The position numbers and the translations under genes are program-made. A DNA stretch of 64,000 nt from Stenotrophomonas maltophilia (GTDB lineage Bacteria > Pseudomonadota > Gammaproteobacteria > Xanthomonadales > Xanthomonadaceae), in assembly GCF_900186865.1 (NCBI RefSeq), contig NZ_LT906480.1:3366001-3430000 (forward strand), in the 5' to 3' direction. The notes under the pieces are model-generated. The model was given only the letters and a program-made list of their open reading frames with translations. It ran no database searches and had not been told where the DNA came from. Below, piece after piece: positions 1 to 64,000 of this stretch. The stretch's first letter is position 1, and each line of letters begins with the position of its first letter.

Positions 1-378
1 GTACTGCGTCCGCAGAGCGAAGCCTGGTTCGCGCAGCGCCTGGACCTGTTCAACAAGGCCTACGACCAGACCGCACTGATGGCGATGCCGTGGATGGAAG
101 GCAGCAGGCATCCGGAACGCTGGCTCGACCAGCTGCTGGCCGCGGTGCGTGCGCACGATCCCCAGTTGCAGCACACCCTGTTCGAACTGCAGACCGTCGA
201 TTGGCGCAGCGGGCAACCGATTCCCGCCGAGCGGCTGCGCGCGCAGATCCGCCAGCTGCAGGCGCAGGGCGTGCACCACTTCGCCTGGTACCCGGATGAC
301 TTCATCGCCGGCCAGCCTTCCACCCATGATGCCCGCGCGGCGATGTCCGCCGGCAACTTCCCGTACCCGGAGAAGTGA
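1..378 (+). CDS. pgaB: PgaB, poly-beta-1,6-N-acetylglucosamine N-deacetylase (C-terminal part)
   Basis: The reading frame is open from the first base and ends with TGA at 376-378, so only the last 125 residues are in the window. The end of the protein (…WYPDDFIAGQP…NFPYPEK) resembles the C-terminal glycoside-hydrolase-like domain of PgaB/HmsF. PgaB is an outer-membrane lipoprotein that partially deacetylates poly-N-acetylglucosamine during export. The assignment rests heavily on context: pgaC starts one base after this stop, and pgaD follows. The N-terminal deacetylase domain and its metal ligands lie upstream of the window, so catalytic competence cannot be judged. Confidence 0.85.
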   Translation, partial: VLRPQSEAWFAQRLDLFNKAYDQTALMAMPWMEGSRHPERWLDQLLAAVRAHDPQLQHTLFELQTVDWRSGQPIPAERLRAQIRQLQAQGVHHFAWYPDDFIAGQPSTHDARAAMSAGNFPYPEK

Positions 379-379
379 C

Positions 380-1636
380 ATGGACATGCACCCGCTGCTG
401 CAGGTCCTGTTCCAGTTCGCCTTCTACTACCCGATGGTGATGGCGTTCTTCTGGATGTCGGGCGGCCTGTATTACTACTTCCGGCGCGAACGCCATTCGC
501 GCCCACGCAACGACCCGCCGCTGATGGTCGATCCACCGTTCGCGAGCCTGTTGATTCCCTGCCACAACGAGTCCGCGAACCTCGACGACACACTCGGCGC
601 GGCACTGGCACAGCGCTATCCGGCCGACTACGAGGTGATCGCCATCGACGATGGCAGCAGTGATGACACCGGCGCCCGGCTCGACGTGCTGGCGGCGAAG
701 CATCCGCGGCTGCGCGTGCTGCACCTGGACCGCAACCTCGGCAAGGCCAACGCGCTGCGCATGGGTGCGCTGGCGGCCCGCTCGGAGTACCTGGTGTGCA
801 TCGATGGCGATGCCATGCTGGAGGAACACGCCCTGCACTGGATGGTCTGGCACCTGGTCAGCGGCAACCGCGTCGGTGCGGTCACCGGCAACCCGCGCAT
901 CCGCAACCGTTCCACCCTGCTTGGACGCCTGCAGGTGGCCGAATTCTCCTCGATCATCGGCATGATCAAGCGCGCGCAGCGCGTTTACGGGCGCATCTTC
1001 ACCATCTCCGGAGTGATCGCCGGCTTTCGCCGCACCGCCCTGCACCAGGTCGGCTGGTGGTCGGACGACATGGTGACCGAGGACATCGACATCAGCTGGC
1101 GCCTGCAGCATGCGCATTGGGACATCCGCTACGAACCCAACGCGCTGTGCTTCATCCTGATGCCGGAAACGCTGAAGGGTCTGTGGCGGCAACGGCTGCG
1201 CTGGGCGCAGGGTGGCGTGGAAGTGATGCTGCGGCATGCGCGTTCACTGCTGCACTGGAAGGAACGGCGCATGTGGGGCGTACTGCTGGAGTACGTGCTG
1301 AGCGTGATCTGGGCCTACACCATGTTGTTCATCGTGGTGCTGTGGGTGCTGGGCAAGCTCATCGACGTACCGCCGCAGCTGTACATCGCCAGCCTGCTGC
1401 CGCAATGGCATGGCGTGATCCTGGCCCTGGTCTGCCTGATGCAGTTCGCCAGCAGCCTGATCATCGACCGTCGTTACGAAACACAGATTGGACGCAACTA
1501 CTTCTGGGTCATCTGGTACCCGATGGCGTACTGGCTGATCAGTCTTTCCACCACCCTGGTGGCGTTGCCGAAGACCCTGCTGCGCCGTCGCAGCAAGCGC
1601 GCCACCTGGACCAGTCCCGATCGGGGGATCCGATGA
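380..1636 (+). CDS. pgaC: PgaC, poly-beta-1,6-N-acetylglucosamine synthase
   Basis: This is a 418-residue membrane glycosyltransferase of family GT2 that polymerises UDP-GlcNAc into PNAG at the inner membrane. Family motifs are visible: DDGSSDDT (Asp90-91), the IDGDA metal site (about 141-145), TED (233-235) and QRLRW (271-275, the QxxRW signature of processive enzymes). A hydrophobic segment lies at about 10-28 and several more in the last 120 residues. ATG at 380 is chosen because it follows the pgaB stop by one base and gives the usual family length. Its stop overlaps the pgaD start (ATGA), which suggests translational coupling. Confidence 0.95.
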   Translation: MDMHPLLQVLFQFAFYYPMVMAFFWMSGGLYYYFRRERHSRPRNDPPLMVDPPFASLLIPCHNESANLDDTLGAALAQRYPADYEVIAIDDGSSDDTGARLDVLAAKHPRLRVLHLDRNLGKANALRMGALAARSEYLVCIDGDAMLEEHALHWMVWHLVSGNRVGAVTGNPRIRNRSTLLGRLQVAEFSSIIGMIKRAQRVYGRIFTISGVIAGFRRTALHQVGWWSDDMVTEDIDISWRLQHAHWDIRYEPNALCFILMPETLKGLWRQRLRWAQGGVEVMLRHARSLLHWKERRMWGVLLEYVLSVIWAYTMLFIVVLWVLGKLIDVPPQLYIASLLPQWHGVILALVCLMQFASSLIIDRRYETQIGRNYFWVIWYPMAYWLISLSTTLVALPKTLLRRRSKRATWTSPDRGIR

Positions 1637-2103
1637 ACGCACAACGCCCGTCCAACCGCTTCGACTCGCGGATGATCCGCAAGCCGCATCGCCAACCACG
1701 CTTCCAGCGCACCGCCTGGGGCTTCGTCACCCTCGCGTTCTGGGGGTTCTACTTCTACCTGTGGGCACCGCTGGTGACCCTGTTCTCGTGGCTGATCGGC
1801 GGCCAGCTGGCCTGGCAGCAGCTGTACGAACGGCAAAGCCAGTTCGACCCCTATGTGCTGGTGGCACTGCCGCTGATGCTGCTGTGTGCCAGCGTGCTGC
1901 TGATCGGCTGGGCCGAGTACAACCGCGCGCGCTTCCGTGGCCACGAGCGACGCCTGCCGCGGCCGCTTGCCAGCCTCAATGAAGTCGCGGCCGATCTGGG
2001 TGCCAGCACCGGCCTTGCCGAGCGCCTGCTGGGCTGCAAGGCCGCCACGCTGCACATGGACGATCACGCGCGGCCGATCGGTATCCGCCGCGAGGTGGTG
2101 TGA
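1633..2103 (+). CDS. pgaD: PgaD, small membrane subunit of the PNAG synthase
   Basis: This is a 156-residue protein with two hydrophobic segments (about 28-55 and 74-94) and a short basic N-terminus. PgaD partners PgaC, and the pair is allosterically activated by c-di-GMP in E. coli. The start overlaps the pgaC stop. Sequence conservation in PgaD is low, so topology and position in the operon carry most of the call. The polar C-terminal tail is longer than a bare two-helix protein requires. Confidence 0.88.
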   Translation: MNAQRPSNRFDSRMIRKPHRQPRFQRTAWGFVTLAFWGFYFYLWAPLVTLFSWLIGGQLAWQQLYERQSQFDPYVLVALPLMLLCASVLLIGWAEYNRARFRGHERRLPRPLASLNEVAADLGASTGLAERLLGCKAATLHMDDHARPIGIRREVV

Positions 2104-2109
2104 CGCCCC

Positions 2110-2178
2110 GGTAGTCGCCGACCCTGGTCGGCGCTTGGGCCTGGTGGGCGCCGACCTTGGTCGGCACCGGGGTCTACC
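2110..2178. repeat. SMAG-type palindromic repeat pair
   Basis: Two imperfect hairpin units (cgccgaccctggtcggcg and gtgccgaccttggtcggcac-like) face each other. The pair begins with GGTAG and ends with CTACC. GTAG at one terminus is the hallmark of SMAG repeats of S. maltophilia. It fills the gap between the convergent pgaD and proA genes. Confidence 0.7.
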
Positions 2179-2206
2179 GCGAAGAGCATCCGCGCATCGC
2201 GTGGAT

Positions 2207-3454
2207 CTACTTGCGCGTCTGCCCTTCACCGCGCACGACGAATCGTTCGACGGTGAGTGCTTCCAGGCCCATTGGGCCGTACGCATGCAGGCGCGTGGTG
2301 GAAATGCCGATCTCGCTGCCCAGGCCCAGCTGTCCACCGTCGGAGAAGCGCGACGAGGTATTGACCATCACCACCGCCGAGCGCAGTGCGTTGACGAAGC
2401 GCTCGGCATGGCCGGCGTCTTCGGTGGCGATCACTTCGGTATGGTCGGAGGTATAGGCACGGATGTGCGCGATGGCCGCCTCGAGGTCATCAACCACGCG
2501 CACGGCCAGCACCAGGTCGAGGAACTCGGCAGCGTAGTCGTCTTCGCTGGCGGCGGTGCTGCCCGGCAGCAGCGGCTGCGCGTTCGTGTCGGCGCGCAGC
2601 TCCACGCCACGCTCACCGAGCGCCTGCGCCACGCGCGGCAGGAAGGCTTCGGCCACATCACGATGCACCAGCAGGGTTTCCAGCGAGTTGCAGGCCGACG
2701 GACGGCTGCACTTGCCGTCCACCAGAAGGTCGATGGCTTTGCCGAGGTCGGCGCTGGCATCCACGAACAGGTGGCAGACACCCTTGTAGTGCTTGATCAC
2801 CGGCACCCGCGCATGCTCGGCAACGAAGCGGATCAGGCCTTCGCCGCCGCGCGGAATCGCCAGATCGATCAGTTCATGCAGCTGCAGCAGCTCCAGCATT
2901 GCTTCGCGGCGCAGGTCGGTCAGCACGGTCACTGCCGCCGCCGGTACGCCATTGGCCTGCAGGGCGACGGCCAGCGCCTGGGCGATGGCGGTGTTGGAGT
3001 GGACCGCTTCGGAACCACCGCGCAGGATCACGCCATTGCCGGCCTTCAGGCACAGCGCAGCCGCTTCGGCGGTCACGTTCGGGCGCGCCTCGTAGATCAT
3101 CGCGATCACGCCCAGCGGCACGCGCACCTTCTGCACGCGGATGCCGTTTGGACGCACATCGTCGCGGGTGATCTGGCCGACGGGATCGGGCAGCGCGGCG
3201 ACCTCACGCACGGCTTCGGCCATCGCGAACAGGCGTGCCGGGTCCAGCGCCAGGCGGTCGAGCATGGCACTGCCAATGCCTTTCTCGCGCGCAGCGGCAA
3301 GGTCGCGCGCATTACCGGCCAGGATCAGCCCGGCATTCACTTCCAGCGCCTGGGCCATCGCCAGCAGCAGCGTGCGGCGCGCCGCACTGTCGAGGCCGGC
3401 AACGATCTGGGCCGCGTCACGGCAGGCACGCGCCTGCGCTTCGATTTCGCTCAT
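2207..3454 (-). CDS. proA: Gamma-glutamyl phosphate reductase
   Basis: A 415-residue aldehyde-dehydrogenase-fold enzyme, the second step of proline synthesis: NADPH reduction of gamma-glutamyl phosphate to glutamate semialdehyde. Recognisable motifs are [14 protein letters not shown] and the catalytic-Cys region [10 protein letters not shown]. An ATG at 3478 overlaps the proB stop (ATGA). The ATG at 3454 is preferred because AAGGA lies about 8 bases upstream of it and the resulting N-terminus ([16 protein letters not shown]) fits the family; if 3478 is used the protein gains eight residues. It forms a pair with proB at the distal end of the arginine cluster. Confidence 0.95.
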
Positions 3455-3474
3455 CGGGGAGTCCTTCAAACCGG

Positions 3475-4632
3475 TCATGGCAGCACCAGATCGTCGCGAT
3501 GGACGACACTGCCACCGTAGTTGTAGCCCAGCACGGCCTCGATGTCGCGCGAATGGCGGCCGGCGATCCGGCGCACATCATCGGCCGCGTACTGGCTGAC
3601 ACCGCGCGCCACGCAGACGCGGCCCTGTGGCGCGTTCCAGCACACCTGCACCATGTCGCCACGGCGGAACATGCCCTCCGCGCCGGTGATGCCGCCGGGC
3701 AGCAGCGAGGCGCCCTTCTCGCGCATCGCCTGCGCAGCGCCGGCATCGATCACGATCGCACCCTCGACCAGCGGCGCGTGCCGCAGCCAGTGCTTGCGGG
3801 CCGCCTCACGGCTGCGCGCGGCGTGGATACGGGTACCGAACAGGCGGTCCTGGGCCAGCGCGCGTACCACGTCACCGCTGCGGCCATTGAACAGATAGGT
3901 TTCGATGCCGAGACGACCCGCCTTCGCTGCCGCTTCCAGCTTGGTCCGCATGCCGCCGGTACCGGCGCGCGAGCCGGCGCCGCCGGCCATCGCCAGCACC
4001 TCGTCACTCAGTTCCGGCACGTCGTGCAGCGGCCGCGCGTCGGCCACGGTGCGCGGGTCGGCGCTGTACAGGCCATCGATATCGGTGGCGATGAACAGCG
4101 CATCGGCATCGACCAGCGCCGCCACCGTCGCCGCCAGGTTGTCGTTGTCGCCAAGCTTGAGCTCGTCCACCGACACGGTGTCGTTCTCGTTGACCACCGG
4201 CAACGCGCCCAGCCGCAGCAGTTCGTTGAGCGTGGCGCGGGCGTTGAGGTAGCGGCGGCGGTTGCGCAGGTCGTCATGGGTCAGCAGCACCTGCGCCACC
4301 GGGCGCTCGAAGAAGCGCTGCCAGAGCCCGATCAGCTGGGCCTGGCCGAGCGCAGCCAGCGCCTGCCGCGCCGCCATCGCCGCGCCAGGTTCATCGGCCC
4401 GCGGCAGGATCGCGCGCCCGGCAGCGACCGCGCCGGAAGACACGATCACCACCTCGCGCCCGGCCAGGACATTGGCCGAGACGAACTGCGCCAGGCCCAG
4501 CGCGTGGCGTGGTGACAGGCCGCCGCCATCGGCTGCCAGCAGGCTGCTGCCGACCTTCAGCACCGCACGCCGCCATGGCGGCAGCGCTTGTTCGGGGAAC
4601 GGCGAGGCGACGTTGGCAGCGTGCTGGATCAT
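3475..4632 (-). CDS. proB: Glutamate 5-kinase
   Basis: A 385-residue enzyme that phosphorylates glutamate as the first step of proline synthesis. An amino-acid-kinase domain starts with [10 protein letters not shown] (about residues 24-33) and contains [11 protein letters not shown]-terminal PUA-like region from about 285 ([14 protein letters not shown]) gives the full two-domain length seen in E. coli ProB. It lies immediately downstream of the YciI gene on the same strand (11-base gap). Proline synthesis therefore appears to share a transcript with the arginine genes, as in Xanthomonas. Confidence 0.96.
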
Positions 4633-4643
4633 CGGTCAGTGTC

Positions 4644-4907
4644 TCAGCGGGTGTTCCATTCGTGCACGGTCAGCTCGGAGGCCTGCATCGTCACCAGCGG
4701 ATCGGTGGCGACGATGGCCTGCGCCTGCGCCAGGCTGTCCACGTTGCACAGCACATAGGCGCCACCACTGCCGTCGGCGAAACCACCAGTCAGCTGCAGC
4801 TTGCCCTGCGCCTGCAACGCATCGAGGAAATCGCGGTGCGGCTGCACCGCTGCATCGTTGAAGTCCGGCCGGCGCATCGCCATCACCAGGTAGACAGTGC
4901 CCGTCAT
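4644..4907 (-). CDS. YciI family protein
   Basis: An 87-residue protein with the small ferredoxin-like YciI fold, recognised from the pattern …RPDFNDAAVQPHRDFLDAL…GGFADGSGGAYVL… . The family has a conserved His/Asp pair and unknown or varied catalytic roles. The ATG overlaps the argH stop by one base (TGATG), so it is translationally coupled to argH. A role in arginine or proline metabolism is only implied by position. Confidence 0.85.
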   Translation of the reverse strand: MTGTVYLVMAMRRPDFNDAAVQPHRDFLDALQAQGKLQLTGGFADGSGGAYVLCNVDSLAQAQAIVATDPLVTMQASELTVHEWNTR

Positions 4908-6202
4908 CAGGACAGCGCCTGCCAGCGCGCGCGCAGTTCGTCCAGGCGCAGGTCGGCGGCCGAACCCGGCGACACGCGCGCGGCGAGGCTGCCTTCCGGG
5001 GTACGCCCCTGCCCTGCACTGTCGGCACCGGCCGCAGCGGCCTTGTAGGCCTCACGGAACGGCACGCCGGCCACGGCCGCTTCCACCGCCACGTCGGTGG
5101 CATACATGCCCGAATCGATGGCCGCACGCAGCTTGTCGTCACGCCATTCCAGGTTGGCCAGCAGCGCCGGCAGCAGCTCCAGCGCGGCCAGGCCACGGCC
5201 GAAGCCGTGGAAGATGGCACCCTTGGACGACTGCAGGTCGCGGTGGTAGCCCGAGGGCAGCGACAGCAGCTGCTCGATCTCGGTGCGCGCGGCGGCGACG
5301 CTGGCGTGGGTCGCACGCATCAGCTCGATCACGTCCGGGTTGCGCTTGTTGGGCATGATCGAACTGCCGGTGGTGTACTGCGCCGGCAGCGCGACGAAGC
5401 CGAACTCGGCGCTGGTGAACAGCGACAGGTCCCAGGCGATGCGGCGCAGGTCCAGCGTGGCACCACCGAGCGCTTCCAGCGCGGCCAGCTCGAACTTGCC
5501 GCGCGACAGCTGTGCGTAGATCGGCGAGATCTGCATGCGCGCGAAACCGAGCGCGGCCGTGGTGTGTTCGCGGTCCAGCGGCAGGTTCACGCCGTAGCCG
5601 GCAGCCGTGCCGAGCGGATTGGCATCGACCAGCGCATGGGTGTCACGCGCGCGGATGGCATTGTCGATGAAGGCCTCGGCCCAGCCCGCCCACCACATGC
5701 CGGCCGAGGACACTACGGCGCGCTGGATGTGGGTGTAGCCGGGAATCGGCAGGTCCTTCTCGGCCTGTGCGCGGTCCAGCGCGACCTTGGCCACTTCGGC
5801 GCTGAGCTGTGCCACGCGCTGCAGCTTCTCCTTCAGCCACAGGCGGGTGGCGACCAGGATCTGGTCGTTGCGGCTGCGGCCGGTGTGGATCTTGCGGCCG
5901 GCATCGCCGAGGCGTCCGGTCAGGCGCGCTTCGATCGCCGAGTGGCCATCCTCATACTGGGTATCGAGCACGAAGCGGCCTTCGCGGAAGTCCTGCGCCA
6001 GCACCTCCAGTTCGCGCAGCAGGCCGTCCAACTCGTCGGCACTGAGGATGCCGATGTGCTGCAGGCCTTGTGCATGTGCGGCGCTGGCGGCGATGTCATG
6101 CAGGAAGAACTCGCGGTCGAGGATCACGTCGTCGCCGGCGAGGAAGGTCTGGATCTGGGCGTCGACAGCGACGCCGGGCTTCTGCCAAAGAAGGTCTGCC
6201 AT
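4907..6202 (-). CDS. argH: Argininosuccinate lyase
   Basis: A 431-residue fumarase-superfamily enzyme that splits argininosuccinate into arginine and fumarate, the last step of arginine synthesis. The superfamily signature [12 protein letters not shown] is present, as are the substrate-binding segments GRSRNDQ and YTHIQRAV. Length is slightly under E. coli ArgH (457). It is followed by the coupled yciI gene and preceded by argC with a gap of about 20 bases. Confidence 0.96.
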
Positions 6203-6222
6203 GGGGGCTCCGGAAGGCGTGT

Positions 6223-7176
6223 TCAGTGCGGGATGGACATCAGTTCATCGATGCCCAGCGCGAGGTTGAGGTTCTGCATGGCCTGGGTGGCCGCGCCCTT
6301 GAGCAGGTTGTCCAGGGTCGCCACCACGACGACCCGCTTGCCGCCCGGCGCGAGCGTGAAGCCACCGACCTGGGCACCGTGTCGGCCGGCGATACGGCTG
6401 ACCCACGGCGCTTCATCCACCACGTCGATCAGGGGTTCGCCGGCATAGGCCTGCTGGAAGCGCTCGACGATCTGTTCGCGGGTCTGCACGCGGTTCAGCC
6501 ACAGGTTGGCGGTAAGCGTGATGCCCCGGAAATGCGGCGCGACATGTGGCATGAATTCAACAGCCACACCCAGCTGCACCGACACCTCGCGCTCGTGCAC
6601 GTGGTTGGTCAGCGCGTAGGGCATCAGGTTGTCGGCCAGCAGTTCGACGTTGTTCTTGTCCGACGGCGTGGTACCGGCGCCGGAGTAGCCGGAGACACCG
6701 AAGCACTGCGGCGGACCGGCCAGCAGGTCCAGCAGCGGATGCACCGCCAGCTGCATCGCCGTGGCATAGCAGCCCGGGTTGCTGATGTGCTTCTGGCCGT
6801 TGTAGCGGCCGCGGGTCAGCTCCGGCAGGCCGTAGTACCAGCTGTTGTCGAAGCGATAGTCGGCCGAGAGATCGACGATGACGGTGTCCGGCTTCGCCGC
6901 TTCCAGCGCAGCCACGAACGGTGCGGCCAGGCCATTGGGCAGGGCCAGGATCACTGCGTCCACACCCTTGGCCGCCACCGCGTCGGCGTCCAGGTTCTCG
7001 TACTGCAGATCGCCCTGGAATTCCGGGTGATGGTCGGACAGGCGCTGCCCGGCGCGCTCGCGCGAGGAGACGAAAGCCAGTTCCAGCCGCGGATGGGCGG
7101 CCACCAGCTTGATCAGCTCGGCGCCGGTATGGCCGCGGGCACCGACGATGCCAAGGGTAAAGGTCGAATCGTTCAT
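6223..7176 (-). CDS. argC: N-acetyl-gamma-glutamyl-phosphate reductase
   Basis: A 317-residue enzyme that reduces N-acetylglutamyl phosphate to the semialdehyde with NADPH. An N-terminal Rossmann motif ([13 protein letters not shown], residues 9-21) and the catalytic cysteine in [11 protein letters not shown] (Cys136) are visible. The start is placed at the ATG at 7176, which overlaps the stop of the upstream acetyltransferase (ATGA). An in-frame upstream ATG would add a low-complexity extension unlike the family. Confidence 0.96.
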
Positions 7177-7775
7177 GCGTGGCTGTCCAGGCGGTACTGC
7201 AGGTGGCGCTTCACGCCCTGCCATTCCGCGTCGATGATGGAGAAGATGACGGTGTCGCGCGGCGTGCCGTCGGCATGCCGCTTGTGGTTGCGCAGCACGC
7301 CATCCTGCTTGGCGCCGAGGCGGGCGATGGCAGTGCGCGAGGTGGCGTTGAACCAGCTGGTTTCCAGCACCACGCTGATGCAGTCCAGCGTTTCGAAGGC
7401 GTGCTGCAGCAGCAACAGCTTGGCTTCGGTGTTGGCGCCGGTACGCTGCACGCGCGGCGCATACCAGGTGTAGCCGAGGCTGAGTTTCGGCACACCGGCA
7501 TCCATGTCATAGAAACGGGTACTGCCAACGATTCCGCCAGCCGCATCACGGATCACGAACGGCAGCACCTTGCCTTCGCTCTGCGCCTGCAGCGCGGCCC
7601 GCACATAGGTCCCGGCCTGTTCCGGCGACGGCACCTGGGTGTACCAGAGCTGGTCCAGGCCGCTGCCTTCAAGCGCATCGCGCAGGCCGGGCACGTGTTC
7701 CATCTGCAGCGGCTGCAGGGTTACGTGCTGGCCGCGCAGGGTAGGAACCGTGTTCCAGGCATCGAGGTTGCTCAT
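7173..7775 (-). CDS. GNAT-family N-acetyltransferase (RimJ/RimL-like)
   Basis: A 200-residue acetyltransferase of the type that uses acetyl-CoA. The GNAT pattern is seen in …[20 protein letters not shown]… (acetyl-CoA binding strand-loop-helix) and in …[17 protein letters not shown]… . The best family resemblance is RimJ/RimL-type proteins. It sits inside the arg cluster, three bases after argB and overlapping argC, so it is co-transcribed. Its substrate is unknown. The NAGS function is already covered by the argB fusion, so it need not be an arginine enzyme. Confidence 0.88.
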
Positions 7776-7778
7776 TGC

Positions 7779-9107
7779 TCAGCCCTGCAGGCTCGGGGTG
7801 CGCTGCGCGCAATGATCGACATAGGTCTTGATCCGGTCGATGCCATCGGCACCGAACCAGAATACCTTCCAGTGGTCCTGCTTGTAGCAGCCGTCGGATT
7901 CGGCGTAGTAGAAGTGATTGATCGGGTTGCCATGGCGCGAGCGCCAGAACAGCTGCGGCGTCTCTTCCAGCATCACGTTCCAGACCGCACGGCCCAGACC
8001 CTCGCCCTGCGCGTCGTCGAGCACGGCGAACTTGTCCAGGTAGACGCCCTCTGCCTCGTCGGTGAGGATGACCGCGGTGCGGTAGTTCTCGCTGACGTAG
8101 GCACGCAACAGCTTGGTCTTCTCGAAATAGTCCGGCACCAGCGCGCGGCCGAAGCTGGATTCGATCAGGCCCTTCAGGCGCGGCAGGTCCAGTTCGTTCC
8201 AGGCGGTGGCGCGCAGCACCTTTTCACCCTTGCGCACCAGCGTGCCCGAACCCTTGTGGGTGAACAGTTCCTTGGCCAGGTCGGCCGGGCGCGTGATCGA
8301 CACCGACGATTCCAGCGGCAGGCGGTCGAGCAGATCCTTGATCTGTTCGATCTTCACCTTCATGCCGCCGTGGATCCACGGCTGCGCGATCAGGTGGTCG
8401 TACTCGGTGGACAGATTGATCGAATCGATCACGTTGCCCGCCTCGTCCAGCAGGCCGCCCGTGCCGGTCAGGAAGATGATCTTGTACGGCTGCAGTTCCT
8501 GCACCAGCTCGTTGGCGGCGAAGTCGGCGTTGACGTTGAGGATCTGGCCGCCGGCGGTCTCGCCCAGGCTGGTGATGACCGGGATCGAGCCAGCGCGCAG
8601 GCTGGCCTCGATCGGTGCCAGGTTGACCTTCTTCACCTCGCCGACCAGGCCGTAGGTATCCACATCCAGGTACTCGGCTTCGAACACGCCGCCGGTGATC
8701 GAGGTGGCGCGCGCGCCGTTCTGCTGCAGCGCCTCGACCAGCCGCAGGTTGGACTGCTGGAACACCCGGCGCACGATCGCCAGCGCTTCCGGCGAGGTCA
8801 CGCGCAGGCCGTTCACGGTCTGCTTCTCGATGCCGGCGGCCGACAGTTCGGCATCCAGCTGCGGGCCGGCGCCGTGCAGCACGATCGGGGTCAGCCCGAC
8901 TTCCTGCAGAAACGACAGCGAAGAGGTCAGCGCGTCGAGGTCGTCGCGCAGCACCGCGCCGCCGACCTTGACCACGGCGAAGCGCTTGGCATCCAGCTGC
9001 GAGAAGCGCTTGAGGTACTGGCTGATCTCCTTCGCGCTGGCCATGCTGGAAAGCAGGCGCACGATGGTCTGGCGGGTCTGGCGATGGGGCTGGAGGGCAG
9101 GAGACAT
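7779..9107 (-). CDS. argB: Bifunctional N-acetylglutamate synthase/kinase (NAGS/K)
   Basis: A 442-residue protein in which an amino-acid-kinase domain (about 40-290; [24 protein letters not shown]) is followed by a GNAT-type domain (about 300-430; …[16 protein letters not shown]…). This architecture matches the bifunctional vertebrate-like NAGS/K described in Xanthomonas, which makes N-acetylglutamate and then phosphorylates it. E. coli-type ArgB is about 260 residues and lacks the C-terminal domain. ATG at 9107 is used; a second in-frame Met (SSMASAKEI) lies about 21 residues in and could be the true start. Confidence 0.93.
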
Positions 9108-9132
9108 TTCGGTTTCGTCGGAAAGGGAGGAA

Positions 9133-10221
9133 TCAGGCGCCGGCGGCGATGATGCGGTGCACGGCGTCGGTGTAGCGCTGCAACTGCTCCAGCGTCACGA
9201 ACTCATCGGCGGTGTGGGCCTGGGCGATGTCACCCGGGCCGAACACCAGCGTGGTGTAACCACCGGCCGAGAACAGCGAGGCCTCGGTCCAGAAGTCCAC
9301 CGCGTTGCCGATCGGCAGTTCCAGCGCATCGGCCACGTCACGTGCCAGCAGGCGGCGGTTCTCGGCTTCGGCGATGTCGCCGGCCGGCAGGCTGGGGCCA
9401 CGGAAGGTTTCGGTGAATACCGCCGCTTCCGGCTCGGCGAAACCGGCGAAGGTGGCCAGCAACGCGTCGATGTTCATCGACGGCAGCGGCCGGAAGCCGA
9501 AGCGCACTTCGGCAGCGGGCGCGATCATGTTGGCCTTGATCCCGCCTTCGACGCGGCCGATGTTGAAGCGCAGGCCCGTCAGCCCACCGAAGCGCGCCGA
9601 TGCCAGCGATTCCACATGGTCCAGCGCGCGGTTGCCCCAGCGCATCGCCTGGTGCAGCGCGCTGGCAGCCGCATCCTGCTTGCCCGAGGCGTGCCCTGCA
9701 CGACCGGCGAACTGCATCAGCACCGAGCTGATGCCGCGATGCGCCAGCACCGCTTCGCTCATGGTCGGCTCGGCCACCAGCACCGCTTCGTACGGCAGGC
9801 CACGGGCCAGGAACGCGGCGATGCAGCGCGGATCGTTGGCTTCTTCATCGCTGGAGAACAGGAACGCGGCATCACCATCGCTGGCATTGGCCGCAGCCAC
9901 CAGTGCAGCGGCCGCGCCCTTGATGTCACACACGCCCAGGCCGACCACGCGGTCGTCCAGGCGCCGCATCACATGCGGGTCGGCACTCCAGTGCGGCGAG
10001 TCCGGCACCGTATCCAGGTGCACGTTGAACAGGTACTTCGGCGTACCACGCACGGCGTACAGGCTGACCGCGCCCGCGCCATGGTCGATCACCTCGACGT
10101 TGAAGCCGGGCAGGTTCGCGCGCAGGTAATCGAAGATGCCACCGGTGGTGATCGCACGCGGCGGGTTGCGGGTGTCGAAAGACACCAGGGCCTGCAGGTG
10201 ATCGAGCGTCTGTTCAAGCAT
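9133..10221 (-). CDS. argE': N-acetylcitrulline deacetylase (ArgE-like M20 peptidase family)
   Basis: A 362-residue M20-family zinc hydrolase. Metal-site segments are visible: [23 protein letters not shown] and SSDEEAND. In xanthomonads the corresponding enzyme removes the acetyl group from N-acetylcitrulline rather than N-acetylornithine, and the neighbouring acetylornithine carbamoyltransferase supports that substrate here. It lies between argG and argB on the same strand. A SMAG repeat pair separates it from argG. Confidence 0.92.
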
Positions 10222-10250
10222 GTGTCTGAATATCCGTAGGGTTCGAAATC

Positions 10251-10361
10251 GGTAGTGCCGGCCGCTGGCCGGCTCCGCAATGATCCAGCCGTGCCACGAG
10301 CCGGCCAGCGGCCGGCACTACCCTCCATCGACGTTGCGAGGCGCCGGCCAGCGGCCGGCCC
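10251..10361. repeat. SMAG repeat pair plus a third arm, inside the arg operon
   Basis: A pair of inverted units, each an almost perfect ccggccgctggccgg hairpin, runs from GGTAGTGCCGG (10251) to CCGGCACTACC (10322). A third copy of the arm without the GTAG end follows at about 10341-10361. It sits between argG and argE' in a co-directional gap, so it would form strong stem-loops in the arg mRNA. Confidence 0.75.
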
Positions 10362-10372
10362 CCCGTCACAGG

Positions 10373-11569
10373 TCAACCACGATTGACCTGCGCATAGACA
10401 GTGGAGCTCATCCCGAACAGCTTGATGAAGCCTTCGGCCTCCTCCACGCCCCAGTCGGCCGACTGCGCGTAGGTGGCACCCTTGGTGTTGAGCAGGTGCG
10501 GCGACTTCACCGCCACTGCATCGACGCGGCCACCGCGGGTTTCCAGCACCACTTCACCGTTGACCTTGGCCTGCGAGGACTTCAGGAAAGCTTCGATGTC
10601 GGTCTTCAGCGGATCGTGGTAGAAGCCTTCGTACACCAGCTCCACCCACTTGCGCGCCACGTCTGGCTTGAAGCGGTTCTGCTGCTTGGTCAGCACCGCA
10701 TCTTCCAGCGCGCGGTGTGCGGCCAGCAGCGAAACCAGGCCCGGGGCCTCGAACACGATGCGGCCCTTCAGGCCGATCACGGTGTCGCCGGTGTACACGC
10801 CGCGACCGACACCGTACGGGGCGAACAGCTTGTTGAGCTGGGCCAGGATCTGGTCGCCCGGCAGCGCCTTGCCGTTCAGTTCAACGGCTTCGCCTTCAAC
10901 GAACTTCAGGGTGACGGTCAGCGCCTGCTCCGGCCACTCGCTGCGCGGTGCGCACCAGCCACGGGCGCCCTCGCCCGGGGCTTCCCAACGGTCGATCTCG
11001 CCGCCGGACATGGTCAGGCCCAGCAGGTTCTCGTTGATGGTGTAGGCCTGCTGCTTGGCGCGCACGCCGAAGCCGCGCTCTTCCAGGTACTTCTGCTCGT
11101 AGGCGCGGGTCTGGGTGTGTTCCTTCTGGATCTCGCGGATCGGCGCGATGATCTGGTAGTCACCCAGCGCCTTCACGGCCAGGTCGAAGCGGACCTGATC
11201 GTTGCCCATGCCGGTGCAGCCGTGGGCGATGATGTTGGTGCCCAGTTCGGCGGCACGCTTCAGCGCGGCATCGACGATCAGGTAGCGGTCCGAGACCAGC
11301 AGCGGGTACTGGCCCTGGTAGCCTTCGCCGGCCCACACGAACGGCTTGACGAAGCCTTCCCAGATGGCCGGGCCACCGTTGACGGTGACGTGGCTGGCCA
11401 CGCCTAGTTCGGCGGCGCGCTTTTCGATGAAATCGCGCTCTTCATCATCCACGCCGCCGGTGTCGGCGAACACGGTGTGCACGTTGTAGCCGCGCTCCTG
11501 CAGGTACGGCACGCAGAAGCTGGTATCCAGGCCGCCGGAGAAGGCGAGAACGACGTCTTTGTTGCTCAT
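10373..11569 (-). CDS. argG: Argininosuccinate synthase
   Basis: A 398-residue enzyme that condenses citrulline and aspartate using ATP. The PP-loop motif [10 protein letters not shown] is at the N-terminus (about residues 9-18), and the aspartate/citrulline region …[13 protein letters not shown]… is present. ATG at 11569 is selected because the PP-loop must be close to the N-terminus. Upstream in-frame codons run through the SMAG repeat and are not coding. It is flanked on both sides by SMAG pairs. Confidence 0.97.
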
Positions 11570-11601
11570 GGGAGTCAGGTCCACTTGGGGGATGGGAATT
11601 C

Positions 11602-11677
11602 GGTAGAGCCGACCGTTGGTCGGCTGGAATGATGGATGCGCCGCTGCGGGAGCAGCCGACCAACGGTCGGCTCTACC
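11602..11677. repeat. SMAG repeat pair between argF' and argG
   Basis: Two inverted units (agccgaccgttggtcggct-type hairpins) are bounded by GGTAGAGCC at 11602 and GGCTCTACC at 11677. The arm sequence differs from the pair at 10251 (gaccgttggtc versus gccgctggc), but the GTAG ends are the same. This means different SMAG subfamilies occur in one operon. Confidence 0.75.
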
Positions 11678-11688
11678 CCTTGTTCGAT

Positions 11689-12699
11689 CTAGCGCCCGGC
11701 AACCGCCGCCATGATCGCCTTCTGCACGTGCAGGCGGTTCTCGGCTTCGTTGATGGCGATGCACTGCGGCGAATCCATCACCGCGTCGGTGGCCTTCACG
11801 TTCCGGCGCAGCGGCAGGCAGTGGCTGAACACACCGTTGTTGGTCAGTGCCATCTTCCGCTCGTCCACGATGAAGTGCTTGAACTGGTCGCGGATCGGCT
11901 TCTCCGGCTCCCAGTTGCCGAAGAACGGCAGCGCGCCCCAGCTCTTGGCGTAGACCACGTCGGCGCCGGCGTAGGCGCTGTCGATGTCATGGCTGATCTT
12001 CAGCGAACCGCCGCTCTCGGCCACGTTCTGCTCGGCCCAGCCCATGTAGCGATCGTCGAGGATGTAGTCGGCGGTCGGGCACAGCAGGGTCACGTCCATG
12101 CCCATGCGGGTGGCGATGGTCAGTGCCGAGTTGGCCACGGCGGTGTTCAGCGGCTTGGGGTGGTAGGTCCAGGTCAGCACGTACTTCTTGCCACGCAGGT
12201 CCTGGGTGCCGAAGTGCTCCTGCAGGGCCATGACGTGGGCCAGCTCCTGGCACGGGTGGGTGATGGTCTCCATGTTGATGACCGGCACCAGCGAATACCT
12301 GGCGAAGCTATTGAGGACGATGTCCTGGCGGTCGTAGGCCCAGTCGATGAACTTGGGGAACGCACGCACGGCGATGATGTCGCAGTAACGCCCCAGCACC
12401 TTGGCCACTTCCGCAATGTGTTCTTCGGTATCGCCGTCCATCACCGTGCCGAGGTTGAACTCGATCGGCCACGCATCCTTGCCCGGCTGCAGCACCACCG
12501 CGTGGGCGCCGAGCTGGAACGCGCCCAGTTCGAAGCTGGTGCGGGTGCGCATGGAGGGGTTGAAGAACACCAGCGCGATCGACTTGCCCTTGAGCTGGTC
12601 GCCGAGCTTGTTGCGCTTGAACAGCGCGGCCTGGGTCAGCAGCGCGTCAAGATCGCTGCGGCTCCAGTCCTGGGTGTTCAGGAAGTGCTTGGGGGACAT
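11689..12699 (-). CDS. argF': N-acetylornithine carbamoyltransferase (AOTCase)
   Basis: A 336-residue transcarbamylase that converts N-acetylornithine to N-acetylcitrulline. It contains [16 protein letters not shown] (carbamoyl-phosphate loop) and [13 protein letters not shown]. It reads closely like the Xanthomonas AOTCase ([13 protein letters not shown] N-terminus, [15 protein letters not shown]), which is distinct from ornithine carbamoyltransferase. ATG at 12699 is preferred over the adjacent ATG at 12702 because AAGGAA is better spaced. The stop is TAG. It is the first enzyme gene of the cluster and follows a terminator with a possible leader peptide. Confidence 0.95.
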
Positions 12700-12821
12700 C
12701 ATCTTTCCTTGCGTGGCGGCGCCGGGTTCGACGCGGTGGAAGGGAAAAGCAGGAAGCAAAGGTGGATCGAAAAGGTTGCAGTTGCAGCTTTCAGCACATG
12801 CATTTTTGAAGCGCGGAAACG

Positions 12822-12852
12822 AAAAAACCCAGCCGGCGGGCTGGGTTTTTTT
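12822..12852 (-). terminator. Intrinsic terminator, possible attenuator upstream of argF'
   Basis: A GC-rich hairpin (acccagcc / ggctgggt with a GGCG loop) is flanked by runs of A and T, so it can end transcripts in both directions. It lies between a small Arg-containing ORF (12877-12978) and argF' (12699). On the minus strand it could either terminate the gene ending at 13034 or attenuate the arg operon. Confidence 0.85.
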
Positions 12853-12876
12853 CGGACGAACAGCAGAAAGCTCCGG

Positions 12877-12978
12877 TTACCCAGCGAGGATGTGGGGTTC
12901 CGGTCGACGCGCACGCGAGGTCATGCCCGACGCCTGCCGGGCTGCGCTGCTGTCGTGCTGGAAGTCGGTGAGCTTCAT
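12877..12978 (-). CDS. Possible 33-residue leader peptide of the arg operon
   Basis: A short ORF, ATG at 12978 and TAA at 12877, encodes MKLTDFQHDSSAARQASGM followed by TSRARRPEPHILAG. Four of its 33 residues are Arg, three of them in an R-A-R-R cluster eight codons before the stop. About 25 bases later comes an intrinsic terminator, then argF'. The arrangement is that of ribosome-mediated attenuation, but no convincing Shine-Dalgarno is seen and no antiterminator fold has been computed. It may equally be a chance ORF in a 334-base gap. Confidence 0.35.
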   Translation of the reverse strand: MKLTDFQHDSSAARQASGMTSRARRPEPHILAG

Positions 12979-13033
12979 GGCCGCCAATCTTTGCATGCGG
13001 CCGGGGCCGACGCAAGGGGCCGGGGTCGCAGAA

Positions 13034-13618
13034 TCAGGGATTACCGGCGGCGCCCTGCTCGGGGCCGACCCAGGGGGTGATCGAAACCCGGATCTTCAGC
13101 CGGTTGCCGGGGTCTTCCGGCAGGCGCGACCGGTACTTGGTGCCCTTGTAGACGTAATCCACGTCATAGGCGATCGGCCGGCGGAATTCACGCCCGACCG
13201 GCACGATGCGGCAGTCGCGGGTCAGCATCGGGCCGTTGTTGGCCGGTGCCGGGGCAGGCGTCTCGGCGGCGGTCTCCTCGGAGACCTCTTCATCGCTGCG
13301 CTTGAACATCGAGCGCACCGAGTCCCAGAAGCGGCTGATCCGGCCCTTGTCCTCGACCGGCTCTTCACCGGTGACGTTGACCGGGGCCAGGGTGCGGGTC
13401 GAGATCGGCTCGCAATGCTCCTCGGTGCGGGTCGCGCGCAGGGTCTGGAACACCGGCTCGACGTTCAGCACCTGCGCATAGTCGAACTTCACGTTCTCGA
13501 CGATCACCACCCGGTTGCGCGGCTCGGCCTCCTGCGCCTGGGCCACGGCGGCCGTCGCCGACAGGCAGGCCAGGGTCAGCAACGCGGTGGATTTCAATGG
13601 CGACGGGAGCAAGGACAC
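13034..13618 (-). CDS. Putative exported protein, SlyB/UmoD-like C-terminal region
   Basis: About 194 residues if GTG at 13618 is the start; TTG at 13597 is an alternative. No ATG is available without running over cysS on the other strand, and no good Shine-Dalgarno is visible. A signal-peptide-like segment (STALLTLACLSATAAVAQAQ) is followed by a mature domain with CxP…RDCRIV and …YDVDYVYKGTKYRS…DPGNRLKIRVSI. The last pattern is typical of small gamma-proteobacterial envelope proteins of the SlyB/UmoD type, although no glycine-zipper is seen. Function is unknown. Confidence 0.7.
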   Translation of the reverse strand: MSLLPSPLKSTALLTLACLSATAAVAQAQEAEPRNRVVIVENVKFDYAQVLNVEPVFQTLRATRTEEHCEPISTRTLAPVNVTGEEPVEDKGRISRFWDSVRSMFKRSDEEVSEETAAETPAPAPANNGPMLTRDCRIVPVGREFRRPIAYDVDYVYKGTKYRSRLPEDPGNRLKIRVSITPWVGPEQGAAGNP

Positions 13619-13694
13619 GGCAATAGTGTAGGCAGTGACGAGCGCAAGGGGCTGAACATTACCCGTCCACGCCGCTCCTGCCCACCCCACCTTG

Positions 13695-13719
13695 GGTAGA
13701 GCCGGCGTCCACCGGTGGC
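13695..13719. repeat. Single SMAG-like unit
   Basis: A single hairpin unit, GGTAGAGCCGGCGTCCACCG followed by gtggc, lies in the divergent gap upstream of cysS. Only one unit with the GTAG end is present, unlike the paired copies elsewhere. Confidence 0.5.
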
Positions 13720-13784
13720 AATCGGCGCCCCAAAGCGGGCCGACACGTTCTAAAATCACAGGCTTGTACCCCAGCCACAGCCCC

Positions 13785-15161
13785 ATGACCCTGCGCCTGC
13801 ACAACAACCTGACTCGCCAGCTCGAACCGTTCACCCCGCTCGATCCGGCCTGTCCGACCCTGTATGTGTGCGGCCCCACGGTCTACAACTACGTGCACAT
13901 CGGCAACGCCCGTGGCCCGGTGGTGTTCGGGGTGCTGGCCGATCTGCTGCGGCGGCGTTTCGGTGGCCTGCGCTACGCGCGCAACATCACCGACGTGGAC
14001 GACAAGATCAACACCGCTGCACGCGAGCAGGGGGTGCCGATCAGCACCATCACCGACAGGTTCGCCGCCGCCTACCGTGAAGACATGGCCGCGCTGGGCG
14101 TGGTGCCGCCGGACATCGAGCCGGAAGTGACTGCGCACATGCCGCAGATCATCACCATGATCGAGCAGCTGATCGCCAATGGTCATGCCTATGCCGCCGA
14201 AGGCCACGTGCTGTTCGCGGTGGCCAGCTTCGACGGCTACGGCAAGCTCTCGCGACGCGATCCGGAAGAGATGCTGGCCGGCGCCCGCGTCGATGTCGCA
14301 CCCTACAAGCGTGATCCGGGCGATTTCGTGCTGTGGAAGCCGTCCAGCGACGACCTGCCCGGCTGGGAATCGCCCTGGGGCCGCGGCCGCCCGGGCTGGC
14401 ACATCGAATGCTCGGCGATGGCGGCCGCCCATCTGGGCGAGACCATCGACATCCATGCCGGCGGTGTCGACCTGCAGTTCCCGCACCACGAGAACGAGAT
14501 CGCGCAGAGCGAATGCGCGCATGGCGGCAGGATCTTTGCCCGCTACTGGCTGCACAACGGCATGCTCAACTTCGGCGGCGCCAAGATGAGCAAGTCGCTG
14601 GGCAACATCGAGCGCGTACACGACCTGGTGCGCCAGCATCCGCCGGAAGCGCTGCGCCTGGCCCTGCTGTCGGCCCATTACCGGCAGCCGCTGGACTGGT
14701 CCGATGGCCTGATCGAGCAGTCGGTGCGCACCCTGGACCGCCTGTACGGCACGCTGCGCGAGCTGGCGTCGATCGAAGCCAGCGCGGTGATCCCGGCCAG
14801 CGTCGAGGCGACCCTGGATGACGACCTGAACACCCCGCAGGCACTGGCCGAAGTGGCCCGCATCGCCGCCGATGCACGCCGCGCCACCGACCCGGCCGAA
14901 CAGGCACGGCTGAAGGGCGAGCTGCTCGGCGCCGGCCTGGCGCTGGGCCTGCTGCAGGCCGATCCGGCGCAGTGGTTCGGTACCGCTGCGGGCGACGGCG
15001 GCGACGATGCCCGCATCCAGGGCCTGATCGACGAGCGTGCTGCGGCCAAGAAGGCGCGTGATTTCGCCCGTTCCGATGCCATCCGCGACCAGCTGGCCGC
15101 CGAAGGCATCGTGCTGGAAGACACCCCGCAGGGCGTGCGCTGGTCGCGCAAGCGCGGCTGA
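13785..15161 (+). CDS. cysS: Cysteinyl-tRNA synthetase
   Basis: A 458-residue class I aminoacyl-tRNA synthetase that charges tRNA-Cys. The HIGH-type motif is VHIGNARGP and the KMSKS motif is AKMSKSLGN. Zinc ligand segments include [17 protein letters not shown] and [13 protein letters not shown] at 13785 gives the normal N-terminus ([11 protein letters not shown]). The gene is single and complete. Confidence 0.98.
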
Positions 15162-15215
15162 CCTGCCCTGCCCCGTGGCCGGCCCGCCGGCCACGCCCCC
15201 ACTGTAGAGACTGTT

Positions 15216-15668
15216 GTGACCGACTCCCCGTTCCCGCTTGAACCTACCGCCGCCGAGGCCCAGACCGCCATCGCCGAGGAATTCGGCTTCTTCGGCGACT
15301 GGTCCGAGCGCTACCAGTACCTGATCGACCTCGGCCGCAAGCTGCCCGCCTTCCCGGACGAATGGAAGACCGAAGAGCACCGCCTGCTCGGCTGCCAGTC
15401 GATGGTCTGGATCGTGCCGGAAGGCAACGCGCAGTCGCTGCGCTTCCATGCCATCAGTGATTCGGCCATCGTTTCCGGCCTGATCTTCCTGGCCCTGCGC
15501 GTGTACTCCGGGCGCTCGGCACAGGAAATCCTGGACACCGAGCCCAGCTACATCCAGGACATCGGCCTGGCCCGTCACCTCTCCCCCACCCGCAGCAACG
15601 GCGTGGCGGCGATGCTGGCCTTCATCCGCGAGACCGCGCAGGCCCAGCTGCAGCGCGACCCGTCGTGA
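15216..15668 (+). CDS. sufE: SufE family Fe-S cluster assembly sulfur acceptor
   Basis: A 150-residue protein with a GTG start. SufE/CsdE proteins accept persulfide sulfur from a cysteine desulfurase on a conserved Cys, seen here in RLLGCQSMVW. No sufBCDS genes are nearby, so its desulfurase partner is elsewhere. Its stop overlaps the start of the following MFS gene (GTGA), implying a shared transcript. Confidence 0.9.
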   Translation: MTDSPFPLEPTAAEAQTAIAEEFGFFGDWSERYQYLIDLGRKLPAFPDEWKTEEHRLLGCQSMVWIVPEGNAQSLRFHAISDSAIVSGLIFLALRVYSGRSAQEILDTEPSYIQDIGLARHLSPTRSNGVAAMLAFIRETAQAQLQRDPS

Positions 15669-16912
15669 GCGAGCCTGCCACAGCCGAAGACACCGCGCTG
15701 GGCCTGCTGTCCCGGCCCGGTTTCGCCAAGCTGCTGGCCTACCGCATCTTCGCGATGCTGTCCTAGCAGGTGGTGGCGGTCACCGTCGGCTGGCACATCT
15801 ACGAAGTCACCCGCAATCCGTTCTCGCTGGGCCTGGTCGGCCTGGCCGAGGTGCTGCCGTTCTTCTGCGTGGCGCCGTTCGCCGGCTATCTGGTCGACCA
15901 CCTGCCGCGCCGTCGGCTGGGCATGGTCGCCTGTTCCGGGCTGATCGCCACGGCGCTGGTGCTGACCGGCGTTGCGACGGGTTGGCTGCCGTTCGAGGGC
16001 GTGTGGCCCATCTACGCGGCCATCGCCCTGACCGGCATGGTCCGTGCGTTTCTTTCGCCCATCTACAACGCACTGTTCGCCCGCGTGCTGGCCCGCGATC
16101 AGTTCGCGCGCGGCGCCGGCCTCGGCGCGGTGGTGTTCCAGGCCGGCATGGTGGCCGGCCCGGCGCTGGGCGGCGTGCTGGTTGGCTTCGGCGGCAAGGG
16201 CCTGTCCTACGCGGTGGCTACGGCCTTTGCACTGGTGGCGATGGCCTGCCTGGCCACGCTGAAAGTGGAGGAGCCGGTGCACACCGGTCCGGCCGCGCCG
16301 ATCTTCAAGAGCATCGCCGAAGGCGCGCGATTCGTGGTCGGCAACCGGATCATGGTCGGCGCGATGGCGCTGGACATGTTCTCGGTGCTGCTGGGCGGCG
16401 TGGTGGCGATGCTGCCGGCCTTCCTGCACGAAATCCTGCACCACGGTCCGGAAGGCCTGGGCATCCTGCGCGCGATGCCGGCGCTCGGTTCGGTGTGCGT
16501 GGGCCTGTGGCTGGCCCGCCACCCGCTGCACCGCAATGCCGGCCGCGTGTTGCTGTTCGCGGTGGCGGGGTTCGGCCTGTGCGTGATCGGCTTCGGCCTG
16601 TCGCAGCACTTCTGGCTGTCGGCGCTGATCCTGCTATTCTATGGGGCCTTCGATGGCGTCTCGGTGGTGATCCGCTCGACCATCCTGCAGTTGGCCACGC
16701 CGGAAGAAATGCGCGGACGGGTGTCGTCGATCAACGGCATCTTCATCAGTTCGTCCAACGAGCTGGGCGCGTTCTATGCCGGCACGATGGCCCGTCTGCT
16801 GGGGCTGGTGCCTGCAGTGGTGCTGGGTGGGTTTGCGGTGCTGAGCGTGGCCGGGATCACCGCGTGGAAGAACCCGACGCTGCGGAAACTGAATTTGCGT
16901 GATCTGCAGTGA
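15665..16912 (+). pseudogene. MFS exporter (EntS-like) interrupted by an in-frame TAG
   Basis: A GTG overlapping the sufE stop opens a frame (MSEPATAEDTALGLLSRPGF…) that meets TAG at 15764-15766, codon 34. It then continues in the same frame for 382 more codons with typical MFS sequence (VVAVTVGWHIYEVTRNPFSL). The stop falls in TM1, where the flanking S-[stop]-Q suggests an ancestral Tyr codon (TAC or TAT). No frameshift or other damage is visible. A GTG at 15770 could restart translation, but the product would lack most of TM1. Possible explanations are a recent nonsense mutation, a sequencing error or read-through. The intact family exports siderophores and drugs. Confidence 0.85.
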
Positions 16913-16984
16913 CCCTGCGGAGAGCGCGTTCGGCGGCGCCGGGCGTTTGACTGGCCACGTCACTTTCCCTCGATGAATGGGTTT

Positions 16985-17171
16985 GTCACTTTCTTTGCGC
17001 GCGCAAAGAAAGTAACCAAAGAAACGCGCCGCCATCCGCGAGCCGGTGCTGCGCACCAGTGCCCTGCGCTCCTCGGTGAATCAGGGGACGGCGCCGAACT
17101 CGCTGCGCTCAAACAGCGGCGCCTCTTCGCCCCCGATTCCCCTGCGGTGCTCGGCTCGCTACAAGGCGGAC
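16985..17171 (+). repeat. Intergenic 'CTTTCTTTGCGCGC' repeat, copy 1
   Basis: A 187-base element begins with the palindrome ctttctttgcgcgcgcaaag, followed by AAGTAACCAAAGAAACGC. Its middle contains a tcaggggacggcgccgaact segment, and it ends at GCTCGGCTCGCTACAAGGCG. Two more copies lie at 31720-31903 and, inverted, 31982-32173. This one sits between the converging MFS and dksA-like genes. Short frames in it (VSLVTFFARAKKV…) recur in all copies but have no coding support. Apart from the repeat and a terminator, the gap 16913-17283 shows nothing. Confidence 0.75.
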
Positions 17172-17230
17172 CCAAGTCAACGGCCACAACTGCCCGTGCC
17201 AGCCACGGTCGCTTACCAACGATCCCCCAA

Positions 17231-17258
17231 CAAAAAACCCAGCCGAAGCCGGGTTTTC
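17231..17258 (-). terminator. Terminator of the dksA-like gene
   Basis: The stem aaacccagc / gccgggttt with a short loop is followed on the minus strand by TTTTTT. It lies 26 bases after the stop of the DksA-family gene. Confidence 0.85.
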
Positions 17259-17283
17259 TGCATGACCATACAACGAGCGGGAA

Positions 17284-18513
17284 TCAGTCGCCCTGCTGCT
17301 TCTGCAGGTGCTCCCAACGCTCCTGGGCGTCGATGGTGCGTTCGGCGGTGAGGCGCGCTTCCAGGCGCTCCAGGCCGATTTCCTCGCCGGTGTCGACGCA
17401 GTAACCGTAGTCGCCCGCTTCCAGGCGCTTCAGGGTGCTGTCGATCTTGCCGATCAGCTTGCGATAGCGGTCGCGGGTACGCAGTTCCAGCGAGTTCTCG
17501 GTCTCGCGGGTCGCACGCTCGGCTTCGTCGCCGATATCACGCACTTCCTCGCGCAGGTTCTCGATGGTCTGCTTGGACTCTTCCACCAGGTCCGCGCGCC
17601 AGTTCTGCAGGCGCTGGCGGAAGTACTCCTGCTGCAGCGGGCTCATGTATTCCTCTTCCGAGGACGGCTTGTAGCCAGCCGGCAGGATCGGGCGGCCGGT
17701 GGCCTCGTCGGTCTTGTACTCGACCACCTTGTACTTGCTGCGCGGGGCCGGTGCCGCCGAGCGGGCGGCGACGGCCACGGCAACCTTGCCGACAGGGCGC
17801 GACACGGTCTTCGGGGCGGAATCGGATTTCACGGCGGTTTTGGCAGGCGATTTCGAAACGGGCACGGGATTCTTGGATTGCGGGGCCTTCGAGGCGGCAG
17901 GAGCGGCGGCCGGGGCCGGCTTGGAGGCCGGTTGGGCTGCTGCCACTGCCACGGTCTTGGCCGGGACAGGCTTGGCCGGAGCCGGCTTGGCAGCAGGCTT
18001 CGGTGCGGACTTCACTACTGGGGCCGGGGTCGGCTTTACGGCCGGCGCGGCAACATTCTTGGCAACCTTCTTTACAGCGGCAGGCGTGGCGACCGGCTTG
18101 GCCGCAGCGACCTTCTTTGCTGCGGGCTTGGCGACCGGCTTGGCTGCAGCCTTCTTCACCACCGCCTTCGGCGCCGGCTTGGTTGCTGCCTTCTTCGCCA
18201 CTGGCTTGGCGGCAGCCTTCTTCACCGGCGCGGCCTTGCTGGCGGCCTTCTTCACCACCGGCGCCTTCTTGCTGGCAGCGGCAGGCTTGGCCTTGGCGGG
18301 CGCAGCAGCCTTCTTGGCCACCGGCTTGGTTGCCTTGACCGGCGTTTTCTTTGCGGTGGCCTTCCTGGCCGCCGGTTGCGAGGACGCTGCCTTGGTCGCC
18401 GGCTTGCTGGCCGGTTTCCTGGCAACGGGCTTTGCCGCCAACTTCTTCACAACAGGCTTGGCGGTTTTCTTGGCGGCCGTTGCGGCCTTCTTTGCAGTTT
18501 TTTTAGCAGCCAC
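17284..18513 (-). CDS. DksA/TraR-family RNA polymerase regulator with histone-H1-like Lys/Ala/Pro tail
   Basis: A 409-residue protein with a GTG start and AAGGAAGAG upstream. Residues 1 to about 255 are a low-complexity Lys/Ala/Pro region (KKxAAKPVAKK-type repeats) like histone H1 and AlgP. Residues from about 285 to the end form a DksA coiled-coil and C-terminal domain (SPLQQEYFRQRLQNWRADL…YGYCVDTGEEIGLERLEARL). DksA binds the RNA polymerase secondary channel and acts with ppGpp. Only one of the four zinc-finger cysteines remains (Cys372); the others are Thr, Thr and Ala. It is therefore a zinc-independent type, comparable with P. aeruginosa DksA2. The tail probably binds DNA or RNA non-specifically, which is an inference. 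Confidence 0.9.
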   Translation of the reverse strand: MAAKKTAKKAATAAKKTAKPVVKKLAAKPVARKPASKPATKAASSQPAARKATAKKTPVKATKPVAKKAAAPAKAKPAAASKKAPVVKKAASKAAPVKKAAAKPVAKKAATKPAPKAVVKKAAAKPVAKPAAKKVAAAKPVATPAAVKKVAKNVAAPAVKPTPAPVVKSAPKPAAKPAPAKPVPAKTVAVAAAQPASKPAPAAAPAASKAPQSKNPVPVSKSPAKTAVKSDSAPKTVSRPVGKVAVAVAARSAAPAPRSKYKVVEYKTDEATGRPILPAGYKPSSEEEYMSPLQQEYFRQRLQNWRADLVEESKQTIENLREEVRDIGDEAERATRETENSLELRTRDRYRKLIGKIDSTLKRLEAGDYGYCVDTGEEIGLERLEARLTAERTIDAQERWEHLQKQQGD

Positions 18514-18557
18514 GAAACGCTCTTCCTTGGATTCCCCGGGGCCCGGGAAAGCGGGCC

Positions 18558-18586
18558 TTTATAGCCTACCCGACCCGCAGCAGCAA
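18558..18586 (-). promoter_or_regulatory. Sigma-70 promoter of the dksA-like gene
   Basis: On the minus strand TTGCTG (18586-18581) is followed after 17 bases by TATAAA (18563-18558), about 45 bases before the GTG start at 18513. Spacing is ideal and both hexamers are close to consensus. Confidence 0.7.
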
Positions 18587-18785
18587 CCTCGGCACCCTGC
18601 TCCATTCAGTCCTGGAGTCAAGGCGCCCTTGGAGGCAGTCCGACGAACACGGACCGCCTTGCGCGGTACGGAACCTGGCCAGCACCCGCAGGTGCTGGTA
18701 CCGGTCGCAGGCCATCGGCGACATGCGACCAACGGCCCATCCTGCACAAATGCGGCCTTCATGCCAACTGGCATAAGATGACTGG

Positions 18786-19040
18786 GTGATCTCGCGCCTG
18801 CTCATTGCCCTGCTGCGCTTCTACAAGCGCTTCATCAGCCCCTTGCTGGGGCCACGCTGCCGTTTCGTGCCGAGCTGTTCTGAATACGCGATGGAAGCCA
18901 TCTCGCGGCACGGCCCGCTGCGCGGCAGCTGGCTGGCTGCACGCCGGCTCGGTCGCTGCCACCCGTTCCATCCCGGCGGCTTCGACCCCGTGCCCGAGTC
19001 TCCCAACGCCCCCTCTTGCCGTTGCACAGGAAAACACTGA
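18786..19040 (+). CDS. yidD: YidD, membrane protein insertion efficiency factor
   Basis: An 84-residue protein with a GTG start. It has the YidD signature of an amphipathic helix ([19 protein letters not shown]) and three conserved cysteines in [13 protein letters not shown] and [10 protein letters not shown]. YidD aids YidC-dependent membrane insertion. It is usually between rnpA and yidC; here it stands directly before a dihydroorotase-like gene, with a one-base gap. The 270 bases upstream hold only the divergent dksA-like promoter and a small palindrome (atgccaactggcat, 18761-18774). Confidence 0.93.
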
Positions 19041-19041
19041 C

Positions 19042-20388
19042 ATGTCCTCCACCCTCATCACCAACGCCCGGATGGTCAACGAAGGCCGCACCTTCGACGG
19101 CGACCTGCGCATCGAGAACGGCCGCATCGCGCAGATCGGCAGCGGGCTGGCGCCGCGCGACGGCGAGCAGGTGGTGGATGCGGCCGGACGCTGGCTGCTG
19201 CCCGGCATGATCGATGACCAGGTGCACTTCCGCGAACCGGGCCTGACCCACAAGGGCGACATCGCCAGCGAATCGGCCGCGGCCGTGGCCGGTGGCCTGA
19301 CCAGCTTCATGGACATGCCCAACACCAACCCGCCGACGCTGGATTCGACCATCCTGGAAGCCAAGTACGAGCTCGCGCGCGGCCGCGCCTGGGCCAACTA
19401 TGGCTTCTACCACGGCGCCAGCAATGACAACCTCGACGCGATCCGTGCCCTGGATCCGAAGAAGGCCCCGGGCGTGAAGGTGTTCATGGGTGCTTCGACC
19501 GGCAACATGCTGGTGGACAACCCGGAAACGCTGGATGCGATCTTCCGCGAATGCCCGACCCCGATCATCACGCACTGCGAAGACACGCCGATGATCGATG
19601 CCAACCTGAAGGCCTTCCAGGAAAAGTACGGCGATGCGCTGACCCCTGACATGCATCCGGACATCCGTTCGCGCGAGGCCTGCATCAAGTCGACCCGCCT
19701 GGCGATGTCGCTGGCGCGCAAGCACGGCACCCGCCTGCATGTGCTGCACATCTCCACCGCCGACGAGCTGGCGCTGTTCGAGAAGGGCCCGCTGATCCGC
19801 GCCGACGGCAGCCGCAAGCAGATCACCGCCGAGACCTGCGTGCACTTCCTGCACTTCGCGCGCCCGGACTATGCGACCAAGGGCAACCTGATCAAGTGCA
19901 ACCCGGCCATCAAGGAAGTGTCCGACCGCGAGGCGATCACCGCTGCGCTGGCCGACGACGTGCTGGACGTGCTGGCCACCGACCACGCGCCGCACACCTG
20001 GGAAGAGAAGCAGAAGCCGTACGCGCAGGCACCGTCGGGCCTGCCGCTGGTGCAGTACGCGCTGGTGGCCGCGCTGGAGCGCGTGCACGAAGGCAAGCTG
20101 ACCCGCGAACAGGTGGTGCAGAAATTCGCCCACGCGCCGGCACAGTTGTTCGACGTGGAAGAACGCGGCTTCCTGCGCGAAGGCTACTTCGCCGACCTGG
20201 TGCTTGTGGAAGACGTGCCGTTCACCGTCAAGCGCGAGGACGTGCTGTCCAAGTGCGGCTGGTCGCCGTTCGAAGGCACGACCTTCCGTTCGCGCGTGGC
20301 CTCCACCTGGGTGAACGGCCAGCTGGTGTGGGACGGCAGCAAACTGGTGGGCGAGCCCGCCGGCCAGCGCATGACCTACGACCGCTGA
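19042..20388 (+). CDS. pyrC: Dihydroorotase-like amidohydrolase (PyrC type I)
   Basis: A 448-residue amidohydrolase with the metal-site motifs HCED, HVLHIST and ATDHAPH, and the presumed carboxylated lysine in GVKVFMGAS. Dihydroorotase forms dihydroorotate in pyrimidine synthesis. The usual HxH metal pair near the N-terminus reads QVH here (Gln60, His62 in DDQVHFREPG). The same Gln is known to me from Bacteroidetes-type PyrC annotations, so the enzyme may be active with altered metal binding. ATG at 19042 has AGGA upstream. The stop overlaps the next gene. Confidence 0.85.
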   Translation: MSSTLITNARMVNEGRTFDGDLRIENGRIAQIGSGLAPRDGEQVVDAAGRWLLPGMIDDQVHFREPGLTHKGDIASESAAAVAGGLTSFMDMPNTNPPTLDSTILEAKYELARGRAWANYGFYHGASNDNLDAIRALDPKKAPGVKVFMGASTGNMLVDNPETLDAIFRECPTPIITHCEDTPMIDANLKAFQEKYGDALTPDMHPDIRSREACIKSTRLAMSLARKHGTRLHVLHISTADELALFEKGPLIRADGSRKQITAETCVHFLHFARPDYATKGNLIKCNPAIKEVSDREAITAALADDVLDVLATDHAPHTWEEKQKPYAQAPSGLPLVQYALVAALERVHEGKLTREQVVQKFAHAPAQLFDVEERGFLREGYFADLVLVEDVPFTVKREDVLSKCGWSPFEGTTFRSRVASTWVNGQLVWDGSKLVGEPAGQRMTYDR

Positions 20389-21236
20389 TGCGCGCGGCTC
20401 TATTTACCGGGGCGCTGCTGCTGGCGGCACCCCTGCTCAGCGTACCGTCGGCTCACGCGCAGGATGCCATCGGCAGCCTGATCGACAGCCGCGTGGTGTT
20501 CCCGGCCAGTGCGTCGCAGGGCGCACTGGTGATCGGCAAGGTTCCCGCCGGCAGCCGCGTGCAGTACGCCGGTCGCCAGCTGCGGGTGAGCGGCTACGGC
20601 AGCGTGGTGTTCGGCATCGGCCGCGACGAGAAGGGACCATTGCGCGTGCAGGTGCAGCGCCCTGATGGCGGCAGCGAGACCGCGACCATTGCGGTGACGC
20701 CGCGCGACTGGCCCACCGAGCGGGTCAACGGCGTGCCGCCGAAGACGGTCAATCCGCCGCCGGCGATTGCCGAGCGGATCAAACGCGAACAGGCGCAGGT
20801 GACCGCCGTGCGTGCCCGCGATGACGACCGCACCGACTTCACCCAGACCTTCATCTGGCCGGTGCAGGGCCGCATCAGCGGTCGCTTCGGCAATGCGCGC
20901 GTGTACAACGGGCAGCCCGGTGCCGGTCATTCCGGCATGGACATCGCGGTACCGACCGGCACGCCGGTGAAGGCACCGGCCGCCGGCATCGTCACCTTCG
21001 CCGGGCCGGACCTGTACCTGACCGGCGGTACGCTGCTGCTCGACCACGGTTTCGGGGTCAGCTCCAACTTCCTGCACCTGTCGCGCATCGACGTAAAAGT
21101 TGGCGACCGTGTGGAACAAGGCCAGGTGATCGCCGCGGTCGGCGCCACCGGCCGCGCCACCGGCCCGCACCTGCATTGGGGCATGAACTGGTTCGATACC
21201 CGTATCGATCCGCTACTGGTACTGGAACGCAAATAA
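20388..21236 (+). CDS. M23 (LytM) family peptidoglycan endopeptidase
   Basis: A 282-residue exported protein with signal peptide at 1-25 (ALFTGALLLAAPLL…SAHAQ), a beta-rich N-terminal domain and a C-terminal LytM domain. The zinc ligands sit in HSGMDIAVPTGTPV and GPHLHWGM (HxH). Such enzymes cut peptide cross-links in peptidoglycan. The start overlaps the stop of the pyrC-like gene (TGATG). Confidence 0.92.
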   Translation: MRAALFTGALLLAAPLLSVPSAHAQDAIGSLIDSRVVFPASASQGALVIGKVPAGSRVQYAGRQLRVSGYGSVVFGIGRDEKGPLRVQVQRPDGGSETATIAVTPRDWPTERVNGVPPKTVNPPPAIAERIKREQAQVTAVRARDDDRTDFTQTFIWPVQGRISGRFGNARVYNGQPGAGHSGMDIAVPTGTPVKAPAAGIVTFAGPDLYLTGGTLLLDHGFGVSSNFLHLSRIDVKVGDRVEQGQVIAAVGATGRATGPHLHWGMNWFDTRIDPLLVLERK

Positions 21237-21252
21237 CGCGCGCAATGCGCTT

Positions 21253-21317
21253 TGGTGGGTGCCAACCTTGGTCGGCACAACCTCACAGAGCTTGCGGACC
21301 AAGGTCCGCACCCACCA
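21253..21317. repeat. SMAG-like inverted pair at a convergent junction
   Basis: The pair TGGTGGGTGCCAACCTTGGT … GGTCCGCACCCACCA contains two diverged hairpin units (ccaaccttggtcgg and cggaccaaggtccg). It separates the M23 peptidase gene from the convergent synthase-like gene. Confidence 0.6.
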
Positions 21318-21341
21318 GAAGCAGTCAACAGCGCCGATCGA

Positions 21342-22046
21342 TCAACCGCGCGCAGCCCACCACACGCGCAACAAGGTGCGCACCGGGGTCGCTTCAATCG
21401 GCTTGCCTGCGGCCTGCGCGGCCACACGGGCGCGCGCCAGGCTGGACCACACACGGCGTGGGCGCGGGCCGGGCACGCGCATGCCCCAGCCCTTCAACAG
21501 ATGCTGCGCCCAGCGCTGTGCAGCCGTGCTGGCATCACCGTCCAGCAGGCTGCGCGGTACACCGGCCACGCCGGCGTCCTGCAGGCGCTGGGCCAGGGTC
21601 TGCAACTGCACCGCGCGACCGGCACCGGTGCGCGGCTTGTCCGCGAACAAGGCCGCCTCGACCGCAGCCACGGCTTCAGCGTAGTTGGCCAGCGCACGCT
21701 CGGCACTGGCGGCGTCCAGCGCGACGGTGCGTGCTTCAACCAGATCCGGCAACGCCTCGGCCAACTGCGCCCACGGCGCACGCACCGGCTCCAGCAGACG
21801 GCCCAGTGGATGGCGCGAACGATGCCCGGCCCAGCTGCGCAGTTCCTCGCCCCACCATGCCAGCTTGGCATCGGCCGGCAGCGGATCGCCGCCGGTATTG
21901 AGCATGTCGTCGAACTCCTGCAGCAGCGCGAACCACGCCACGGCAAGTTCGCGTTGCGATTCGGCCACGAACGGGGCGGCCACCGACCATTCCGGCCAAC
22001 GGCTGCGCCACTTGTCGAGGAAACTGTCCAGCGCGGTACTGCTCAC
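21342..22046 (-). CDS. Squalene/phytoene synthase family protein
   Basis: A 234-residue helical protein with GTG start at 22046 and TAAGGAA upstream. The pattern AVAWFALLQEFDDML…AKLAWWGEELRSW…RHPLGRLLEP is that of squalene/phytoene synthases and the related NDUFAF6-like proteins. The typical catalytic Asp-rich pairs are not complete, so it may not be a prenyl-transferring enzyme. It is the last gene of the mtaD-ubiG-gph group, with an 11-base gap after gph. Confidence 0.75.
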   Translation of the reverse strand: MSSTALDSFLDKWRSRWPEWSVAAPFVAESQRELAVAWFALLQEFDDMLNTGGDPLPADAKLAWWGEELRSWAGHRSRHPLGRLLEPVRAPWAQLAEALPDLVEARTVALDAASAERALANYAEAVAAVEAALFADKPRTGAGRAVQLQTLAQRLQDAGVAGVPRSLLDGDASTAAQRWAQHLLKGWGMRVPGPRPRRVWSSLARARVAAQAAGKPIEATPVRTLLRVWWAARG

Positions 22047-22057
22047 TACGTGATTCC

Positions 22058-22753
22058 TTACGGCTGGGCCGGGGCTGCCGGCCGGGTCGGCCAGAGACTG
22101 GCCAGTTGCAGAAGTTCGGCGTTCTCGACCAGCACGTCGGCCTGCCAGGCCAGCGGGTCGTCGCTGTGCAGGCGGTAGCCCCACAGCGCCGCCACCGACG
22201 GCATGGCGGCAGCGCGTGCGGCGATGATGTCGCGCTCGTCGTCACCCACGTACACGCAGTCTTCGGCGGCGATGCCGATCGCCTGTGCGGCGTGCAGCAG
22301 CGGCAACGGATGAGGCTTGCGTTCGGCCAGGCTGTCACCACCGACCAGTACTGCACAGCGCTGCTGCCAGCCGTGCTGCGGCAGGATCAAGCGCGCCAGG
22401 TATTCAGGCTTGTTGGTGACGATGCCCCACACCGTACCGGCCTCATCCAGCGCGGCAAGCATGCCGGCCACGCCGTCGAACAGCACTGCGTGCTGGCCGA
22501 TCAACGCTTCATAGCGCTGCAGGAATTCCGGGATCAGTGCATCGCGCGCAGCGGCATCCAGGTCCGGGAACGCGGCCGAGACCATCGCCCGCGAGCCCTT
22601 CGACACCACCGGGCGCAGTGCGGCCGGATCGATGGGTGCACGACCACGTTCGGCCAGCATCGCGTTGCAGGTGGCGACGAAGTCCGGCGCGCTGTCCAGC
22701 AACGTGCCATCCAGGTCGAACAGCACCGCACGCGGGAAGCGGGCGGAGGTCAT
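22058..22753 (-). CDS. gph: Phosphoglycolate phosphatase (HAD family)
   Basis: A 231-residue HAD hydrolase. Motif I is [11 protein letters not shown] at residues 11-21, motif II IVTNKP and motif [12 protein letters not shown]. Gph removes phosphoglycolate formed in DNA repair and Rubisco side reactions. The start overlaps the ubiG stop (ATGA). In xanthomonads and pseudomonads ubiG and gph are often adjacent, which supports the specific name over the broad HAD family. Confidence 0.9.
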
Positions 22754-23466
22754 GCCGGCTTGACCGCGTAGGCCAGGTAGTTGATGTCGGTGCGGCTGCT
22801 CAGGCGGGCGTGGTTGCGCCACGGCTCGTAGGCCATGCCGCTGACGTCCACCAGCTGCATGTCGGCCTCGCGCAGCCAGCGCGCCAGCTCGGCCGGCTTG
22901 ATGAATTCCTGGTAGTGGTGCGTGCCCTTGGGCAGCAGCCGCGCCACGTACTCGGCACCGACAATCGCCACTGCGAAGGCGGCAGCGGTGCGGTTGATGG
23001 TCGACAGGAACAGGTGGCCGCCCGGCTTCAGCAGGCGCTTGCAGGCCTCGATGATCGCGCCCGGGTCCGGCACGTGCTCCAGCATTTCCATGCAGGTCAC
23101 CACATCGAAGCTGCCCGGCTGCTCGGCGGCCAGGTCCTCGGCGGCCTGCACCCGGTAATCGACCTTGGCGCCGCTTTCCAGCGCATGCAGGCGCGCGACC
23201 TTGACCAGCTCCGGGGCCAGGTCGATGGCGGTGACGTCGGCGCCGGCCTGGGCCAGCGCTTCGCTCAACAGGCCGCCACCGCAACCGATGTCGAGTACGC
23301 GTGCGCCGCGCAGCGGAACGCGGTCGGCCACGTATTTCAGGCGCACCGGGTTCAGCGCATGCAGCGGCTTCTGCGGGCCGTCAGCGTCCCACCAGCGGTT
23401 GGCCAGCGCGGCGAACTTGTCCAGCTCGGCCTGATCGAAATTGGAGGAAGCGTGGGGGGCAGTCAT
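22750..23466 (-). CDS. ubiG: Ubiquinone biosynthesis O-methyltransferase UbiG
   Basis: A 238-residue SAM-dependent methyltransferase performing both O-methylations of ubiquinone synthesis. SAM motif I is [16 protein letters not shown]. The family segments [14 protein letters not shown] and [12 protein letters not shown] are present. ATG at 23466 has AAGGA upstream. It is coupled to gph by a 4-base overlap. Confidence 0.96.
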
Positions 23467-23491
23467 GAGGGAGTCCTTGCGGCGCCGGGGT

Positions 23492-24835
23492 TCAGGCGCG
23501 GATATGACGGATGCGCTCGCGCCACTGGCGCGCGTTGGCGATGATGCCCGGCAGGTCCATGCCGACCAGCTCGCGCTGCACCAGCTTCGGCTTGCCGGCG
23601 ATCCAGACGTCGCTGACCTGCTGGCGGCCGGTGGCGTACACCAGTTGCGACAGCACGTTGTGCAGCGGCTGGGTTTCCAGTGCGGACAGGTCGACGCAGA
23701 CCAGGTCGGCCTGCTTGCCGACTTCGATCGAACCGATGCGCTCGCCGAAGCCCAGCGCGCGGGCACCGCCCAGGGTGGACGCGCGCAGCGTGGTTGCCGC
23801 GTCCAGCGCGGTGGCGTCATCGGCCACGGCCTTGGCCAGAATCGCCGCGGTGCGGTTCTCGCTGAACATGTCCAGGTCGTTGTTGCTGGCGCAGCCGTCG
23901 GTGCCGATCGCCAGGTTCACGCCGGCGCGCTGCAGGGCGCAGGCCGGGCAGAAACCGGAGGCGAGCTTCAGGTTCGATTCTGGGCAATGCACCACGCTGA
24001 CGCCACGCTCGGCGCACAGGTGGATTTCCGCATCGGTCAGCTGGGTCATGTGCACCGCGATCAGGCGGTCGTTGACCAGGCCGAGGCGATCCAGCCGCGC
24101 CAGCGGGCGCTGGCCGTGCAGCTTGATCGAATCGTTGATCTCCTGCGCGGTCTCGTGGGTGTGCAGGTGCACCTGCATGTCGAGCTGGTCGGACAGCATC
24201 CGCACCCGCTCGAAGTTGGCATCGTTGACCGTATACGGCGCATGCGGCGCGAACGCGGTGCCGATCAGTGGATCGGTGCGCCACTGGTCATGCAGTTCAC
24301 CGGCCTTGGCGAAGTACTCATCGTCGGTCTTGGCCCAGGCAGTGGGGAAATCGATGATGACCGCGCCGACCAGCGCGCGGAAACCATGCTTCTTGTAAAC
24401 GGCGGCCTGCACATCGCCGAAGAAGTAGTTCTCGTTGGCGCAGGTGGTGCCGCCGCGCAGCATCTCGGCGATGGCCAGGGTGGTGCCGTCGGCGACGAAT
24501 TCGGGGCCGATCACCGCCGCTTCCACCGGCCAGATGTGCTGCTGCAGCCAGGTCATCAGCGGCAGGTCGTCGGCGACGCCGCGCAGCAGGGTCATCGGGT
24601 TGTGCGTGTGCGCATTGACCAGGCCCGGCATCAGCGCCGCCTCGGGGCGGCTGACCACCTGGGTGGCGCGGAACCGTGCGCGCGCCTCGGTACGCGGCAG
24701 GATGGCCACGATCTCGCTGCCACGCACGGCAACGGCATGGTCTTCCAGCACCACCGCATGCGGCTCGATCGGAACGACGTAACCGGCTTCGATGAGCAGG
24801 TCGCAGGCTTCGGGGAGGTGCGGGCTATCGCTCAT
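23492..24835 (-). CDS. mtaD: 5-methylthioadenosine/S-adenosylhomocysteine deaminase (TRZ/ATZ family)
   Basis: A 447-residue amidohydrolase with NAHTHNPM (HxH metal pair), HLHTHET, and TDGCASNN (metal Asp). Together with the length, these point to MtaD, which deaminates MTA or SAH. It is directly upstream of ubiG, a SAM user that makes SAH, so a SAH-disposal role fits. Its leader (24836-25035) is packed with hairpins. Close relatives act on other purine or triazine substrates, so substrate is an inference. Confidence 0.88.
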
Positions 24836-24879
24836 GCGGGCTCACTGGCTGGGGGGCGGCGAGATACTTCTGGGGACAC

Positions 24880-25039
24880 GCCCCTGAGTCAGGGGCTGCC
24901 GCGAAGCGGCGGGGTCTGGAGACCCGTGAAGCGGGGGCCCATGATCTGCCGAAGCAGATCATGGGAGCGCCAGCGCGAATGCGATGGCGCGTATCCGGCC
25001 AGCGGCCGTCACTACCGTAATCCGGCTGCGCCGGATTAC
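24880..25039. repeat. Cluster of consecutive hairpins between mtaD and efp
   Basis: Several stem-loops follow each other: gcccctgagtcaggggc (24880-24896), gccgcgaagcggc (24898-24910), gggtctggagaccc (24912-24925), a 12-bp stem cccatgatctgc/gcagatcatggg with CGAA loop (24938-24965), gcgcca/tggcgc (24967-24990), a SMAG-like unit ending CACTACC (about 24991-25016), and gtaatccgg/ccggattac (25017-25039). The last overlaps the efp stop codon. The cluster is the 5' leader of mtaD and the 3' end of efp. Confidence 0.7.
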
Positions 25040-25602
25040 TTGACGCGTGCGGAGTATTCGCCCGAACGGGTGTCGACGCGGATCACTTCGTCCTGGTTCA
25101 CGAACAGCGGCACGCGGACCACGGCGCCGGTTTCCAGGGTGGCCGGCTTGCCGCCGCCGCCCGAGGTGTCGCCACGGACGCCCGGATCGGTTTCGGTGAT
25201 CTTCAGCTCGACGAAGTTCGGCGGCTGCACGAAGATCGGCTCACCGTTCCACAGGGTGACCACGCAGGACTCCTCGCCCTTCAGCCACTTCTCGGCGCCG
25301 CCCATGCCGGCCTTGGTGGCCTGGACCTGCTCGAAGGATTCCGGGTCCATGAAGTGCCAGTACTCGCCGTCGCTGTACATGAAGTTCATGTCGGTATCGA
25401 CGACGTCGGCTGCATCCAGCGAGTCGGTCGACTTCATGGTCACTTCCTGGGTACGGCCGTCCTTGATCAGGCGGTACTTCACGCGGGTGAAGGCCTGGCC
25501 CTTGCCCGGCTTGACGTATTCGGTGTCGATGATGACGGCCGGTTGGTTGTTGACCAGGATCTTCATCCCGTTCTTGACGTCGTTCATGCCGTAGCTGGCC
25601 AT
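25036..25602 (-). CDS. efp: Translation elongation factor P
   Basis: A 188-residue EF-P that rescues ribosomes stalled at polyproline. Start ATG at 25602 has AGGAG upstream; an ATG 21 bases further up lacks this. The modification loop reads VKPGKGQAF, with a lysine at the position that EpmA/EpmB beta-lysylate in E. coli, not the arginine used by the EarP pathway. This agrees with the adjacent divergent epmB gene. Confidence 0.97.
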
Positions 25603-25698
25603 GCGTAAACTCCTGAGTGGCAAAAACGCCGCGGGTGCGGCGAGCCGTTAGAATGGAAAGCCCACCGGATGCCGGTGGGCGACTGTTTTTCTGCCCCC

Positions 25699-26739
25699 AT
25701 GATAACCGCAGGCCCCCTCTCCATGCAGCTTTCCGCCTTCCCCCGGCCCCAGTCGCCAGGCGCGCCCGCGCGCTGGCAGCAGCTCTGGCGCCAGGCACTG
25801 CGCGACCCGCAGGCGCTGCTGGCCCGGCTGCAGCTGGACCCGGCGGCACTGGGCGTCTCCGAAGCGGCCATGGCCCAGTTCGCGCTGCGCGTGCCGGAGG
25901 GGTTCGTGGCCCGCATGCGCAAGGGTGATCCGGCCGATCCCCTGCTGCGCCAGGTGCTGCCGATCGATGAGGAAATGCGTCCCGCGCCCGGGTTCAGCTT
26001 CGATGCGGTAGGCGACGGGGCGGCGAAGAAGGCCACCGGCGTCATCCAGAAGTACCGTGGCCGCGCCCTGCTGGTGGCGACGGGCAGCTGTGCGATCAAC
26101 TGCCGCTACTGCTTCCGCCGCCACTTCGACTATGGCGCGGAGAACGCCGCCAAGGGTGGCTGGCAGGAAGCCGTAGCCGCCATCGCCGCCGACCCGGACA
26201 TCGACGAGGTGATCCTGTCCGGCGGTGACCCGCTGTCGCTGGCCACGCACAAGCTGGTCGAGCTGACCGACGCCCTGCGCGCGATCCCGCATATCCGCCG
26301 CCTGCGCATCCATACCCGGCTGCCGATCGTGCTGCCCGAGCGCGTGGACGATGAACTGGTCTCCTGGCTGGGCAGCCTGCCGTGGCCGCTGGCGATCGTG
26401 GTGCACGCCAACCATGCCAATGAATTCGATGCCAGCGTGGACGCGGCGATGGCCCGCCTGCGCGGCATCGGCGCCCAGCTGCTGAACCAGGCGGTATTGC
26501 TGCGCGGGGTCAACGACAGCGTGCAGGCCCTGCAGGACCTGAGCGAGCGCAGCTTCGCCGCCGGCGTGCTGCCCTACTACCTGCACCAGCTGGACCGGGT
26601 CGAAGGTGTGGCCCACTTCGAAGTGGACGACACCCGGGCCAAGGCATTGATTGCCGGGTTGACCGCGCGCCTGTCCGGCTATCTGGTCCCGAAGCTGGTA
26701 CGCGAACTGCCCGGCGACCCGAGCAAGCGCCCGGTGTAA
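25699..26739 (+). CDS. epmB: EpmB, EF-P lysine 2,3-aminomutase
   Basis: A 346-residue radical-SAM enzyme that makes (R)-beta-lysine for EF-P modification. The cluster motif is CAINCRYC, followed by FRRHFDY. The conserved stretches FALRVP, DPLLRQVL, SGGDPL and VLPYYLHQLDRV match E. coli EpmB closely. ATG at 25699 is used; ATG at 25723 is an alternative. It is divergent from efp, which encodes its final target. Confidence 0.95.
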   Translation: MITAGPLSMQLSAFPRPQSPGAPARWQQLWRQALRDPQALLARLQLDPAALGVSEAAMAQFALRVPEGFVARMRKGDPADPLLRQVLPIDEEMRPAPGFSFDAVGDGAAKKATGVIQKYRGRALLVATGSCAINCRYCFRRHFDYGAENAAKGGWQEAVAAIAADPDIDEVILSGGDPLSLATHKLVELTDALRAIPHIRRLRIHTRLPIVLPERVDDELVSWLGSLPWPLAIVVHANHANEFDASVDAAMARLRGIGAQLLNQAVLLRGVNDSVQALQDLSERSFAAGVLPYYLHQLDRVEGVAHFEVDDTRAKALIAGLTARLSGYLVPKLVRELPGDPSKRPV

Positions 26740-26748
26740 TTCCGTAGC

Positions 26749-26787
26749 GGGGGTCATCCCTTTTCCTGCGGAAAAGGGATGACCCCC
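26749..26787. repeat. 39-base perfect palindrome (GGGGTCA…TGACCCC hairpin family)
   Basis: An 18-bp perfect stem with a TGC loop: gggggtcatcccttttcc, tgc, ggaaaagggatgaccccc. It lies between the convergent epmB and GGDEF/EAL genes and has no U-run. It shares outer and inner stem segments with the hairpin at 46040-46080, while the middle of the stem differs with compensating changes. Confidence 0.85.
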
Positions 26788-26804
26788 GGCACAACGTCAA
26801 TCGG

Positions 26805-28931
26805 TCAAACGCCCGATTCGATCATCCGCACCACTTCGGTGGCAGTGACCGGGTGGCTCAGCCAGTAGCCCTGCCCCAGATCGCAGCCGCGCTGCGCCAG
26901 CAGCTCGAACTGCGCCTGCTGCTCGATGCCCTCGGCCACCACCGTGATGCCCAGCGCGTGGGCCATGGCGATGATCGCCGTGGTCAATGCGAGGTCGTCG
27001 GGATCCCGCTGCATGTCGGCCACGAAGCTCTTGTCGATCTTCACGCCGTCCACCGGCACCTGGCGCAGGTGGCTCAAGCCGGAGAAGCCGGTGCCGAAGT
27101 CGTCCAGCCATACCTTCACGCCGGTGCGGTGAAGCTTGTCCAGCAGCTGCGCGGCGACCATCTCGTCACCGATCACCGCGGTCTCGGTCAGCTCCAGATG
27201 CAGGCGCGACGCTGGCAGCCCGGACTCATGCAGGCATTGCGCGACCAGCGCCGGCAGTTCGCCGCCGCGCAGCTGCCGCGGTGACACGTTCACCGACACG
27301 AACAGGTCGTCCCCGGCCGCCCCGCGCGGCCACTGCGAGGCCTCCATGCAGGCCGCACGCAGTACTTTCGGGCCGATGATCTCGATCAGACCACTCTGCT
27401 CGGCCACCTCGATGAACACCGATGGCGGAATCGTGCCCAGGGTCGGATGCTGCCAGCGCAGCAGCACTTCGACGCCGACCATGCGGCGGTCGCGCATGCG
27501 GAAGATCGGCTGGTAGGCCAGGCGCAGTTCGCCGCGCTCCCAGGCCCCGCGCAGCTCCTGTTCCATATGCACGCGACGTTCGACCGCGTGTTCCATCGCC
27601 CGGCTGTAGTAGCGATAGCAGTTCTTGCCGGCCATCTTCGCCTGGTACATGGCGATGTCGCCGTTTTTCAACAGGGTGGTCGCATCGGCCGCATCGTCGG
27701 GGAACAGGGTCACGCCGATCGAGGTGCCCAGAAACAGCTCCCTGCCCTGCACCACCAGCGGCCTGCCCAGCTCGCGCACCAGCACTTCGGCCAGCAGCCG
27801 CGCGTTGGCGGCCACATCACCGTCGCCCACCAGGATCACGAACTCGTCACCGCCGAAGCGGGCCAGCAGGGCCTCGTCGCCGCCTGCCTCCGCAACGGCG
27901 CGGCCGATGCGCTGTGCGAACTGCAGCAACGCCTCGTCACCGGCCTCATGGCCAAGCGTGTCGTTGACCCGCTTGAAATCGTCGATGTCGGCGAACAGCA
28001 GGCCCAACCGGTGATTGGCGGCACGCGCGGCCATCAGCCGATGGTCCAGCGCTTCGCGGAATGCCAGCCGGTTGGTCAGCCCGGTCAGCGCGTCGGTATA
28101 GGCCATGCGCCGCACTTCACGGTCATGGCGGGCGATCGCATCGCGCATGCGGGCGAAGCCGCGCACCAGCTCACCCACTTCGTCATCACGGGTGTTCTCG
28201 GCCAGGGGCGTCTGGTAGTCACCGGCCTCGATGCGGCGCGCGGCCGCGGCCAGATCGCGGATCGGCGCGACCAGCGTGCGCTGCACGTACAGGATCACCA
28301 CCACGCCGATCACCACCAGCAACCCCAGCATCAGCAGCAACCAACCCAGGTGGCGGCTGCCGACCAGTTGCAGGCGCTCGCCAAGGGTGGCGTTGGCCGC
28401 CTGCTCGCGTTGCTGTACTTCGTCCAGCGCCATGCCGACGCGGACGCCGCCTATGCGCTGGTTGCCGACCATGATCGGCATCGTGTTGTCCAGCACCTTC
28501 GGCGATTCCTGCACCAGCAAGGCCTGCGCCGCCGCAGCCTTGGGTGCCAGGGGATCGGCCATCGGCTGGCCGAATCCCGGGACCTCGACCGAGCCGTCGT
28601 GCACCAGCCGGCCGCGCTCGTCGAACACCAGTACATAGCGCACCACCGGCTGTCGCGCCGTGCTGCGCACCAGCACGCCGACCTGGTCCAGGTCGCGGTA
28701 ATACAGCGGGTTGGCCAGCGCATCGGACAACTCGCGCGCCATCGCCTCGCCGCGGCTGCGCACGCTGCGGTCGAACAATTCATGGATGACGCCACCGCTG
28801 AGGGTGCGCACCTCGCTCTGCATCGCCGTCTGGCGCCCCAGCAGCACCGCCAGAATGGCGACCACCACGACCATCGCTCCGCCCATCGCCAGCAGGAACC
28901 GGGCCTGCATCCCCGAGCCGAGCCACTTCAT
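26805..28931 (-). CDS. Membrane GGDEF/EAL protein (c-di-GMP cyclase/phosphodiesterase)
   Basis: A 708-residue protein with TM1 at about 10-32, a periplasmic sensor region (33-193), TM2 at about 195-217, HAMP (about 217-270), GGDEF domain with intact GGDEF at 360-364, and EAL domain. The EAL motif reads EVL (488-490), keeping the metal-binding Glu. DDFGTGFSGL, KIDKSFV and AEGIE are intact, so both activities are possible. No RxxD inhibitory site precedes GGDEF. The start overlaps the stop of a PhnD-like binding protein gene (ATGA). This suggests the binding protein feeds a signal to the periplasmic domain. Confidence 0.93.
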   Translation of the reverse strand: MKWLGSGMQARFLLAMGGAMVVVVAILAVLLGRQTAMQSEVRTLSGGVIHELFDRSVRSRGEAMARELSDALANPLYYRDLDQVGVLVRSTARQPVVRYVLVFDERGRLVHDGSVEVPGFGQPMADPLAPKAAAAQALLVQESPKVLDNTMPIMVGNQRIGGVRVGMALDEVQQREQAANATLGERLQLVGSRHLGWLLLMLGLLVVIGVVVILYVQRTLVAPIRDLAAAARRIEAGDYQTPLAENTRDDEVGELVRGFARMRDAIARHDREVRRMAYTDALTGLTNRLAFREALDHRLMAARAANHRLGLLFADIDDFKRVNDTLGHEAGDEALLQFAQRIGRAVAEAGGDEALLARFGGDEFVILVGDGDVAANARLLAEVLVRELGRPLVVQGRELFLGTSIGVTLFPDDAADATTLLKNGDIAMYQAKMAGKNCYRYYSRAMEHAVERRVHMEQELRGAWERGELRLAYQPIFRMRDRRMVGVEVLLRWQHPTLGTIPPSVFIEVAEQSGLIEIIGPKVLRAACMEASQWPRGAAGDDLFVSVNVSPRQLRGGELPALVAQCLHESGLPASRLHLELTETAVIGDEMVAAQLLDKLHRTGVKVWLDDFGTGFSGLSHLRQVPVDGVKIDKSFVADMQRDPDDLALTTAIIAMAHALGITVVAEGIEQQAQFELLAQRGCDLGQGYWLSHPVTATEVVRMIESGV

Positions 28932-29860
28932 TCCACTTCCATCCGCACGCGCGTCAATCCTTGTTTCAATTCATCCAACCGCTGCTGCGCATGCGCATCG
29001 ACACGGTGGAAACCGGAAGTGCCAAAAAACCGATGCAACGCGCCCTGTGCCTGCGGGTCGCTGGCTGCCTGCAGCAGGACTTCCTGCAGGCGGTCGCGCA
29101 CCCGGGCATCGAGGTCGGCGCGGACCATCTCCACCGCACGCGGATAGGGTTCGGTGCGCAGCAGTTCGCGGAAATCGCGCCGGAATGCAGCCGGCACCCG
29201 CCGCTCGTCGTTCCAGTCCACGCTGCTCACCGCCCCCACATCCGCCATCCCCTTGTGCACGTACGTCGCGATGTTCAACTCGCTGCGCGCGAACACATAC
29301 CCCACGCTGTCAGGCCCTGGCACGTCCCAGACCCCGGCCAGGATCTGCGGCGACAGGCCATGGTTCAGCAGAGTCATCACCGGCACCAGGTAGGCGCTGG
29401 TGGATGCCGTGTTCTGCAGGGCCAGGCGATGGCCGCGCAGATCCTGCACCCGCTGGATGGGACTGTCGCTGCGCACGAAGAACACCGTCTGGTATTCGCG
29501 CACCCCGTTGCGCTCGGTCAACAGCAGCGGCCGCGCACCACTGCGCTGGCCCAGTGCCACCGCCGTACCGGAGGTTTCCGTGACCCAGTCGACCCGTCCC
29601 CGCCGCAGATAGCTGGCCATCTGCTGCGGGTCGCGGGCCATCAGTACCCGCCCCTCCTGGATGCCGACGTCATGCATGCGCGCCACCACGTAGTCCAGCA
29701 GGGGTTGCAGCTGCTCGTAGTGAGCCTGGGGGTCATCGCTGATCCGGCCCAGCACCAGCACCGGATCCGGTGCCGCATGCACGGCTCCGGCCAGCAGGAC
29801 CATGGCCAGGCTCAGCAGTCCCCCCTGCATTGCCTTTCGCAGACCCGACACAGACGTCAT
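28928..29860 (-). CDS. PhnD-like periplasmic substrate-binding protein
   Basis: A 310-residue exported protein with signal peptide at about 8-29 (GGLLSLAMVLLAGAVHA) and a phosphate/phosphonate-binding (PhnD/SsuA) fold. Recognisable segments are VTETSGTAVAL, VFFVRSDSPIQRVQDLRG and NTASTSAYLVPV. AGGGGGG precedes ATG 29860. No ABC permease or ATPase is nearby; instead the next gene, overlapping by four bases, encodes a membrane GGDEF/EAL protein. A sensory rather than transport role is inferred. Confidence 0.88.
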   Translation of the reverse strand: MTSVSGLRKAMQGGLLSLAMVLLAGAVHAAPDPVLVLGRISDDPQAHYEQLQPLLDYVVARMHDVGIQEGRVLMARDPQQMASYLRRGRVDWVTETSGTAVALGQRSGARPLLLTERNGVREYQTVFFVRSDSPIQRVQDLRGHRLALQNTASTSAYLVPVMTLLNHGLSPQILAGVWDVPGPDSVGYVFARSELNIATYVHKGMADVGAVSSVDWNDERRVPAAFRRDFRELLRTEPYPRAVEMVRADLDARVRDRLQEVLLQAASDPQAQGALHRFFGTSGFHRVDAHAQQRLDELKQGLTRVRMEVE

Positions 29861-29906
29861 CCCCCCTGGGTATCCAGACAGACTACCCGAAAAAATGAGA
29901 ACGTCG

Positions 29907-30677
29907 TCAGCTGTCCTTGCTGCCGGCCTGGGCCAGACGCGCCATGCGCTGGGTATCGGCGAGGATGCCGCGCAACAGGCGCACTTCCTGCTCGCTCGGC
30001 TCGCTGCGCAGGAACAGGCGGCGCAGCTTGCGCATCGCCGATTCCGGCGCGCGGCCCTTGTGGAAATCGATCTCGTCCAGGGTGTCGCCGAGCTGGGCGA
30101 AGAAGCTCTCCATCTGCTCATGGCTGGCGGCCTGTTCGCGGAAGCCCGGCTCGGCGTCGGCGGCCGGCTGCGCGCCCAGCAGCTGCATGCGCGTTTCGTA
30201 CGCCAGCACCTGCACGGCGGCGGCCAGGTTGAGCGAGCTGAACTCCGGGTCTGACGGGATGTGCACTGCGGCGTGGCAGAGCTGCAGCTCCTCGTTGGTC
30301 AGGCCGGTACGCTCGCGGCCGAATACCAGTGCGACCTCGGCACCTTCGCCCGCCTTGGCCACCGCACGGGCGGCAGCGTCGGCCGGCAGGTATTCCTCCA
30401 GCTGGACGCGGCGGGCACGGGCCGTGCAACCCAGTACCAGGCGGCAATCCGCCACGGCCTCGGCCAGGGTGGCCACCACCGGAGCGTCCCCCAGCACGTC
30501 TTCGGCACCGGCCGAGCGGCGGAAGGCCTCCTCGTCCAGCGGCTTTTCGGGGGCGACCAGCACCAGGCGGGCCAGGCCCATGGTCTTCAGGGCGCGGGCG
30601 GCAGCCCCCATGTTGCCGGGGTGCTGGGTACCGACCAGGACGAATCGGAGGCGGGTGGCGGCGGGAAACTGGGACAT
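29907..30677 (-). CDS. trmJ: tRNA (cytidine/uridine-2'-O-)-methyltransferase TrmJ
   Basis: A 256-residue SPOUT-class enzyme that 2'-O-methylates position 32 of tRNAs. SpoU motifs are GTQHPGNMGAAARAL, LVFGRERTGLTNEEL and IPSDPEFSSLNLA. A helical C-terminal extension (…DEIDFHKGRAPESAMRKLRR…) is the TrmJ-specific part. Start at ATG 30677, divergent from suhB. Confidence 0.94.
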   Translation of the reverse strand: MSQFPAATRLRFVLVGTQHPGNMGAAARALKTMGLARLVLVAPEKPLDEEAFRRSAGAEDVLGDAPVVATLAEAVADCRLVLGCTARARRVQLEEYLPADAAARAVAKAGEGAEVALVFGRERTGLTNEELQLCHAAVHIPSDPEFSSLNLAAAVQVLAYETRMQLLGAQPAADAEPGFREQAASHEQMESFFAQLGDTLDEIDFHKGRAPESAMRKLRRLFLRSEPSEQEVRLLRGILADTQRMARLAQAGSKDS

Positions 30678-30797
30678 GAACAGGGAAAAGGTCGAGCTGG
30701 ACGATGACCAATGGTAAACTGTGCGGCCGGCCACTGCGCCGGACCCGCTCTTTTCCCCCGCCAGTCCATCTCTTCTGCCTTTCCGGGAGCCCACGCC

Positions 30798-31625
30798 ATG
30801 CAGAAACCCGCCGTCACCGTCATGGTCAAGGCCGCCCGCCTCGCCGGCAACGTCCTGTTGCGCAACATCAACAAGCTCGAGGCACTGAACGTGGTGCAGA
30901 AGGGCCGGATGGACTACGCCAGCGAAGTGGATGCGGACGCGGAAAAGGTCATCGTCAAGGAACTCAAGCGCGCCTACCCGGATTACGGCATCTTCGGTGA
31001 AGAAGGTGGCGTGCAGGGCGAGCGCCGCCAGATGTGGGTCATCGACCCGCTGGATGGCACCAGCAACTACCTGCGCGGCGTGCCGCACTACTGCGTGTCG
31101 ATCGCCCTGGTCGAGAACGGCGAGCCGACCGATGCCGTCATCTTCGATCCGCTGCGCAATGAACTGTTCACCGCCAGCCGTGGCGCCGGCGCCGTGCTGA
31201 ACGACCGCCGCATCCGCGTGGCCGACCGCAAGGATCTGGAAGGCACCATGATCCACACCGGCTTCGCCCCGCGCGAACGCAGCCGCGCCAGCGCGCAGCT
31301 GAAGTCGGTCGACACCCTGCTGGTCCAGGCTGAGGACATCCGCCGCACCGGTTCGGCCGCGCTGGACCTGGCCTACGTGGCCTGCGGCCGCGCCGACGCC
31401 TATTTCGAAGCCGGCGTGAAGGCGTGGGACATCGCTGCCGGCCTGCTGCTGGTCCGCGAGGCGGGTGGCAAGGTCTGCGACTTCAAGGGCGCGACCCTGG
31501 GCCGGATGGACAACCGTGGCCCGGAGACCCACCAGATCGTTGCCGGCAACCTGAAGGTGGCCGAGTCGCTGCAGAAGGTGCTGGTGAACACTGGCTACGC
31601 GGCGGAGTTCGACGCGAAGTTCTGA
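30798..31625 (+). CDS. suhB: Inositol-1-monophosphatase family protein SuhB
   Basis: A 275-residue Mg-dependent phosphatase. Metal motifs DPLDGTSNY and [15 protein letters not shown] are intact, as is FGEEGG. In E. coli SuhB also acts with NusA in rRNA antitermination. ATG at 30798 is chosen for the family N-terminus ([14 protein letters not shown]). It is followed by an intrinsic terminator. Confidence 0.95.
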
Positions 31626-31651
31626 GGTTTCGCCTGAAGCGGTTCATGGAG

Positions 31652-31680
31652 ACGGCACCTGCGAAGGTGCCGTTTTCGTT
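31652..31680 (+). terminator. Terminator after suhB
   Basis: The stem acggcacct / aggtgccgt with loop GCGA is followed by TTTTCGTTT, 26 bases after the suhB stop. Confidence 0.85.
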
Positions 31681-31719
31681 TGTGCGCACGAAGAGTCATT
31701 TCCGCGACCGCGGAGGGGT

Positions 31720-31903
31720 GTCACTTTCTTTGCGCGCAAAGAAAGTAACCAAAGAAACGCTCCGCCAGCCGCGAGCCGTCGCTACGCGACGGTTCCCTGC
31801 GCTTCTCGGAGAATCAGGGGACGGCGCCGAACTCGCTGCGCTCAGACACCGGCGCCTCTTCGCCCCTGATTCCCCTGCGATGCTCGGCTCGCTCAAGGCG
31901 GAC
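31720..31903 (+). repeat. Intergenic 'CTTTCTTTGCGCGC' repeat, copy 2
   Basis: This 184-base copy is in the same orientation as the one at 16985. It shares the palindromic start, AAGTAACCAAAGAAACGC, the gaatcaggggacggcgccga segment and the GCTCGGCTCGCTCAAGGCGG end. It forms an inverted pair with the copy at 31982. Together they fill the 670-base gap between the convergent suhB and htpX. Confidence 0.75.
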
Positions 31904-31981
31904 TGGAAGATCAAGATCAAGATCGACAGCATCCACACGGGGCGTGGATCTACTGGGTGCAGCTGTGGCATTTGACGTTGG

Positions 31982-32173
31982 GTCCGCCTTGAGCGAGCCG
32001 AGCACCGCAGGTCCGGCGAGGGCGAAGAGGTGCGGGTGTCTGAGCGCAGCGAGTTCCCGCACCGTCCCTCGACGGGCCGAGGAGCGCAGGGTACCGGCGT
32101 GCGCAGCACGTCGGCTCGCGCCCTGGCGGCGTGTTTCTTTGGTTACTTTCTTTGCACGAGCAAAGAAAGTGAC
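31982..32173 (-). repeat. Intergenic 'CTTTCTTTGCGCGC' repeat, copy 3 (inverted)
   Basis: This reverse-complement copy, about 192 bases, is more diverged in the centre but has the same ends: GTCCGCCTTGAGCGAGCCGA on the plus strand at the left and CAAAGAAAGTGAC at the right. The inverted pair with copy 2 leaves about 78 bases between them, in which no gene is seen. Confidence 0.72.
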
Positions 32174-32235
32174 ACCTCCCCGCAGGCGCGGAAACGATCC
32201 CCCGGGCACGATCCGGCATCAGCAATGCACCGCGC

Positions 32236-32270
32236 AAACAAAAACGCCCGGCGCGGGGCCAGGCGTTCCT
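32236..32270 (-). terminator. Terminator of htpX
   Basis: On the minus strand AACGCCTGGCC / GGGCGTT-type stem is followed by TTTTTGTTTG, 25-60 bases after the htpX stop. Confidence 0.8.
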
Positions 32271-32294
32271 GCACTACCGTAGAAGTACGGAGAC

Positions 32295-33161
32295 TTACGC
32301 CACCGTCGACGCCCGCAGCGCGGCGATGCGCTCTTCCAGCGGCGGATGGCTCATGAACAGCTTCTTCGCCGTCGAACCGGCAATACCGAAAGCGGCAATC
32401 TGGGTCGGCAGCGTGCTCTGGCCGTGGTTCAGCTGCAGCCGCTCCAACGCGGCGATCATCTTCTGGCGGCCGGCCAGCGAGGCACCGCCGGCGTCGGCGC
32501 GGAACTCGCGGTGGCGCGAGAACCACATCGAGATCATGGTGGCGAACAGGCCGAACACCATCTCCAGCACGAACACGATGATGTAATAGGCGAAGCCACG
32601 GCCGCCGCCTTCGCGGTTACCCGACAGCGCGCTGTCGATGATGCCGCCGACCACGCGGGCCAGCACGATCACGAAGGTGTTCAGCACGCCCTGCAGCAGC
32701 GCCATGGTGATCATGTCACCGTTGGCGACGTGGGCGATCTCGTGGCCCAGCACCGCTTCGGCCTCGTCTTCGCTCATGTTGTGCAGCAGGCCGGTGGACA
32801 CCGCCACCAGTGCGTTGTTGCGGTTGGCGCCAGTGGCGAAGGCGTTGATCTCCGGGCCTTCGTACACCGCTACTTCGGGCATGCCGATACCGGCCGCCTT
32901 GGCCTGGCGCTCGACGGTGGCCAGCAGCCAGCGCTCGGTCTGGTTGCGCGGCTCGGTGATCACCACCGCACCGGTGGAGCGCTTGGCCATCCACTTGGAG
33001 AGCAGCAGCGAGATGAAGGAGCCACCGAAGCCGAAGATCGCGGCCATGACCAGCAGGCCGCTCATCTGGCTTGGATTGACCCCGAGCAACGACATCACGA
33101 TGCTGGCGAGAATCAGGACCGCGAAGTTGGTCGCCAGGAACAGGGCAATGCGGGTAAACAT
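32295..33161 (-). CDS. htpX: Membrane zinc protease HtpX
   Basis: A 288-residue M48B metalloprotease of the inner membrane, involved in quality control of membrane proteins. The HEIAH zinc motif is at residues 140-144. TM segments lie at about 5-25, 35-55, 155-175 and 190-215. The third ligand region FRADAGGA is present. Length and topology match E. coli HtpX (293). No sigma-32-type promoter was looked for beyond inspection; none is obvious. Confidence 0.95.
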
Positions 33162-33254
33162 GGGAAAATCCGGCTCGGAAGGGGTCGATACCGGTCAATT
33201 TGCGGTGTGGTCAGCTTGAATTCAAGCGCCAACCTGACCGACGATTCAGCCAGC

Positions 33255-34196
33255 ATGACCTCCCCCATTCCCTGCGGTCGTTTCGCGCCCTCGCCGACCG
33301 GCCTGCTCCATCCCGGATCCCTGCTCGCCGCCTTCGGCAGCTGGCTGCTCGCGCGACATAACGGCGGCTTGTGGCGGCTGCGCATCGAAGACGTCGATCC
33401 ACCACGCACCGTGCCCGGCGCCGCCGAGTCACAGCTGCGGGCGCTGGCCGCGTTCGGCCTGGTCCACGATGGCCCGATCCTCTGGCAGAGCACCCGCGGC
33501 GAGGCCTACCAGGCCGCGCTGGACGTGCTGCTGGCCAGCGACCAGGCCTTTGTCTGCCACTGCAGCCGCAGCGACCTGGCCGCCAACGGCGGCATCCACC
33601 ATCGTTGCGTCGCCCGGCAACCTCGACCGGACCCTGCCGTCCGCTTCCGCGTGCCACCGGGCAGCATCGTGCACTTCGACGATGGCCTGCGCGGCCCGCA
33701 GCAGCAGGACGTGCACGCCGAAGTCGGCGACTTCGTGCTGCGCCGCGCCGATGGCTGCTGGGCCTACCAGTTGGCCGTGGTGGTCGATGACGCCGCACAA
33801 GGAGTGACCGAAGTGGTGCGCGGCGCCGACCTGCTCGACTCCACCGCGCGGCAGATCCTGCTGCAGCAGGCATTGGGGCTGGCGGTGCCGCGCTACTGGC
33901 ACCTGCCGCTGCTGCTGGATGCGCCGGGCCACAAACTGTCCAAGTCGCTGGCGGCGCTGCCGGTGGACAGTTCGCACCCGCTGCCCTTGCTGCGCCAGCT
34001 CTGGAAGCTGCTCGGCCAGGCACCCGGGGCGCTGGAACCTGCGCACGACCTGGATACGCTGCTGGCCACCGCTCGGCAGGCCTTCGACCCGGCACGACTG
34101 CCGCGGACCGACATCCTGTTGCCAGCCGGCGCACTTTCCGCGCCGATGTTGCAGAATCCCCCTTCCCCCACCCGACACCCGGACAACACTCCATGA
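33255..34196 (+). CDS. gluQ: Glutamyl-Q tRNA(Asp) synthetase
   Basis: A 313-residue GluRS paralogue without the anticodon-binding domain. It attaches glutamate to queuosine 34 of tRNA-Asp. The HIGH-like segment is [15 protein letters not shown] and the KMSKS-like motif is HKLSKS. Zinc ligands are in FVCHCSR and HHRCV. It overlaps the downstream phaB-like gene (ATGA). The queuosine enzyme queG is also in this window (43320). Confidence 0.93.
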
Positions 34197-34933
34197 CATC
34201 TCGCGTCGCACTGGTCACCGGCGGAACCGGCGGCATCGGCACCGCCATCTGCCAACGCCTGGCCGACCAGGGCCACCGGGTCGCCACCAACTACCGCGAC
34301 GAGGCCAAGGCCCGCGCCTGGCAGCAGGCAATGACCGAACGCGGCTACAGCGTGTCGATCTTCCCGGGCGATGTCTCCGATCCAGGCAGCGCCGAAGCGC
34401 TGGTGCGCGCCGTCGAGGCCGAGCTGGGCCCGGTCGAGATCCTGGTCAACAACGCGGGCATCACCCGCGACACCACGTTCCATCGCATGCGCGCGGACCA
34501 GTGGCACGATGTGATCAACACCAACCTCAATTCGGTGTTCAACGTCACCCGCCCGGTCATCGAGGGCATGCGCCGCCGCGGCTGGGGCCGGGTCATCCAG
34601 ATCAGCTCGATCAACGGCCTGAAGGGCCAGTACGGCCAGGCCAACTACGCGGCGGCCAAGGCCGGCATGCACGGCTTCACCATCTCGCTGGCGCGCGAGA
34701 ACGCCGGCTTCGGCATTACCGTCAACACCATTTCGCCCGGCTACGTGGCCACCGACATGGTGATGGCGGTGCCGGAGGAAGTGCGCGCCAAGATCGTCGC
34801 CGACATTCCCACCGGGCGCCTCGGCAAGCCGGAGGAAATCGCTTACGGGGTGTCCTTCCTGGTGGCGGAGGAAGCCTCGTGGATCACCGGCAGCAACCTG
34901 GACATCAATGGCGGCCACCATATGGGTTGGTAA
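34193..34933 (+). CDS. phaB: Acetoacetyl-CoA reductase (PhaB-type SDR)
   Basis: A 246-residue short-chain dehydrogenase with TGGTGGIG at the N-terminus, NNAGITRD and the YAAAK active site. The last two and the C-terminus ([10 protein letters not shown]) fit NADPH-dependent acetoacetyl-CoA reductases of polyhydroxybutyrate synthesis rather than FabG. phaR follows, which supports the call. No PHA synthase gene is in the window. Confidence 0.9.
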
Positions 34934-34984
34934 GCCGCGCCGGCGGCCTCGGCGGCGCACACCCGCCGCCCCTGCCGATGGTCA

Positions 34985-35018
34985 TGCTGCGCAGCACGCA
35001 AACCCTTGTTGCGCAACA
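34985..35018. promoter_or_regulatory. Two 12-bp palindromes 22 bp apart upstream of phaR
   Basis: Two perfect palindromes, TGCTGCGCAGCA (34985-34996) and TGTTGCGCAACA (35007-35018), share the pattern TGYTGCGCARCA. Their centres are exactly 22 bp apart, two helical turns. They lie about 100 bases before phaR and 52-85 bases after phaB. PhaR proteins bind TGC/GCA-rich inverted repeats, so an autoregulatory operator is a reasonable inference. Confidence 0.55.
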
Positions 35019-35118
35019 TGATCCCCTGTGAAAGCCAAGCCTGGCGGGGGCTGAGGCGGTTGCAACGGCTGCTGCACTGCGCCATGCTTCGCATCTACTG
35101 TGACGAGTGACCGCTTCA

Positions 35119-35646
35119 ATGGCTGCGACCCGCATCATCAAGAAGTATCCGAACCGCCGTCTCTACGACACCGAGATCTCCAGCTACATCACCATCGAGG
35201 ACGTGCGCCAGCTGATCCTGGACGGTGAAGACTTCGAAGTCCGTGACGCCAAGAGCGGCGACGACCTCACCCGTTCGGTCCTGCTGCAGATCATCGCCGA
35301 CCAGGAACAGGACGGCGTACCGATGCTGTCCACCCAGCTGCTGAGCCAGCTGATCCGCTTCTACGGCGACTCCCTGCAAGGCTTCATGGGCAACTACCTG
35401 GAGCGCAGCATGCAGGTCTTCCTCGACCAGCAGCAGCAGTTCCGCCAGCAGATGGGCAACCTGCTGGGCCAGACCCCGTGGGCGATGATGAACCAGCTGA
35501 CCGAGCGCAACCTGGAGCTGTGGCAGGAATTCCAGCGCAGCATGGGCAACGGTTTCGGTGGTCCGCGACCGGGTGGTACCGGTACCGGTACCGGCAACAA
35601 GCCCAACGAACCCGGTACCGGCACCGGCGGCAAGACCCGCCGCTGA
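35119..35646 (+). CDS. phaR: Polyhydroxyalkanoate synthesis regulator PhaR
   Basis: A 175-residue protein starting MAATRIIKKYPNRRLYDTEI, the conserved N-terminal DNA-binding module of PhaR; GTG at 35107 would add four residues. A second conserved helical region (LLSQLIRFYGDSLQGFMGNY) binds PHA granules in relatives. The last 35 residues are a Gly/Thr/Pro tail encoded by GGTACC repeats. PhaR represses phasin and its own gene. Two 12-bp palindromes lie upstream. Confidence 0.92.
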   Translation: MAATRIIKKYPNRRLYDTEISSYITIEDVRQLILDGEDFEVRDAKSGDDLTRSVLLQIIADQEQDGVPMLSTQLLSQLIRFYGDSLQGFMGNYLERSMQVFLDQQQQFRQQMGNLLGQTPWAMMNQLTERNLELWQEFQRSMGNGFGGPRPGGTGTGTGNKPNEPGTGTGGKTRR

Positions 35647-35671
35647 GCCGATGTACCGGCGGATACGAAAA

Positions 35672-35704
35672 CGGCGCGCCCAATGGCGCGCCGCTTTGTT
35701 TTGT
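35672..35704 (+). terminator. Terminator after phaR
   Basis: A 9-bp perfect stem cggcgcgcc / ggcgcgccg with a CAAT loop is followed by CTTTGTTTTG. It lies 25 bases past the phaR stop at a convergent junction. Confidence 0.8.
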
Positions 35705-35718
35705 GCCCCGGGGGAGCA

Positions 35719-36675
35719 TCAACGTTTCGCTTTGCACCCCGTGCACACGCGTTCGACCTTGTAGCCCTTCGCCTTCAGCTTCTCGACCACGCCGTCACCG
35801 CCCAGAAGGTGCAGCGTACCGACCACCACCAGCGTGCCACCCTGCCCGGCCTGCAGGTACGGCAGCAGCTTCGGTACCCACGCATCGTTGCGCCCGGTGT
35901 TGATGCGCTGGTAAAGCTGCGGGTACTGCTGGCGCATTTCCGCAGCCATCTTCGTCCACAACACGCGCTCATCGCCTCGCCGCCAGGCATCATGCAGCTG
36001 GCGCGCCTGCTCATCGCCCTTGCCCGCCTGATCCAGCGCCTCGGACAGCATCTGTCGCTGCTCCTGCACGGTCATGCCGTCGAGCATGCCGATCTGGGTA
36101 TCGATGTCTTCCAACCCAGCGGTCCTGCGGCCGGTCTTCTGCGCGCGCTCCATGAAATGACGGTCCAGGCCCAGCGCCGGGTCCAGGCCCATCTTCTGCA
36201 TCTGCCCGACCGAAATGCTCAGGCCGACGAACCAGGGCTTCATGCCCTGCATCTGTGCCAACGGAAGCTTGTTCTCGGATGCGAACGCCTGCAGCTTCTG
36301 CCAGGTGGCCGCGTCGAGATCGCGCTTGAGCTCGCTGCCATCGGTGCGCACGGCAGCCTGCACCATGCGGCTGGCCAGCTGCGGCGACTGCATGTCCTCC
36401 GGCGACAGTTCGAACACGACCCGCTGCGAGGCCTCGAAGGCCTGCTCGACATCGGGCGACAGCGGGTAGTCCTGCGGTTTCAACAGGTGGAATGATCCAA
36501 GCAGGTATACGCGTGAATCACCCGGGCCGGTCACCTTCCACAGCAGCGGCACCGGCGGCTTGGCCGCCGCCGTGGCCGCGGCGTCGGTGGCCGGTGCATT
36601 GCGCGCCGGTGCCAGCGGTGCGATTGCAAACGCTGCCATCAGCAGCGTTGCACGGAACAGTCCCTTCAACGGCAT
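35719..36675 (-). CDS. TraB/GumN family protein
   Basis: A 318-residue exported protein with signal peptide at about 5-25. The TraB/GumN signature appears as LWKVTGPGDSRVYLLGSFH near the N-terminus and VVVGTLHLLGGDGVVEKL near the C-terminus. In TraB-like (Tiki) proteins such GxxH/H motifs bind metal for peptidase activity. Whether this one cleaves anything is not shown. AAGGAG precedes ATG 36675. One base separates it from the DUF1684 gene stop. Confidence 0.87.
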   Translation of the reverse strand: MPLKGLFRATLLMAAFAIAPLAPARNAPATDAAATAAAKPPVPLLWKVTGPGDSRVYLLGSFHLLKPQDYPLSPDVEQAFEASQRVVFELSPEDMQSPQLASRMVQAAVRTDGSELKRDLDAATWQKLQAFASENKLPLAQMQGMKPWFVGLSISVGQMQKMGLDPALGLDRHFMERAQKTGRRTAGLEDIDTQIGMLDGMTVQEQRQMLSEALDQAGKGDEQARQLHDAWRRGDERVLWTKMAAEMRQQYPQLYQRINTGRNDAWVPKLLPYLQAGQGGTLVVVGTLHLLGGDGVVEKLKAKGYKVERVCTGCKAKR

Positions 36676-36676
36676 C

Positions 36677-37606
36677 TCAGCCCTCTCCTTCAGACAGGTG
36701 GTAGGCCTTCTCGCCCGCTTCCATGCGCAGGTCCAGCCGGTTTTCCGGCGGCGCCAGCGGGCACGTGGCATAGGCAGTGAATGCACACGGCGGGTTGTAG
36801 GCATGATTGAAATCGATGCGTAGCGTGCCGTCGGCTGCCGGCGCATCGGTATCCAGGTAGCGCCCGGCCGGATAACTGCCGCGGCCACTGGTGCGGTCGG
36901 CAAAGATCAGGAACAGCGGCTGCCCGGTGGCTCCGATCGCCTCCAGCCGCCATGTGCGGCCGTCGCGTTCGAATTCGACCGCGCCCGCATTGGGCATCTC
37001 GGTGGTCAGGCCGGTGATGTCGACAATGGGCAGGGTCTTGCCCACCGGATGCGGGATGAAGCGTGCCTGCACCTGCCAGTCCGGGCCACCCGGCCAGTAC
37101 TCCAGCCCGGCGAAATCACGGCGCGCCGGCGCATCGGCATGCTTGACCCGCAGCGCATCGCGCGGCCCGCGCCGGATGATGCTGAGCTGGCCCTTGCCAC
37201 CGTCGAAGGCCAACAGGGTTGGCTGCGGATCCTTGTCGGTGTCGATGCGGATGCGGCCGCGCACCGGCTGGCCATCATGGCTGACATCCACACCGGCTTC
37301 GGGCGTGAACCACCACTGGCTGCCCTCGCGACGCAGCAGGCCCAGCTTGTCCGGGCCAACCGTCAGGCGGATGCCGTTGGTGGCACCACTGCCGACGAAG
37401 TGTGATTTGTTCTGCAGCCAGTGCAGGCCGACCAGGGCCGTCCAGCCATCGGGCCGGGTCAGGTCCTGGTAGCGGGCCACCCGCCATTGCTGCTGCGCGG
37501 CCGCATAGGCCGGATCTTCGGTAACCTTCGGCGCCGGCGGTGTTGCCGGACTGCACGCGGCCAACAGCAAGGCGGCCAGCAGGCCGCCCATTCCCCGATA
37601 ACGCAT
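36677..37606 (-). CDS. DUF1684 lipoprotein
   Basis: A 309-residue protein with a lipoprotein signal (GGLLAALLLAACSP, lipobox LAAC). The DUF1684 C-terminal hallmark is visible as FNHAYNPPCAFTAYATCPLA…PPENRLDL. Biochemical role is unknown. The start lies 12 bases after mutL's stop and the gene runs into the TraB/GumN gene, so the three genes may share a transcript. Confidence 0.87.
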   Translation of the reverse strand: MRYRGMGGLLAALLLAACSPATPPAPKVTEDPAYAAAQQQWRVARYQDLTRPDGWTALVGLHWLQNKSHFVGSGATNGIRLTVGPDKLGLLRREGSQWWFTPEAGVDVSHDGQPVRGRIRIDTDKDPQPTLLAFDGGKGQLSIIRRGPRDALRVKHADAPARRDFAGLEYWPGGPDWQVQARFIPHPVGKTLPIVDITGLTTEMPNAGAVEFERDGRTWRLEAIGATGQPLFLIFADRTSGRGSYPAGRYLDTDAPAADGTLRIDFNHAYNPPCAFTAYATCPLAPPENRLDLRMEAGEKAYHLSEGEG

Positions 37607-37617
37607 CGATGCTCCCC

Positions 37618-39522
37618 TCAACGTCCGCGCAGGAACCAGCGGTCGATCTCCGCCAGCGAAAAACGGGCCCAGGTCGGCCGGCCGTGGTTGCACTGGCCAG
37701 ACCGTTCGGTGATTTCCATGTCGCGCAGCAGCGCGTTCATTTCCGGCACGGTCAGGCGCCGGTTGGCACGCACCGCACCGTGACAGGCCATGGTCGACAG
37801 CAGTTCGTCACGTGCGCTGGCCACGCGGCGGCTCTGGCCGTGCTCGCGCAGGTCGGTCAGCACATCGCGCAGCAGCCCCTCCGGTTCGGCATGCGCCAAC
37901 AGCGCTGGAATACTACGCACGTGCAGCGATCCGGGACCGGCACGGGTCACCTCGAAGCCGAGCGCCGCCAACGTTTCGGCTTCACTTTCGGCGGTGTCGG
38001 CTTCGCGCTCGCCCACGGCGAGTGTGATCGGCACCAGCAGCGGCTGCGACTGCAGGCCGATACCATCGTGCGCGTTCTTCAGGCGCTCGTAGCCGATGCG
38101 CTCGTGCGCGGCATGCATGTCGACCACGATCAGGCCTTCTGCGTTCTCGGCCAGGATGTAGATGCCGTGCAGCTGCGCGATCGCGTAGCCCAGCGGCGGT
38201 ACGCCGGCGTCGGCACTGGTCACCGGCAGTCCGTTCTCGGTCGGCATCGGCGGCAGCGCAGCACCGCGTTCGGCGCCGGCCGGCGCGGCATACAGCGCGG
38301 CATAGGCCGCCGGTGCATCGGCCACCTGCAGTCCAAGGGGCTGCTGCGGGCGCCAGCCGGAAAAACCACCACCACCGCCACCCGAGCCGGCACCGGGCGC
38401 AGGTCCACGCGCCAGCCCGAAACCCGATGCGCCCGCGCTCGATGCCATCGGTGCAGCAGCGGCGTCCACCGGATGCACCGGACCCGCACCGATCTCCTGC
38501 GCCGACATGCCGGCGCGGGTATCAGCCAGCGCGTCCTTCAGCGTGCGGTAGACGAAATCGTGCACCAGCCGCGAATCACGGAAGCGAACCTCGTGCTTGG
38601 CCGGGTGCACGTTGACGTCAACGCGGGTCGGGTCGAGCTCGAGGAACAGCACATAGGCTGGCTGGCGGCCGTGGTACAGCACATCGCCGTAAGCCATCTT
38701 CACCGCATGGGCGACGCTGCGGTCGCGCACCGAACGGCCGTTGACGTACAGGTACTGCTGGTCGGCGCTGGCGCGCGAGTAATGCGGTTGCGCGATCCAG
38801 CCGTGCAGGCGCAGGCCGGCACCACTGTGGTCGACGCGCACGGCCTGGTTGGCGAAATCCTCGCCCAGCGTTTCGGCCAGGCGCGCATCGGAATACAGAT
38901 CGCCCGGCTTGTAGCGGCGCGAGGCCTTGCCGTTGTGCGACACGCGCAGCTCGACATCCGGTCGCGCAAGCGCCAGCGAACGCAACCACTCTTCGATATG
39001 CCCCAGTTCGGTACGCTCGGCGCGCAGGAACTTGCGCCGCGCCGGTACGTTGTAGAACAGCTCGCGCACTTCCACCGTGGTGCCCGGCGCATGCGCGCGC
39101 GGCGTCACTTCGCCGATCTTGCCGCCTTCGATCTGCAGCGCCGAACCGTGTTCATCATGTGCGCGACGCGAGGACAGGGTGAAACGGCTGACCGAGGCGA
39201 TCGACGGCAATGCTTCGCCACGGAACCCGAGCGTGGCCACCGATTCGAGGTCGTCCAGATCGGCGATCTTGCTGGTGGCGTGGCGCGAGACCGCCAGCGG
39301 CAGCTGTTCCGGCGCGATGCCACTGCCATTGTCGCGGATGCGGATCAGGCGGACACCACCCTCTTCAAGATCGATATCAACGCGGCTGGCACCGGCATCG
39401 ATCGCGTTCTCGACCAGCTCCTTGACCACTGACGCAGGACGTTCGACCACTTCGCCGGCGGCGATCTGGTTGATCAGGATTTCCGGCAACGGCCGGATCG
39501 GGCGCGGTCCGGGCGCGCTCAT
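37618..39522 (-). CDS. mutL: DNA mismatch repair protein MutL
   Basis: A 634-residue GHKL ATPase of mismatch repair. ATPase motifs are [18 protein letters not shown] and [10 protein letters not shown]. The C-terminal half keeps [12 protein letters not shown] (from residue 468), matching the endonuclease motif DQHA-x2-E-x4-E with Met for Gln. It also keeps the zinc-site segments ACHGAVR (about 579) and CNHGRP (about 611). This is the latent-endonuclease MutL type found in bacteria without MutH, unlike E. coli MutL. The linker is rich in Gly/Ala/Pro. Confidence 0.96.
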
Positions 39523-39573
39523 GGGAGAGGATGGGCAGCAGACTTCATGGGTTGATGATAGCGGAGCCGCCCC

Positions 39574-39660
39574 GTGTAGAGTCGACTGTCAGTCGACTGC
39601 CCTCCGCCGGGCGGCGAAAACCCCGCGCTGCGCGCGTAGTCGACTGACAGTCGACGCTAC
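39574..39660. repeat. Inverted repeat pair with gtcgactgacagtcgac arms
   Basis: Two hairpin units (gtcgactgtcagtcgac and gtcgactgacagtcgac) in inverted order with GTAG at their outer or inner ends (GTGTAGAG…GACGCTAC) surround a GC-rich spacer. The layout is that of SMAG pairs with a third arm sequence. It lies between mutL and the upstream amidase gene, which run in the same direction. Confidence 0.65.
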
Positions 39661-39687
39661 AGAAAGCAGTAACCTGCCTTCGGCGGG

Positions 39688-41250
39688 TTACTTGCTGCCG
39701 CCGGCCATGGTCCCGGCAGCGTCGATCTCGGCCTGGGCACGGGCTGCGTACAGCGTGCCCGGCGGTGGCTGGCGGCTGAAGAAGGTGTGCACGCCATCGA
39801 GCACGGCGCCGGCGATCTTGCGCTGGTAGGCCGGGTCGATCAGGCGGCGCTCTTCGTCCGGGTTGGAGATGAACGCGGTTTCCACCAGCATCGCCGGCAT
39901 GTCCGAGGTGCGCAGCACCGCGAAGTTCGCACGTTCGATGTTCGGCTTGTGGTTGTTGCCGATCCGCTTCAGGCCGCCCAGCACGTGGCCGGCGGCATCT
40001 TCAGATGCCTTCATGTAACCGCTCTGGGCAAGGTCCAGCAGCACGTTGGCAAGCGTGCCTTCGGTCTGCTGCAGGCGCACGCCCCCCACCAGGTCGGCCG
40101 CGTTTTCCTTGTCCGCCAGCCAGCGGGCGCGCTGCGAAGAGGCGCCCTTGGTCGACAGCACGTATACCGACGAACCAGTGGCCGAACGGTTTTCGGCCGC
40201 GTCGGCATGGATCGAAATGAAGATGTCGGCCTTGTTTGCACGTGCCTTCTGCGCACGCATCGGCAGCGGGATGAACACGTCGCTGTCGCGGGTCAGATAG
40301 GCCTTCAGGCCCGGCGTCGCATTGACCTGGCGGGCCAGCTCACGCGCCACCGCCAGGGTGACATCCTTTTCGCGCTTGCCGGTCGGGCCGATCGCGCCGG
40401 GATCCTGGCCACCGTGGCCGGGATCGATGGCGACCACCAGATGACGCATGCCGGCCTGCATGCGGATGCGCGAGGCATCGCTGGGCATGGCCGGGCGCGG
40501 CGGTTCCACCGGCGTCGGCGCCGGTGCAGGCACGGTAGCCGGCGGCGTGGTCACCACGGCGGCGGTGCGCTGGCCGGCCAGGATCGCGGCCGGCGAGGAA
40601 GAAGGTGAGCTGCTGGCCACGGTACCGGCCGCCGCAACCTGGGCCGGCGCGGTGGACGGCGCCGGGGTCGGCGTGGCCGGTGCGGCGGCAGTGGCACTGG
40701 CCTGCTGCCGCACCTGCGCGGTCAGCAGTGCGGTCGCACGTGCGGCATCGGAACGCGACTGTGCGCTTTCAGCCGGGGTCGGCCCGGGCGTCGCCACCGG
40801 TGCCTGCGGCTGCACCGCCGGTGTCGCTGCCGGACGGCTGGCGGCCATGGCCGGGCCATCGCCCGGCCATTCGATCACCAGCTTGGATTCATTGCCCTCG
40901 CGCTGCATCTGCGGGCGGAACGGCGCCACCGATTCAGCGAGGTCGAAAACGACACGGAAGGTGCCCGGCACCGGCTGTCCGGTACGCACCGCCGTGACCA
41001 CGCCCTGCGCAGCCGGCATCTTCAGGTTGCGTATGGCGCTGGAGTCAGGGAAGTCGACCACCAGACGGTTCGGACCGGCCAGAGAAAGCGTCTTGTAGCC
41101 GCCACTGCCGACCAGCGAGATCTCGGCACGGGTGCCGGTGGCGCCGGTATTCAGCAGGACCTGGCGGACTTCACCGGCCCACGCACTGACGCTCGCCAGA
41201 CCCAGTCCGACGGCGGCACAGACAGCGATGAGACGGTTCCCCGGGCGCAT
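39688..41250 (-). CDS. amiC: N-acetylmuramoyl-L-alanine amidase, AmiC type
   Basis: A 520-residue exported enzyme that splits daughter cells by cutting stem peptides from peptidoglycan. Signal peptide about 1-25. AMIN domain about 28-125 (septal targeting). An Ala/Pro/Thr-rich linker about 135-260. Amidase_3 domain about 265-495 with zinc ligands in DPGHGGQDPGA, the Glu of GKREKDV, ISIHADA, and the catalytic Glu in VETAF. The linker is unusually long. It lies downstream of tsaE with an 82-base gap. Confidence 0.94.
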   Translation of the reverse strand: MRPGNRLIAVCAAVGLGLASVSAWAGEVRQVLLNTGATGTRAEISLVGSGGYKTLSLAGPNRLVVDFPDSSAIRNLKMPAAQGVVTAVRTGQPVPGTFRVVFDLAESVAPFRPQMQREGNESKLVIEWPGDGPAMAASRPAATPAVQPQAPVATPGPTPAESAQSRSDAARATALLTAQVRQQASATAAAPATPTPAPSTAPAQVAAAGTVASSSPSSSPAAILAGQRTAAVVTTPPATVPAPAPTPVEPPRPAMPSDASRIRMQAGMRHLVVAIDPGHGGQDPGAIGPTGKREKDVTLAVARELARQVNATPGLKAYLTRDSDVFIPLPMRAQKARANKADIFISIHADAAENRSATGSSVYVLSTKGASSQRARWLADKENAADLVGGVRLQQTEGTLANVLLDLAQSGYMKASEDAAGHVLGGLKRIGNNHKPNIERANFAVLRTSDMPAMLVETAFISNPDEERRLIDPAYQRKIAGAVLDGVHTFFSRQPPPGTLYAARAQAEIDAAGTMAGGSK

Positions 41251-41332
41251 GGCTCAGGATTCAATCACCGCGCTGAACGGAATGCAACACCTTTTTCCTT
41301 AATAATCCGTAACCTGCCGGTCTTTGTTCTCG

Positions 41333-41815
41333 TCAGCCGACAGAAATGGCCTGCAAGTCGCCCCCTTGGGGAAGCCGCTTCAGCCACTCATGTCCGACGT
41401 CGCTGGCTCCGGTGAGACGGACGCGGCGCCCCTGCCCCTCGATCTCCAACGCCACCACCAGGTCGGTCGGCGGCAGCGCGCCAGCGCCGCGTTCCGGCCA
41501 TTCCACCAGCCACAACATCGCGCTGCCCTCGTCCAGGCCCAGGAAATCGAGTTCGCCGGCCTGGCCGATCCGGTACAGGTCCAGGTGCCAGGCCTCGCCA
41601 CCGCTGGCAAGCGGATAGCGCTCGACCAGGGTATAGGTCGGGCTGCGGATCGCGCCCTGCACGCCCAGTGCGCGCAGCAGTGCGCGTGCGGTGGTGGACT
41701 TGCCAGCGCCGAGGTCGCCGCGCAGTTCGATCAGCGCCTGCGGCGGTCGGGTTGCCGCCAGCCACTGCCCGAGCAGTTCGGTGGCATCGCTGTCGGCAAG
41801 GAAGAATTCAGTCAT
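41333..41815 (-). CDS. tsaE: tRNA threonylcarbamoyladenosine ATPase TsaE
   Basis: A 160-residue P-loop protein with Walker A GDLGAGKST and the conserved RSPTYTLVERY. TsaE drives the TsaBD complex that makes t6A37 in tRNAs. Start overlaps the stop of nnr by four bases, a gene order (nnr-tsaE-amiC-mutL) common in gamma-proteobacteria. Confidence 0.95.
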   Translation of the reverse strand: MTEFFLADSDATELLGQWLAATRPPQALIELRGDLGAGKSTTARALLRALGVQGAIRSPTYTLVERYPLASGGEAWHLDLYRIGQAGELDFLGLDEGSAMLWLVEWPERGAGALPPTDLVVALEIEGQGRRVRLTGASDVGHEWLKRLPQGGDLQAISVG

Positions 41816-43296
41816 GAAGAGCGTTCCGGGTTGGCCAGTTGCCGCAGCGGCACCAGCAGATCAGTGGGAAGCATGCCGCGCGCGCCGTCGGCGGCCGCAG
41901 CGTCGCCGGCGAGCGCGTGCAGCAGTGCGCCAGTGGCGGCAGCGTCGAAGGCGGCCAGGCCCTGCGCGCGCAGGCTGGCAATGATGCCGGTGAGCAGGTC
42001 GCCCATGCCCCCCACGGCCATGCCGGGGTTGCCTGCAGCAATCAGCCGTGGCACCTGCCCGGGCGCCGTCACGATGCTGCCCGCGCCCTTCAGCACCACC
42101 ACGGCGTGGAAGCGCTCGGCCAACGCCTGCGCACAGCGGTAGCGATCGGCCTGGATGTCAGCGGTACTGCAGTCGAGCAGGCGCGCGGCCTCGCCCGGAT
42201 GTGGCGTAAGGATCGCCTCCGGCAGCGCGCGCGGATCCTGCGCCAGCAGATTCAGCGCATCGGCATCAACCACCAGCGCTTTGTCGCTGTCCAGCAGCTG
42301 CGCAAACATTGCGCGTGCCCATTCGTCCTGGCCCAGGCCGGGGCCGATCGCCACCACCCTGGCCTTGTCCAGCAGCGCCGGCAGCACATCGCCATCTTCA
42401 AGCGCATGGGTCATCGCCTCGGGAAGCCGGGCCAGCAACGGGCCGACGTGATCGCGCCGGGTGGCCAGGCTCAACAGTCCCGCGCCGGCACGCAGTGCCG
42501 CTTCGGCCGCCATCGCGATGGCCCCACCGCTGCCATGGTTGCCGCCGACGCATAGCACGTGCCCGGATTCGCCCTTGTGGGTATTGGCGCGGCGCGGCGG
42601 CAGCAGTGCCGGCAAGCGAGCCTGGGTCCAGTGCTCTGCGGCGGGTGACACGCCCTGCCATGCGGCCGTGGGTAGCTGCAGCGGCGCCAACGCCTTCCGC
42701 CCGCAATGATCCAGCGCATCGCCGGTATACAGCCCGCGATGCGGCACGATGAACTGCAGGGTCAAAGCAGCCTTCACCGCCTCGCCCGGTACGGCGCCCC
42801 GGTCGGCATCGACGCCACTGGGGACGTCCAGCGCCAGAACCGGTGCCGTCTGCGCGTTGAGGGCGGTGATCAGCGCCTGCGCCACACCTTCCGGCGCACG
42901 GTCGAAGCCCAGACCGAACAGGGCATCGACCCAGATATCGACCTCGGGCAGCGCGCCGTCGAAATCGGTGATGGTGCCGCCGTCGGACGTGAATTCCGAT
43001 GCTGCACGCTGTGCCAGCGACGTCGCCGGTGGCTTGCCCGGCAAGGCGATCACCGTCACCGCGCGCCCGGCCTTCCGTGCATGGCGGGCCAGCACCAGGC
43101 CGTCGCCACCGTTGTTGCCTGCTCCGACCACCACGCCGATCCGCTGCGCCTGCGGCCAATGCTGCAGCAGGCACTGCCAGGCGGCCTGGCCGGCCTGCGC
43201 CATCAGGCCCCAACCACTCTCGGCGGCCAGCGCCGAGGCCTGCGCATCAAGCGCACGCGCGGCAGCGGAATCGAAAAGATCGGCAAGGTTGGCCAT
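41812..43296 (-). CDS. nnr: Bifunctional NAD(P)H-hydrate epimerase/dehydratase
   Basis: A 494-residue two-domain metabolite-repair enzyme. The N-terminal YjeF epimerase domain (about 1-210; VVVGAGNNGGDGLVLARHA) is followed by an ADP/ATP-dependent dehydratase domain (about 230-490; TPHPGEAARLL, GMAVGGMGDLLTG). It repairs hydrated NADH and NADPH. It is divergent from queG. Confidence 0.95.
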   Translation of the reverse strand: MANLADLFDSAAARALDAQASALAAESGWGLMAQAGQAAWQCLLQHWPQAQRIGVVVGAGNNGGDGLVLARHARKAGRAVTVIALPGKPPATSLAQRAASEFTSDGGTITDFDGALPEVDIWVDALFGLGFDRAPEGVAQALITALNAQTAPVLALDVPSGVDADRGAVPGEAVKAALTLQFIVPHRGLYTGDALDHCGRKALAPLQLPTAAWQGVSPAAEHWTQARLPALLPPRRANTHKGESGHVLCVGGNHGSGGAIAMAAEAALRAGAGLLSLATRRDHVGPLLARLPEAMTHALEDGDVLPALLDKARVVAIGPGLGQDEWARAMFAQLLDSDKALVVDADALNLLAQDPRALPEAILTPHPGEAARLLDCSTADIQADRYRCAQALAERFHAVVVLKGAGSIVTAPGQVPRLIAAGNPGMAVGGMGDLLTGIIASLRAQGLAAFDAAATGALLHALAGDAAAADGARGMLPTDLLVPLRQLANPERSS

Positions 43297-43319
43297 GCAG
43301 GGATTTTATACTGGTGCAC

Positions 43320-44390
43320 ATGTCCCCCGCCCCCATCCCTGTCGATCCGGCCCAGGCCGTGCAGCGCATCCGCGAACTGGCGCGTGCGCATGGCTTCCAG
43401 CGCTGCGGTATTGCCGGCATCGAGCTGGGCGAGGACGAGGCGCACCTGGCCGACTGGCTGGGCCAGGGCCTGTACGGCACGATGGACTGGATGGCGCGCC
43501 ACGGCACCCTGCGTGCGCGCCCGGCCGAGCTGCTGCCCGGCACCGTACGGGTGATCTCGGTGGGCATGGACTACAGCCACAAGGACGACACCGAAGCCTG
43601 GGCAACCCTGGCCGACCCGGGCCGCGCCTACGTGGCCCGTTACGCATTGGGCCGCGACTACCACAAGCTGATGCGCAACCGCCTGCAGAAGCTGGCCACG
43701 CAGATCAACGATGAAGTGGCACCGCTGGGCTACCGCGTGTTCGTCGATTCGGCGCCCGTGCTGGAACGCGCACTGGCGCGCAATGCCGGCCTGGGCTGGA
43801 TCGGCAAGCACACCTGCCTGATCGACCGCCATGGCGGCTCCTGGTTCTTCATCGGCGAGATCTACATCGATATCCCGCTGCCGATCGATGCACCGGCCAC
43901 GGCACACTGCGGCACCTGCACGCGCTGCATCGATGTCTGCCCGACCCAGGCCATCACCGGCCCGCAGCGGCTGGACGCGCGGCGCTGTATTTCCTACCTG
44001 ACCATCGAGCACGACGGTGCCATCCCCGAAGACATGCGGCCGTTGATCGGCAACCGCATCTACGGCTGTGACGACTGCCAGCTGGTCTGCCCCTGGAACA
44101 AGTTCGCCAAGCGTACCGACGAAGCCGATTTCCGCGCGCGCAACAACCTCGACACTGCCCGTCTGGACCAGCTGTTTGCCTGGGACGAAGCTGAATTCCT
44201 GCGCCGTACCGAAGGCAGCCCGATCCGGCGCAGCGGCCATGAACGCTGGCTGCGCAACATCGCCGTGGCACTGGGCAATGCACCGTCCTCGGCCGAAGCG
44301 TTGGCCGCGTTGCATACCCGCGTCGATGATCCCTCGCCGCTGGTGCGTGAACACGTGCAGTGGGCGCTGGGCCAGCACACGGTGCGCTGA
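43320..44390 (+). CDS. queG: Epoxyqueuosine reductase QueG
   Basis: A 356-residue cobalamin- and Fe-S-dependent enzyme that finishes queuosine synthesis on tRNA. Two 4Fe-4S motifs are visible: [12 protein letters not shown] and, further on, [13 protein letters not shown] at 43320 gives the family N-terminus and lies 23 bases from the divergent nnr start. A C-terminal HEAT-like part is present. Confidence 0.95.
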
Positions 44391-44434
44391 CGTGCGATCC
44401 TGAGCCCCCGTTCCGCCCGCAGCACGCCGTTCCC

Positions 44435-45766
44435 ATGCAGCCACGCAACAACGACATCCTCACCCCCAGCCAGCTCAACACCCTGGCCCGCGACCTGCTG
44501 GAAGGCAGCTTCCCGGCGATCTGGGTCGAGGCCGAACTGGGCAGCGTGGCGCGTCCCGCCTCCGGGCATCTGTATTTCACCCTGAAGGATGCGCGTGCGC
44601 AGCTGCGCGCGGCAATGTTCCGGATGAAGGCGCAGTACCTGAAGTTCGTGCCGCGCGAAGGCATGCGCGTGCTGGTGCGCGGCAAGGTGACCCTGTACGA
44701 CGCCCGTGGCGAGTACCAGATGGTGCTGGACCATATGGAGGAAGCCGGCGAAGGCGCACTGCGCCGCGCCTTCGAGGAGCTGAAGGCACGCCTGGAGGCC
44801 GAAGGCCTGTTCGACCCGGCACGCAAACGGCCGCTGCCGGCGCACGTGCAGCGCCTGGCGGTGATCACCTCGCCCACCGGCGCCGCCGTGCGCGACGTGC
44901 TGAGCGTGCTCGGCCGCCGCTTCCCGCTGTTGGAGGTCGACCTGCTGCCGACCCTGGTGCAGGGCAGCAGCGCCGCGGCGCAGATCACCCGGCTGCTGCA
45001 GGCCGCCGATGCCAGTGGCCGCTACGACGTGATCCTGCTGACCCGTGGCGGCGGTTCACTGGAAGACCTGTGGGCCTTCAACGATGAAGCACTGGCCCGC
45101 GCGATCGCCGCCAGCCGCACCCCGGTAGTGTCGGCGGTGGGCCATGAAACCGACTTCAGCCTCAGCGATTTTGCCGCCGACCTGCGCGCACCAACGCCGT
45201 CGGTGGCAGCCGAGCTGCTGGTACCGGACCAGCGCGAACTGGCCCTGCGCCTGCGCCGTACGGTCGCGCGCATGGTGCAGCTGCAACGGCATGCGATGCA
45301 GCAGGCGATGCAGCGTGCCGACCGCGCCCTGCTGCGCCTGAACGCACAGAGCCCGCAGGCGCGGCTGGACCTGTTGCGCCGCCGCCAGCTCGATCTGGGT
45401 CGGCGCCTGCATGCGGTCTTCAACCAGCAGCAGGAGCGCCGTGCCGCACGCCTGCGCCATGCGGCCGCGGTACTGCGCGGGCACCATCCGCAACGCCAGC
45501 TCGACGCGATGCAGCGCCGCCTGGCTGCCCTGCGCGGGCGGCCGCAGGCAGCGATGCAGCGTCTGCTGGAGCGCGATGCACTGCGACTGCGCGGACTGGC
45601 GCGTTCACTGGAAGCGGTGAGCCCGTTGGCCACCGTGGCCCGTGGCTACAGCATCCTGACCCGCACTGACGATGGCACGCTGGTACGGAAGGTCAACCAG
45701 GTGCAGCCCGGTGACGCGCTGCAGGCCCGCGTTGGCGACGGCGTGATCGACGTGCAGGTCAAGTAA
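44435..45766 (+). CDS. xseA: Exodeoxyribonuclease VII large subunit
   Basis: A 443-residue protein with an N-terminal OB fold (about 8-100), a catalytic core ([43 protein letters not shown]), a long coiled-coil and a short C-terminal segment ending [11 protein letters not shown]. It forms the single-strand-specific ExoVII with XseB, whose gene is not in the window. ATG at 44435 follows queG by 44 bases. Confidence 0.96.
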
Positions 45767-45775
45767 AGGGGTGGT

Positions 45776-46274
45776 CGGCAGGGCTGCGCCCTGCACCTGC
45801 AGAGGCTTCAAGCAACGGCCGAAGCAACAGCCAAAGCGGCTCTGGATTGCTGATGGTTTGGCGGGGCGGTGTGGCTGTGCAGGACACGCCGTAAACCCAT
45901 CCCTGGGGGCTCGATGGCGCCATCCATGGCGCCAACGGTCCTGCACAGCCACACCGCCCCACCCTCGACAGTTTCCCGATGACGGTCGGTAGATCCACGC
46001 CATGCGTGGATGAATCTCTGTCAGATATCGAATCAATTCGGGGTCAGATCCGTTTTCCGTAGGAAAACGGATCTGACCCCACGCTATTCCGACAGATCGC
46101 GAGAATCTGTCGAAGGCGGGGTGGGTCCGGTTGCGGGGGCGTGAGCCGCATGGATGCGGCGACCGAGCTACATGGACGTACTTGCAGCGGCCCCCGCAAC
46201 CGGACCCACCCCGCCATCCCACGGAATGCACGCTGTTGCTGTTGCTTCGGCAGGTGCAGGGCGCAGCCCTGCCG
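45776..46274. repeat. Nested set of long perfect palindromes between xseA and the M48 gene
   Basis: An outer 25-bp inverted repeat (45776-45800 with 46250-46274) encloses two large hairpins. Hairpin 1 has 23-bp perfect arms (45863-45885 and 45938-45960) and a 52-base loop. Hairpin 2 has 26-bp perfect arms (46115-46140 and 46190-46215) and a 49-base loop. The two loops are related in opposite orientation: both contain a GCTCG…GC..CATCCATG..GC core, while the arms differ in sequence. A third palindrome lies at 46040-46080. No gene is seen in the 517-base gap. Confidence 0.8.
46040..46080. repeat. 41-base perfect palindrome (GGGGTCA…TGACCCC hairpin family)
   Basis: A 19-bp perfect stem with loop GTA: ggggtcagatccgttttcc, gta, ggaaaacggatctgacccc. 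The outer GGGGTCA and inner TTTTCC match the hairpin at 26749-26787; the middle gatccg replaces tccc on both arms. It also lies at a convergent gene junction and has no U-run. Confidence 0.85.
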
Positions 46275-46283
46275 AACACCACC

Positions 46284-47180
46284 CTACTTCGCCTGCTCGC
46301 AGAACTTCTGCCGGTACTCGAGCGCCTTCGGCATCAGCGCCTGCAGGTTCTGGATGCGGGTGCCCGGGTTCGGGTGGGTGGAGGCAAACTCCGGCGGTGC
46401 CTGGCCGCCACTCGCCTGGCCCATGCGCTGCCACAGCGGCACCGCCTCGCGGGGATCGAAGCACGCCGCTGCGGCCAGCATCAGCCCCACTTCATCCGCC
46501 TGTGTCTCGTGGCTGCGCGCATACGGCAGCAGGTAGCCATAGCCCATCGCCGACATCATCATCTGTTGCTGCTGCGCATCCATGCCGCTGGCGGCGCCGG
46601 CCACCTGGCCGATCTGGGTCAGCTTCTGCTGGGCCATGCGCTGTGCACCATGGCGCAGCAGCGCATGGGCGATCTCATGCCCCATCACCACCGCCATCGC
46701 ATCGCGGGTGCGTGCTACCGGCACCAGCCCGGTGTAGACCGCCATCTTGCCGCCCGGCAGGCAGAACGCATTGGCCTGGTCGGACGGGATCACATTCACT
46801 TCCCACTGGAAATCCCGCGCGAAATGCGCCGGCTGCACGCCGTGCTCCTGGGCCAGCGCGGTCTCCACCACGTCCACCTTGGCAATCAGGCGCTGGGCGA
46901 TATCGCGCACATCGCGCGCGATCGGTGCATTGGGGTCTATCGGCCGTTCCTGCGACAGGATCTGCTGGTAGGCCTGCAGCCCCAGCGCGGTTTCCTGGCG
47001 CGCGTCCAGGCTGCTGTCGATCATCACCTTCTCGCCGGTGTACGGATCGACCGTGCGGTTGGAGAACCAGTAGAACAGCGCATAGCCGGCGGCCAGCAGC
47101 AGCACCCACCAGCGGATGTTGCCGAACAGGCCACGCCGCTGTGGGCCTTGCGACGAGCGGGAGAAGGGATCGTTGCGCAT
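46284..47180 (-). CDS. M48 family zinc metallopeptidase
   Basis: A 298-residue protein with a single N-terminal TM (about 22-40, WWVLLLAAGYALFYWF) and an M48C peptidase domain. Zinc motif HEIAH is in VVMGHEIAHALLRH, and the third ligand region is ARSHETQADEVGL. AGGAAG precedes ATG 47180. It resembles YcaL/LoiP-type peptidases of the periplasm, but a lipobox is absent. Substrate unknown. Confidence 0.9.
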   Translation of the reverse strand: MRNDPFSRSSQGPQRRGLFGNIRWWVLLLAAGYALFYWFSNRTVDPYTGEKVMIDSSLDARQETALGLQAYQQILSQERPIDPNAPIARDVRDIAQRLIAKVDVVETALAQEHGVQPAHFARDFQWEVNVIPSDQANAFCLPGGKMAVYTGLVPVARTRDAMAVVMGHEIAHALLRHGAQRMAQQKLTQIGQVAGAASGMDAQQQQMMMSAMGYGYLLPYARSHETQADEVGLMLAAAACFDPREAVPLWQRMGQASGGQAPPEFASTHPNPGTRIQNLQALMPKALEYRQKFCEQAK

Positions 47181-47268
47181 CGGGGGACTTCCTGCTGGCC
47201 CCGCCGGCTGGCGGGCACGGCGCAATCTTAGTGCGCCGCTGCCCGCAGCGGGTGAAGCCGGGTGCCGC

Positions 47269-49161
47269 TCAGATGCCGCGCACCAGGCGGAAGCCGATGC
47301 GGGCATTGGTGGTATCCGAATCCTGGGACTGCCGCCAGGCCGCGCGGGTCTGCTCGGGGGCATTGGCCCAGTTGCCACCGCGGATCACCCGCGACCGGCA
47401 GCCCGGGTTGAACCAGGCGACGCCATCGGACGGTGCGCGGCGGTAGCTGGCATGCCAGCAGTCGGCCACCCATTCGCTGAGGTTGCCGCCCATATCGTGC
47501 AGACCGAAGGCATTGGCCTGGAAGCTGGCCACCGGCGCCGGCCCCCACCAGCCATCGCCGTACCCGATAAACGCGTTGTGCCAGTGCCGTCCCGAAGGCG
47601 AAACGTCCTTGCTGCCGGTGAAGTTGCCGCTGCCTGGCGGCGGCACGCCGGCATCGCCCCACGGATAGCGGCCACTGCTGCCAGCGCGCAGCGCGTACTC
47701 GAACTCGGCTTCGCTGGGCAGCCGGTAGCTGCGGCCAGTCTGCTCGGACAGCCACGCCGCATAATTCTCGGCATCACGCACACTGACGTGCATCACCGGC
47801 GAGTTGCCCAGCGCGCGACCGCCGTCGTAGTCGGAACGCCAGTCCACGCCGCTGCGGCGGATGAAATTGCCGCTGCGTTCGTCGTAGACCACCGAATGGC
47901 CACGCCGGGTCGCGCGCGGGCGCGCATTGGAGGCTTTCACGTAGCGCTCGAAATCGCTGACGGTGATCTCGGTGATCGCCATGGCAAAGCCGCGATCGAA
48001 GCGCACGTAGTGCGACGGACGCTCGGCATCACTCGAGCCCGGCTCGGCATCGCCTGCACCCATCTGGAAGCCACCGTGGGGCACCACCACCATCTGCGGT
48101 CCGCGCCCCCCATCGCGCATCGCATCACTGAACACCTGTCCCGGCCGGAAGCTCCCGTAATGGGTGGCCAGGTCGATGCGCTCGCGAAGCTGGCCCACCA
48201 CTGCATCACCCGGCAGAGCGATGCGAAGCGCCTCGGCCAGCTTCTCGCGCGCCGGCTTCAGGCCTTGTGGCGTGGCAAGGTCAAGCAGTCCGTCATCACG
48301 CAGCTGCAGCAGCGTGGCGGCGCGGATCTGCTCGATGCGTTCGAAGGCGTCGGCGATCGTCGGCGACGAATCGCGCACTTTGCTGGCTTCGGCCAGCCAG
48401 GTACCCGCACTGGCGAAATCGCGCGCCCGAGCAGCCTGTTCGGCACGGCGGATCAACCCGCTCTCGGCTGCGGCCAGGCCCTGCCGTGCGCGGCTGTTGT
48501 CTTCATCCAGCGCCAGCGCCTCACGGAAGTTGCCGATGGCACCGTCGCCATCCTCACCGATACGGTCCGAGCGCAGGTCCTCCTCGCCAGCACGGTTGTA
48601 GGCCACCACCCGTTGCGCCAGCTCCACCCGCGCCTGCAGCGCACGCACCTGCTCGTCCTTCGGCGACAGGGTCAGCAACACCAGTGCCTGGCGGCTGGCC
48701 TCGGCCAGCGCCTCGCGCTGCTTCAGCGGCCGCACCAGCAGGGCATCGGCCAGCTGCTGCAGTCGCTGGCGGGCACGCTGCAGGCCCAGCCGGGCCTGGC
48801 GGTCATCCGGGTCTTCTTCCTGCACCGCCAGCCACAGCGGAATGGCGGCATCCGCATCTTCATAGAGCCGGCCTTCAGCGAACGCCTGCTCGGCGGCGCG
48901 CCGCAACTGGGCAAGGCTGCGGCCCTGGCGGTCCACCCGTGGCGGCGTCCACTGCTGTACGTCCTCGGCGGCATCTTCACCGGCGATGGTCACGCTGCCC
49001 TGCCCGGCCTGCGAACTGGCATTGGCGCCGGTGTCGGCGCCCTCGGCCGCGCGCGCCTCTTCGCTGGCGGCCCGTTCCGCCGGCGCGGACGGCGACGGCG
49101 TGCAGCCGGCCAGGGCCACGGCCAGGGCGGTGCACAACACGGGCGACAACGGAAAACGCAA
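47269..49161 (-). CDS. Lipoprotein with TPR-like region and SUMF1/FGE-type C-terminal domain
   Basis: A 630-residue protein with lipobox ALAGC near residue 20, a helical TPR-like middle (about 80-340) and a formylglycine-generating-enzyme-type domain (about 355-628; VVPHGGFQMGAGDAEP, LPSEAEFEYALRAG, FGLHDMGGNLSEWVADC, RGGNWANAP). The C-terminal cysteines that bind copper in true FGE are replaced (RGGNWANAPEQTRAAWR has none). It is therefore probably not a sulfatase activator. Such domains serve varied roles in bacteria. It is co-directional with the M48 gene. Confidence 0.88.
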   Translation of the reverse strand: MRFPLSPVLCTALAVALAGCTPSPSAPAERAASEEARAAEGADTGANASSQAGQGSVTIAGEDAAEDVQQWTPPRVDRQGRSLAQLRRAAEQAFAEGRLYEDADAAIPLWLAVQEEDPDDRQARLGLQRARQRLQQLADALLVRPLKQREALAEASRQALVLLTLSPKDEQVRALQARVELAQRVVAYNRAGEEDLRSDRIGEDGDGAIGNFREALALDEDNSRARQGLAAAESGLIRRAEQAARARDFASAGTWLAEASKVRDSSPTIADAFERIEQIRAATLLQLRDDGLLDLATPQGLKPAREKLAEALRIALPGDAVVGQLRERIDLATHYGSFRPGQVFSDAMRDGGRGPQMVVVPHGGFQMGAGDAEPGSSDAERPSHYVRFDRGFAMAITEITVSDFERYVKASNARPRATRRGHSVVYDERSGNFIRRSGVDWRSDYDGGRALGNSPVMHVSVRDAENYAAWLSEQTGRSYRLPSEAEFEYALRAGSSGRYPWGDAGVPPPGSGNFTGSKDVSPSGRHWHNAFIGYGDGWWGPAPVASFQANAFGLHDMGGNLSEWVADCWHASYRRAPSDGVAWFNPGCRSRVIRGGNWANAPEQTRAAWRQSQDSDTTNARIGFRLVRGI

Positions 49162-49245
49162 GCAGAGCCTCCTTCGGCACAGACGCGGACCGACGTTAGG
49201 CTATTCTCCCCTGCCTGAGCAAACCCGAGTAGTAGGCCCTGACCC

Positions 49246-50325
49246 GTGGCAACCTGGATCACCACCCCCGCCGAGCTGGAAGCGTACTTCCAGCAGCGCC
49301 CGACCCGCATCGGCCTGGACACCGAATTCATCCGTGAACGCACCTACTGGCCGCAGCTGGCCCTGGTGCAGATGGCGGTCGGGCAGGACATCCTGCTCAT
49401 CGACCCGCTGATCCCCGGCATGACCGAGGCGCTTGCGCATTGGCTGGCCGATGAATCCATCACCAAGGTAATGCACAGCGCCAGCGAAGACCTGGTTGCC
49501 TTCAAGTGGGCCTGCGGCGTGCTGCCGCGACCGCTGTTCGACACCCAGATCGGGGCATCGCTGGCCGGCATCGGCGGCGGTATGGGCTACCAGAAGCTGG
49601 TGGCGGAGATCACCGGAGTGGCGCTGGCCAAGGGCGAGACCCGCTCGGACTGGATGCGCCGCCCGCTGTCCGAGTCGCAGCTGCAGTACGCCGCCGACGA
49701 TGTCGAGCACCTGTTCGCACTGCACGACGCCATTGATGCCAGGCTGCAGGCGCTCGGCCGCCAGCAGTGGTTGCACGACGATGGCGAGCGCCTGCTGGCC
49801 AGTGTCGCCAACGATGAAGATCGCTGGCCGCACCTGGCGATGCGCTCGGCACAGTTCCTTGATGACGCCGCGCAGCACCGCCTGTTGCGCCTGCTGCGCT
49901 GGCGTGATGTGCAGGCACGCAGCAGCGACCGCCCGCGAAGCTGGATCCTGGACAACGAACTGGCCGCCACTCTGGCGCGCACGCCTCCGGCCGACGAGGC
50001 AGCGCTGGGCAAGCTGTTCGAGCAGTTCCCAAAGGCACCGCGCAAACTGGCCGGCGCCGTGTGGCAGGCGCTGTCCACGCCGCTGGCCGACGAAGCCGAC
50101 GCGCCGCTGGCGCTGCCGGCCAACGACAGCAACAAGCAGGCGCTGAAGAAGCTGCAGGATGCCGTGGCCGAACGCAGCCGCGAACTGGGACTGCCAGATG
50201 GCATCCTTGCCTCGCGCAAGCACCTGGAAAGCTATCTGGAACGTCGCCAATGGCCCGCCGCACTGGCCGGCTGGCGCCAGCAGGAACTGGAGTCGCGCCT
50301 GCAGGCGCTGCTGCCGGCGAACTAG
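49246..50325 (+). CDS. rnd: Ribonuclease D
   Basis: A 359-residue 3'-5' exoribonuclease of tRNA maturation, with a GTG start. DEDD motifs include GLDTEFIRERTYW at about 18-30 and the region YAADDVEHLFALH. An HRDC domain lies at about 205-285. The stop is TAG. Length matches E. coli RNase D (375). Confidence 0.94.
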   Translation: MATWITTPAELEAYFQQRPTRIGLDTEFIRERTYWPQLALVQMAVGQDILLIDPLIPGMTEALAHWLADESITKVMHSASEDLVAFKWACGVLPRPLFDTQIGASLAGIGGGMGYQKLVAEITGVALAKGETRSDWMRRPLSESQLQYAADDVEHLFALHDAIDARLQALGRQQWLHDDGERLLASVANDEDRWPHLAMRSAQFLDDAAQHRLLRLLRWRDVQARSSDRPRSWILDNELAATLARTPPADEAALGKLFEQFPKAPRKLAGAVWQALSTPLADEADAPLALPANDSNKQALKKLQDAVAERSRELGLPDGILASRKHLESYLERRQWPAALAGWRQQELESRLQALLPAN

Positions 50326-50362
50326 CAACCCGCATCGGCCGCCTCACGGGGCGGCCCTGCCA

Positions 50363-50790
50363 ATGCTCGACAAGGACATTGCTGCATGCCTGCATGGCCC
50401 TCTTCCGGCATATTGCGATGGACGATCGTCACGCTGCTGGCCGGCGGCACCCCTGCATGGATCGCAGCAGCCAGCTCAACGCCTACGCGGCACTGACGGG
50501 CGGGCTGGACCTGGCCCGTTCGGTTCACTACCTCGCGCTTTCGGCACGCCTGATCGAACAGCCCCCCGCTGCCGGCGCAGGACAAGCTCGAACCCTGGCT
50601 GCATCCGCACGCCCTGATGCACGGCTATTTCCCGGAATCGAGGCGTAGAGACAGGGCCAGGGCACACTCGCCTACCGGCCCGAGCTGCTGCTTGCCTTTC
50701 CGCTGCACATGGACGATCCGCAGCGCGAACGCCTGTTCCGGGTGACGGGATTCACCTTCAAGCCTCCTGCTGAATGCCACCGACATGGCA
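50363..50790 (+). pseudogene. Unrecognised decayed ORF
   Basis: Protein-like sequence continues across frame changes: SSQLNAYAALTGGLDLARSV (about 50464-50523) and RLIEQP in one frame, then QDKLEPWLHPHALMHGYFPE (about 50579-50638) in another, then LAYRPELLLAFPLHMDDPQR and ERLFRVTGFTFK (to about 50764). An N-terminal piece MPAWPSSGILRWTIVTLLAG resembles a signal peptide. I do not recognise the family. At least two frameshifts would be needed to restore it, so it is probably a dead gene. Confidence 0.4.
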
Positions 50791-50863
50791 GCCGCATGTC
50801 CTGCTTGCCGCCGCTAACGACCGCGCTTCTAATGTCCAGCCTCGTACTCGCTGGATTGCAGCA

Positions 50864-52936
50864 ATGACAAACGGATTTGCAAAAGACGGGCTTTCCCCCG
50901 AAGACCTTGCCTGGCGCGTGCAGGCGCGCACTGCGCTGCAGGAACGGCGCTATGCCGAACTGGATGCGTTGCTTGCTCCACATGAGCTGGCCTGGCTGCA
51001 GGGAGAGAATGCGCTGCCCGGCATCCGCTGGCGGCTGCGCAACCTGCACGACGCCACGCTGACGCTGGAAGCCCGCCTGCAACAGGCCCAGCAGTGGGCC
51101 TCGGCCGCCCCCGACAGCTACTACGCCTGGCTTTGCCTGGGCGCCTGCTGGCAGGACGCTGCCGGCGAACTGCGCAGCGCCGATGTTGCAGCACTGGTCG
51201 AAGACAGCCAGTGGCTGGCGGCGCAGCTGGCCCGCGACCATGCCGTGCACGCCTACCTGCAGGCGATGCCGCTGTCGCCACGACCTGCGTTGGCGCTGGA
51301 TGGCATCAAGCGCATCACCAGCTACCTGCGCGAACCGAACTGGCTGCGTGCGCTGCAGGCCGGGGAACCCGCCGCATCCGATGACGCCACGCTGGCCGAG
51401 CACTACCCTCAAGCCTGGCCAAAGGCATTGCAGCTGCTGTCGCGCTTCGGCACGCCGTTGCAGACGCTGCCGGATACGCTGCCCCCGTTGCTGCGCGAGC
51501 GCAGCCAGGACGATTTCGACGCACCACTGGCGTACTGGATGCGCCTGGTACTGGAGCAGCGCCCGGACGATCTGGCCACGCTGGAGGACACCCTGTACTT
51601 CCTGTACCCGCGCTGGGGCGGCAGCCATGAGGCGATGGAGAACTTCATCGAGGGTAGCTGGTGCCGTGGCCTGGAACTGGCGCAGAGCAACGCGCTGCGG
51701 TGGCACAAGGAGCAGGACTGGATGGGCGATCTGCCCCACCGTGAGGATGCCGAGGCCGTGGCCGCGCACGAGCGCGCCTACACGCAGATCCTCGACTGGC
51801 ACCTGGACCGCCACCTGCGCGCGCAGGTGCTGGCCCAGCGCGCCGGGCTGCGCTACCGTCTTGGCCGCGTTGAAGACAGCGAAGGCGTCGTGCAGTGGGA
51901 TCAGGACCACATGCAGGCGGTGCTTGAAGATCTGCAGCAGGCATGGACATTGGACCGCGATGTGGTCCTGCATGAGGGGCTCAGCAACCTCGAGGCCTGC
52001 ACCTCGTTCGCCCATGTCGACGGTGCCGAAGCACTGTTCGCACAGGTGGTGGACTATGCCGCGCGCGAAGGCGATTCGGCGATCGGCCTGCTCTGGGCCG
52101 CCACCGCCATCGAGCATGGCCTGCTCGGCCAGGCCAGCGACCCGACACGCGCCAGTGTCCTGCTGCAGCGCGCGTTGAAGCTTGCGCAGCAGGACGACAC
52201 CTCGGCGGTGACGTTCGCCGCCAATCTGTTCTGTGATGTTTCGCAAGCCGCAGGCCTGTCGCTGCTGCAGCGCATGGCGGACGATGGCGACGCCGGCGCG
52301 ATGTCGGCGCTGTGCGACCTGTACAAGGGCCGCCTCGGTGGCCGCGACCAACCGCAGTTCGCCGATGCGGAAAAGGCCGCCTACTGGCAGGAGCGTGCGG
52401 TGGAAGGCGGCGACCTGATCGCCACCTACAACCTGGCCGTACGCCTCGTCGCCGCAGGCGGCGCGGAGAATGAAGCGCGTGCGCGCGAGCTGTACCTGCG
52501 CTGCCTGGATGAGGCCGAGGCCGGCGAGCGCGTGTGGGGCCCAACCTGCCGCAACCTGGCCTGCCTGGCATTCGATGGCCGGAACGACGCGCACAAGCGC
52601 GAAGCGGTCGAACGCGCCTTGATTCCGCTGTGGTGGCGCGGCGACGACGACGACAAGCTGTGGGCTGCCGGCTATCTGGCCGACATCTACCACTTCGGTA
52701 ACGGCGTCCCGGCCAATGCATTCCTCGCCCTGACCTGGCTGCAGCGTGCCAGCGAGATCGATCCGGAGTATGTGGACGTGGTACGCATGGCACCGCTGAT
52801 CAACGGCGAAGGCCGCTGGTTCGGTGCCAGCCGCGCACGCAAGCAGCAGGAACAGGACCGGCAGCAGGTGGACAGCGCCACCTGGGCCCTGACCTTCGGC
52901 CAGCGCAGCCAGGACAGCAACCTCACTGCGGTCTGA
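50864..52936 (+). CDS. SEL1-like repeat protein
   Basis: A 690-residue helical protein rich in Ala, Leu and Trp, with no signal peptide. SEL1/TPR-type helical repeats are seen in the C-terminal third (…AGAMSALCDLYKGRLGG…AAYWQERAVEGGDLIATYNLA…WAAGYLADIYHFGNGVPANA…). The first 400 residues have no motif I can name. ATG at 50864 is preferred over 50774 because the extra codons lie in the decayed-ORF region. SEL1 proteins act as scaffolds. Confidence 0.75.
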   Translation: MTNGFAKDGLSPEDLAWRVQARTALQERRYAELDALLAPHELAWLQGENALPGIRWRLRNLHDATLTLEARLQQAQQWASAAPDSYYAWLCLGACWQDAAGELRSADVAALVEDSQWLAAQLARDHAVHAYLQAMPLSPRPALALDGIKRITSYLREPNWLRALQAGEPAASDDATLAEHYPQAWPKALQLLSRFGTPLQTLPDTLPPLLRERSQDDFDAPLAYWMRLVLEQRPDDLATLEDTLYFLYPRWGGSHEAMENFIEGSWCRGLELAQSNALRWHKEQDWMGDLPHREDAEAVAAHERAYTQILDWHLDRHLRAQVLAQRAGLRYRLGRVEDSEGVVQWDQDHMQAVLEDLQQAWTLDRDVVLHEGLSNLEACTSFAHVDGAEALFAQVVDYAAREGDSAIGLLWAATAIEHGLLGQASDPTRASVLLQRALKLAQQDDTSAVTFAANLFCDVSQAAGLSLLQRMADDGDAGAMSALCDLYKGRLGGRDQPQFADAEKAAYWQERAVEGGDLIATYNLAVRLVAAGGAENEARARELYLRCLDEAEAGERVWGPTCRNLACLAFDGRNDAHKREAVERALIPLWWRGDDDDKLWAAGYLADIYHFGNGVPANAFLALTWLQRASEIDPEYVDVVRMAPLINGEGRWFGASRARKQQEQDRQQVDSATWALTFGQRSQDSNLTAV

Positions 52937-52944
52937 AGCAACGA

Positions 52945-52975
52945 AAAGGGCGGCCCGGTAATCCGGGCCGCCCTT
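52945..52975. terminator. Bidirectional terminator
   Basis: A long stem aaagggcggcccg / cgggccgcccttt with loop GTAAT-like is flanked by an A-rich left side and T at the right. It serves the SEL1-like gene and possibly the convergent TonB-receptor gene. Confidence 0.8.
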
Positions 52976-53024
52976 TGCATTCCAGCAGTGCGATGGCGGG
53001 ATGCTCCGCCGTCGCGACAGCGCA

Positions 53025-55355
53025 TTACCAGTTCATGTTCAGCGAGACACCGACGGTACGTGGTTCGTTGTAGACCGCGGCCATGTAGTTCTCGATCACA
53101 CCCTTGAGGTTCTTCTCGTTGGTGATGTTGCGCGCGAACAGCGCCACTTCGTAGGCACCGTAGTTGCCCGAGTAGCCGATCTTCAGGCCACCCTCGAAGT
53201 CGCCCTTGGAGTTGAACTCCTTGCTGTCGTACAGCACGAAGCTGGTGTAACCCTGCTTGTTCCAGTCGGTGGACACGAACATGGTGCCCGCGTCGCTGAC
53301 CGGGAAGTCGTAGCGGGCGGCCAGGTTGACGTTGTACTTCGGCGCGTTCGGCAGCGGGTTGCCGTCGATCTGGGCGAAGGTGTTGGCACCGACCTTGATG
53401 GTCGGGTCATTCACCGTGCACACCACCTGGCCGTTGAGGCCGCAGACCTGCGCGTACACGCGCTTGTCCTTGATCTCGCTGTGCAACAGGCTCAGGCCGG
53501 CGCTCAGGGTCAGGTTCGGGATCGGGCGCAGCTCCATGTCCGCTTCGAAACCGTAGGCCTTGGCCTTGTCGGCATTGAACAGCACGCCATTGCCGTCCGA
53601 ATCGTTGCCGTTGAGCTGGATGTCGTTGACGGTGTAGGTGAACGCGGTGGCGTTCAGGCGCAGGCGGTTGTCCCACAGGCTGCTCTTCACGCCCGCTTCC
53701 CAGGACAGGATGGTCTCGGAATCGGCGGTGGTGAAATCGGCGTTGAACACCGCCGAACGCCCCTGGATGGTCGGGCCGCGGAAGCCACGCGCGACCTTGG
53801 CGTAGACGCTCACGTCCGGCGTGATCTGGTACATCGCGCTCAGATCCCAGCTCGGGGTGGTGTCGGACATCCTGACGTCGGTGCGGCCCTTGTAGGTGAC
53901 CACGCCAGCGGCAGTGTCAGCGGTCTTCAGCAAGCGGGTGTGCTTCTCGTCCTTGGTCTGGCGCAGGCCGGCGGTGACGGTGAACTTGTCGGTGAAGGCG
54001 TAGCTGATCTGGCCGAAACCGGCCCACGAGGTATTCTTGTTGCGCAGGCGCACCCAGTTGTTCGGGTTGCGGGCCGCGCCCTGCAGGAACCACGCGCGCT
54101 GGTAGAAGTCGGTGGTGTCGCTGCCGTTGAAGTAGAACGCACCGGCCTGCCACTGCAGGGCGCTGTCATCATGGCTGGCCAGGCGGAATTCCTGGGTCCA
54201 CTGGTCCAGGTCACGGATGCGGCCCATCGACTGGCCGTAGCCGTTCGGCACGCCGTTGACCGGGAAGTTCACCGCGGCGCCGCCGTCGGTGTCGCCGCGG
54301 CTGTAGCCGGAGGTGGTTTCGTAGGCGGTGATCGAGGTGAAGTCGATCGCGCCGAAGTCGTAACGCGCCTTCACCGAGCCGCCGTAGGTCTTGTAGGCCT
54401 GCGGGTTGTTGTCGGCTTCGTCGTAGGCGACCTTGTCACGCGGCACGTCGGTCTTGTTCGAGCCCTTGGTCAGCGCACCGCGCAGGAACAGGGTCGAGGT
54501 GCCCTCGTAATCACGGGCGTGGGCCGAGGCCAGGATCGAGAACTGGTCGCTCGGGGTCAGCAGCAGCTGCGCGCGTACGTTGCGGTCATCGAAGCCGCCC
54601 ATGGCGTTCTTCTTTGGGCTGACCGTGCCGTCGGCGCTCGGGCCGCGGTAGGTGTTGTCGACGTAGTCGTCGCGGTGCTGGTACAGGGCCGACACGCGGA
54701 ACGAGGCGATGTCGTTGATCGGGCCGCCGAAGCCGCCGTCGATCGACACGCTGTTATAGGTCGCATAGCTGGCACTGACGCGGCCGGTGTAATCCTGGGT
54801 CGGCTTCAGGGTGTCGAACTTGACGATGCCGGCGGTGGTGTTGCGGCCGAACAGCGAACCCTGCGGGCCGCGCAGCACTTCCACCTGGTCGACGTCATAG
54901 ACCGGGTTGGACTTCAGCACCACGTGCTCCAGCACCACGTCGTCCTGGATGATCGACACCGGCTGCGAGGCACCCAGGTAGAAGTCGATGTTGCCCAGGC
55001 CGCGGATGTAGAAGCGCGGGAAGATGCGGCCGGTGGTGGTTTCCGCATACAGGCTCGGCACGCGGCCGGACAGCGCCAGCAGGGTGTCATCGCCGCCGGC
55101 GGTGAAGTCGCGCATGCGCTCGCCCTGCACCACGCCCACCGAGACCGGCACTTCCTGCAGGTTCTGCTCGCGGTGTTCGGCGGTCACGGTGATCGTGTCC
55201 AGCCCGGTCGGGGTCGGCGCGCTGTCCTGCGCGGCGGCACCGAAGCTCCCGACCAGAGCCAGGCCGGCACAGGCCAGGGCCAGCGGATGGCGGCGGAAGG
55301 AAACGAAGGAAGACGACAGACCCGACAGGCGGCGGGAATCGGAATGGGAGGGCAT
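53025..55355 (-). CDS. TonB-dependent outer-membrane receptor
   Basis: A 776-residue receptor with a signal peptide (to about residue 42), a TonB-box-like start (LDTITVTAEHREQNLQEVPV), a plug domain and a 22-strand barrel. Plug landmarks are QVEVLRGPQGSLFGRNTTAG. The family imports siderophores, vitamin B12 or glycans; this one cannot be assigned a ligand from sequence. The C-terminus ends in Trp. ATG at 55355 gives a normal signal peptide. Confidence 0.93.
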   Translation of the reverse strand: MPSHSDSRRLSGLSSSFVSFRRHPLALACAGLALVGSFGAAAQDSAPTPTGLDTITVTAEHREQNLQEVPVSVGVVQGERMRDFTAGGDDTLLALSGRVPSLYAETTTGRIFPRFYIRGLGNIDFYLGASQPVSIIQDDVVLEHVVLKSNPVYDVDQVEVLRGPQGSLFGRNTTAGIVKFDTLKPTQDYTGRVSASYATYNSVSIDGGFGGPINDIASFRVSALYQHRDDYVDNTYRGPSADGTVSPKKNAMGGFDDRNVRAQLLLTPSDQFSILASAHARDYEGTSTLFLRGALTKGSNKTDVPRDKVAYDEADNNPQAYKTYGGSVKARYDFGAIDFTSITAYETTSGYSRGDTDGGAAVNFPVNGVPNGYGQSMGRIRDLDQWTQEFRLASHDDSALQWQAGAFYFNGSDTTDFYQRAWFLQGAARNPNNWVRLRNKNTSWAGFGQISYAFTDKFTVTAGLRQTKDEKHTRLLKTADTAAGVVTYKGRTDVRMSDTTPSWDLSAMYQITPDVSVYAKVARGFRGPTIQGRSAVFNADFTTADSETILSWEAGVKSSLWDNRLRLNATAFTYTVNDIQLNGNDSDGNGVLFNADKAKAYGFEADMELRPIPNLTLSAGLSLLHSEIKDKRVYAQVCGLNGQVVCTVNDPTIKVGANTFAQIDGNPLPNAPKYNVNLAARYDFPVSDAGTMFVSTDWNKQGYTSFVLYDSKEFNSKGDFEGGLKIGYSGNYGAYEVALFARNITNEKNLKGVIENYMAAVYNEPRTVGVSLNMNW

Positions 55356-55550
55356 GAAATGCTCTGAGGAGGCGTCCGTGCGGCCTGCGCGAGCCGGGCG
55401 GCAAAAAGGAGGAGAACTGCGCAAGCCGCCATTATCCCCCAAATTGTTACGATTTCGTTGCGCGGCGCCCAAACCCGGCGAAACAAGCGGTTTCGGCACA
55501 GTCACCCGCTGATGTGCCTCGCGTCTCGACACGAAATTCCTTTGATCGGC

Positions 55551-55579
55551 TTGGCAAGCGGCAGGCGCTTGGCTAGACT
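55551..55579 (+). promoter_or_regulatory. Promoter of tRNA-Ala
   Basis: TTGGCA (55551-55556) and TAGACT (55574-55579) are separated by 17 bases, 13 bases before the tRNA. Confidence 0.75.
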
Positions 55580-55592
55580 GAAGCCCTGCCGT

Positions 55593-55668
<76 letters not shown>

Positions 55669-55680
55669 CTATGCAGAAGA

Positions 55681-55717
55681 ACCCGTAGATCTCCGTGATC
55701 TGCGGGTTTTTCTTTTC
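55681..55717 (+). terminator. Terminator after tRNA-Ala
   Basis: The stem acccgtagatc / gatctgcgggt with a short loop is followed by TTTTTCTTTT, 12 bases after the tRNA CCA end. Confidence 0.85.
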
Positions 55718-55729
55718 AGCGCCGGCAAC

Positions 55730-55900
55730 TCAGGCCGGCTCCTGGTCGCCGTCCTTGCGCTGCGGGCCGCGTGAGTGCGCATCGCGCACCTGTTGGTCGC
55801 GCTGCCCGGGCCGCTGCTTGGCCACATCGTCCTGCTTCCTGTCCTGGCGGCTTTCCTGGACGCCCTGCTTCGGGTCCTGATCCTTGTCTCGCTCGTTCAT
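55730..55900 (-). CDS. Small hydrophilic protein (56 residues)
   Basis: A 56-residue ORF, MNERDKDQDPKQGVQESRQD onward, made almost entirely of Gln, Asp, Arg, Lys, Glu and Gly. GGGAG lies 8 bases before ATG 55900, which supports translation. The composition suggests an intrinsically disordered protein of the type linked to desiccation or general stress. No domain is recognised and no function is claimed. Confidence 0.6.
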   Translation of the reverse strand: MNERDKDQDPKQGVQESRQDRKQDDVAKQRPGQRDQQVRDAHSRGPQRKDGDQEPA

Positions 55901-56061
55901 CGAAAACTCCCTCGTCGGCGGCAGGCCAACGCTGTGCACCACGCTAGAGGCTGGCGGGTAATCCACAGGTCAGTCCTGCGCCAACGTCATGTGCAGGCAC
56001 TGGCTTGCCGCCACTGCCCCCGCGCAGCCAGAATCCGAGGAACAACGCCCACCGGTACGCC

Positions 56062-56547
56062 ATGCCCTCTTCTGCCCAGCGCGCAGCACACGCCGTGCCG
56101 ATGATCATTGATGCGACCGACGGCAGCATCCAGCTCGGCAATCTGCCGACTCTGATCGGCCCCACCCTGGCACGGGATGAGGCGCGTGTCGCCTTCGTCA
56201 CGCTGATGCATGGCGAGCGCGATGTCGGCACCGGCTACGTCTGGCTCAGCCTGCACCGGCTCAGCCTGGGCGGCGCGCCCGCTGGCATCAGCCTGTGCTT
56301 CCACGGGCAACAGCTCGACATGGTGACGATGGGCGTCGATCTACCCGGTGCAACGTTGGAAGACGGCTGGCCGACCCAGGCCGCGATCGATGCCGAAGTC
56401 ACCTTCATGCGCCGCACGCTGGGTGCGGCGCTGGGGCGCAAGCTGGCCGGCGGCCACGCCCGCTTCGACTGGGGCGAGGCATGGGCCCGCTTCGATCCGA
56501 AGGGCTTCATGGCCAGCAGCGGTATCCGCTACCGGCCACGTCGGTGA
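56062..56547 (+). CDS. Hypothetical protein
   Basis: A 161-residue protein from ATG 56062; ATG at 56101 is an alternative that removes 13 residues. No signal peptide or TM is seen. The core (MIIDATDGSIQLGNLPTLIG…) looks like a compact alpha/beta domain, and it ends in a basic RYRPRR tail. I do not recognise the family. Codon use matches the chromosome, so it is likely a real resident gene. Confidence 0.65.
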   Translation: MPSSAQRAAHAVPMIIDATDGSIQLGNLPTLIGPTLARDEARVAFVTLMHGERDVGTGYVWLSLHRLSLGGAPAGISLCFHGQQLDMVTMGVDLPGATLEDGWPTQAAIDAEVTFMRRTLGAALGRKLAGGHARFDWGEAWARFDPKGFMASSGIRYRPRR

Positions 56548-56553
56548 CCGTGC

Positions 56554-57315
56554 TCAGGTGCGGGTGATCGATACCCCGCCCTCCACACGCATCGCGGTTC
56601 CGGTAACGAAACTGCTTTCATCGCTGGCCAGGAACAGCGCCGCGTTGGCGATCTCCTCCGGCTCGGCCATGCGCTTCAGTGCGTGCAGCGAGCGCACGAA
56701 GTCGCGCGCATCGCCGGTCGGTGCCGCCTGCCGGCCCATCTCGGTATCGGTGCCACCGGGCAGCAGCACGTTGCTGCGCACGCCGCGCGCACCGTATTCG
56801 GCGGCGATCACCTGGCTCAGGCCGATCAGCCCGGCCTTGCTCGACGCATAGGCCGCCATGCCGGGGAAGCCCACCGTGTGGCCGACGAAAGTGCCAACGA
56901 ACACCAGCGAGCCGCCCCCGCGCGCCAGCAGTGCCGGCAACTGCGCGCGTGCGGCATGGAAGGCCGCATCCAGATTGGTCGCCATCACCTCGCGCCAGGC
57001 GTCCACCGGGAACTCCGCTGCCGGCACGCCCGGCCCGAGCATGCCGGCATTGTTGAGCGCGATGTCCAGGCCACCAAATGACTGCCGGGCCAGATCGACC
57101 AGTGCCGGGGCCGTGGCCGGATCCGCCACGTCGGCGGCATGCACCACCACCTCGCCGCCGGCGGCACGGATCTGCTCGGCCAGCGCCTGCAGCGGCTCCG
57201 GCCGCCGTGCGTTGAGCACCAGCTTCGCCCCTTCGGCGGCGAAGCGCAGCGCGGCGGCGCGGCCGATGCCGGCGCTGGCTCCGGTGATGAGGGCGATCTT
57301 GTTGTTCAGGCGCAT
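56554..57315 (-). CDS. SDR family oxidoreductase
   Basis: A 253-residue short-chain dehydrogenase with TGASAGIGRA (residues 11-20), NNAGMLGPG and the YASSK catalytic pair. The C-terminal pattern VTGTAMRVEGGVSI is that of classical SDRs. ATG at 57315 is selected as the only start in line with the Rossmann motif. It has its own position between convergent and divergent neighbours, so context gives no substrate. Confidence 0.9.
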   Translation of the reverse strand: MRLNNKIALITGASAGIGRAAALRFAAEGAKLVLNARRPEPLQALAEQIRAAGGEVVVHAADVADPATAPALVDLARQSFGGLDIALNNAGMLGPGVPAAEFPVDAWREVMATNLDAAFHAARAQLPALLARGGGSLVFVGTFVGHTVGFPGMAAYASSKAGLIGLSQVIAAEYGARGVRSNVLLPGGTDTEMGRQAAPTGDARDFVRSLHALKRMAEPEEIANAALFLASDESSFVTGTAMRVEGGVSITRT

Positions 57316-57447
57316 GGTGGCAGTACCGGTTGTGAAGTGGCCGCCACGATGCCGCGCATCTCCCCTGCCGACACTCCGTTTCCGGGCCTGGCCCGTCGGT
57401 GCAGGAAACGGAGTTTCCGCAGCACCGGCACGTGCCAGAATCCGGCC

Positions 57448-58290
57448 ATGGACAGTACCGCCACCACCGCCTTCGATGCCCGCGTCGAACGGGTCTGCCG
57501 CCACCTTCAGGCGAGCCTCGACGAACCTTCGCTGCAGGAGCTGGCCGACATCGCCGGCTGCAGCCCGACGCGCCTGCATCGTCTTTTCAAGCAGGCCACC
57601 GGGCTGACCCCCAAGCAGTACGCCGCCGCGCTGCGCGCCGACCGCCTGCGCACCGGACTGGAACAATAGGAGCGCATCACCGATGCCTTCCACGATGCCG
57701 GCTTCGGTTCCAGTGGACGCTTCTACGAGAACGCACCGAAGTTGCTGGGCATGACTCCCAAGCAATGGCGCGCAGGTGGTCGCGGCGAAGTCATCCACTT
57801 CGCGCTTGCCGAAAGCTCACTGGGCAGCGTGCTGGTGGCCAGCAGTGCCACCGGCGTGGTTGCGATCCTGCTCGGCGACGATCCGGAGACGCTGCTGCAG
57901 TCATTGCAGCAACGCTTCCGCCAGGCCGAACTGGTCGGTGCCGACCAGGGCTATGAGCAACTGGTGGCACAGGTGGTAGGCCTGGTCGAGGATCCTTCGC
58001 GAGGCGCCACGCTGCCGCTGGATATCCGCGGCACCGCGTTCCAGCAACGGGTGTGGCAGGCACTGCAGCAGATTCCGCGCGGGCAGACTGCGTCGTATGC
58101 GGATGTCGCCGCGCGCATCGGCGCCCCGCGCTCGAGCCGTGCGGTTGCCCGCGCATGCGCGAGCAACCCGCTGGCGGTGGCGGTGCCCTGCCACCGCGTG
58201 GTGCGCCGCGACGGCGACCTGTCCGGCTATGCGTGGGGCGTAGCGCGCAAGCGCGAACTGCTGCGCCGGGAAAAGGCCTCGACTGCCTGA
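57448..58290 (+). pseudogene. ada: Ada-like regulator/O6-methylguanine-DNA methyltransferase interrupted by an in-frame TAG
   Basis: The 281-codon frame encodes an AraC-type HTH domain (about 10-105) and a methylguanine methyltransferase domain (about 115-275) with the active site PCHRV (Cys248). A TAG at 57667-57669 is codon 74, between the two helix-turn-helix motifs (…RTGLEQ[stop]ERITDAFHD). The reading frame is otherwise intact. Translation may restart at ATG 57742 (MLGMTPKQWRAGG) and give a lone methyltransferase of 182 residues, which could still repair DNA. It lacks the N-terminal Cys-zinc domain of E. coli Ada even when complete. Confidence 0.85.
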
Positions 58291-58292
58291 AG

Positions 58293-58354
58293 CAGGTGCC
58301 GACCTTGATCGGCACGCTCAGCTTCCGGCAGGTGCCGACCTTGGTCGGCACACC
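58293..58354. repeat. Two direct copies of a SMAG-like hairpin
   Basis: CAGGTGCCGACCTTGATCGG (58293) and CAGGTGCCGACCTTGGTCGG (58329) are direct repeats, each a gtgccgaccttggtcggcac hairpin, in the gap between the convergent ada-like and MDR genes. They match the arm of the 2110 repeat. Confidence 0.65.
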
Positions 58355-58363
58355 ACCAAGCCC

Positions 58364-59389
58364 TCAATCCAGCTTCACCACCAACTTGCCGAAGTTGCGC
58401 CCCTGCAACAGCCCGAAGAACGCCTCCGGCGCATTCTCCAGCCCTTCCACCACATCCTCGCGGTACTGGATGCGACCTTCGCGCAGCCACTGCCGCATCT
58501 CGCGTTCGAAGTCCGGCCACAGGTGGTTGAAGTCGTGCACGATGAAACCACGCACGGTCAGGCGCTGGCGCAGGATCTGGCTGAACAGTGCGGGCAACCG
58601 GTCCGGGCCGGGCTGCTCGATGCCCCGCTCGTTGTAGGTGGCGATGGTGCCGCACACCGGAATGCGGGCGAAGTCGTTGAGCAGCGGCAGCACTGCATCC
58701 AGCACATGGCCACCGACATTCTCGAAGTACACGTCGATGCCGGCGGGCACTGCCGCGCGCAGTTGATCGGCAAAATCAGCCGCGCGATGATCCAGCGCCA
58801 CGTCCACGCCCAGCGTCTGCAGGTAGGCACGCTTGGCTTCGCCACCGGCGATGGCGACCACGCGCGCGCCCTGCAGCTTGGCCAGCTGGGCGACGGTCGC
58901 GCCCACCGGCCCGGTCGCGGCAGCTACCACCAGCGTCTCACCCGGCTTCAAACGGGCGATTTCGTGCAGGCTGGAATAGGCGGTGAAGCCGGGCATGCCA
59001 TATACCCCCAGCGCGGTACTCAGCGGCAGTCCGGCCGGATCCAGCCGACGCCCCAGCGCCTTGGCCGGCAGCACTGCGTGGGTCTGCCAGCCACCCGGCG
59101 CCAGCAGCAGATCTCCGACCGCCACACCTTCGGCGCTGGATCGCAGCACTTCGGCCACGGTCTGCCCTTCCATCACCGCGCCCACCGCCACCGGCGCGGC
59201 GTACGACGGGCCCTCGTCCATGCGTCCGCGCATGTACGGGTCCAGCGACAGGTAGCGGTTGCGCAGCAGCACTTCGCCATCCCCCAATGCCGGCAGCGCA
59301 GCCTGTTCCAGGCGGAAGTTGGCCGCGCTTGGTGCGCCCTGCGGACGCGAGGCCAGCACGATACGGGAGGTAGCGAGGGAATCGGACAT
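58364..59389 (-). CDS. NADP-dependent medium-chain oxidoreductase (CurA/leukotriene-B4-dehydrogenase-like)
   Basis: A 341-residue zinc-independent MDR enzyme. NADP-binding segment AATGPVGATVAQLAKLQGA, and the substrate-domain signature LSLDPYMRGRM are typical of this group, which reduces alpha,beta-unsaturated ketones. ATG at 59389 gives the family N-terminus (MSDSLATSRIVLASRPQG). An ATG nine residues further upstream exists. Confidence 0.92.
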   Translation of the reverse strand: MSDSLATSRIVLASRPQGAPSAANFRLEQAALPALGDGEVLLRNRYLSLDPYMRGRMDEGPSYAAPVAVGAVMEGQTVAEVLRSSAEGVAVGDLLLAPGGWQTHAVLPAKALGRRLDPAGLPLSTALGVYGMPGFTAYSSLHEIARLKPGETLVVAAATGPVGATVAQLAKLQGARVVAIAGGEAKRAYLQTLGVDVALDHRAADFADQLRAAVPAGIDVYFENVGGHVLDAVLPLLNDFARIPVCGTIATYNERGIEQPGPDRLPALFSQILRQRLTVRGFIVHDFNHLWPDFEREMRQWLREGRIQYREDVVEGLENAPEAFFGLLQGRNFGKLVVKLD

Positions 59390-59657
59390 GGTGACCGGCT
59401 CTGCTGTTGCCAGCATCAGGAAAGGAATGCCGACACTACGCCGCAACGATCGCCGGCAACGGCCATGAAAACAGCGTTCCATGGACCGGCGCGGCGCGGG
59501 TCCGGCGCAGCCCTTGGCCTTGCAGCTTTGGCGATCGCGGCGATCTGCTGATTTCCACCGCAGACGATGATCGACTGACCACGCCCCCGTCCCACAACGG
59601 AGGATCAAGCACTTGCGAGCCCGCAGACGGCAATGTGAAGAAATCTTGGCAAAACGC
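59390..59657. other. Intergenic stretch before tRNA-Phe
   Basis: Nothing with coding or RNA character is seen in these 268 bases upstream of the tRNA-Phe promoter. Confidence 0.5.
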
Positions 59658-59686
59658 TTGCCGAAGGCAGCCGACCTCCGTAATAT
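59658..59686 (+). promoter_or_regulatory. Promoter of the tRNA-Phe pair
   Basis: TTGCCG (59658-59663) and TAATAT (59681-59686) are separated by 17 bases, 39 bases before the first tRNA-Phe. Confidence 0.75.
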
Positions 59687-59725
59687 ACGCGTCCTTGGCA
59701 GCGACCTCGCTGCAACGAAACATGT

Positions 59726-59801
59726 GGCCGAGTAGCTCAGTTGGTAGAGCAGGGGATTGAAAATCCCCGTGTCGGCGGTTCGATTCCGTCTTCGGCCACC
59801 A
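59726..59801 (+). tRNA. tRNA-Phe(GAA), copy 1
   Basis: A 76-base cloverleaf with encoded CCA. Acceptor GGCCGAG pairs with TTCGGCC (one G-U at the base). The anticodon stem GGGGA/TCCCC holds loop TTGAAAA, anticodon GAA. It is identical over its whole length to the copy at 59874. Confidence 0.97.
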
Positions 59802-59810
59802 CTTTCGAAG

Positions 59811-59838
59811 GCCTGCAGAAATGCGGGTCTTTTTTTTC
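59811..59838 (+). terminator. Terminator after tRNA-Phe copy 1
   Basis: The stem gcctgca / tgcgggt with a GAAA loop is followed by a run of eight or more T. Confidence 0.75.
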
Positions 59839-59873
59839 CGGAAACCGGGTTTGATCACGGTTCCACACAATTT

Positions 59874-59949
59874 GGCCGAGTAGCTCAGTTGGTAGAGCAG
59901 GGGATTGAAAATCCCCGTGTCGGCGGTTCGATTCCGTCTTCGGCCACCA
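59874..59949 (+). tRNA. tRNA-Phe(GAA), copy 2
   Basis: Identical in sequence to the copy 148 bases upstream (start to start). It has its own terminator but no obvious separate promoter, since copy 1 has a terminator in between. The spacing and identity fit either a tandem duplication or restoration of a tRNA gene by an integrated element. Putative island genes begin 264 bases downstream. Confidence 0.97.
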
Positions 59950-59957
59950 AAATTCAG

Positions 59958-59990
59958 CGCCCAACTGTTCTCAGTTGGGCGTTTTCATTT
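59958..59990 (+). terminator. Terminator after tRNA-Phe copy 2
   Basis: A perfect 10-bp stem cgcccaactg / cagttgggcg with loop TTCT is followed by TTTTCATTT. Confidence 0.85.
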
Positions 59991-60212
59991 GTGCTTCCCG
60001 CATGACACGCGGGGTTCCCGCACATTCTGCGTGTGCGACCAGGCTCCTGTGGCCTGGCAGGAACATCCCCGGTTGCCCTCCGTTCCGCCCTCTCTTCTCT
60101 CGAAATCGGCGCTAACTTCTTCGCCGTGGCACACGCACATGGCCTTTTGCGACCATCATTTGCGCGCGTGCCATTGCCATTCGTTGTCGGGTGGGCTTGG
60201 AGCAGCAATCCA
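59991..60212. other. Gap between tRNA-Phe and the island genes
   Basis: No gene is seen. No integrase fragment, and no third partial copy of the tRNA 3' end, is visible in these 222 bases. Confidence 0.5.
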
Positions 60213-61163
60213 TCACGCCAACACAGCCGCCGCGCAAGGCATGGAGTACAAGCCTGCGCGTTGCTGCGTGACGACGAGTGCTCCGTAGGCCGCCAGCCTC
60301 GCCTCGTGCTCCGGCTTGCCCTTGTCCTTCGACTTGATCTTGAACAGGTCAATTGGCTTGTCGCTCTTCTGGCCGGCACGCTGCATGACCCTTTCGCCGT
60401 CCACCTCGCCCCCCTTGAACGACCACAGCGACTCGAACACTTTGGCCTGACCATCGGTGAACCGGATCGGCGTTGCCTGCACGTCCGGCAGCGTCGCCCA
60501 CTTGAAGTCCGCCGAGAATGGCCCGTTCACAGGTGCGGCCGGATCGGCCACTGCTGGCGCTACAGACGGTATCGAAGGGATGAAGGCGATCCCGCCGCCA
60601 TAGAACGTGAATCGTTCTTCCAGCGCCAGCCATTCCACACCGGAGCAGAAGGGCGATCCACGGGTCGTGCGCGGCCTGGGGGTGATTACCCGGATGTTGC
60701 TTCCCGCCACCCGAACACGATCCAGCAAGGACGGCTCATGCAGCACTCTCGTCAGCTCTCGGGCCAGCACGACCGGCGAGCTGCGGGCATTGCCGAGCCG
60801 CCAAGCACCGTCGCCCAAGTCATCGATGTCGTCGCGGCTCTCGATGTCGAGCGCGAGGCGCATTTTCTGCCGCAGCCAGTCTTCGTCCAGGGCCAACGCC
60901 GCACCGTCGATTGCCTCGACAGGAACCTGGCCACACTCCGGGCACCGGCAGATTCGACCGCCCCGTCCATCGCCCCAGACCTGCGCCCGATGCTGCTGAC
61001 AGTGGGGACAGAGCACAAAAAACTGATCCACCACTGTTGGCCTGACGGTTTTGCCGAGCATAGACAAAGCAGATACCTCGCGTGGCGACAGCGTGGCCCG
61101 CAGCACCGGCGTGCCGCCTGCGAACAGTCGGCAAACCAGGGCCCAGGCATCGTGCGTCGTCAT
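60213..61163 (-). CDS. Unrecognised protein with zinc ribbon and C-terminal winged-helix-like domain
   Basis: A 316-residue protein. A zinc-ribbon-like Cys set is visible: CPHC (Cys52, Cys55) and CRCPEC (Cys72, 74, 77). The region 110-195 (DDIDDLGDGAWRLGN…GSNIRVITPRP…GVEWLALEERF) is well ordered but unknown. Residues about 231-307 (PIRFTDGQAKVFESLW…PIDLFKIK…GALVVTQQRAGLYSM) have the pattern of a winged helix. It starts three bases after the stop of the 411-residue gene, so the two form an operon. Codon use is less GC-rich than the chromosome upstream. No family is assigned. Confidence 0.8.
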   Translation of the reverse strand: MTTHDAWALVCRLFAGGTPVLRATLSPREVSALSMLGKTVRPTVVDQFFVLCPHCQQHRAQVWGDGRGGRICRCPECGQVPVEAIDGAALALDEDWLRQKMRLALDIESRDDIDDLGDGAWRLGNARSSPVVLARELTRVLHEPSLLDRVRVAGSNIRVITPRPRTTRGSPFCSGVEWLALEERFTFYGGGIAFIPSIPSVAPAVADPAAPVNGPFSADFKWATLPDVQATPIRFTDGQAKVFESLWSFKGGEVDGERVMQRAGQKSDKPIDLFKIKSKDKGKPEHEARLAAYGALVVTQQRAGLYSMPCAAAVLA

Positions 61164-61166
61164 TGG

Positions 61167-62402
61167 TCAGTCCTCGAAAGCGGATGAAGAACTGACTGGG
61201 TCGGTCTCCGGCGGCAACTCCTGGGCGCTGAGGGTCTGGCCCTTCTGCAAGATGCCCACCGCAACCAAGTAGCCTTCCAGCTGCGCCTGCATCTTGGCGT
61301 CGAACTTGTGCAGGTTCAGCCGCCCTTTGCTGGTCACTTCGATGGTGACCACCTTGGGGCGAGTCCTGCCCGGCTCGGGTGGGTAGTAGAGATTTACCTG
61401 CGCCGCCGTCACCGCCCACTGCCCCTCCAGCGGGCCCGGCAGCTTTTCCTTCAGCAAATCGTGCACCGAGCGTTGCTGGCTGGATTGCATCGCCGTGCAT
61501 TCGATCTTCAGCGCCGTGTCAGGGCTGAGCAGGGTGAGTGCCTTCAACTGAACCATCGAGAAGCCGTCCTCGAACGCATCCGGCACATCGAACCCGGTGC
61601 GCAGCATCGACAGATCCAGAGTCGGCGACTTGATCTTGTGAGCGCTTGCTTTCACGCCCAGCACATGTTCCGCAAAGGCCTCGACCAGCATTTGCTGATA
61701 CTTTGCGCCGCCGCGCACCAGCGTGCGCACCACACCGGTGGACTTGGCGTACTCCAGCACCATGTGGATGTTGGGGTTGCCGACCCGGCGTTTCAGGGTC
61801 GCTCCCTCGAACTCCAGACGCAGCATCGCCATGTCCTTGACATGGACCGACAGCAGGAACACGCCCGGGCTGCGCTCGACCAAGTGCGCCACGCTGCCGT
61901 CTCCGCATTGGAGTTCGCGCTTGTAGAAGGCCGAGATGGCGTGACGCAACGCGGTCAGATTGGCATCCGAACCGTTCGGTTGGCGTTTCAGGCCAAGATC
62001 GTATTGCTGTGTCTGTTGCCCATGCTGTTCCCAAAAGCTGAAGTCATAGGCACGCTCGAACAGTGCCGGGTGGTGGACGTAGAGCCAGAAGGAACGGTGG
62101 ATGTCGCTTGCACACAGCGCCAAACCCGCAAGCGCAGCACCATCGGCCACGGCCGCCTCAAACATCGCCTGCTTACCAGCCGCATCGCCCAACTGAACGC
62201 TGGCCATGAGGTTGGCCGTCATCCGGTCGCGGGCAGCAATGTCGGGCCAGACTTTGACCGCTTCGACCAAAAACTGACTGGTCTCCGGTGTGTCATCCCA
62301 GGCAAAGCCATCGGGCACTGGCAGGCTGTGGGTGGTCAGGAAGTCGCGCAGCGTGGCGTCCACCGGCAGCTCGAGCATCACGTCGACAAAGGTCTTCTTC
62401 AT
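61167..62402 (-). CDS. Unrecognised 411-residue protein of a tRNA-linked island
   Basis: ATG at 62402 has AAAGGA nine bases upstream; an ATG further up is rejected because it would overlap the promoter region. The N-terminal half (about 1-160) looks helical. The C-terminal half appears as a beta-rich alpha/beta region (LLSVHVKDMAMLRLEFEGAT, NLYYPPEPGRTRPKVVTIEV). No TM, signal peptide, nucleotide-binding loop or catalytic motif is recognised. It is the first gene of a two-gene operon driven by a strong promoter with an operator-like sequence at its start site. It is divergent from an XRE/ImmA pair, an arrangement often seen in regulated defence or mobile-element modules. Confidence 0.8.
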   Translation of the reverse strand: MKKTFVDVMLELPVDATLRDFLTTHSLPVPDGFAWDDTPETSQFLVEAVKVWPDIAARDRMTANLMASVQLGDAAGKQAMFEAAVADGAALAGLALCASDIHRSFWLYVHHPALFERAYDFSFWEQHGQQTQQYDLGLKRQPNGSDANLTALRHAISAFYKRELQCGDGSVAHLVERSPGVFLLSVHVKDMAMLRLEFEGATLKRRVGNPNIHMVLEYAKSTGVVRTLVRGGAKYQQMLVEAFAEHVLGVKASAHKIKSPTLDLSMLRTGFDVPDAFEDGFSMVQLKALTLLSPDTALKIECTAMQSSQQRSVHDLLKEKLPGPLEGQWAVTAAQVNLYYPPEPGRTRPKVVTIEVTSKGRLNLHKFDAKMQAQLEGYLVAVGILQKGQTLSAQELPPETDPVSSSSAFED

Positions 62403-62506
62403 CTTGATCGTCCTTTCTGGATCGGCGTCGAAGGTCTGCGACCGATGTACGGACTGCACTGGCCAGCGACTAGGTTACTGAACACGCACCTCGCACAAGT
62501 AAAGCA

Positions 62507-62517
62507 GCGAGATACAA
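62507..62517 (-). promoter_or_regulatory. Operator-like half-site at the start of the minus-strand operon
   Basis: The 11-base sequence gcgagatacaa is the exact reverse complement of the sequence at 62577-62587. It lies 6 bases downstream of the -10 of the minus-strand promoter, where a bound repressor would block initiation. Confidence 0.6.
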
Positions 62518-62522
62518 GCGCA

Positions 62523-62551
62523 ATTCTGAACCTCAGATTTCCGCTTGTCAA
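62523..62551 (-). promoter_or_regulatory. Promoter of the two-gene minus-strand operon
   Basis: On the minus strand a consensus TTGACA (62551-62546) is followed after 17 bases by CAGAAT (62528-62523), about 120 bases before ATG 62402. Confidence 0.65.
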
Positions 62552-62576
62552 TCAAAGCGGCACATCTAGACGTTAT

Positions 62577-62587
62577 TTGTATCTCGC
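62577..62587 (+). promoter_or_regulatory. Operator-like half-site at the XRE gene promoter
   Basis: The sequence ttgtatctcgc lies just before the -10 hexamer (62591) of the XRE gene, in the spacer where a bound repressor would exclude RNA polymerase. It is the inverted partner of 62507-62517; centres are 70 bp apart. Confidence 0.6.
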
Positions 62588-62590
62588 AGC

Positions 62591-62596
62591 TATACT
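62591..62596 (+). promoter_or_regulatory. -10 element of the XRE gene
   Basis: TATACT, close to consensus, lies 50 bases before ATG 62647. No good -35 is seen at the expected distance, so this promoter is probably weak. Confidence 0.5.
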
Positions 62597-62646
62597 AGCG
62601 GTCTTGTTTTTGTTAACTGACTGTTTTCCCCTACAGGAGCATCGCT

Positions 62647-62976
62647 ATGGCTTCAGCGTTCGGAGCACGCCTGCGACGCTTACGCGAGGCGAAGAAATTG
62701 ACCTTGCAACAGGTCGCCGACGAAGTCGGCTGTACCAAGGCGTATATATGGGAACTGGAGATGAAGGACGGCCAGCGTCCCTCCGCTGAACGGGTCCAGG
62801 CCTTGGCCAGGGTGCTGGGCGTGACGATGGAGGACATCATGGGCGAGCCCATTGAACAGGTTCCTCAGGCCAGTCCAGAAGATGTGGCCTTCTTCCGCGA
62901 GTACGCTGGAATGACGGACGAGGAGAAGGATCGTTACCGTCAGGCACTCAAAATCATGTTCCCCGACAAGAACTAA
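62647..62976 (+). CDS. XRE-family helix-turn-helix repressor
   Basis: A 109-residue protein whose residues about 6-62 form an XRE (lambda Cro/C1-like) HTH (LRRLREAKKLTLQQVADEVG…IWELEMKDGQRPSAERVQAL). The rest is a short acidic helix. CAGGAG precedes the ATG. It is followed after 13 bases by an ImmA/IrrE protease gene, and such pairs typically work as repressor and anti-repressor, the protease destroying the repressor on a signal. It most likely binds the 11-bp repeats upstream. Confidence 0.9.
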   Translation: MASAFGARLRRLREAKKLTLQQVADEVGCTKAYIWELEMKDGQRPSAERVQALARVLGVTMEDIMGEPIEQVPQASPEDVAFFREYAGMTDEEKDRYRQALKIMFPDKN

Positions 62977-62989
62977 GGCGGTCTGACAA

Positions 62990-63919
62990 TTGAGCTCATC
63001 CCAGCCCCTAACCGGTTCCATCGCGGCCAGCACCGTCTTGAGATGGTTGCGGGCGTGGCACGCCGACGGCATGCCGGATGCCGTGGATCTGGAAGTCGTC
63101 CGGCAAATGCTTCCAGAGACGCCTTACGGCAAAGGGGTGCGGGAGATCAAGGCCCCGATGGTGCTGGACATCAATAGCTGCGAAGGCATGTTGGTGCGCA
63201 ACCCACAGGACACCGCAGAGTGGGGCATCTTCTATAACGGCAAGGCAAACCCCGAACGCCAGCGTTTCACCATCGCTCACGAACTGGGCCACTTCATCCT
63301 TCACCGCGATCAGCGGCAAAGTTTCAACTGCGACAAGGAAAGCGTGTACTCCGGCGCTGACACTATCCGTGTCATCGAACGTGAGGCGGACGACTTTGCC
63401 AGCAACCTGCTGATGCCTGGCGACTTGCTGCGCGAGTGGATCTCGAACCAGCGCATCGACTTGCATGTCCTGAGCGCCCTTGCCAAACGGTTCCAGGTGT
63501 CGTTCGAGGCGCTATGCATTCGGTTCATCAAATTCACCACGCAGCGGGCAATCCTTGTCTATTGGGACAACGGCTTCGTGAAGTACGAATGGCGCAGCAG
63601 CAGCGCGGTCAAGACGCGCGCCCGCATTCGGCGCACTGACGATCCGCAGGAACCATTACCCGGCACCCTGGCTGCTGATTCCACCGTTGAGCAGGAGTGG
63701 GATGGCACGGAGATGTCTGCCGCGATCTGGTGCCCGGAGGAGGCACCACACATGAAGTTGCGCGAGTTCAAGCACAGCTACACCACAGGAGATCGCGTCC
63801 TGACCCTTTTGCTACTGGAAAGTGCTGAACCACGGTCATGGGATCGGTCTTGGCAAGACGGCGAGAGCTTTGACAGCTTCGATCAGTTCGTCTCGAACGG
63901 GCAATTGCCAGTACGGTGA
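62990..63919 (+). CDS. ImmA/IrrE-type zinc metalloprotease
   Basis: A 309-residue protein with a TTG start (AAGG 11 bases upstream). The metalloprotease motif HELGH is at residues 97-101 (TIAHELGHFILH), with the third-ligand region IEREADDFASNLLMP at about 129-143. The family cleaves XRE-type repressors (ImmA on ImmR, IrrE/PprI on DdrO, CapP on CapH). The C-terminal 130 residues are an extra domain with no recognised motif, perhaps a sensor. It overlaps the next ORF (GTGA). Confidence 0.9.
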   Translation: MSSSQPLTGSIAASTVLRWLRAWHADGMPDAVDLEVVRQMLPETPYGKGVREIKAPMVLDINSCEGMLVRNPQDTAEWGIFYNGKANPERQRFTIAHELGHFILHRDQRQSFNCDKESVYSGADTIRVIEREADDFASNLLMPGDLLREWISNQRIDLHVLSALAKRFQVSFEALCIRFIKFTTQRAILVYWDNGFVKYEWRSSSAVKTRARIRRTDDPQEPLPGTLAADSTVEQEWDGTEMSAAIWCPEEAPHMKLREFKHSYTTGDRVLTLLLLESAEPRSWDRSWQDGESFDSFDQFVSNGQLPVR

Positions 63920-64000
63920 GTCCCTCGATGACAGGCTTGCCGATCCAACCCATAGATGAAGAACTGCAGACCTTGCAACGCGAGGTGCAACGAATGCTGG
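63916..64000 (+). CDS. Partial ORF downstream of the protease gene
   Basis: A frame opens with GTG at 63916, overlapping the protease stop, or ATG at 63928, and runs to the window end (MTGLPIQPIDEELQTLQREV…). The visible 24-28 residues look like the start of a helix-rich protein. Coupling to the protease gene implies the same transcript. Nothing more can be said from 85 bases. Confidence 0.55.
   Translation, partial: MSPSMTGLPIQPIDEELQTLQREVQRML

Follow-up and report, generated by a model that had tools for sequence, protein, structure and literature searches.

A CapH/CapP-type regulator divergent from a conserved two-protein operon: a probable induction switch in a tRNA-Phe-integrated prophage of Stenotrophomonas maltophilia

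Introduction

What is the function of an operon of two proteins (411 and 316 residues, hereafter P411 and P316) that lies beside a tRNA-Phe gene and divergent from genes for an XRE repressor and an ImmA-type protease? The locus was found at the right edge of the window, the 64,000-nucleotide stretch of DNA analysed here. In the ImmR-ImmA switch of ICEBs1 and phi105, an XRE repressor and the ImmA protease silence the element, and the divergent operon is the output; the repressor/protease subfamily and the output operon differ from those described here. Tandem genes for an XRE repressor and an M78 protease, divergent from the operon that they control, are likewise the arrangement of the CBASS-associated CapH/CapP, which passages of PMC13373217 describe as controllers of immune operons. 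The first-pass annotation had read P411 and P316 as the effector part of a signal-triggered system and had cited CapH/CapP beside CBASS as an example of such control.

Results

The operon lies at the left end of a prophage

The ORF coordinates confirmed the two-gene operon with its 3-base gap, the divergent XRE and ImmA genes, and the third ORF coupled to the protease gene, all as first annotated (Table 1). The lower GC content noted past tRNA-Phe is also real, although the ranges per 500 bases overlap (0.61-0.71 over 50000-59499 versus 0.54-0.66 from 59500 on).

Table 1. Features of the locus, in window coordinates
Feature	Position	Strand	Basis and remarks
tRNA-Phe, first of two	59726-59801		ARAGORN
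tRNA-Phe, second of two	59874-59949	+	ARAGORN; 3' end is the attachment site
P316 gene, 316 aa	60213-61163	-	ORF; last gene ahead of the attachment site
P411 gene, 411 aa	61167-62402	-	ORF; opens the P411-P316 operon; phrog_37634 (unknown function)
Predicted operator 1 (P411 side)	62498-62515	+	AGTAAAGCAGCGAGATAC; just downstream of the -10 box predicted for P411
Predicted P411 promoter	62523-62551	-	TTGACA-17-CAGAAT, between the operators; conserved alignment block, read from sequence
Predicted operator 2 (capH side)	62579-62596	-	AGTATAGCTGCGAGATAC; over the likely capH promoter
CapH-type XRE repressor gene, 109 aa	62647-62976	+	PADLOC capH, HTH_31, HTH_3
CapP-type M78/ImmA metalloprotease gene, 309 aa	62990-63919	+	TTG start; HELGH motif; PADLOC capP; 7t5t
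Start of the cargo gene (third ORF)	63916-64000 (window edge)	+	OST-HTH/LOTUS domain and RNxxxH motif

The segment that carries P411 and P316 is the left end of a prophage of about 70 kb, whose integration site is the 3' end of tRNA-Phe. The window edge had hidden this context from the first reading. Three same-genus genomes with an empty site define both ends of the prophage: in L204, L205, and L206, the tRNA-Phe end directly abuts element position 70357 (G000:C1:3495957) with a 6-base overlap, and the last ~6 nt of the second tRNA-Phe are common to the right junction. In six same-genus genomes (G023, G663, G667, G215, G668, and G669), the match to the query ends at base 550, which corresponds to window position 59949. 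Along with these attachment junctions, the element contains recombinase, terminase, portal, capsid, tail, and replication genes (PHROGs), and its recombinase and DUF2924-like genes are 69% and 58% identical, respectively, to annotated genes of L010.

The element also carries Wadjet genes and a BREX cluster with a WYL-type regulator gene of its own. In a search of the HTH_3 and S24 families, CapH and one protein in the right-arm cargo were the only HTH_3 proteins in the element, and no S24 protein was found. A half-site array ahead of the early operon was kept in 16/16 aligned prophages; the AlpA-like first gene could own this array. A dyad at about L002 7856-7875, considered as a regulator site, is followed by T-rich sequence after its hairpin and is more likely a terminator. 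We rejected a stand-alone CBASS-like island on account of the prophage context and the absence of a PADLOC match, and a conjugative module since none was noticed among the called genes of the element. The open-licence PMC literature yielded nothing on target about serine-recombinase prophages with BREX and Wadjet, and for DUF2924 it gave Wolbachia papers that led no further.

The regulator is of the CapH/CapP type

The XRE protein matched PADLOC capH (7.6e-25), HTH_31 (8.9e-16), and HTH_3 (8.1e-12), and the M78 protein matched PADLOC capP (8e-57) and, over residues 64-279, the solved CapP structure 7t5t (1.4e-40). By their sequences, the two adjacent genes are a CapH/CapP-type pair. The P411-P316 promoter lies between two conserved 18-bp predicted operators. 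Operator 1 was kept in the alignment of 25 non-redundant loci; its left half has diverged in L186, L187, and L192. The PWM scores of operators 1 and 2 were 31.1 and 30.0, respectively, whereas the next best site in 80 kb scored 12.7, inside a BREX-regulator gene, and the best in 60 kb of chromosome scored 9.5; the scan found no comparable site elsewhere in the element. Among 14 distant CapH loci, the best inverted pair scored above all 40 shuffles in only two (L081 and L082).

Because the regulators are of the CapH/CapP type and predicted operators lie on the P411-P316 promoter, control of this operon by signal-triggered derepression, as suggested from the first reading, is likely. For another CapP, passages of PMC13373217 report that ssDNA activates the cleavage of CapH.

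The third ORF starts at 63916, so that it overlaps the stop of the protease gene, and is cut by the window; its full length is 290 aa (L002 4316-5188), ending at the window equivalent of 64788. Its product matched Pfam OST-HTH (3e-9) and contains an RNxxxH HEPN-like motif. The slot between CapP and DUF2924 ranges from 250 bp to 6.1 kb across 66 loci and holds unrelated genes. These differences in size and content indicate that the third ORF, which we had considered as part of the system, is exchangeable cargo outside the switch.

P411 and P316 are conserved together, whereas the repressors are exchanged

In the IMG/VR loci encoding P411, P316 was present in 24/24 and CapH with CapP in 23/24, L028 being the exception. 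The GTDB search gave 80 loci, and CapH with CapP was present in all 64 that were testable; three N-terminally cut matches (L151, L171, and L185), where no adjacent repressor was found, were left out of this count. These counts exceed what chance would give. P411 with CapH/CapP was found in 24 of the 25 recombinase contigs having at least 5 kb upstream, and the remaining contig (L302) starts 260 bp ahead of capH. Wherever enough sequence is available, nearly every member of this serine-recombinase prophage family has the pair. A primase-based scan was of little use for co-occurrence.

In 20 loci of a phylum sample, the repressors beside P411 were CapH/CapP in 7, XRE with M78 in 3, S24/LexA-like in 3, WYL in 2, and none in 5; in L270, the WYL gene lies about 3.8 kb from P411. 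No adjacent repressor was found in 9/19 loci fetched earlier. Relatives thus place this pair under other repressors as well, namely LexA/S24, XRE with M78, or WYL.

Regardless of the repressor, the gene following P411 was P316-like in all 29 loci whose next gene encodes at least 200 aa; the first profile recognised 21 of them, and one iteration raised this to 29. Up to seven relatives encode the two as a single fused protein, and P411 and P316 diverge in parallel (Mantel r 0.93). In the fetched loci showing P411, a recombinase or DUF2924, and ORF163 or Sak4, the pair lies ahead of the early genes (ORF163 or Sak4 on the same strand, at most 4 kb downstream) in 13/18. In the prophage of the window, and likewise in L081-L083, it lies at the attachment end, away from the early operon, and in L269 the early gene is beyond CapP on the far side. 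Our search of the open-licence PMC literature found no description of the pair.

P411 is predicted to have an RdgC/CENP-N-type fold

A Foldseek search with the predicted structure of P411 gave four PDB matches at E <= 1e-3, all to CENP-N/Chl4 or RdgC (2owl_B and 2owy_A), with probabilities of 0.97-1.00 for these four best, query-normalised TM-scores of 0.20-0.29, rmsd of 10-18.5 A, and identities of 9-11%. No RexA entry was among the 50 matches listed. In BFVD, seven matches reached E <= 1e-3: four uncharacterised phage proteins, two nameless proteins, and one Providencia phage Kokobel1 protein with an exonuclease annotation. The PDB matches moderately support the prediction that P411 has the RdgC/CENP-N fold, which is also that of lambda RexA. 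P411 resembles RdgC and Iml3-Chl4 (CENP-L/CENP-N) in fold matches, but the global TM-score is low, the rmsd is high, and P411 has a large helical region at its N terminus.

No such likeness was found at the sequence level. P411 had no match in Pfam, including RdgC (PF04381) and DUF4747. With hhalign, its probability was at most 0.2% against a rough RdgC alignment (676 columns) and 0.1-0.2% against a rough DUF4747 profile (4 ORFs from 6 loci; L474 possibly in the wrong frame), while the A3 and A2 branches of P411, as a control, aligned at 97.9% (E 5.1e-13). PDB sequence searches with P411 and P316 gave either no match or insignificant ones. No match was found in 50,697 records of isolated phages for P411 or two distant relatives, or in plasmids for P411 or its L094 relative.

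The matches to the RdgC structures raise the question of whether the pair serves recombination or excision, with P411 as an RdgC-like clamp that restrains RecA or directs the recombination of phage DNA and P316 as its loader, or with both as the directionality factor of the serine recombinase. Serine recombinases require such a factor, and a Sak4-like annealing protein is among the early genes adjoining the pair in relatives. However, the pair is not confined to serine-recombinase elements, because it also accompanies tyrosine-integrase-like and AlpA-like genes (L089 and L266; genes read by eye), and P411 lacks sequence similarity to the rough RdgC profile. We regard this explanation as improbable.

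P316 is a predicted soluble zinc-ribbon/winged-helix protein

P316 contains zinc-ribbon-type cysteines (C52, C55, C74, and C77) and, by prediction, a middle domain and a C-terminal winged helix; its fold matches are individually not significant. No Pfam, PADLOC, or NCBIfam family exceeded the threshold for P316. The profiles of the two proteins showed no similarity to each other, and the plasmid search with P316 returned one partial match. PADLOC gave no family up to E = 1 for either protein, nor up to E = 0.5 for nine scanned proteins of distant relatives. The CBASS-like effector reading is left unsupported by this lack of PADLOC matches, by the near-constancy of the pair in one prophage family where testable, by its frequent position ahead of early genes, by the several kinds of repressor in relatives, and by predicted folds that suggest DNA binding rather than an enzyme.

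The main rival to an induction switch is a prophage-encoded defence pair of the Rex-like exclusion or abortive-infection kind, which CapH would keep silent until CapP detects phage- or damage-derived ssDNA. Lambda RexA has the RdgC fold and, together with RexB, excludes T4rII, and CarolAnn gp44 is treated as RexA-like (passages of PMC11077077); CapH/CapP control immune operons, and CapK with CapS is found ahead of the DUF4747/CarolAnn prophage system (passages of PMC13373217). The element itself holds BREX and Wadjet genes, and distant pairs have R-M-like neighbours in satellite-like islands (L093, L094, L098, and L099; read by eye). Against these points, neither protein has a PADLOC match, the pair is near-constant unlike the adjoining cargo slot, it mostly precedes early genes, the rough DUF4747 profile shows no similarity, and a membrane partner is absent: the maximum mean hydropathy of P316 over 19 residues is 1.26, which indicates no partner of the RexB kind. 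We regard exclusion as unlikely.

Discussion

The locus is probably a prophage induction switch, with a two-protein DNA-binding complex as a new type of output. In this switch, CapH on the two inverted operators would repress its own gene and silence the divergent P411-P316 operon. DNA damage, through ssDNA, would activate CapP, which would cleave CapH. Upon loss of CapH, P411 and P316 would be made and would form a DNA-binding complex, in which P411 may act as a DNA clamp of the RdgC/RexA/CENP-N type and the zinc ribbon and winged helix of P316 may recognise the site. The complex would then commit the element to lytic expression of early genes, to replication, or to excision, and would thereby drive lytic growth; its target is perhaps the conserved half-site array ahead of the early operon. 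Prophage boundaries, the conserved module, operator placement, repressor exchange, fusions, and predicted folds were computed; we infer that CapH binds the operators and is cleaved, that the operon is then derepressed, and that its two products form a complex which acts in lytic growth.

Known CapH/CapP pairs and the present one differ in their surroundings: the latter is found in a prophage family, beside a pair without a PADLOC family and with no CBASS, BREX, or Bub gene next to it. As in the lambda immunity region with RexA/RexB and with the DUF4747 proteins of CarolAnn and Sbash, a protein of RdgC-type fold (here a predicted one) lies beside a prophage repressor. P411-P316 is divergent from the repressor, whereas Rex is co-expressed with it, and RexB is a membrane protein, whereas P316 is predicted to be soluble. 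According to passages of PMC11077077, RexA favours the lytic state.

More broadly, P411-P316 may, as a tentative proposal, represent a new lytic-commitment class, in which a CENP-N/RdgC clamp is brought to specific DNA by a zinc-ribbon/winged-helix partner and is plugged, in prophages as in satellite-like islands, into whichever DNA-damage-sensing repressor its element has come to carry (CapH/CapP, XRE with M78, LexA-like, or WYL). The predictions of the operators and the half-sites make the switch model directly testable, and the function of phrog_37634, a phage protein predicted to share its fold with RexA, RdgC, and the CENP-L/N proteins of the kinetochore, comes within reach. If the model is true, CapH/CapP, known from immune operons, would act as master switch in a widespread family of prophages, and DNA-damage repressors would be exchangeable modules common to defence and prophage induction.

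Location at the end of a prophage

The first-pass annotation had described a two-protein operon, divergent XRE and protease genes and a coupled third ORF, and all of these were found where it had placed them. The genes for the 411- and 316-residue proteins (P411 and P316) both lie on the minus strand with a 3-base gap, the XRE (CapH) and protease (CapP) genes are divergent from them, and the third, or cargo, ORF overlaps the stop codon of the protease gene before extending beyond the window end.

The window (G000:C1:3366001-3430000) belongs to a 5.0 Mb single-contig genome, G000, which its Xoo5 sRNA marks as Xanthomonadaceae-like and whose adjoining chromosome was examined to G000:C1:3505600. 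Element positions (el) start at G000:C1:3425601, so that the window position is el + 59600, and element genes were called with a simple script. In three same-genus genomes without the element, the chromosomal sequence that runs to the final base of the second tRNA-Phe is joined directly to el 70357, with a 6-base overlap. Because this empty-site comparison sets both junctions, the element is about 70,007 bp long.

The order from the left end is P316, P411, CapH, CapP, cargo ORF, a DUF2924-like gene, a serine recombinase and the early genes (a phrog_2480 protein, the anti-repressor Ant, a Sak4-like annealing protein and a primase), followed by terminase, portal, head protease, major head protein, tape measure and tail genes; a lysozyme-like gene was identified by eye. 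The P411/P316/CapH/CapP segment is the end of a prophage, and the prophage is defence-rich, with BREX and Wadjet genes in its right arm.

Coordinates of the features (window positions unless a contig or locus is named)
Feature	Position	Strand	Remarks
Xoo5 sRNA of Xanthomonadaceae	12857-12980	-	Rfam RF02242, 107 bits
Left junction	59949		last base of second tRNA-Phe
P316 gene	60213-61163	-	316 aa
P411 gene	61167-62402	-	411 aa
Predicted CapH operator, P411 side	62498-62515		
Predicted P411 promoter	62523-62551	-	TTGACA-17-CAGAAT
Predicted CapH operator, capH side	62579-62596		
capH	62647-62976	+	XRE repressor
capP	62990-63919	+	M78/ImmA protease
Cargo ORF	from 63916	+	start of CapP-DUF2924 slot
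Prophage	G000:C1:3425950-3495956		
BREX + Wadjet region	G000:C1 about 3468900-3492400 (el 43313-66813)		outside window
BREX genes	prophage right arm		BrxL, PglZ, PglX (two overlapping ORFs), BrxC, WYL regulator
Wadjet genes	prophage right arm		JetA, JetC, JetD matched
XRE-M78 protein gene	prophage right arm		beside PIN-like gene (PIN by eye)
GC-rich hairpin	L002 about 7856-7875		after recombinase region; -16.2 kcal/mol, z -2.7
Half-site array	L002 about 7895-7960 (window-equivalent 67495-67560)		before early operon
Bub-like cluster and P411/P316 pair	L088 4363-9044		
Beta-lactamase-like gene	L100:9240-10175	-	Pfam Beta-lactamase2, 2.4e-44
P411 copies in genome G090	G090:C1 2570062-2571270, 2599870-2601078		equal score and identity; partial third match besides

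Conservation of the four-gene module

In IMG/VR, P411 occurred in 24 loci, with P316 in all 24 and CapH and CapP in 23 (L028 lacks them). GTDB genomes contained 105 stretches encoding P411; among the best 80 of these 105, CapH and CapP were present in 64/64 loci whose match began at the P411 start and which had 1.5 kb or more of upstream sequence, and P316 adjoined P411 in 78 of the 79 with downstream sequence (interrupted in L188). The 16 uncounted rows include three (L151, L171, L185) in which an N-terminally cut P411 has long upstream sequence without CapH/CapP. A tRNA with its 3' end toward P316 lay within 900 bp in 44/72 (Phe 22, Ala 18, Arg 2, Lys 2). P411 is 98-100% identical between genera, for example Pseudomethylobacillus, Zoogloea, Thauera and Cupriavidus, which suggests a recent, wide spread. 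The multiple copies in G090 would be this prophage acquired repeatedly or duplicated.

In a recombinase-anchored scan (best 80 of 205 viral matches), P411 and CapH/CapP were found in 24 of the 25 contigs with at least 5 kb upstream; the other, L302, starts 260 bp before capH. The 35 contigs of this set with less than 1.2 kb upstream showed none of these genes, and the 20 with 1.2-5 kb showed both in 4, P411 only in 1, CapH or CapP only in 10 and neither in 5. For the primase scan, 46 of 78 new loci contained none of recombinase, P411 or CapH/CapP, and the others had recombinase + P411 (15), P411 only (5), P411 + CapH/CapP (4), recombinase + CapH/CapP (3) or recombinase only (5); the 8 with the recombinase and without P411 test nothing, because less than 5 kb precedes the recombinase. 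The distances of P411 correlated with those of P316 (Mantel r 0.93), CapH (0.77), CapP (0.78) and the recombinase (0.63), reflecting common inheritance, not selection, because close relatives are included.

Exchange of repressors and of cargo

P411 relatives were present in 8/299 genomes of the order, 16/369 of the class (phrog_37634, the PHROG family of P411) and 33/398 of the phylum (alignment A4). At 20 phylum-search loci, the repressor beside P411 was CapH/CapP (7), XRE+M78 (3), LexA/S24-like (3) or WYL (2), and none was found near P411 in 5; the WYL gene of L270 lies ~3.8 kb away with another gene intervening. The S24, WYL and L274/L276 proteins were assigned by Pfam, and L277 by similarity. 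CapH/CapP genes are divergent from P411, and the S24, XRE+M78 and WYL genes are upstream on the same strand. The 19 earlier loci had CapH/CapP in 8 and a fused XRE-M78 protein in 2, recognised by Pfam in L090 and by similarity in L092, with no repressor found near P411 in 9.

In 29 of the 39 P411 loci scanned, P411 is followed by a gene of 200 aa or more, and this gene belonged to the P316 family in 29/29 (21 with the original profile, all 29 after one iteration), the S24, XRE+M78 and WYL (L270) loci included. The only other profile matches were four genes in L268, L273 and L283, where the P411/P316 regions are cut or fused. In 18 loci, some near-identical, that show P411, the recombinase or DUF2924, and ORF163 or Sak4, the last-named lay on the strand of P411 and no more than 4 kb downstream of it in 13 (widest 3.7 kb, L280; exceptions L081-L083, L269, L284). 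Distant pairs in satellite-like islands precede AlpA-like and primase-like genes (by eye).

Conversely, the slot between CapP and DUF2924 is a true cargo hotspot, behaving unlike the P411/P316 pair. In 66 loci it ranged from 250 bp (empty) to 6.1 kb and held a HEPN/LOTUS-like gene (22), a DUF262-like gene (8, by eye) or many singletons, as well as catalase-like, Dps-like, mercury-transport-like and trypsin-like genes (by eye). In L100, whose prophage is almost identical to that of the window, it holds a class A beta-lactamase-like gene.

The behaviour of the P411/P316 pair is more in keeping with the first output of an induction switch than with interchangeable defence cargo. A reading of the pair as the effector of a defence system gives way to a proposed prophage induction switch, in view of the prophage context, the near-constancy of the pair where testable and its place before the early genes in many relatives.

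Two arrangements were seen at individual relatives. In L267-L269, L271 and L273, a DUF2188-like gene (about 80 aa; Pfam 1e-23 in L271) separates P411 from the CapH-type operator region, and in L088 a distant pair directly precedes a cluster that resembles multiubiquitin/E1 (Bub-like) genes by eye.

Regulators, predicted operators and half-sites

The XRE protein matched PADLOC capH (7.6e-25), and the protease matched PADLOC capP (8e-57) as well as the CapP structure 7t5t (1.4e-40). The CapH-P411 intergenic alignment (25 non-redundant sequences out of 71, window included) contained two oppositely oriented pseudo-palindromes of 18 bp, with the consensus sequences AGTATAGCnnCGAGATAC and AGTAAAGCnnCGAGATAC (individual bases differ between loci), which as predicted operators flank the predicted P411 promoter; the left half of the P411-side operator has diverged in L186, L187 and L192. 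A weight matrix scored the two sites at 31.1 and 30.0 in 80 kb including the element, high by construction because the matrix includes them, the point being the absence of others (next best 12.7; best 9.5 in 60 kb of chromosome). At 14 distant CapH loci, the inverted pair beat all 40 shuffles in only 2 (L081, L082), and therefore the same layout there is suggestive, unproven.

In a search of chosen families, HTH_3 and S24 being the repressor families sought, the HTH_3 proteins of the element were CapH and the right-arm XRE-M78 protein only, and no Peptidase_S24 protein was found; AlpA-like and Ant-like genes are present. The claim of an XRE/ImmA-controlled operon is largely upheld by the CapH/CapP matches and the predicted operators at the P411 promoter.

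Ahead of the early operon, 16/16 prophages (the first 16 sequences with less than 90% similarity, out of 64) carry three half-sites whose cores do not vary (GGCGAA ... TTCGCCA ... TTCGCCA). The arm bases flanking these cores have changed in concert in L333. The inverted pair of half-sites 1 and 2 was equalled in 0-3 of 100 shuffles. The operator search of the element found no CapH operator at this array, and its binder could be P411-P316 or the product of the AlpA-like first gene. The conserved hairpin nearby is probably a terminator.

Predicted structures and the proposed switch

For P411 (AlphaFold2 pLDDT 84.0, pTM 0.70), the four Foldseek matches in the PDB at E <= 1e-3 were CENP-N/Chl4 (7pkn_N, 8ovw_N) and RdgC (2owl_B, 2owy_A), and the CENP-N N-terminal chain 7bxt_M followed at 9e-3 (target TM 0.50). 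These matches are domain-level at best, because the query-normalised TM is only 0.20-0.29 with an rmsd of 10-18.5 A. Profile comparison with rough RdgC and DUF4747 profiles found no sequence similarity of P411 to either, and none of the seven viral BFVD matches at E <= 1e-3, one annotated as an exonuclease, accounts for its function.

For P316 (pLDDT 86.8, pTM 0.61), four zinc-type cysteines are invariant or nearly so. Its best fold matches, OmpR/PhoB-type winged helices (no E below 0.16, target TM about 0.5), are singly non-significant but consistent, and agree with the modelled C-terminal helix-wing pattern. A membrane segment is unlikely in either protein. Seven relatives (L380, L388, L390, L395, L423, L438, L283) carry P411- and P316-like regions in one polypeptide of about 720-775 aa, the P316 region being clear in 4 (E 5e-5 or better, small search) and marginal in 3; these forms suggest that P411 and P316 work as one complex.

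RexA, RdgC, Iml3 and Chl4 are described as sharing one DNA-binding fold (PMC11077077), and the kinship of Chl4/Iml3 and RdgC also appears in PMC4080450. The main rival reading, a Rex-like exclusion role for P411-P316, need not exclude a lytic role, because RexA is reported for both; lambda RexA is reported to favour the lytic state (PMC11077077). Searches of the open-licence PMC literature yielded no published description of the pair.

In the proposed switch, CapH would repress P411-P316 and its own gene through the predicted operators. Cleavage of CapH upon ssDNA sensing is published for other CapP (PMC13373217), and the CapP of this element may likewise cleave CapH when ssDNA is sensed. The P411-P316 complex, judging from the predicted folds and single-polypeptide forms, would then bind DNA and, from its position and conservation, may push the element to early lytic expression or excision. 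Overall, we favour, with moderate confidence, the reading that this locus is a prophage induction switch with P411-P316 as its output pair.
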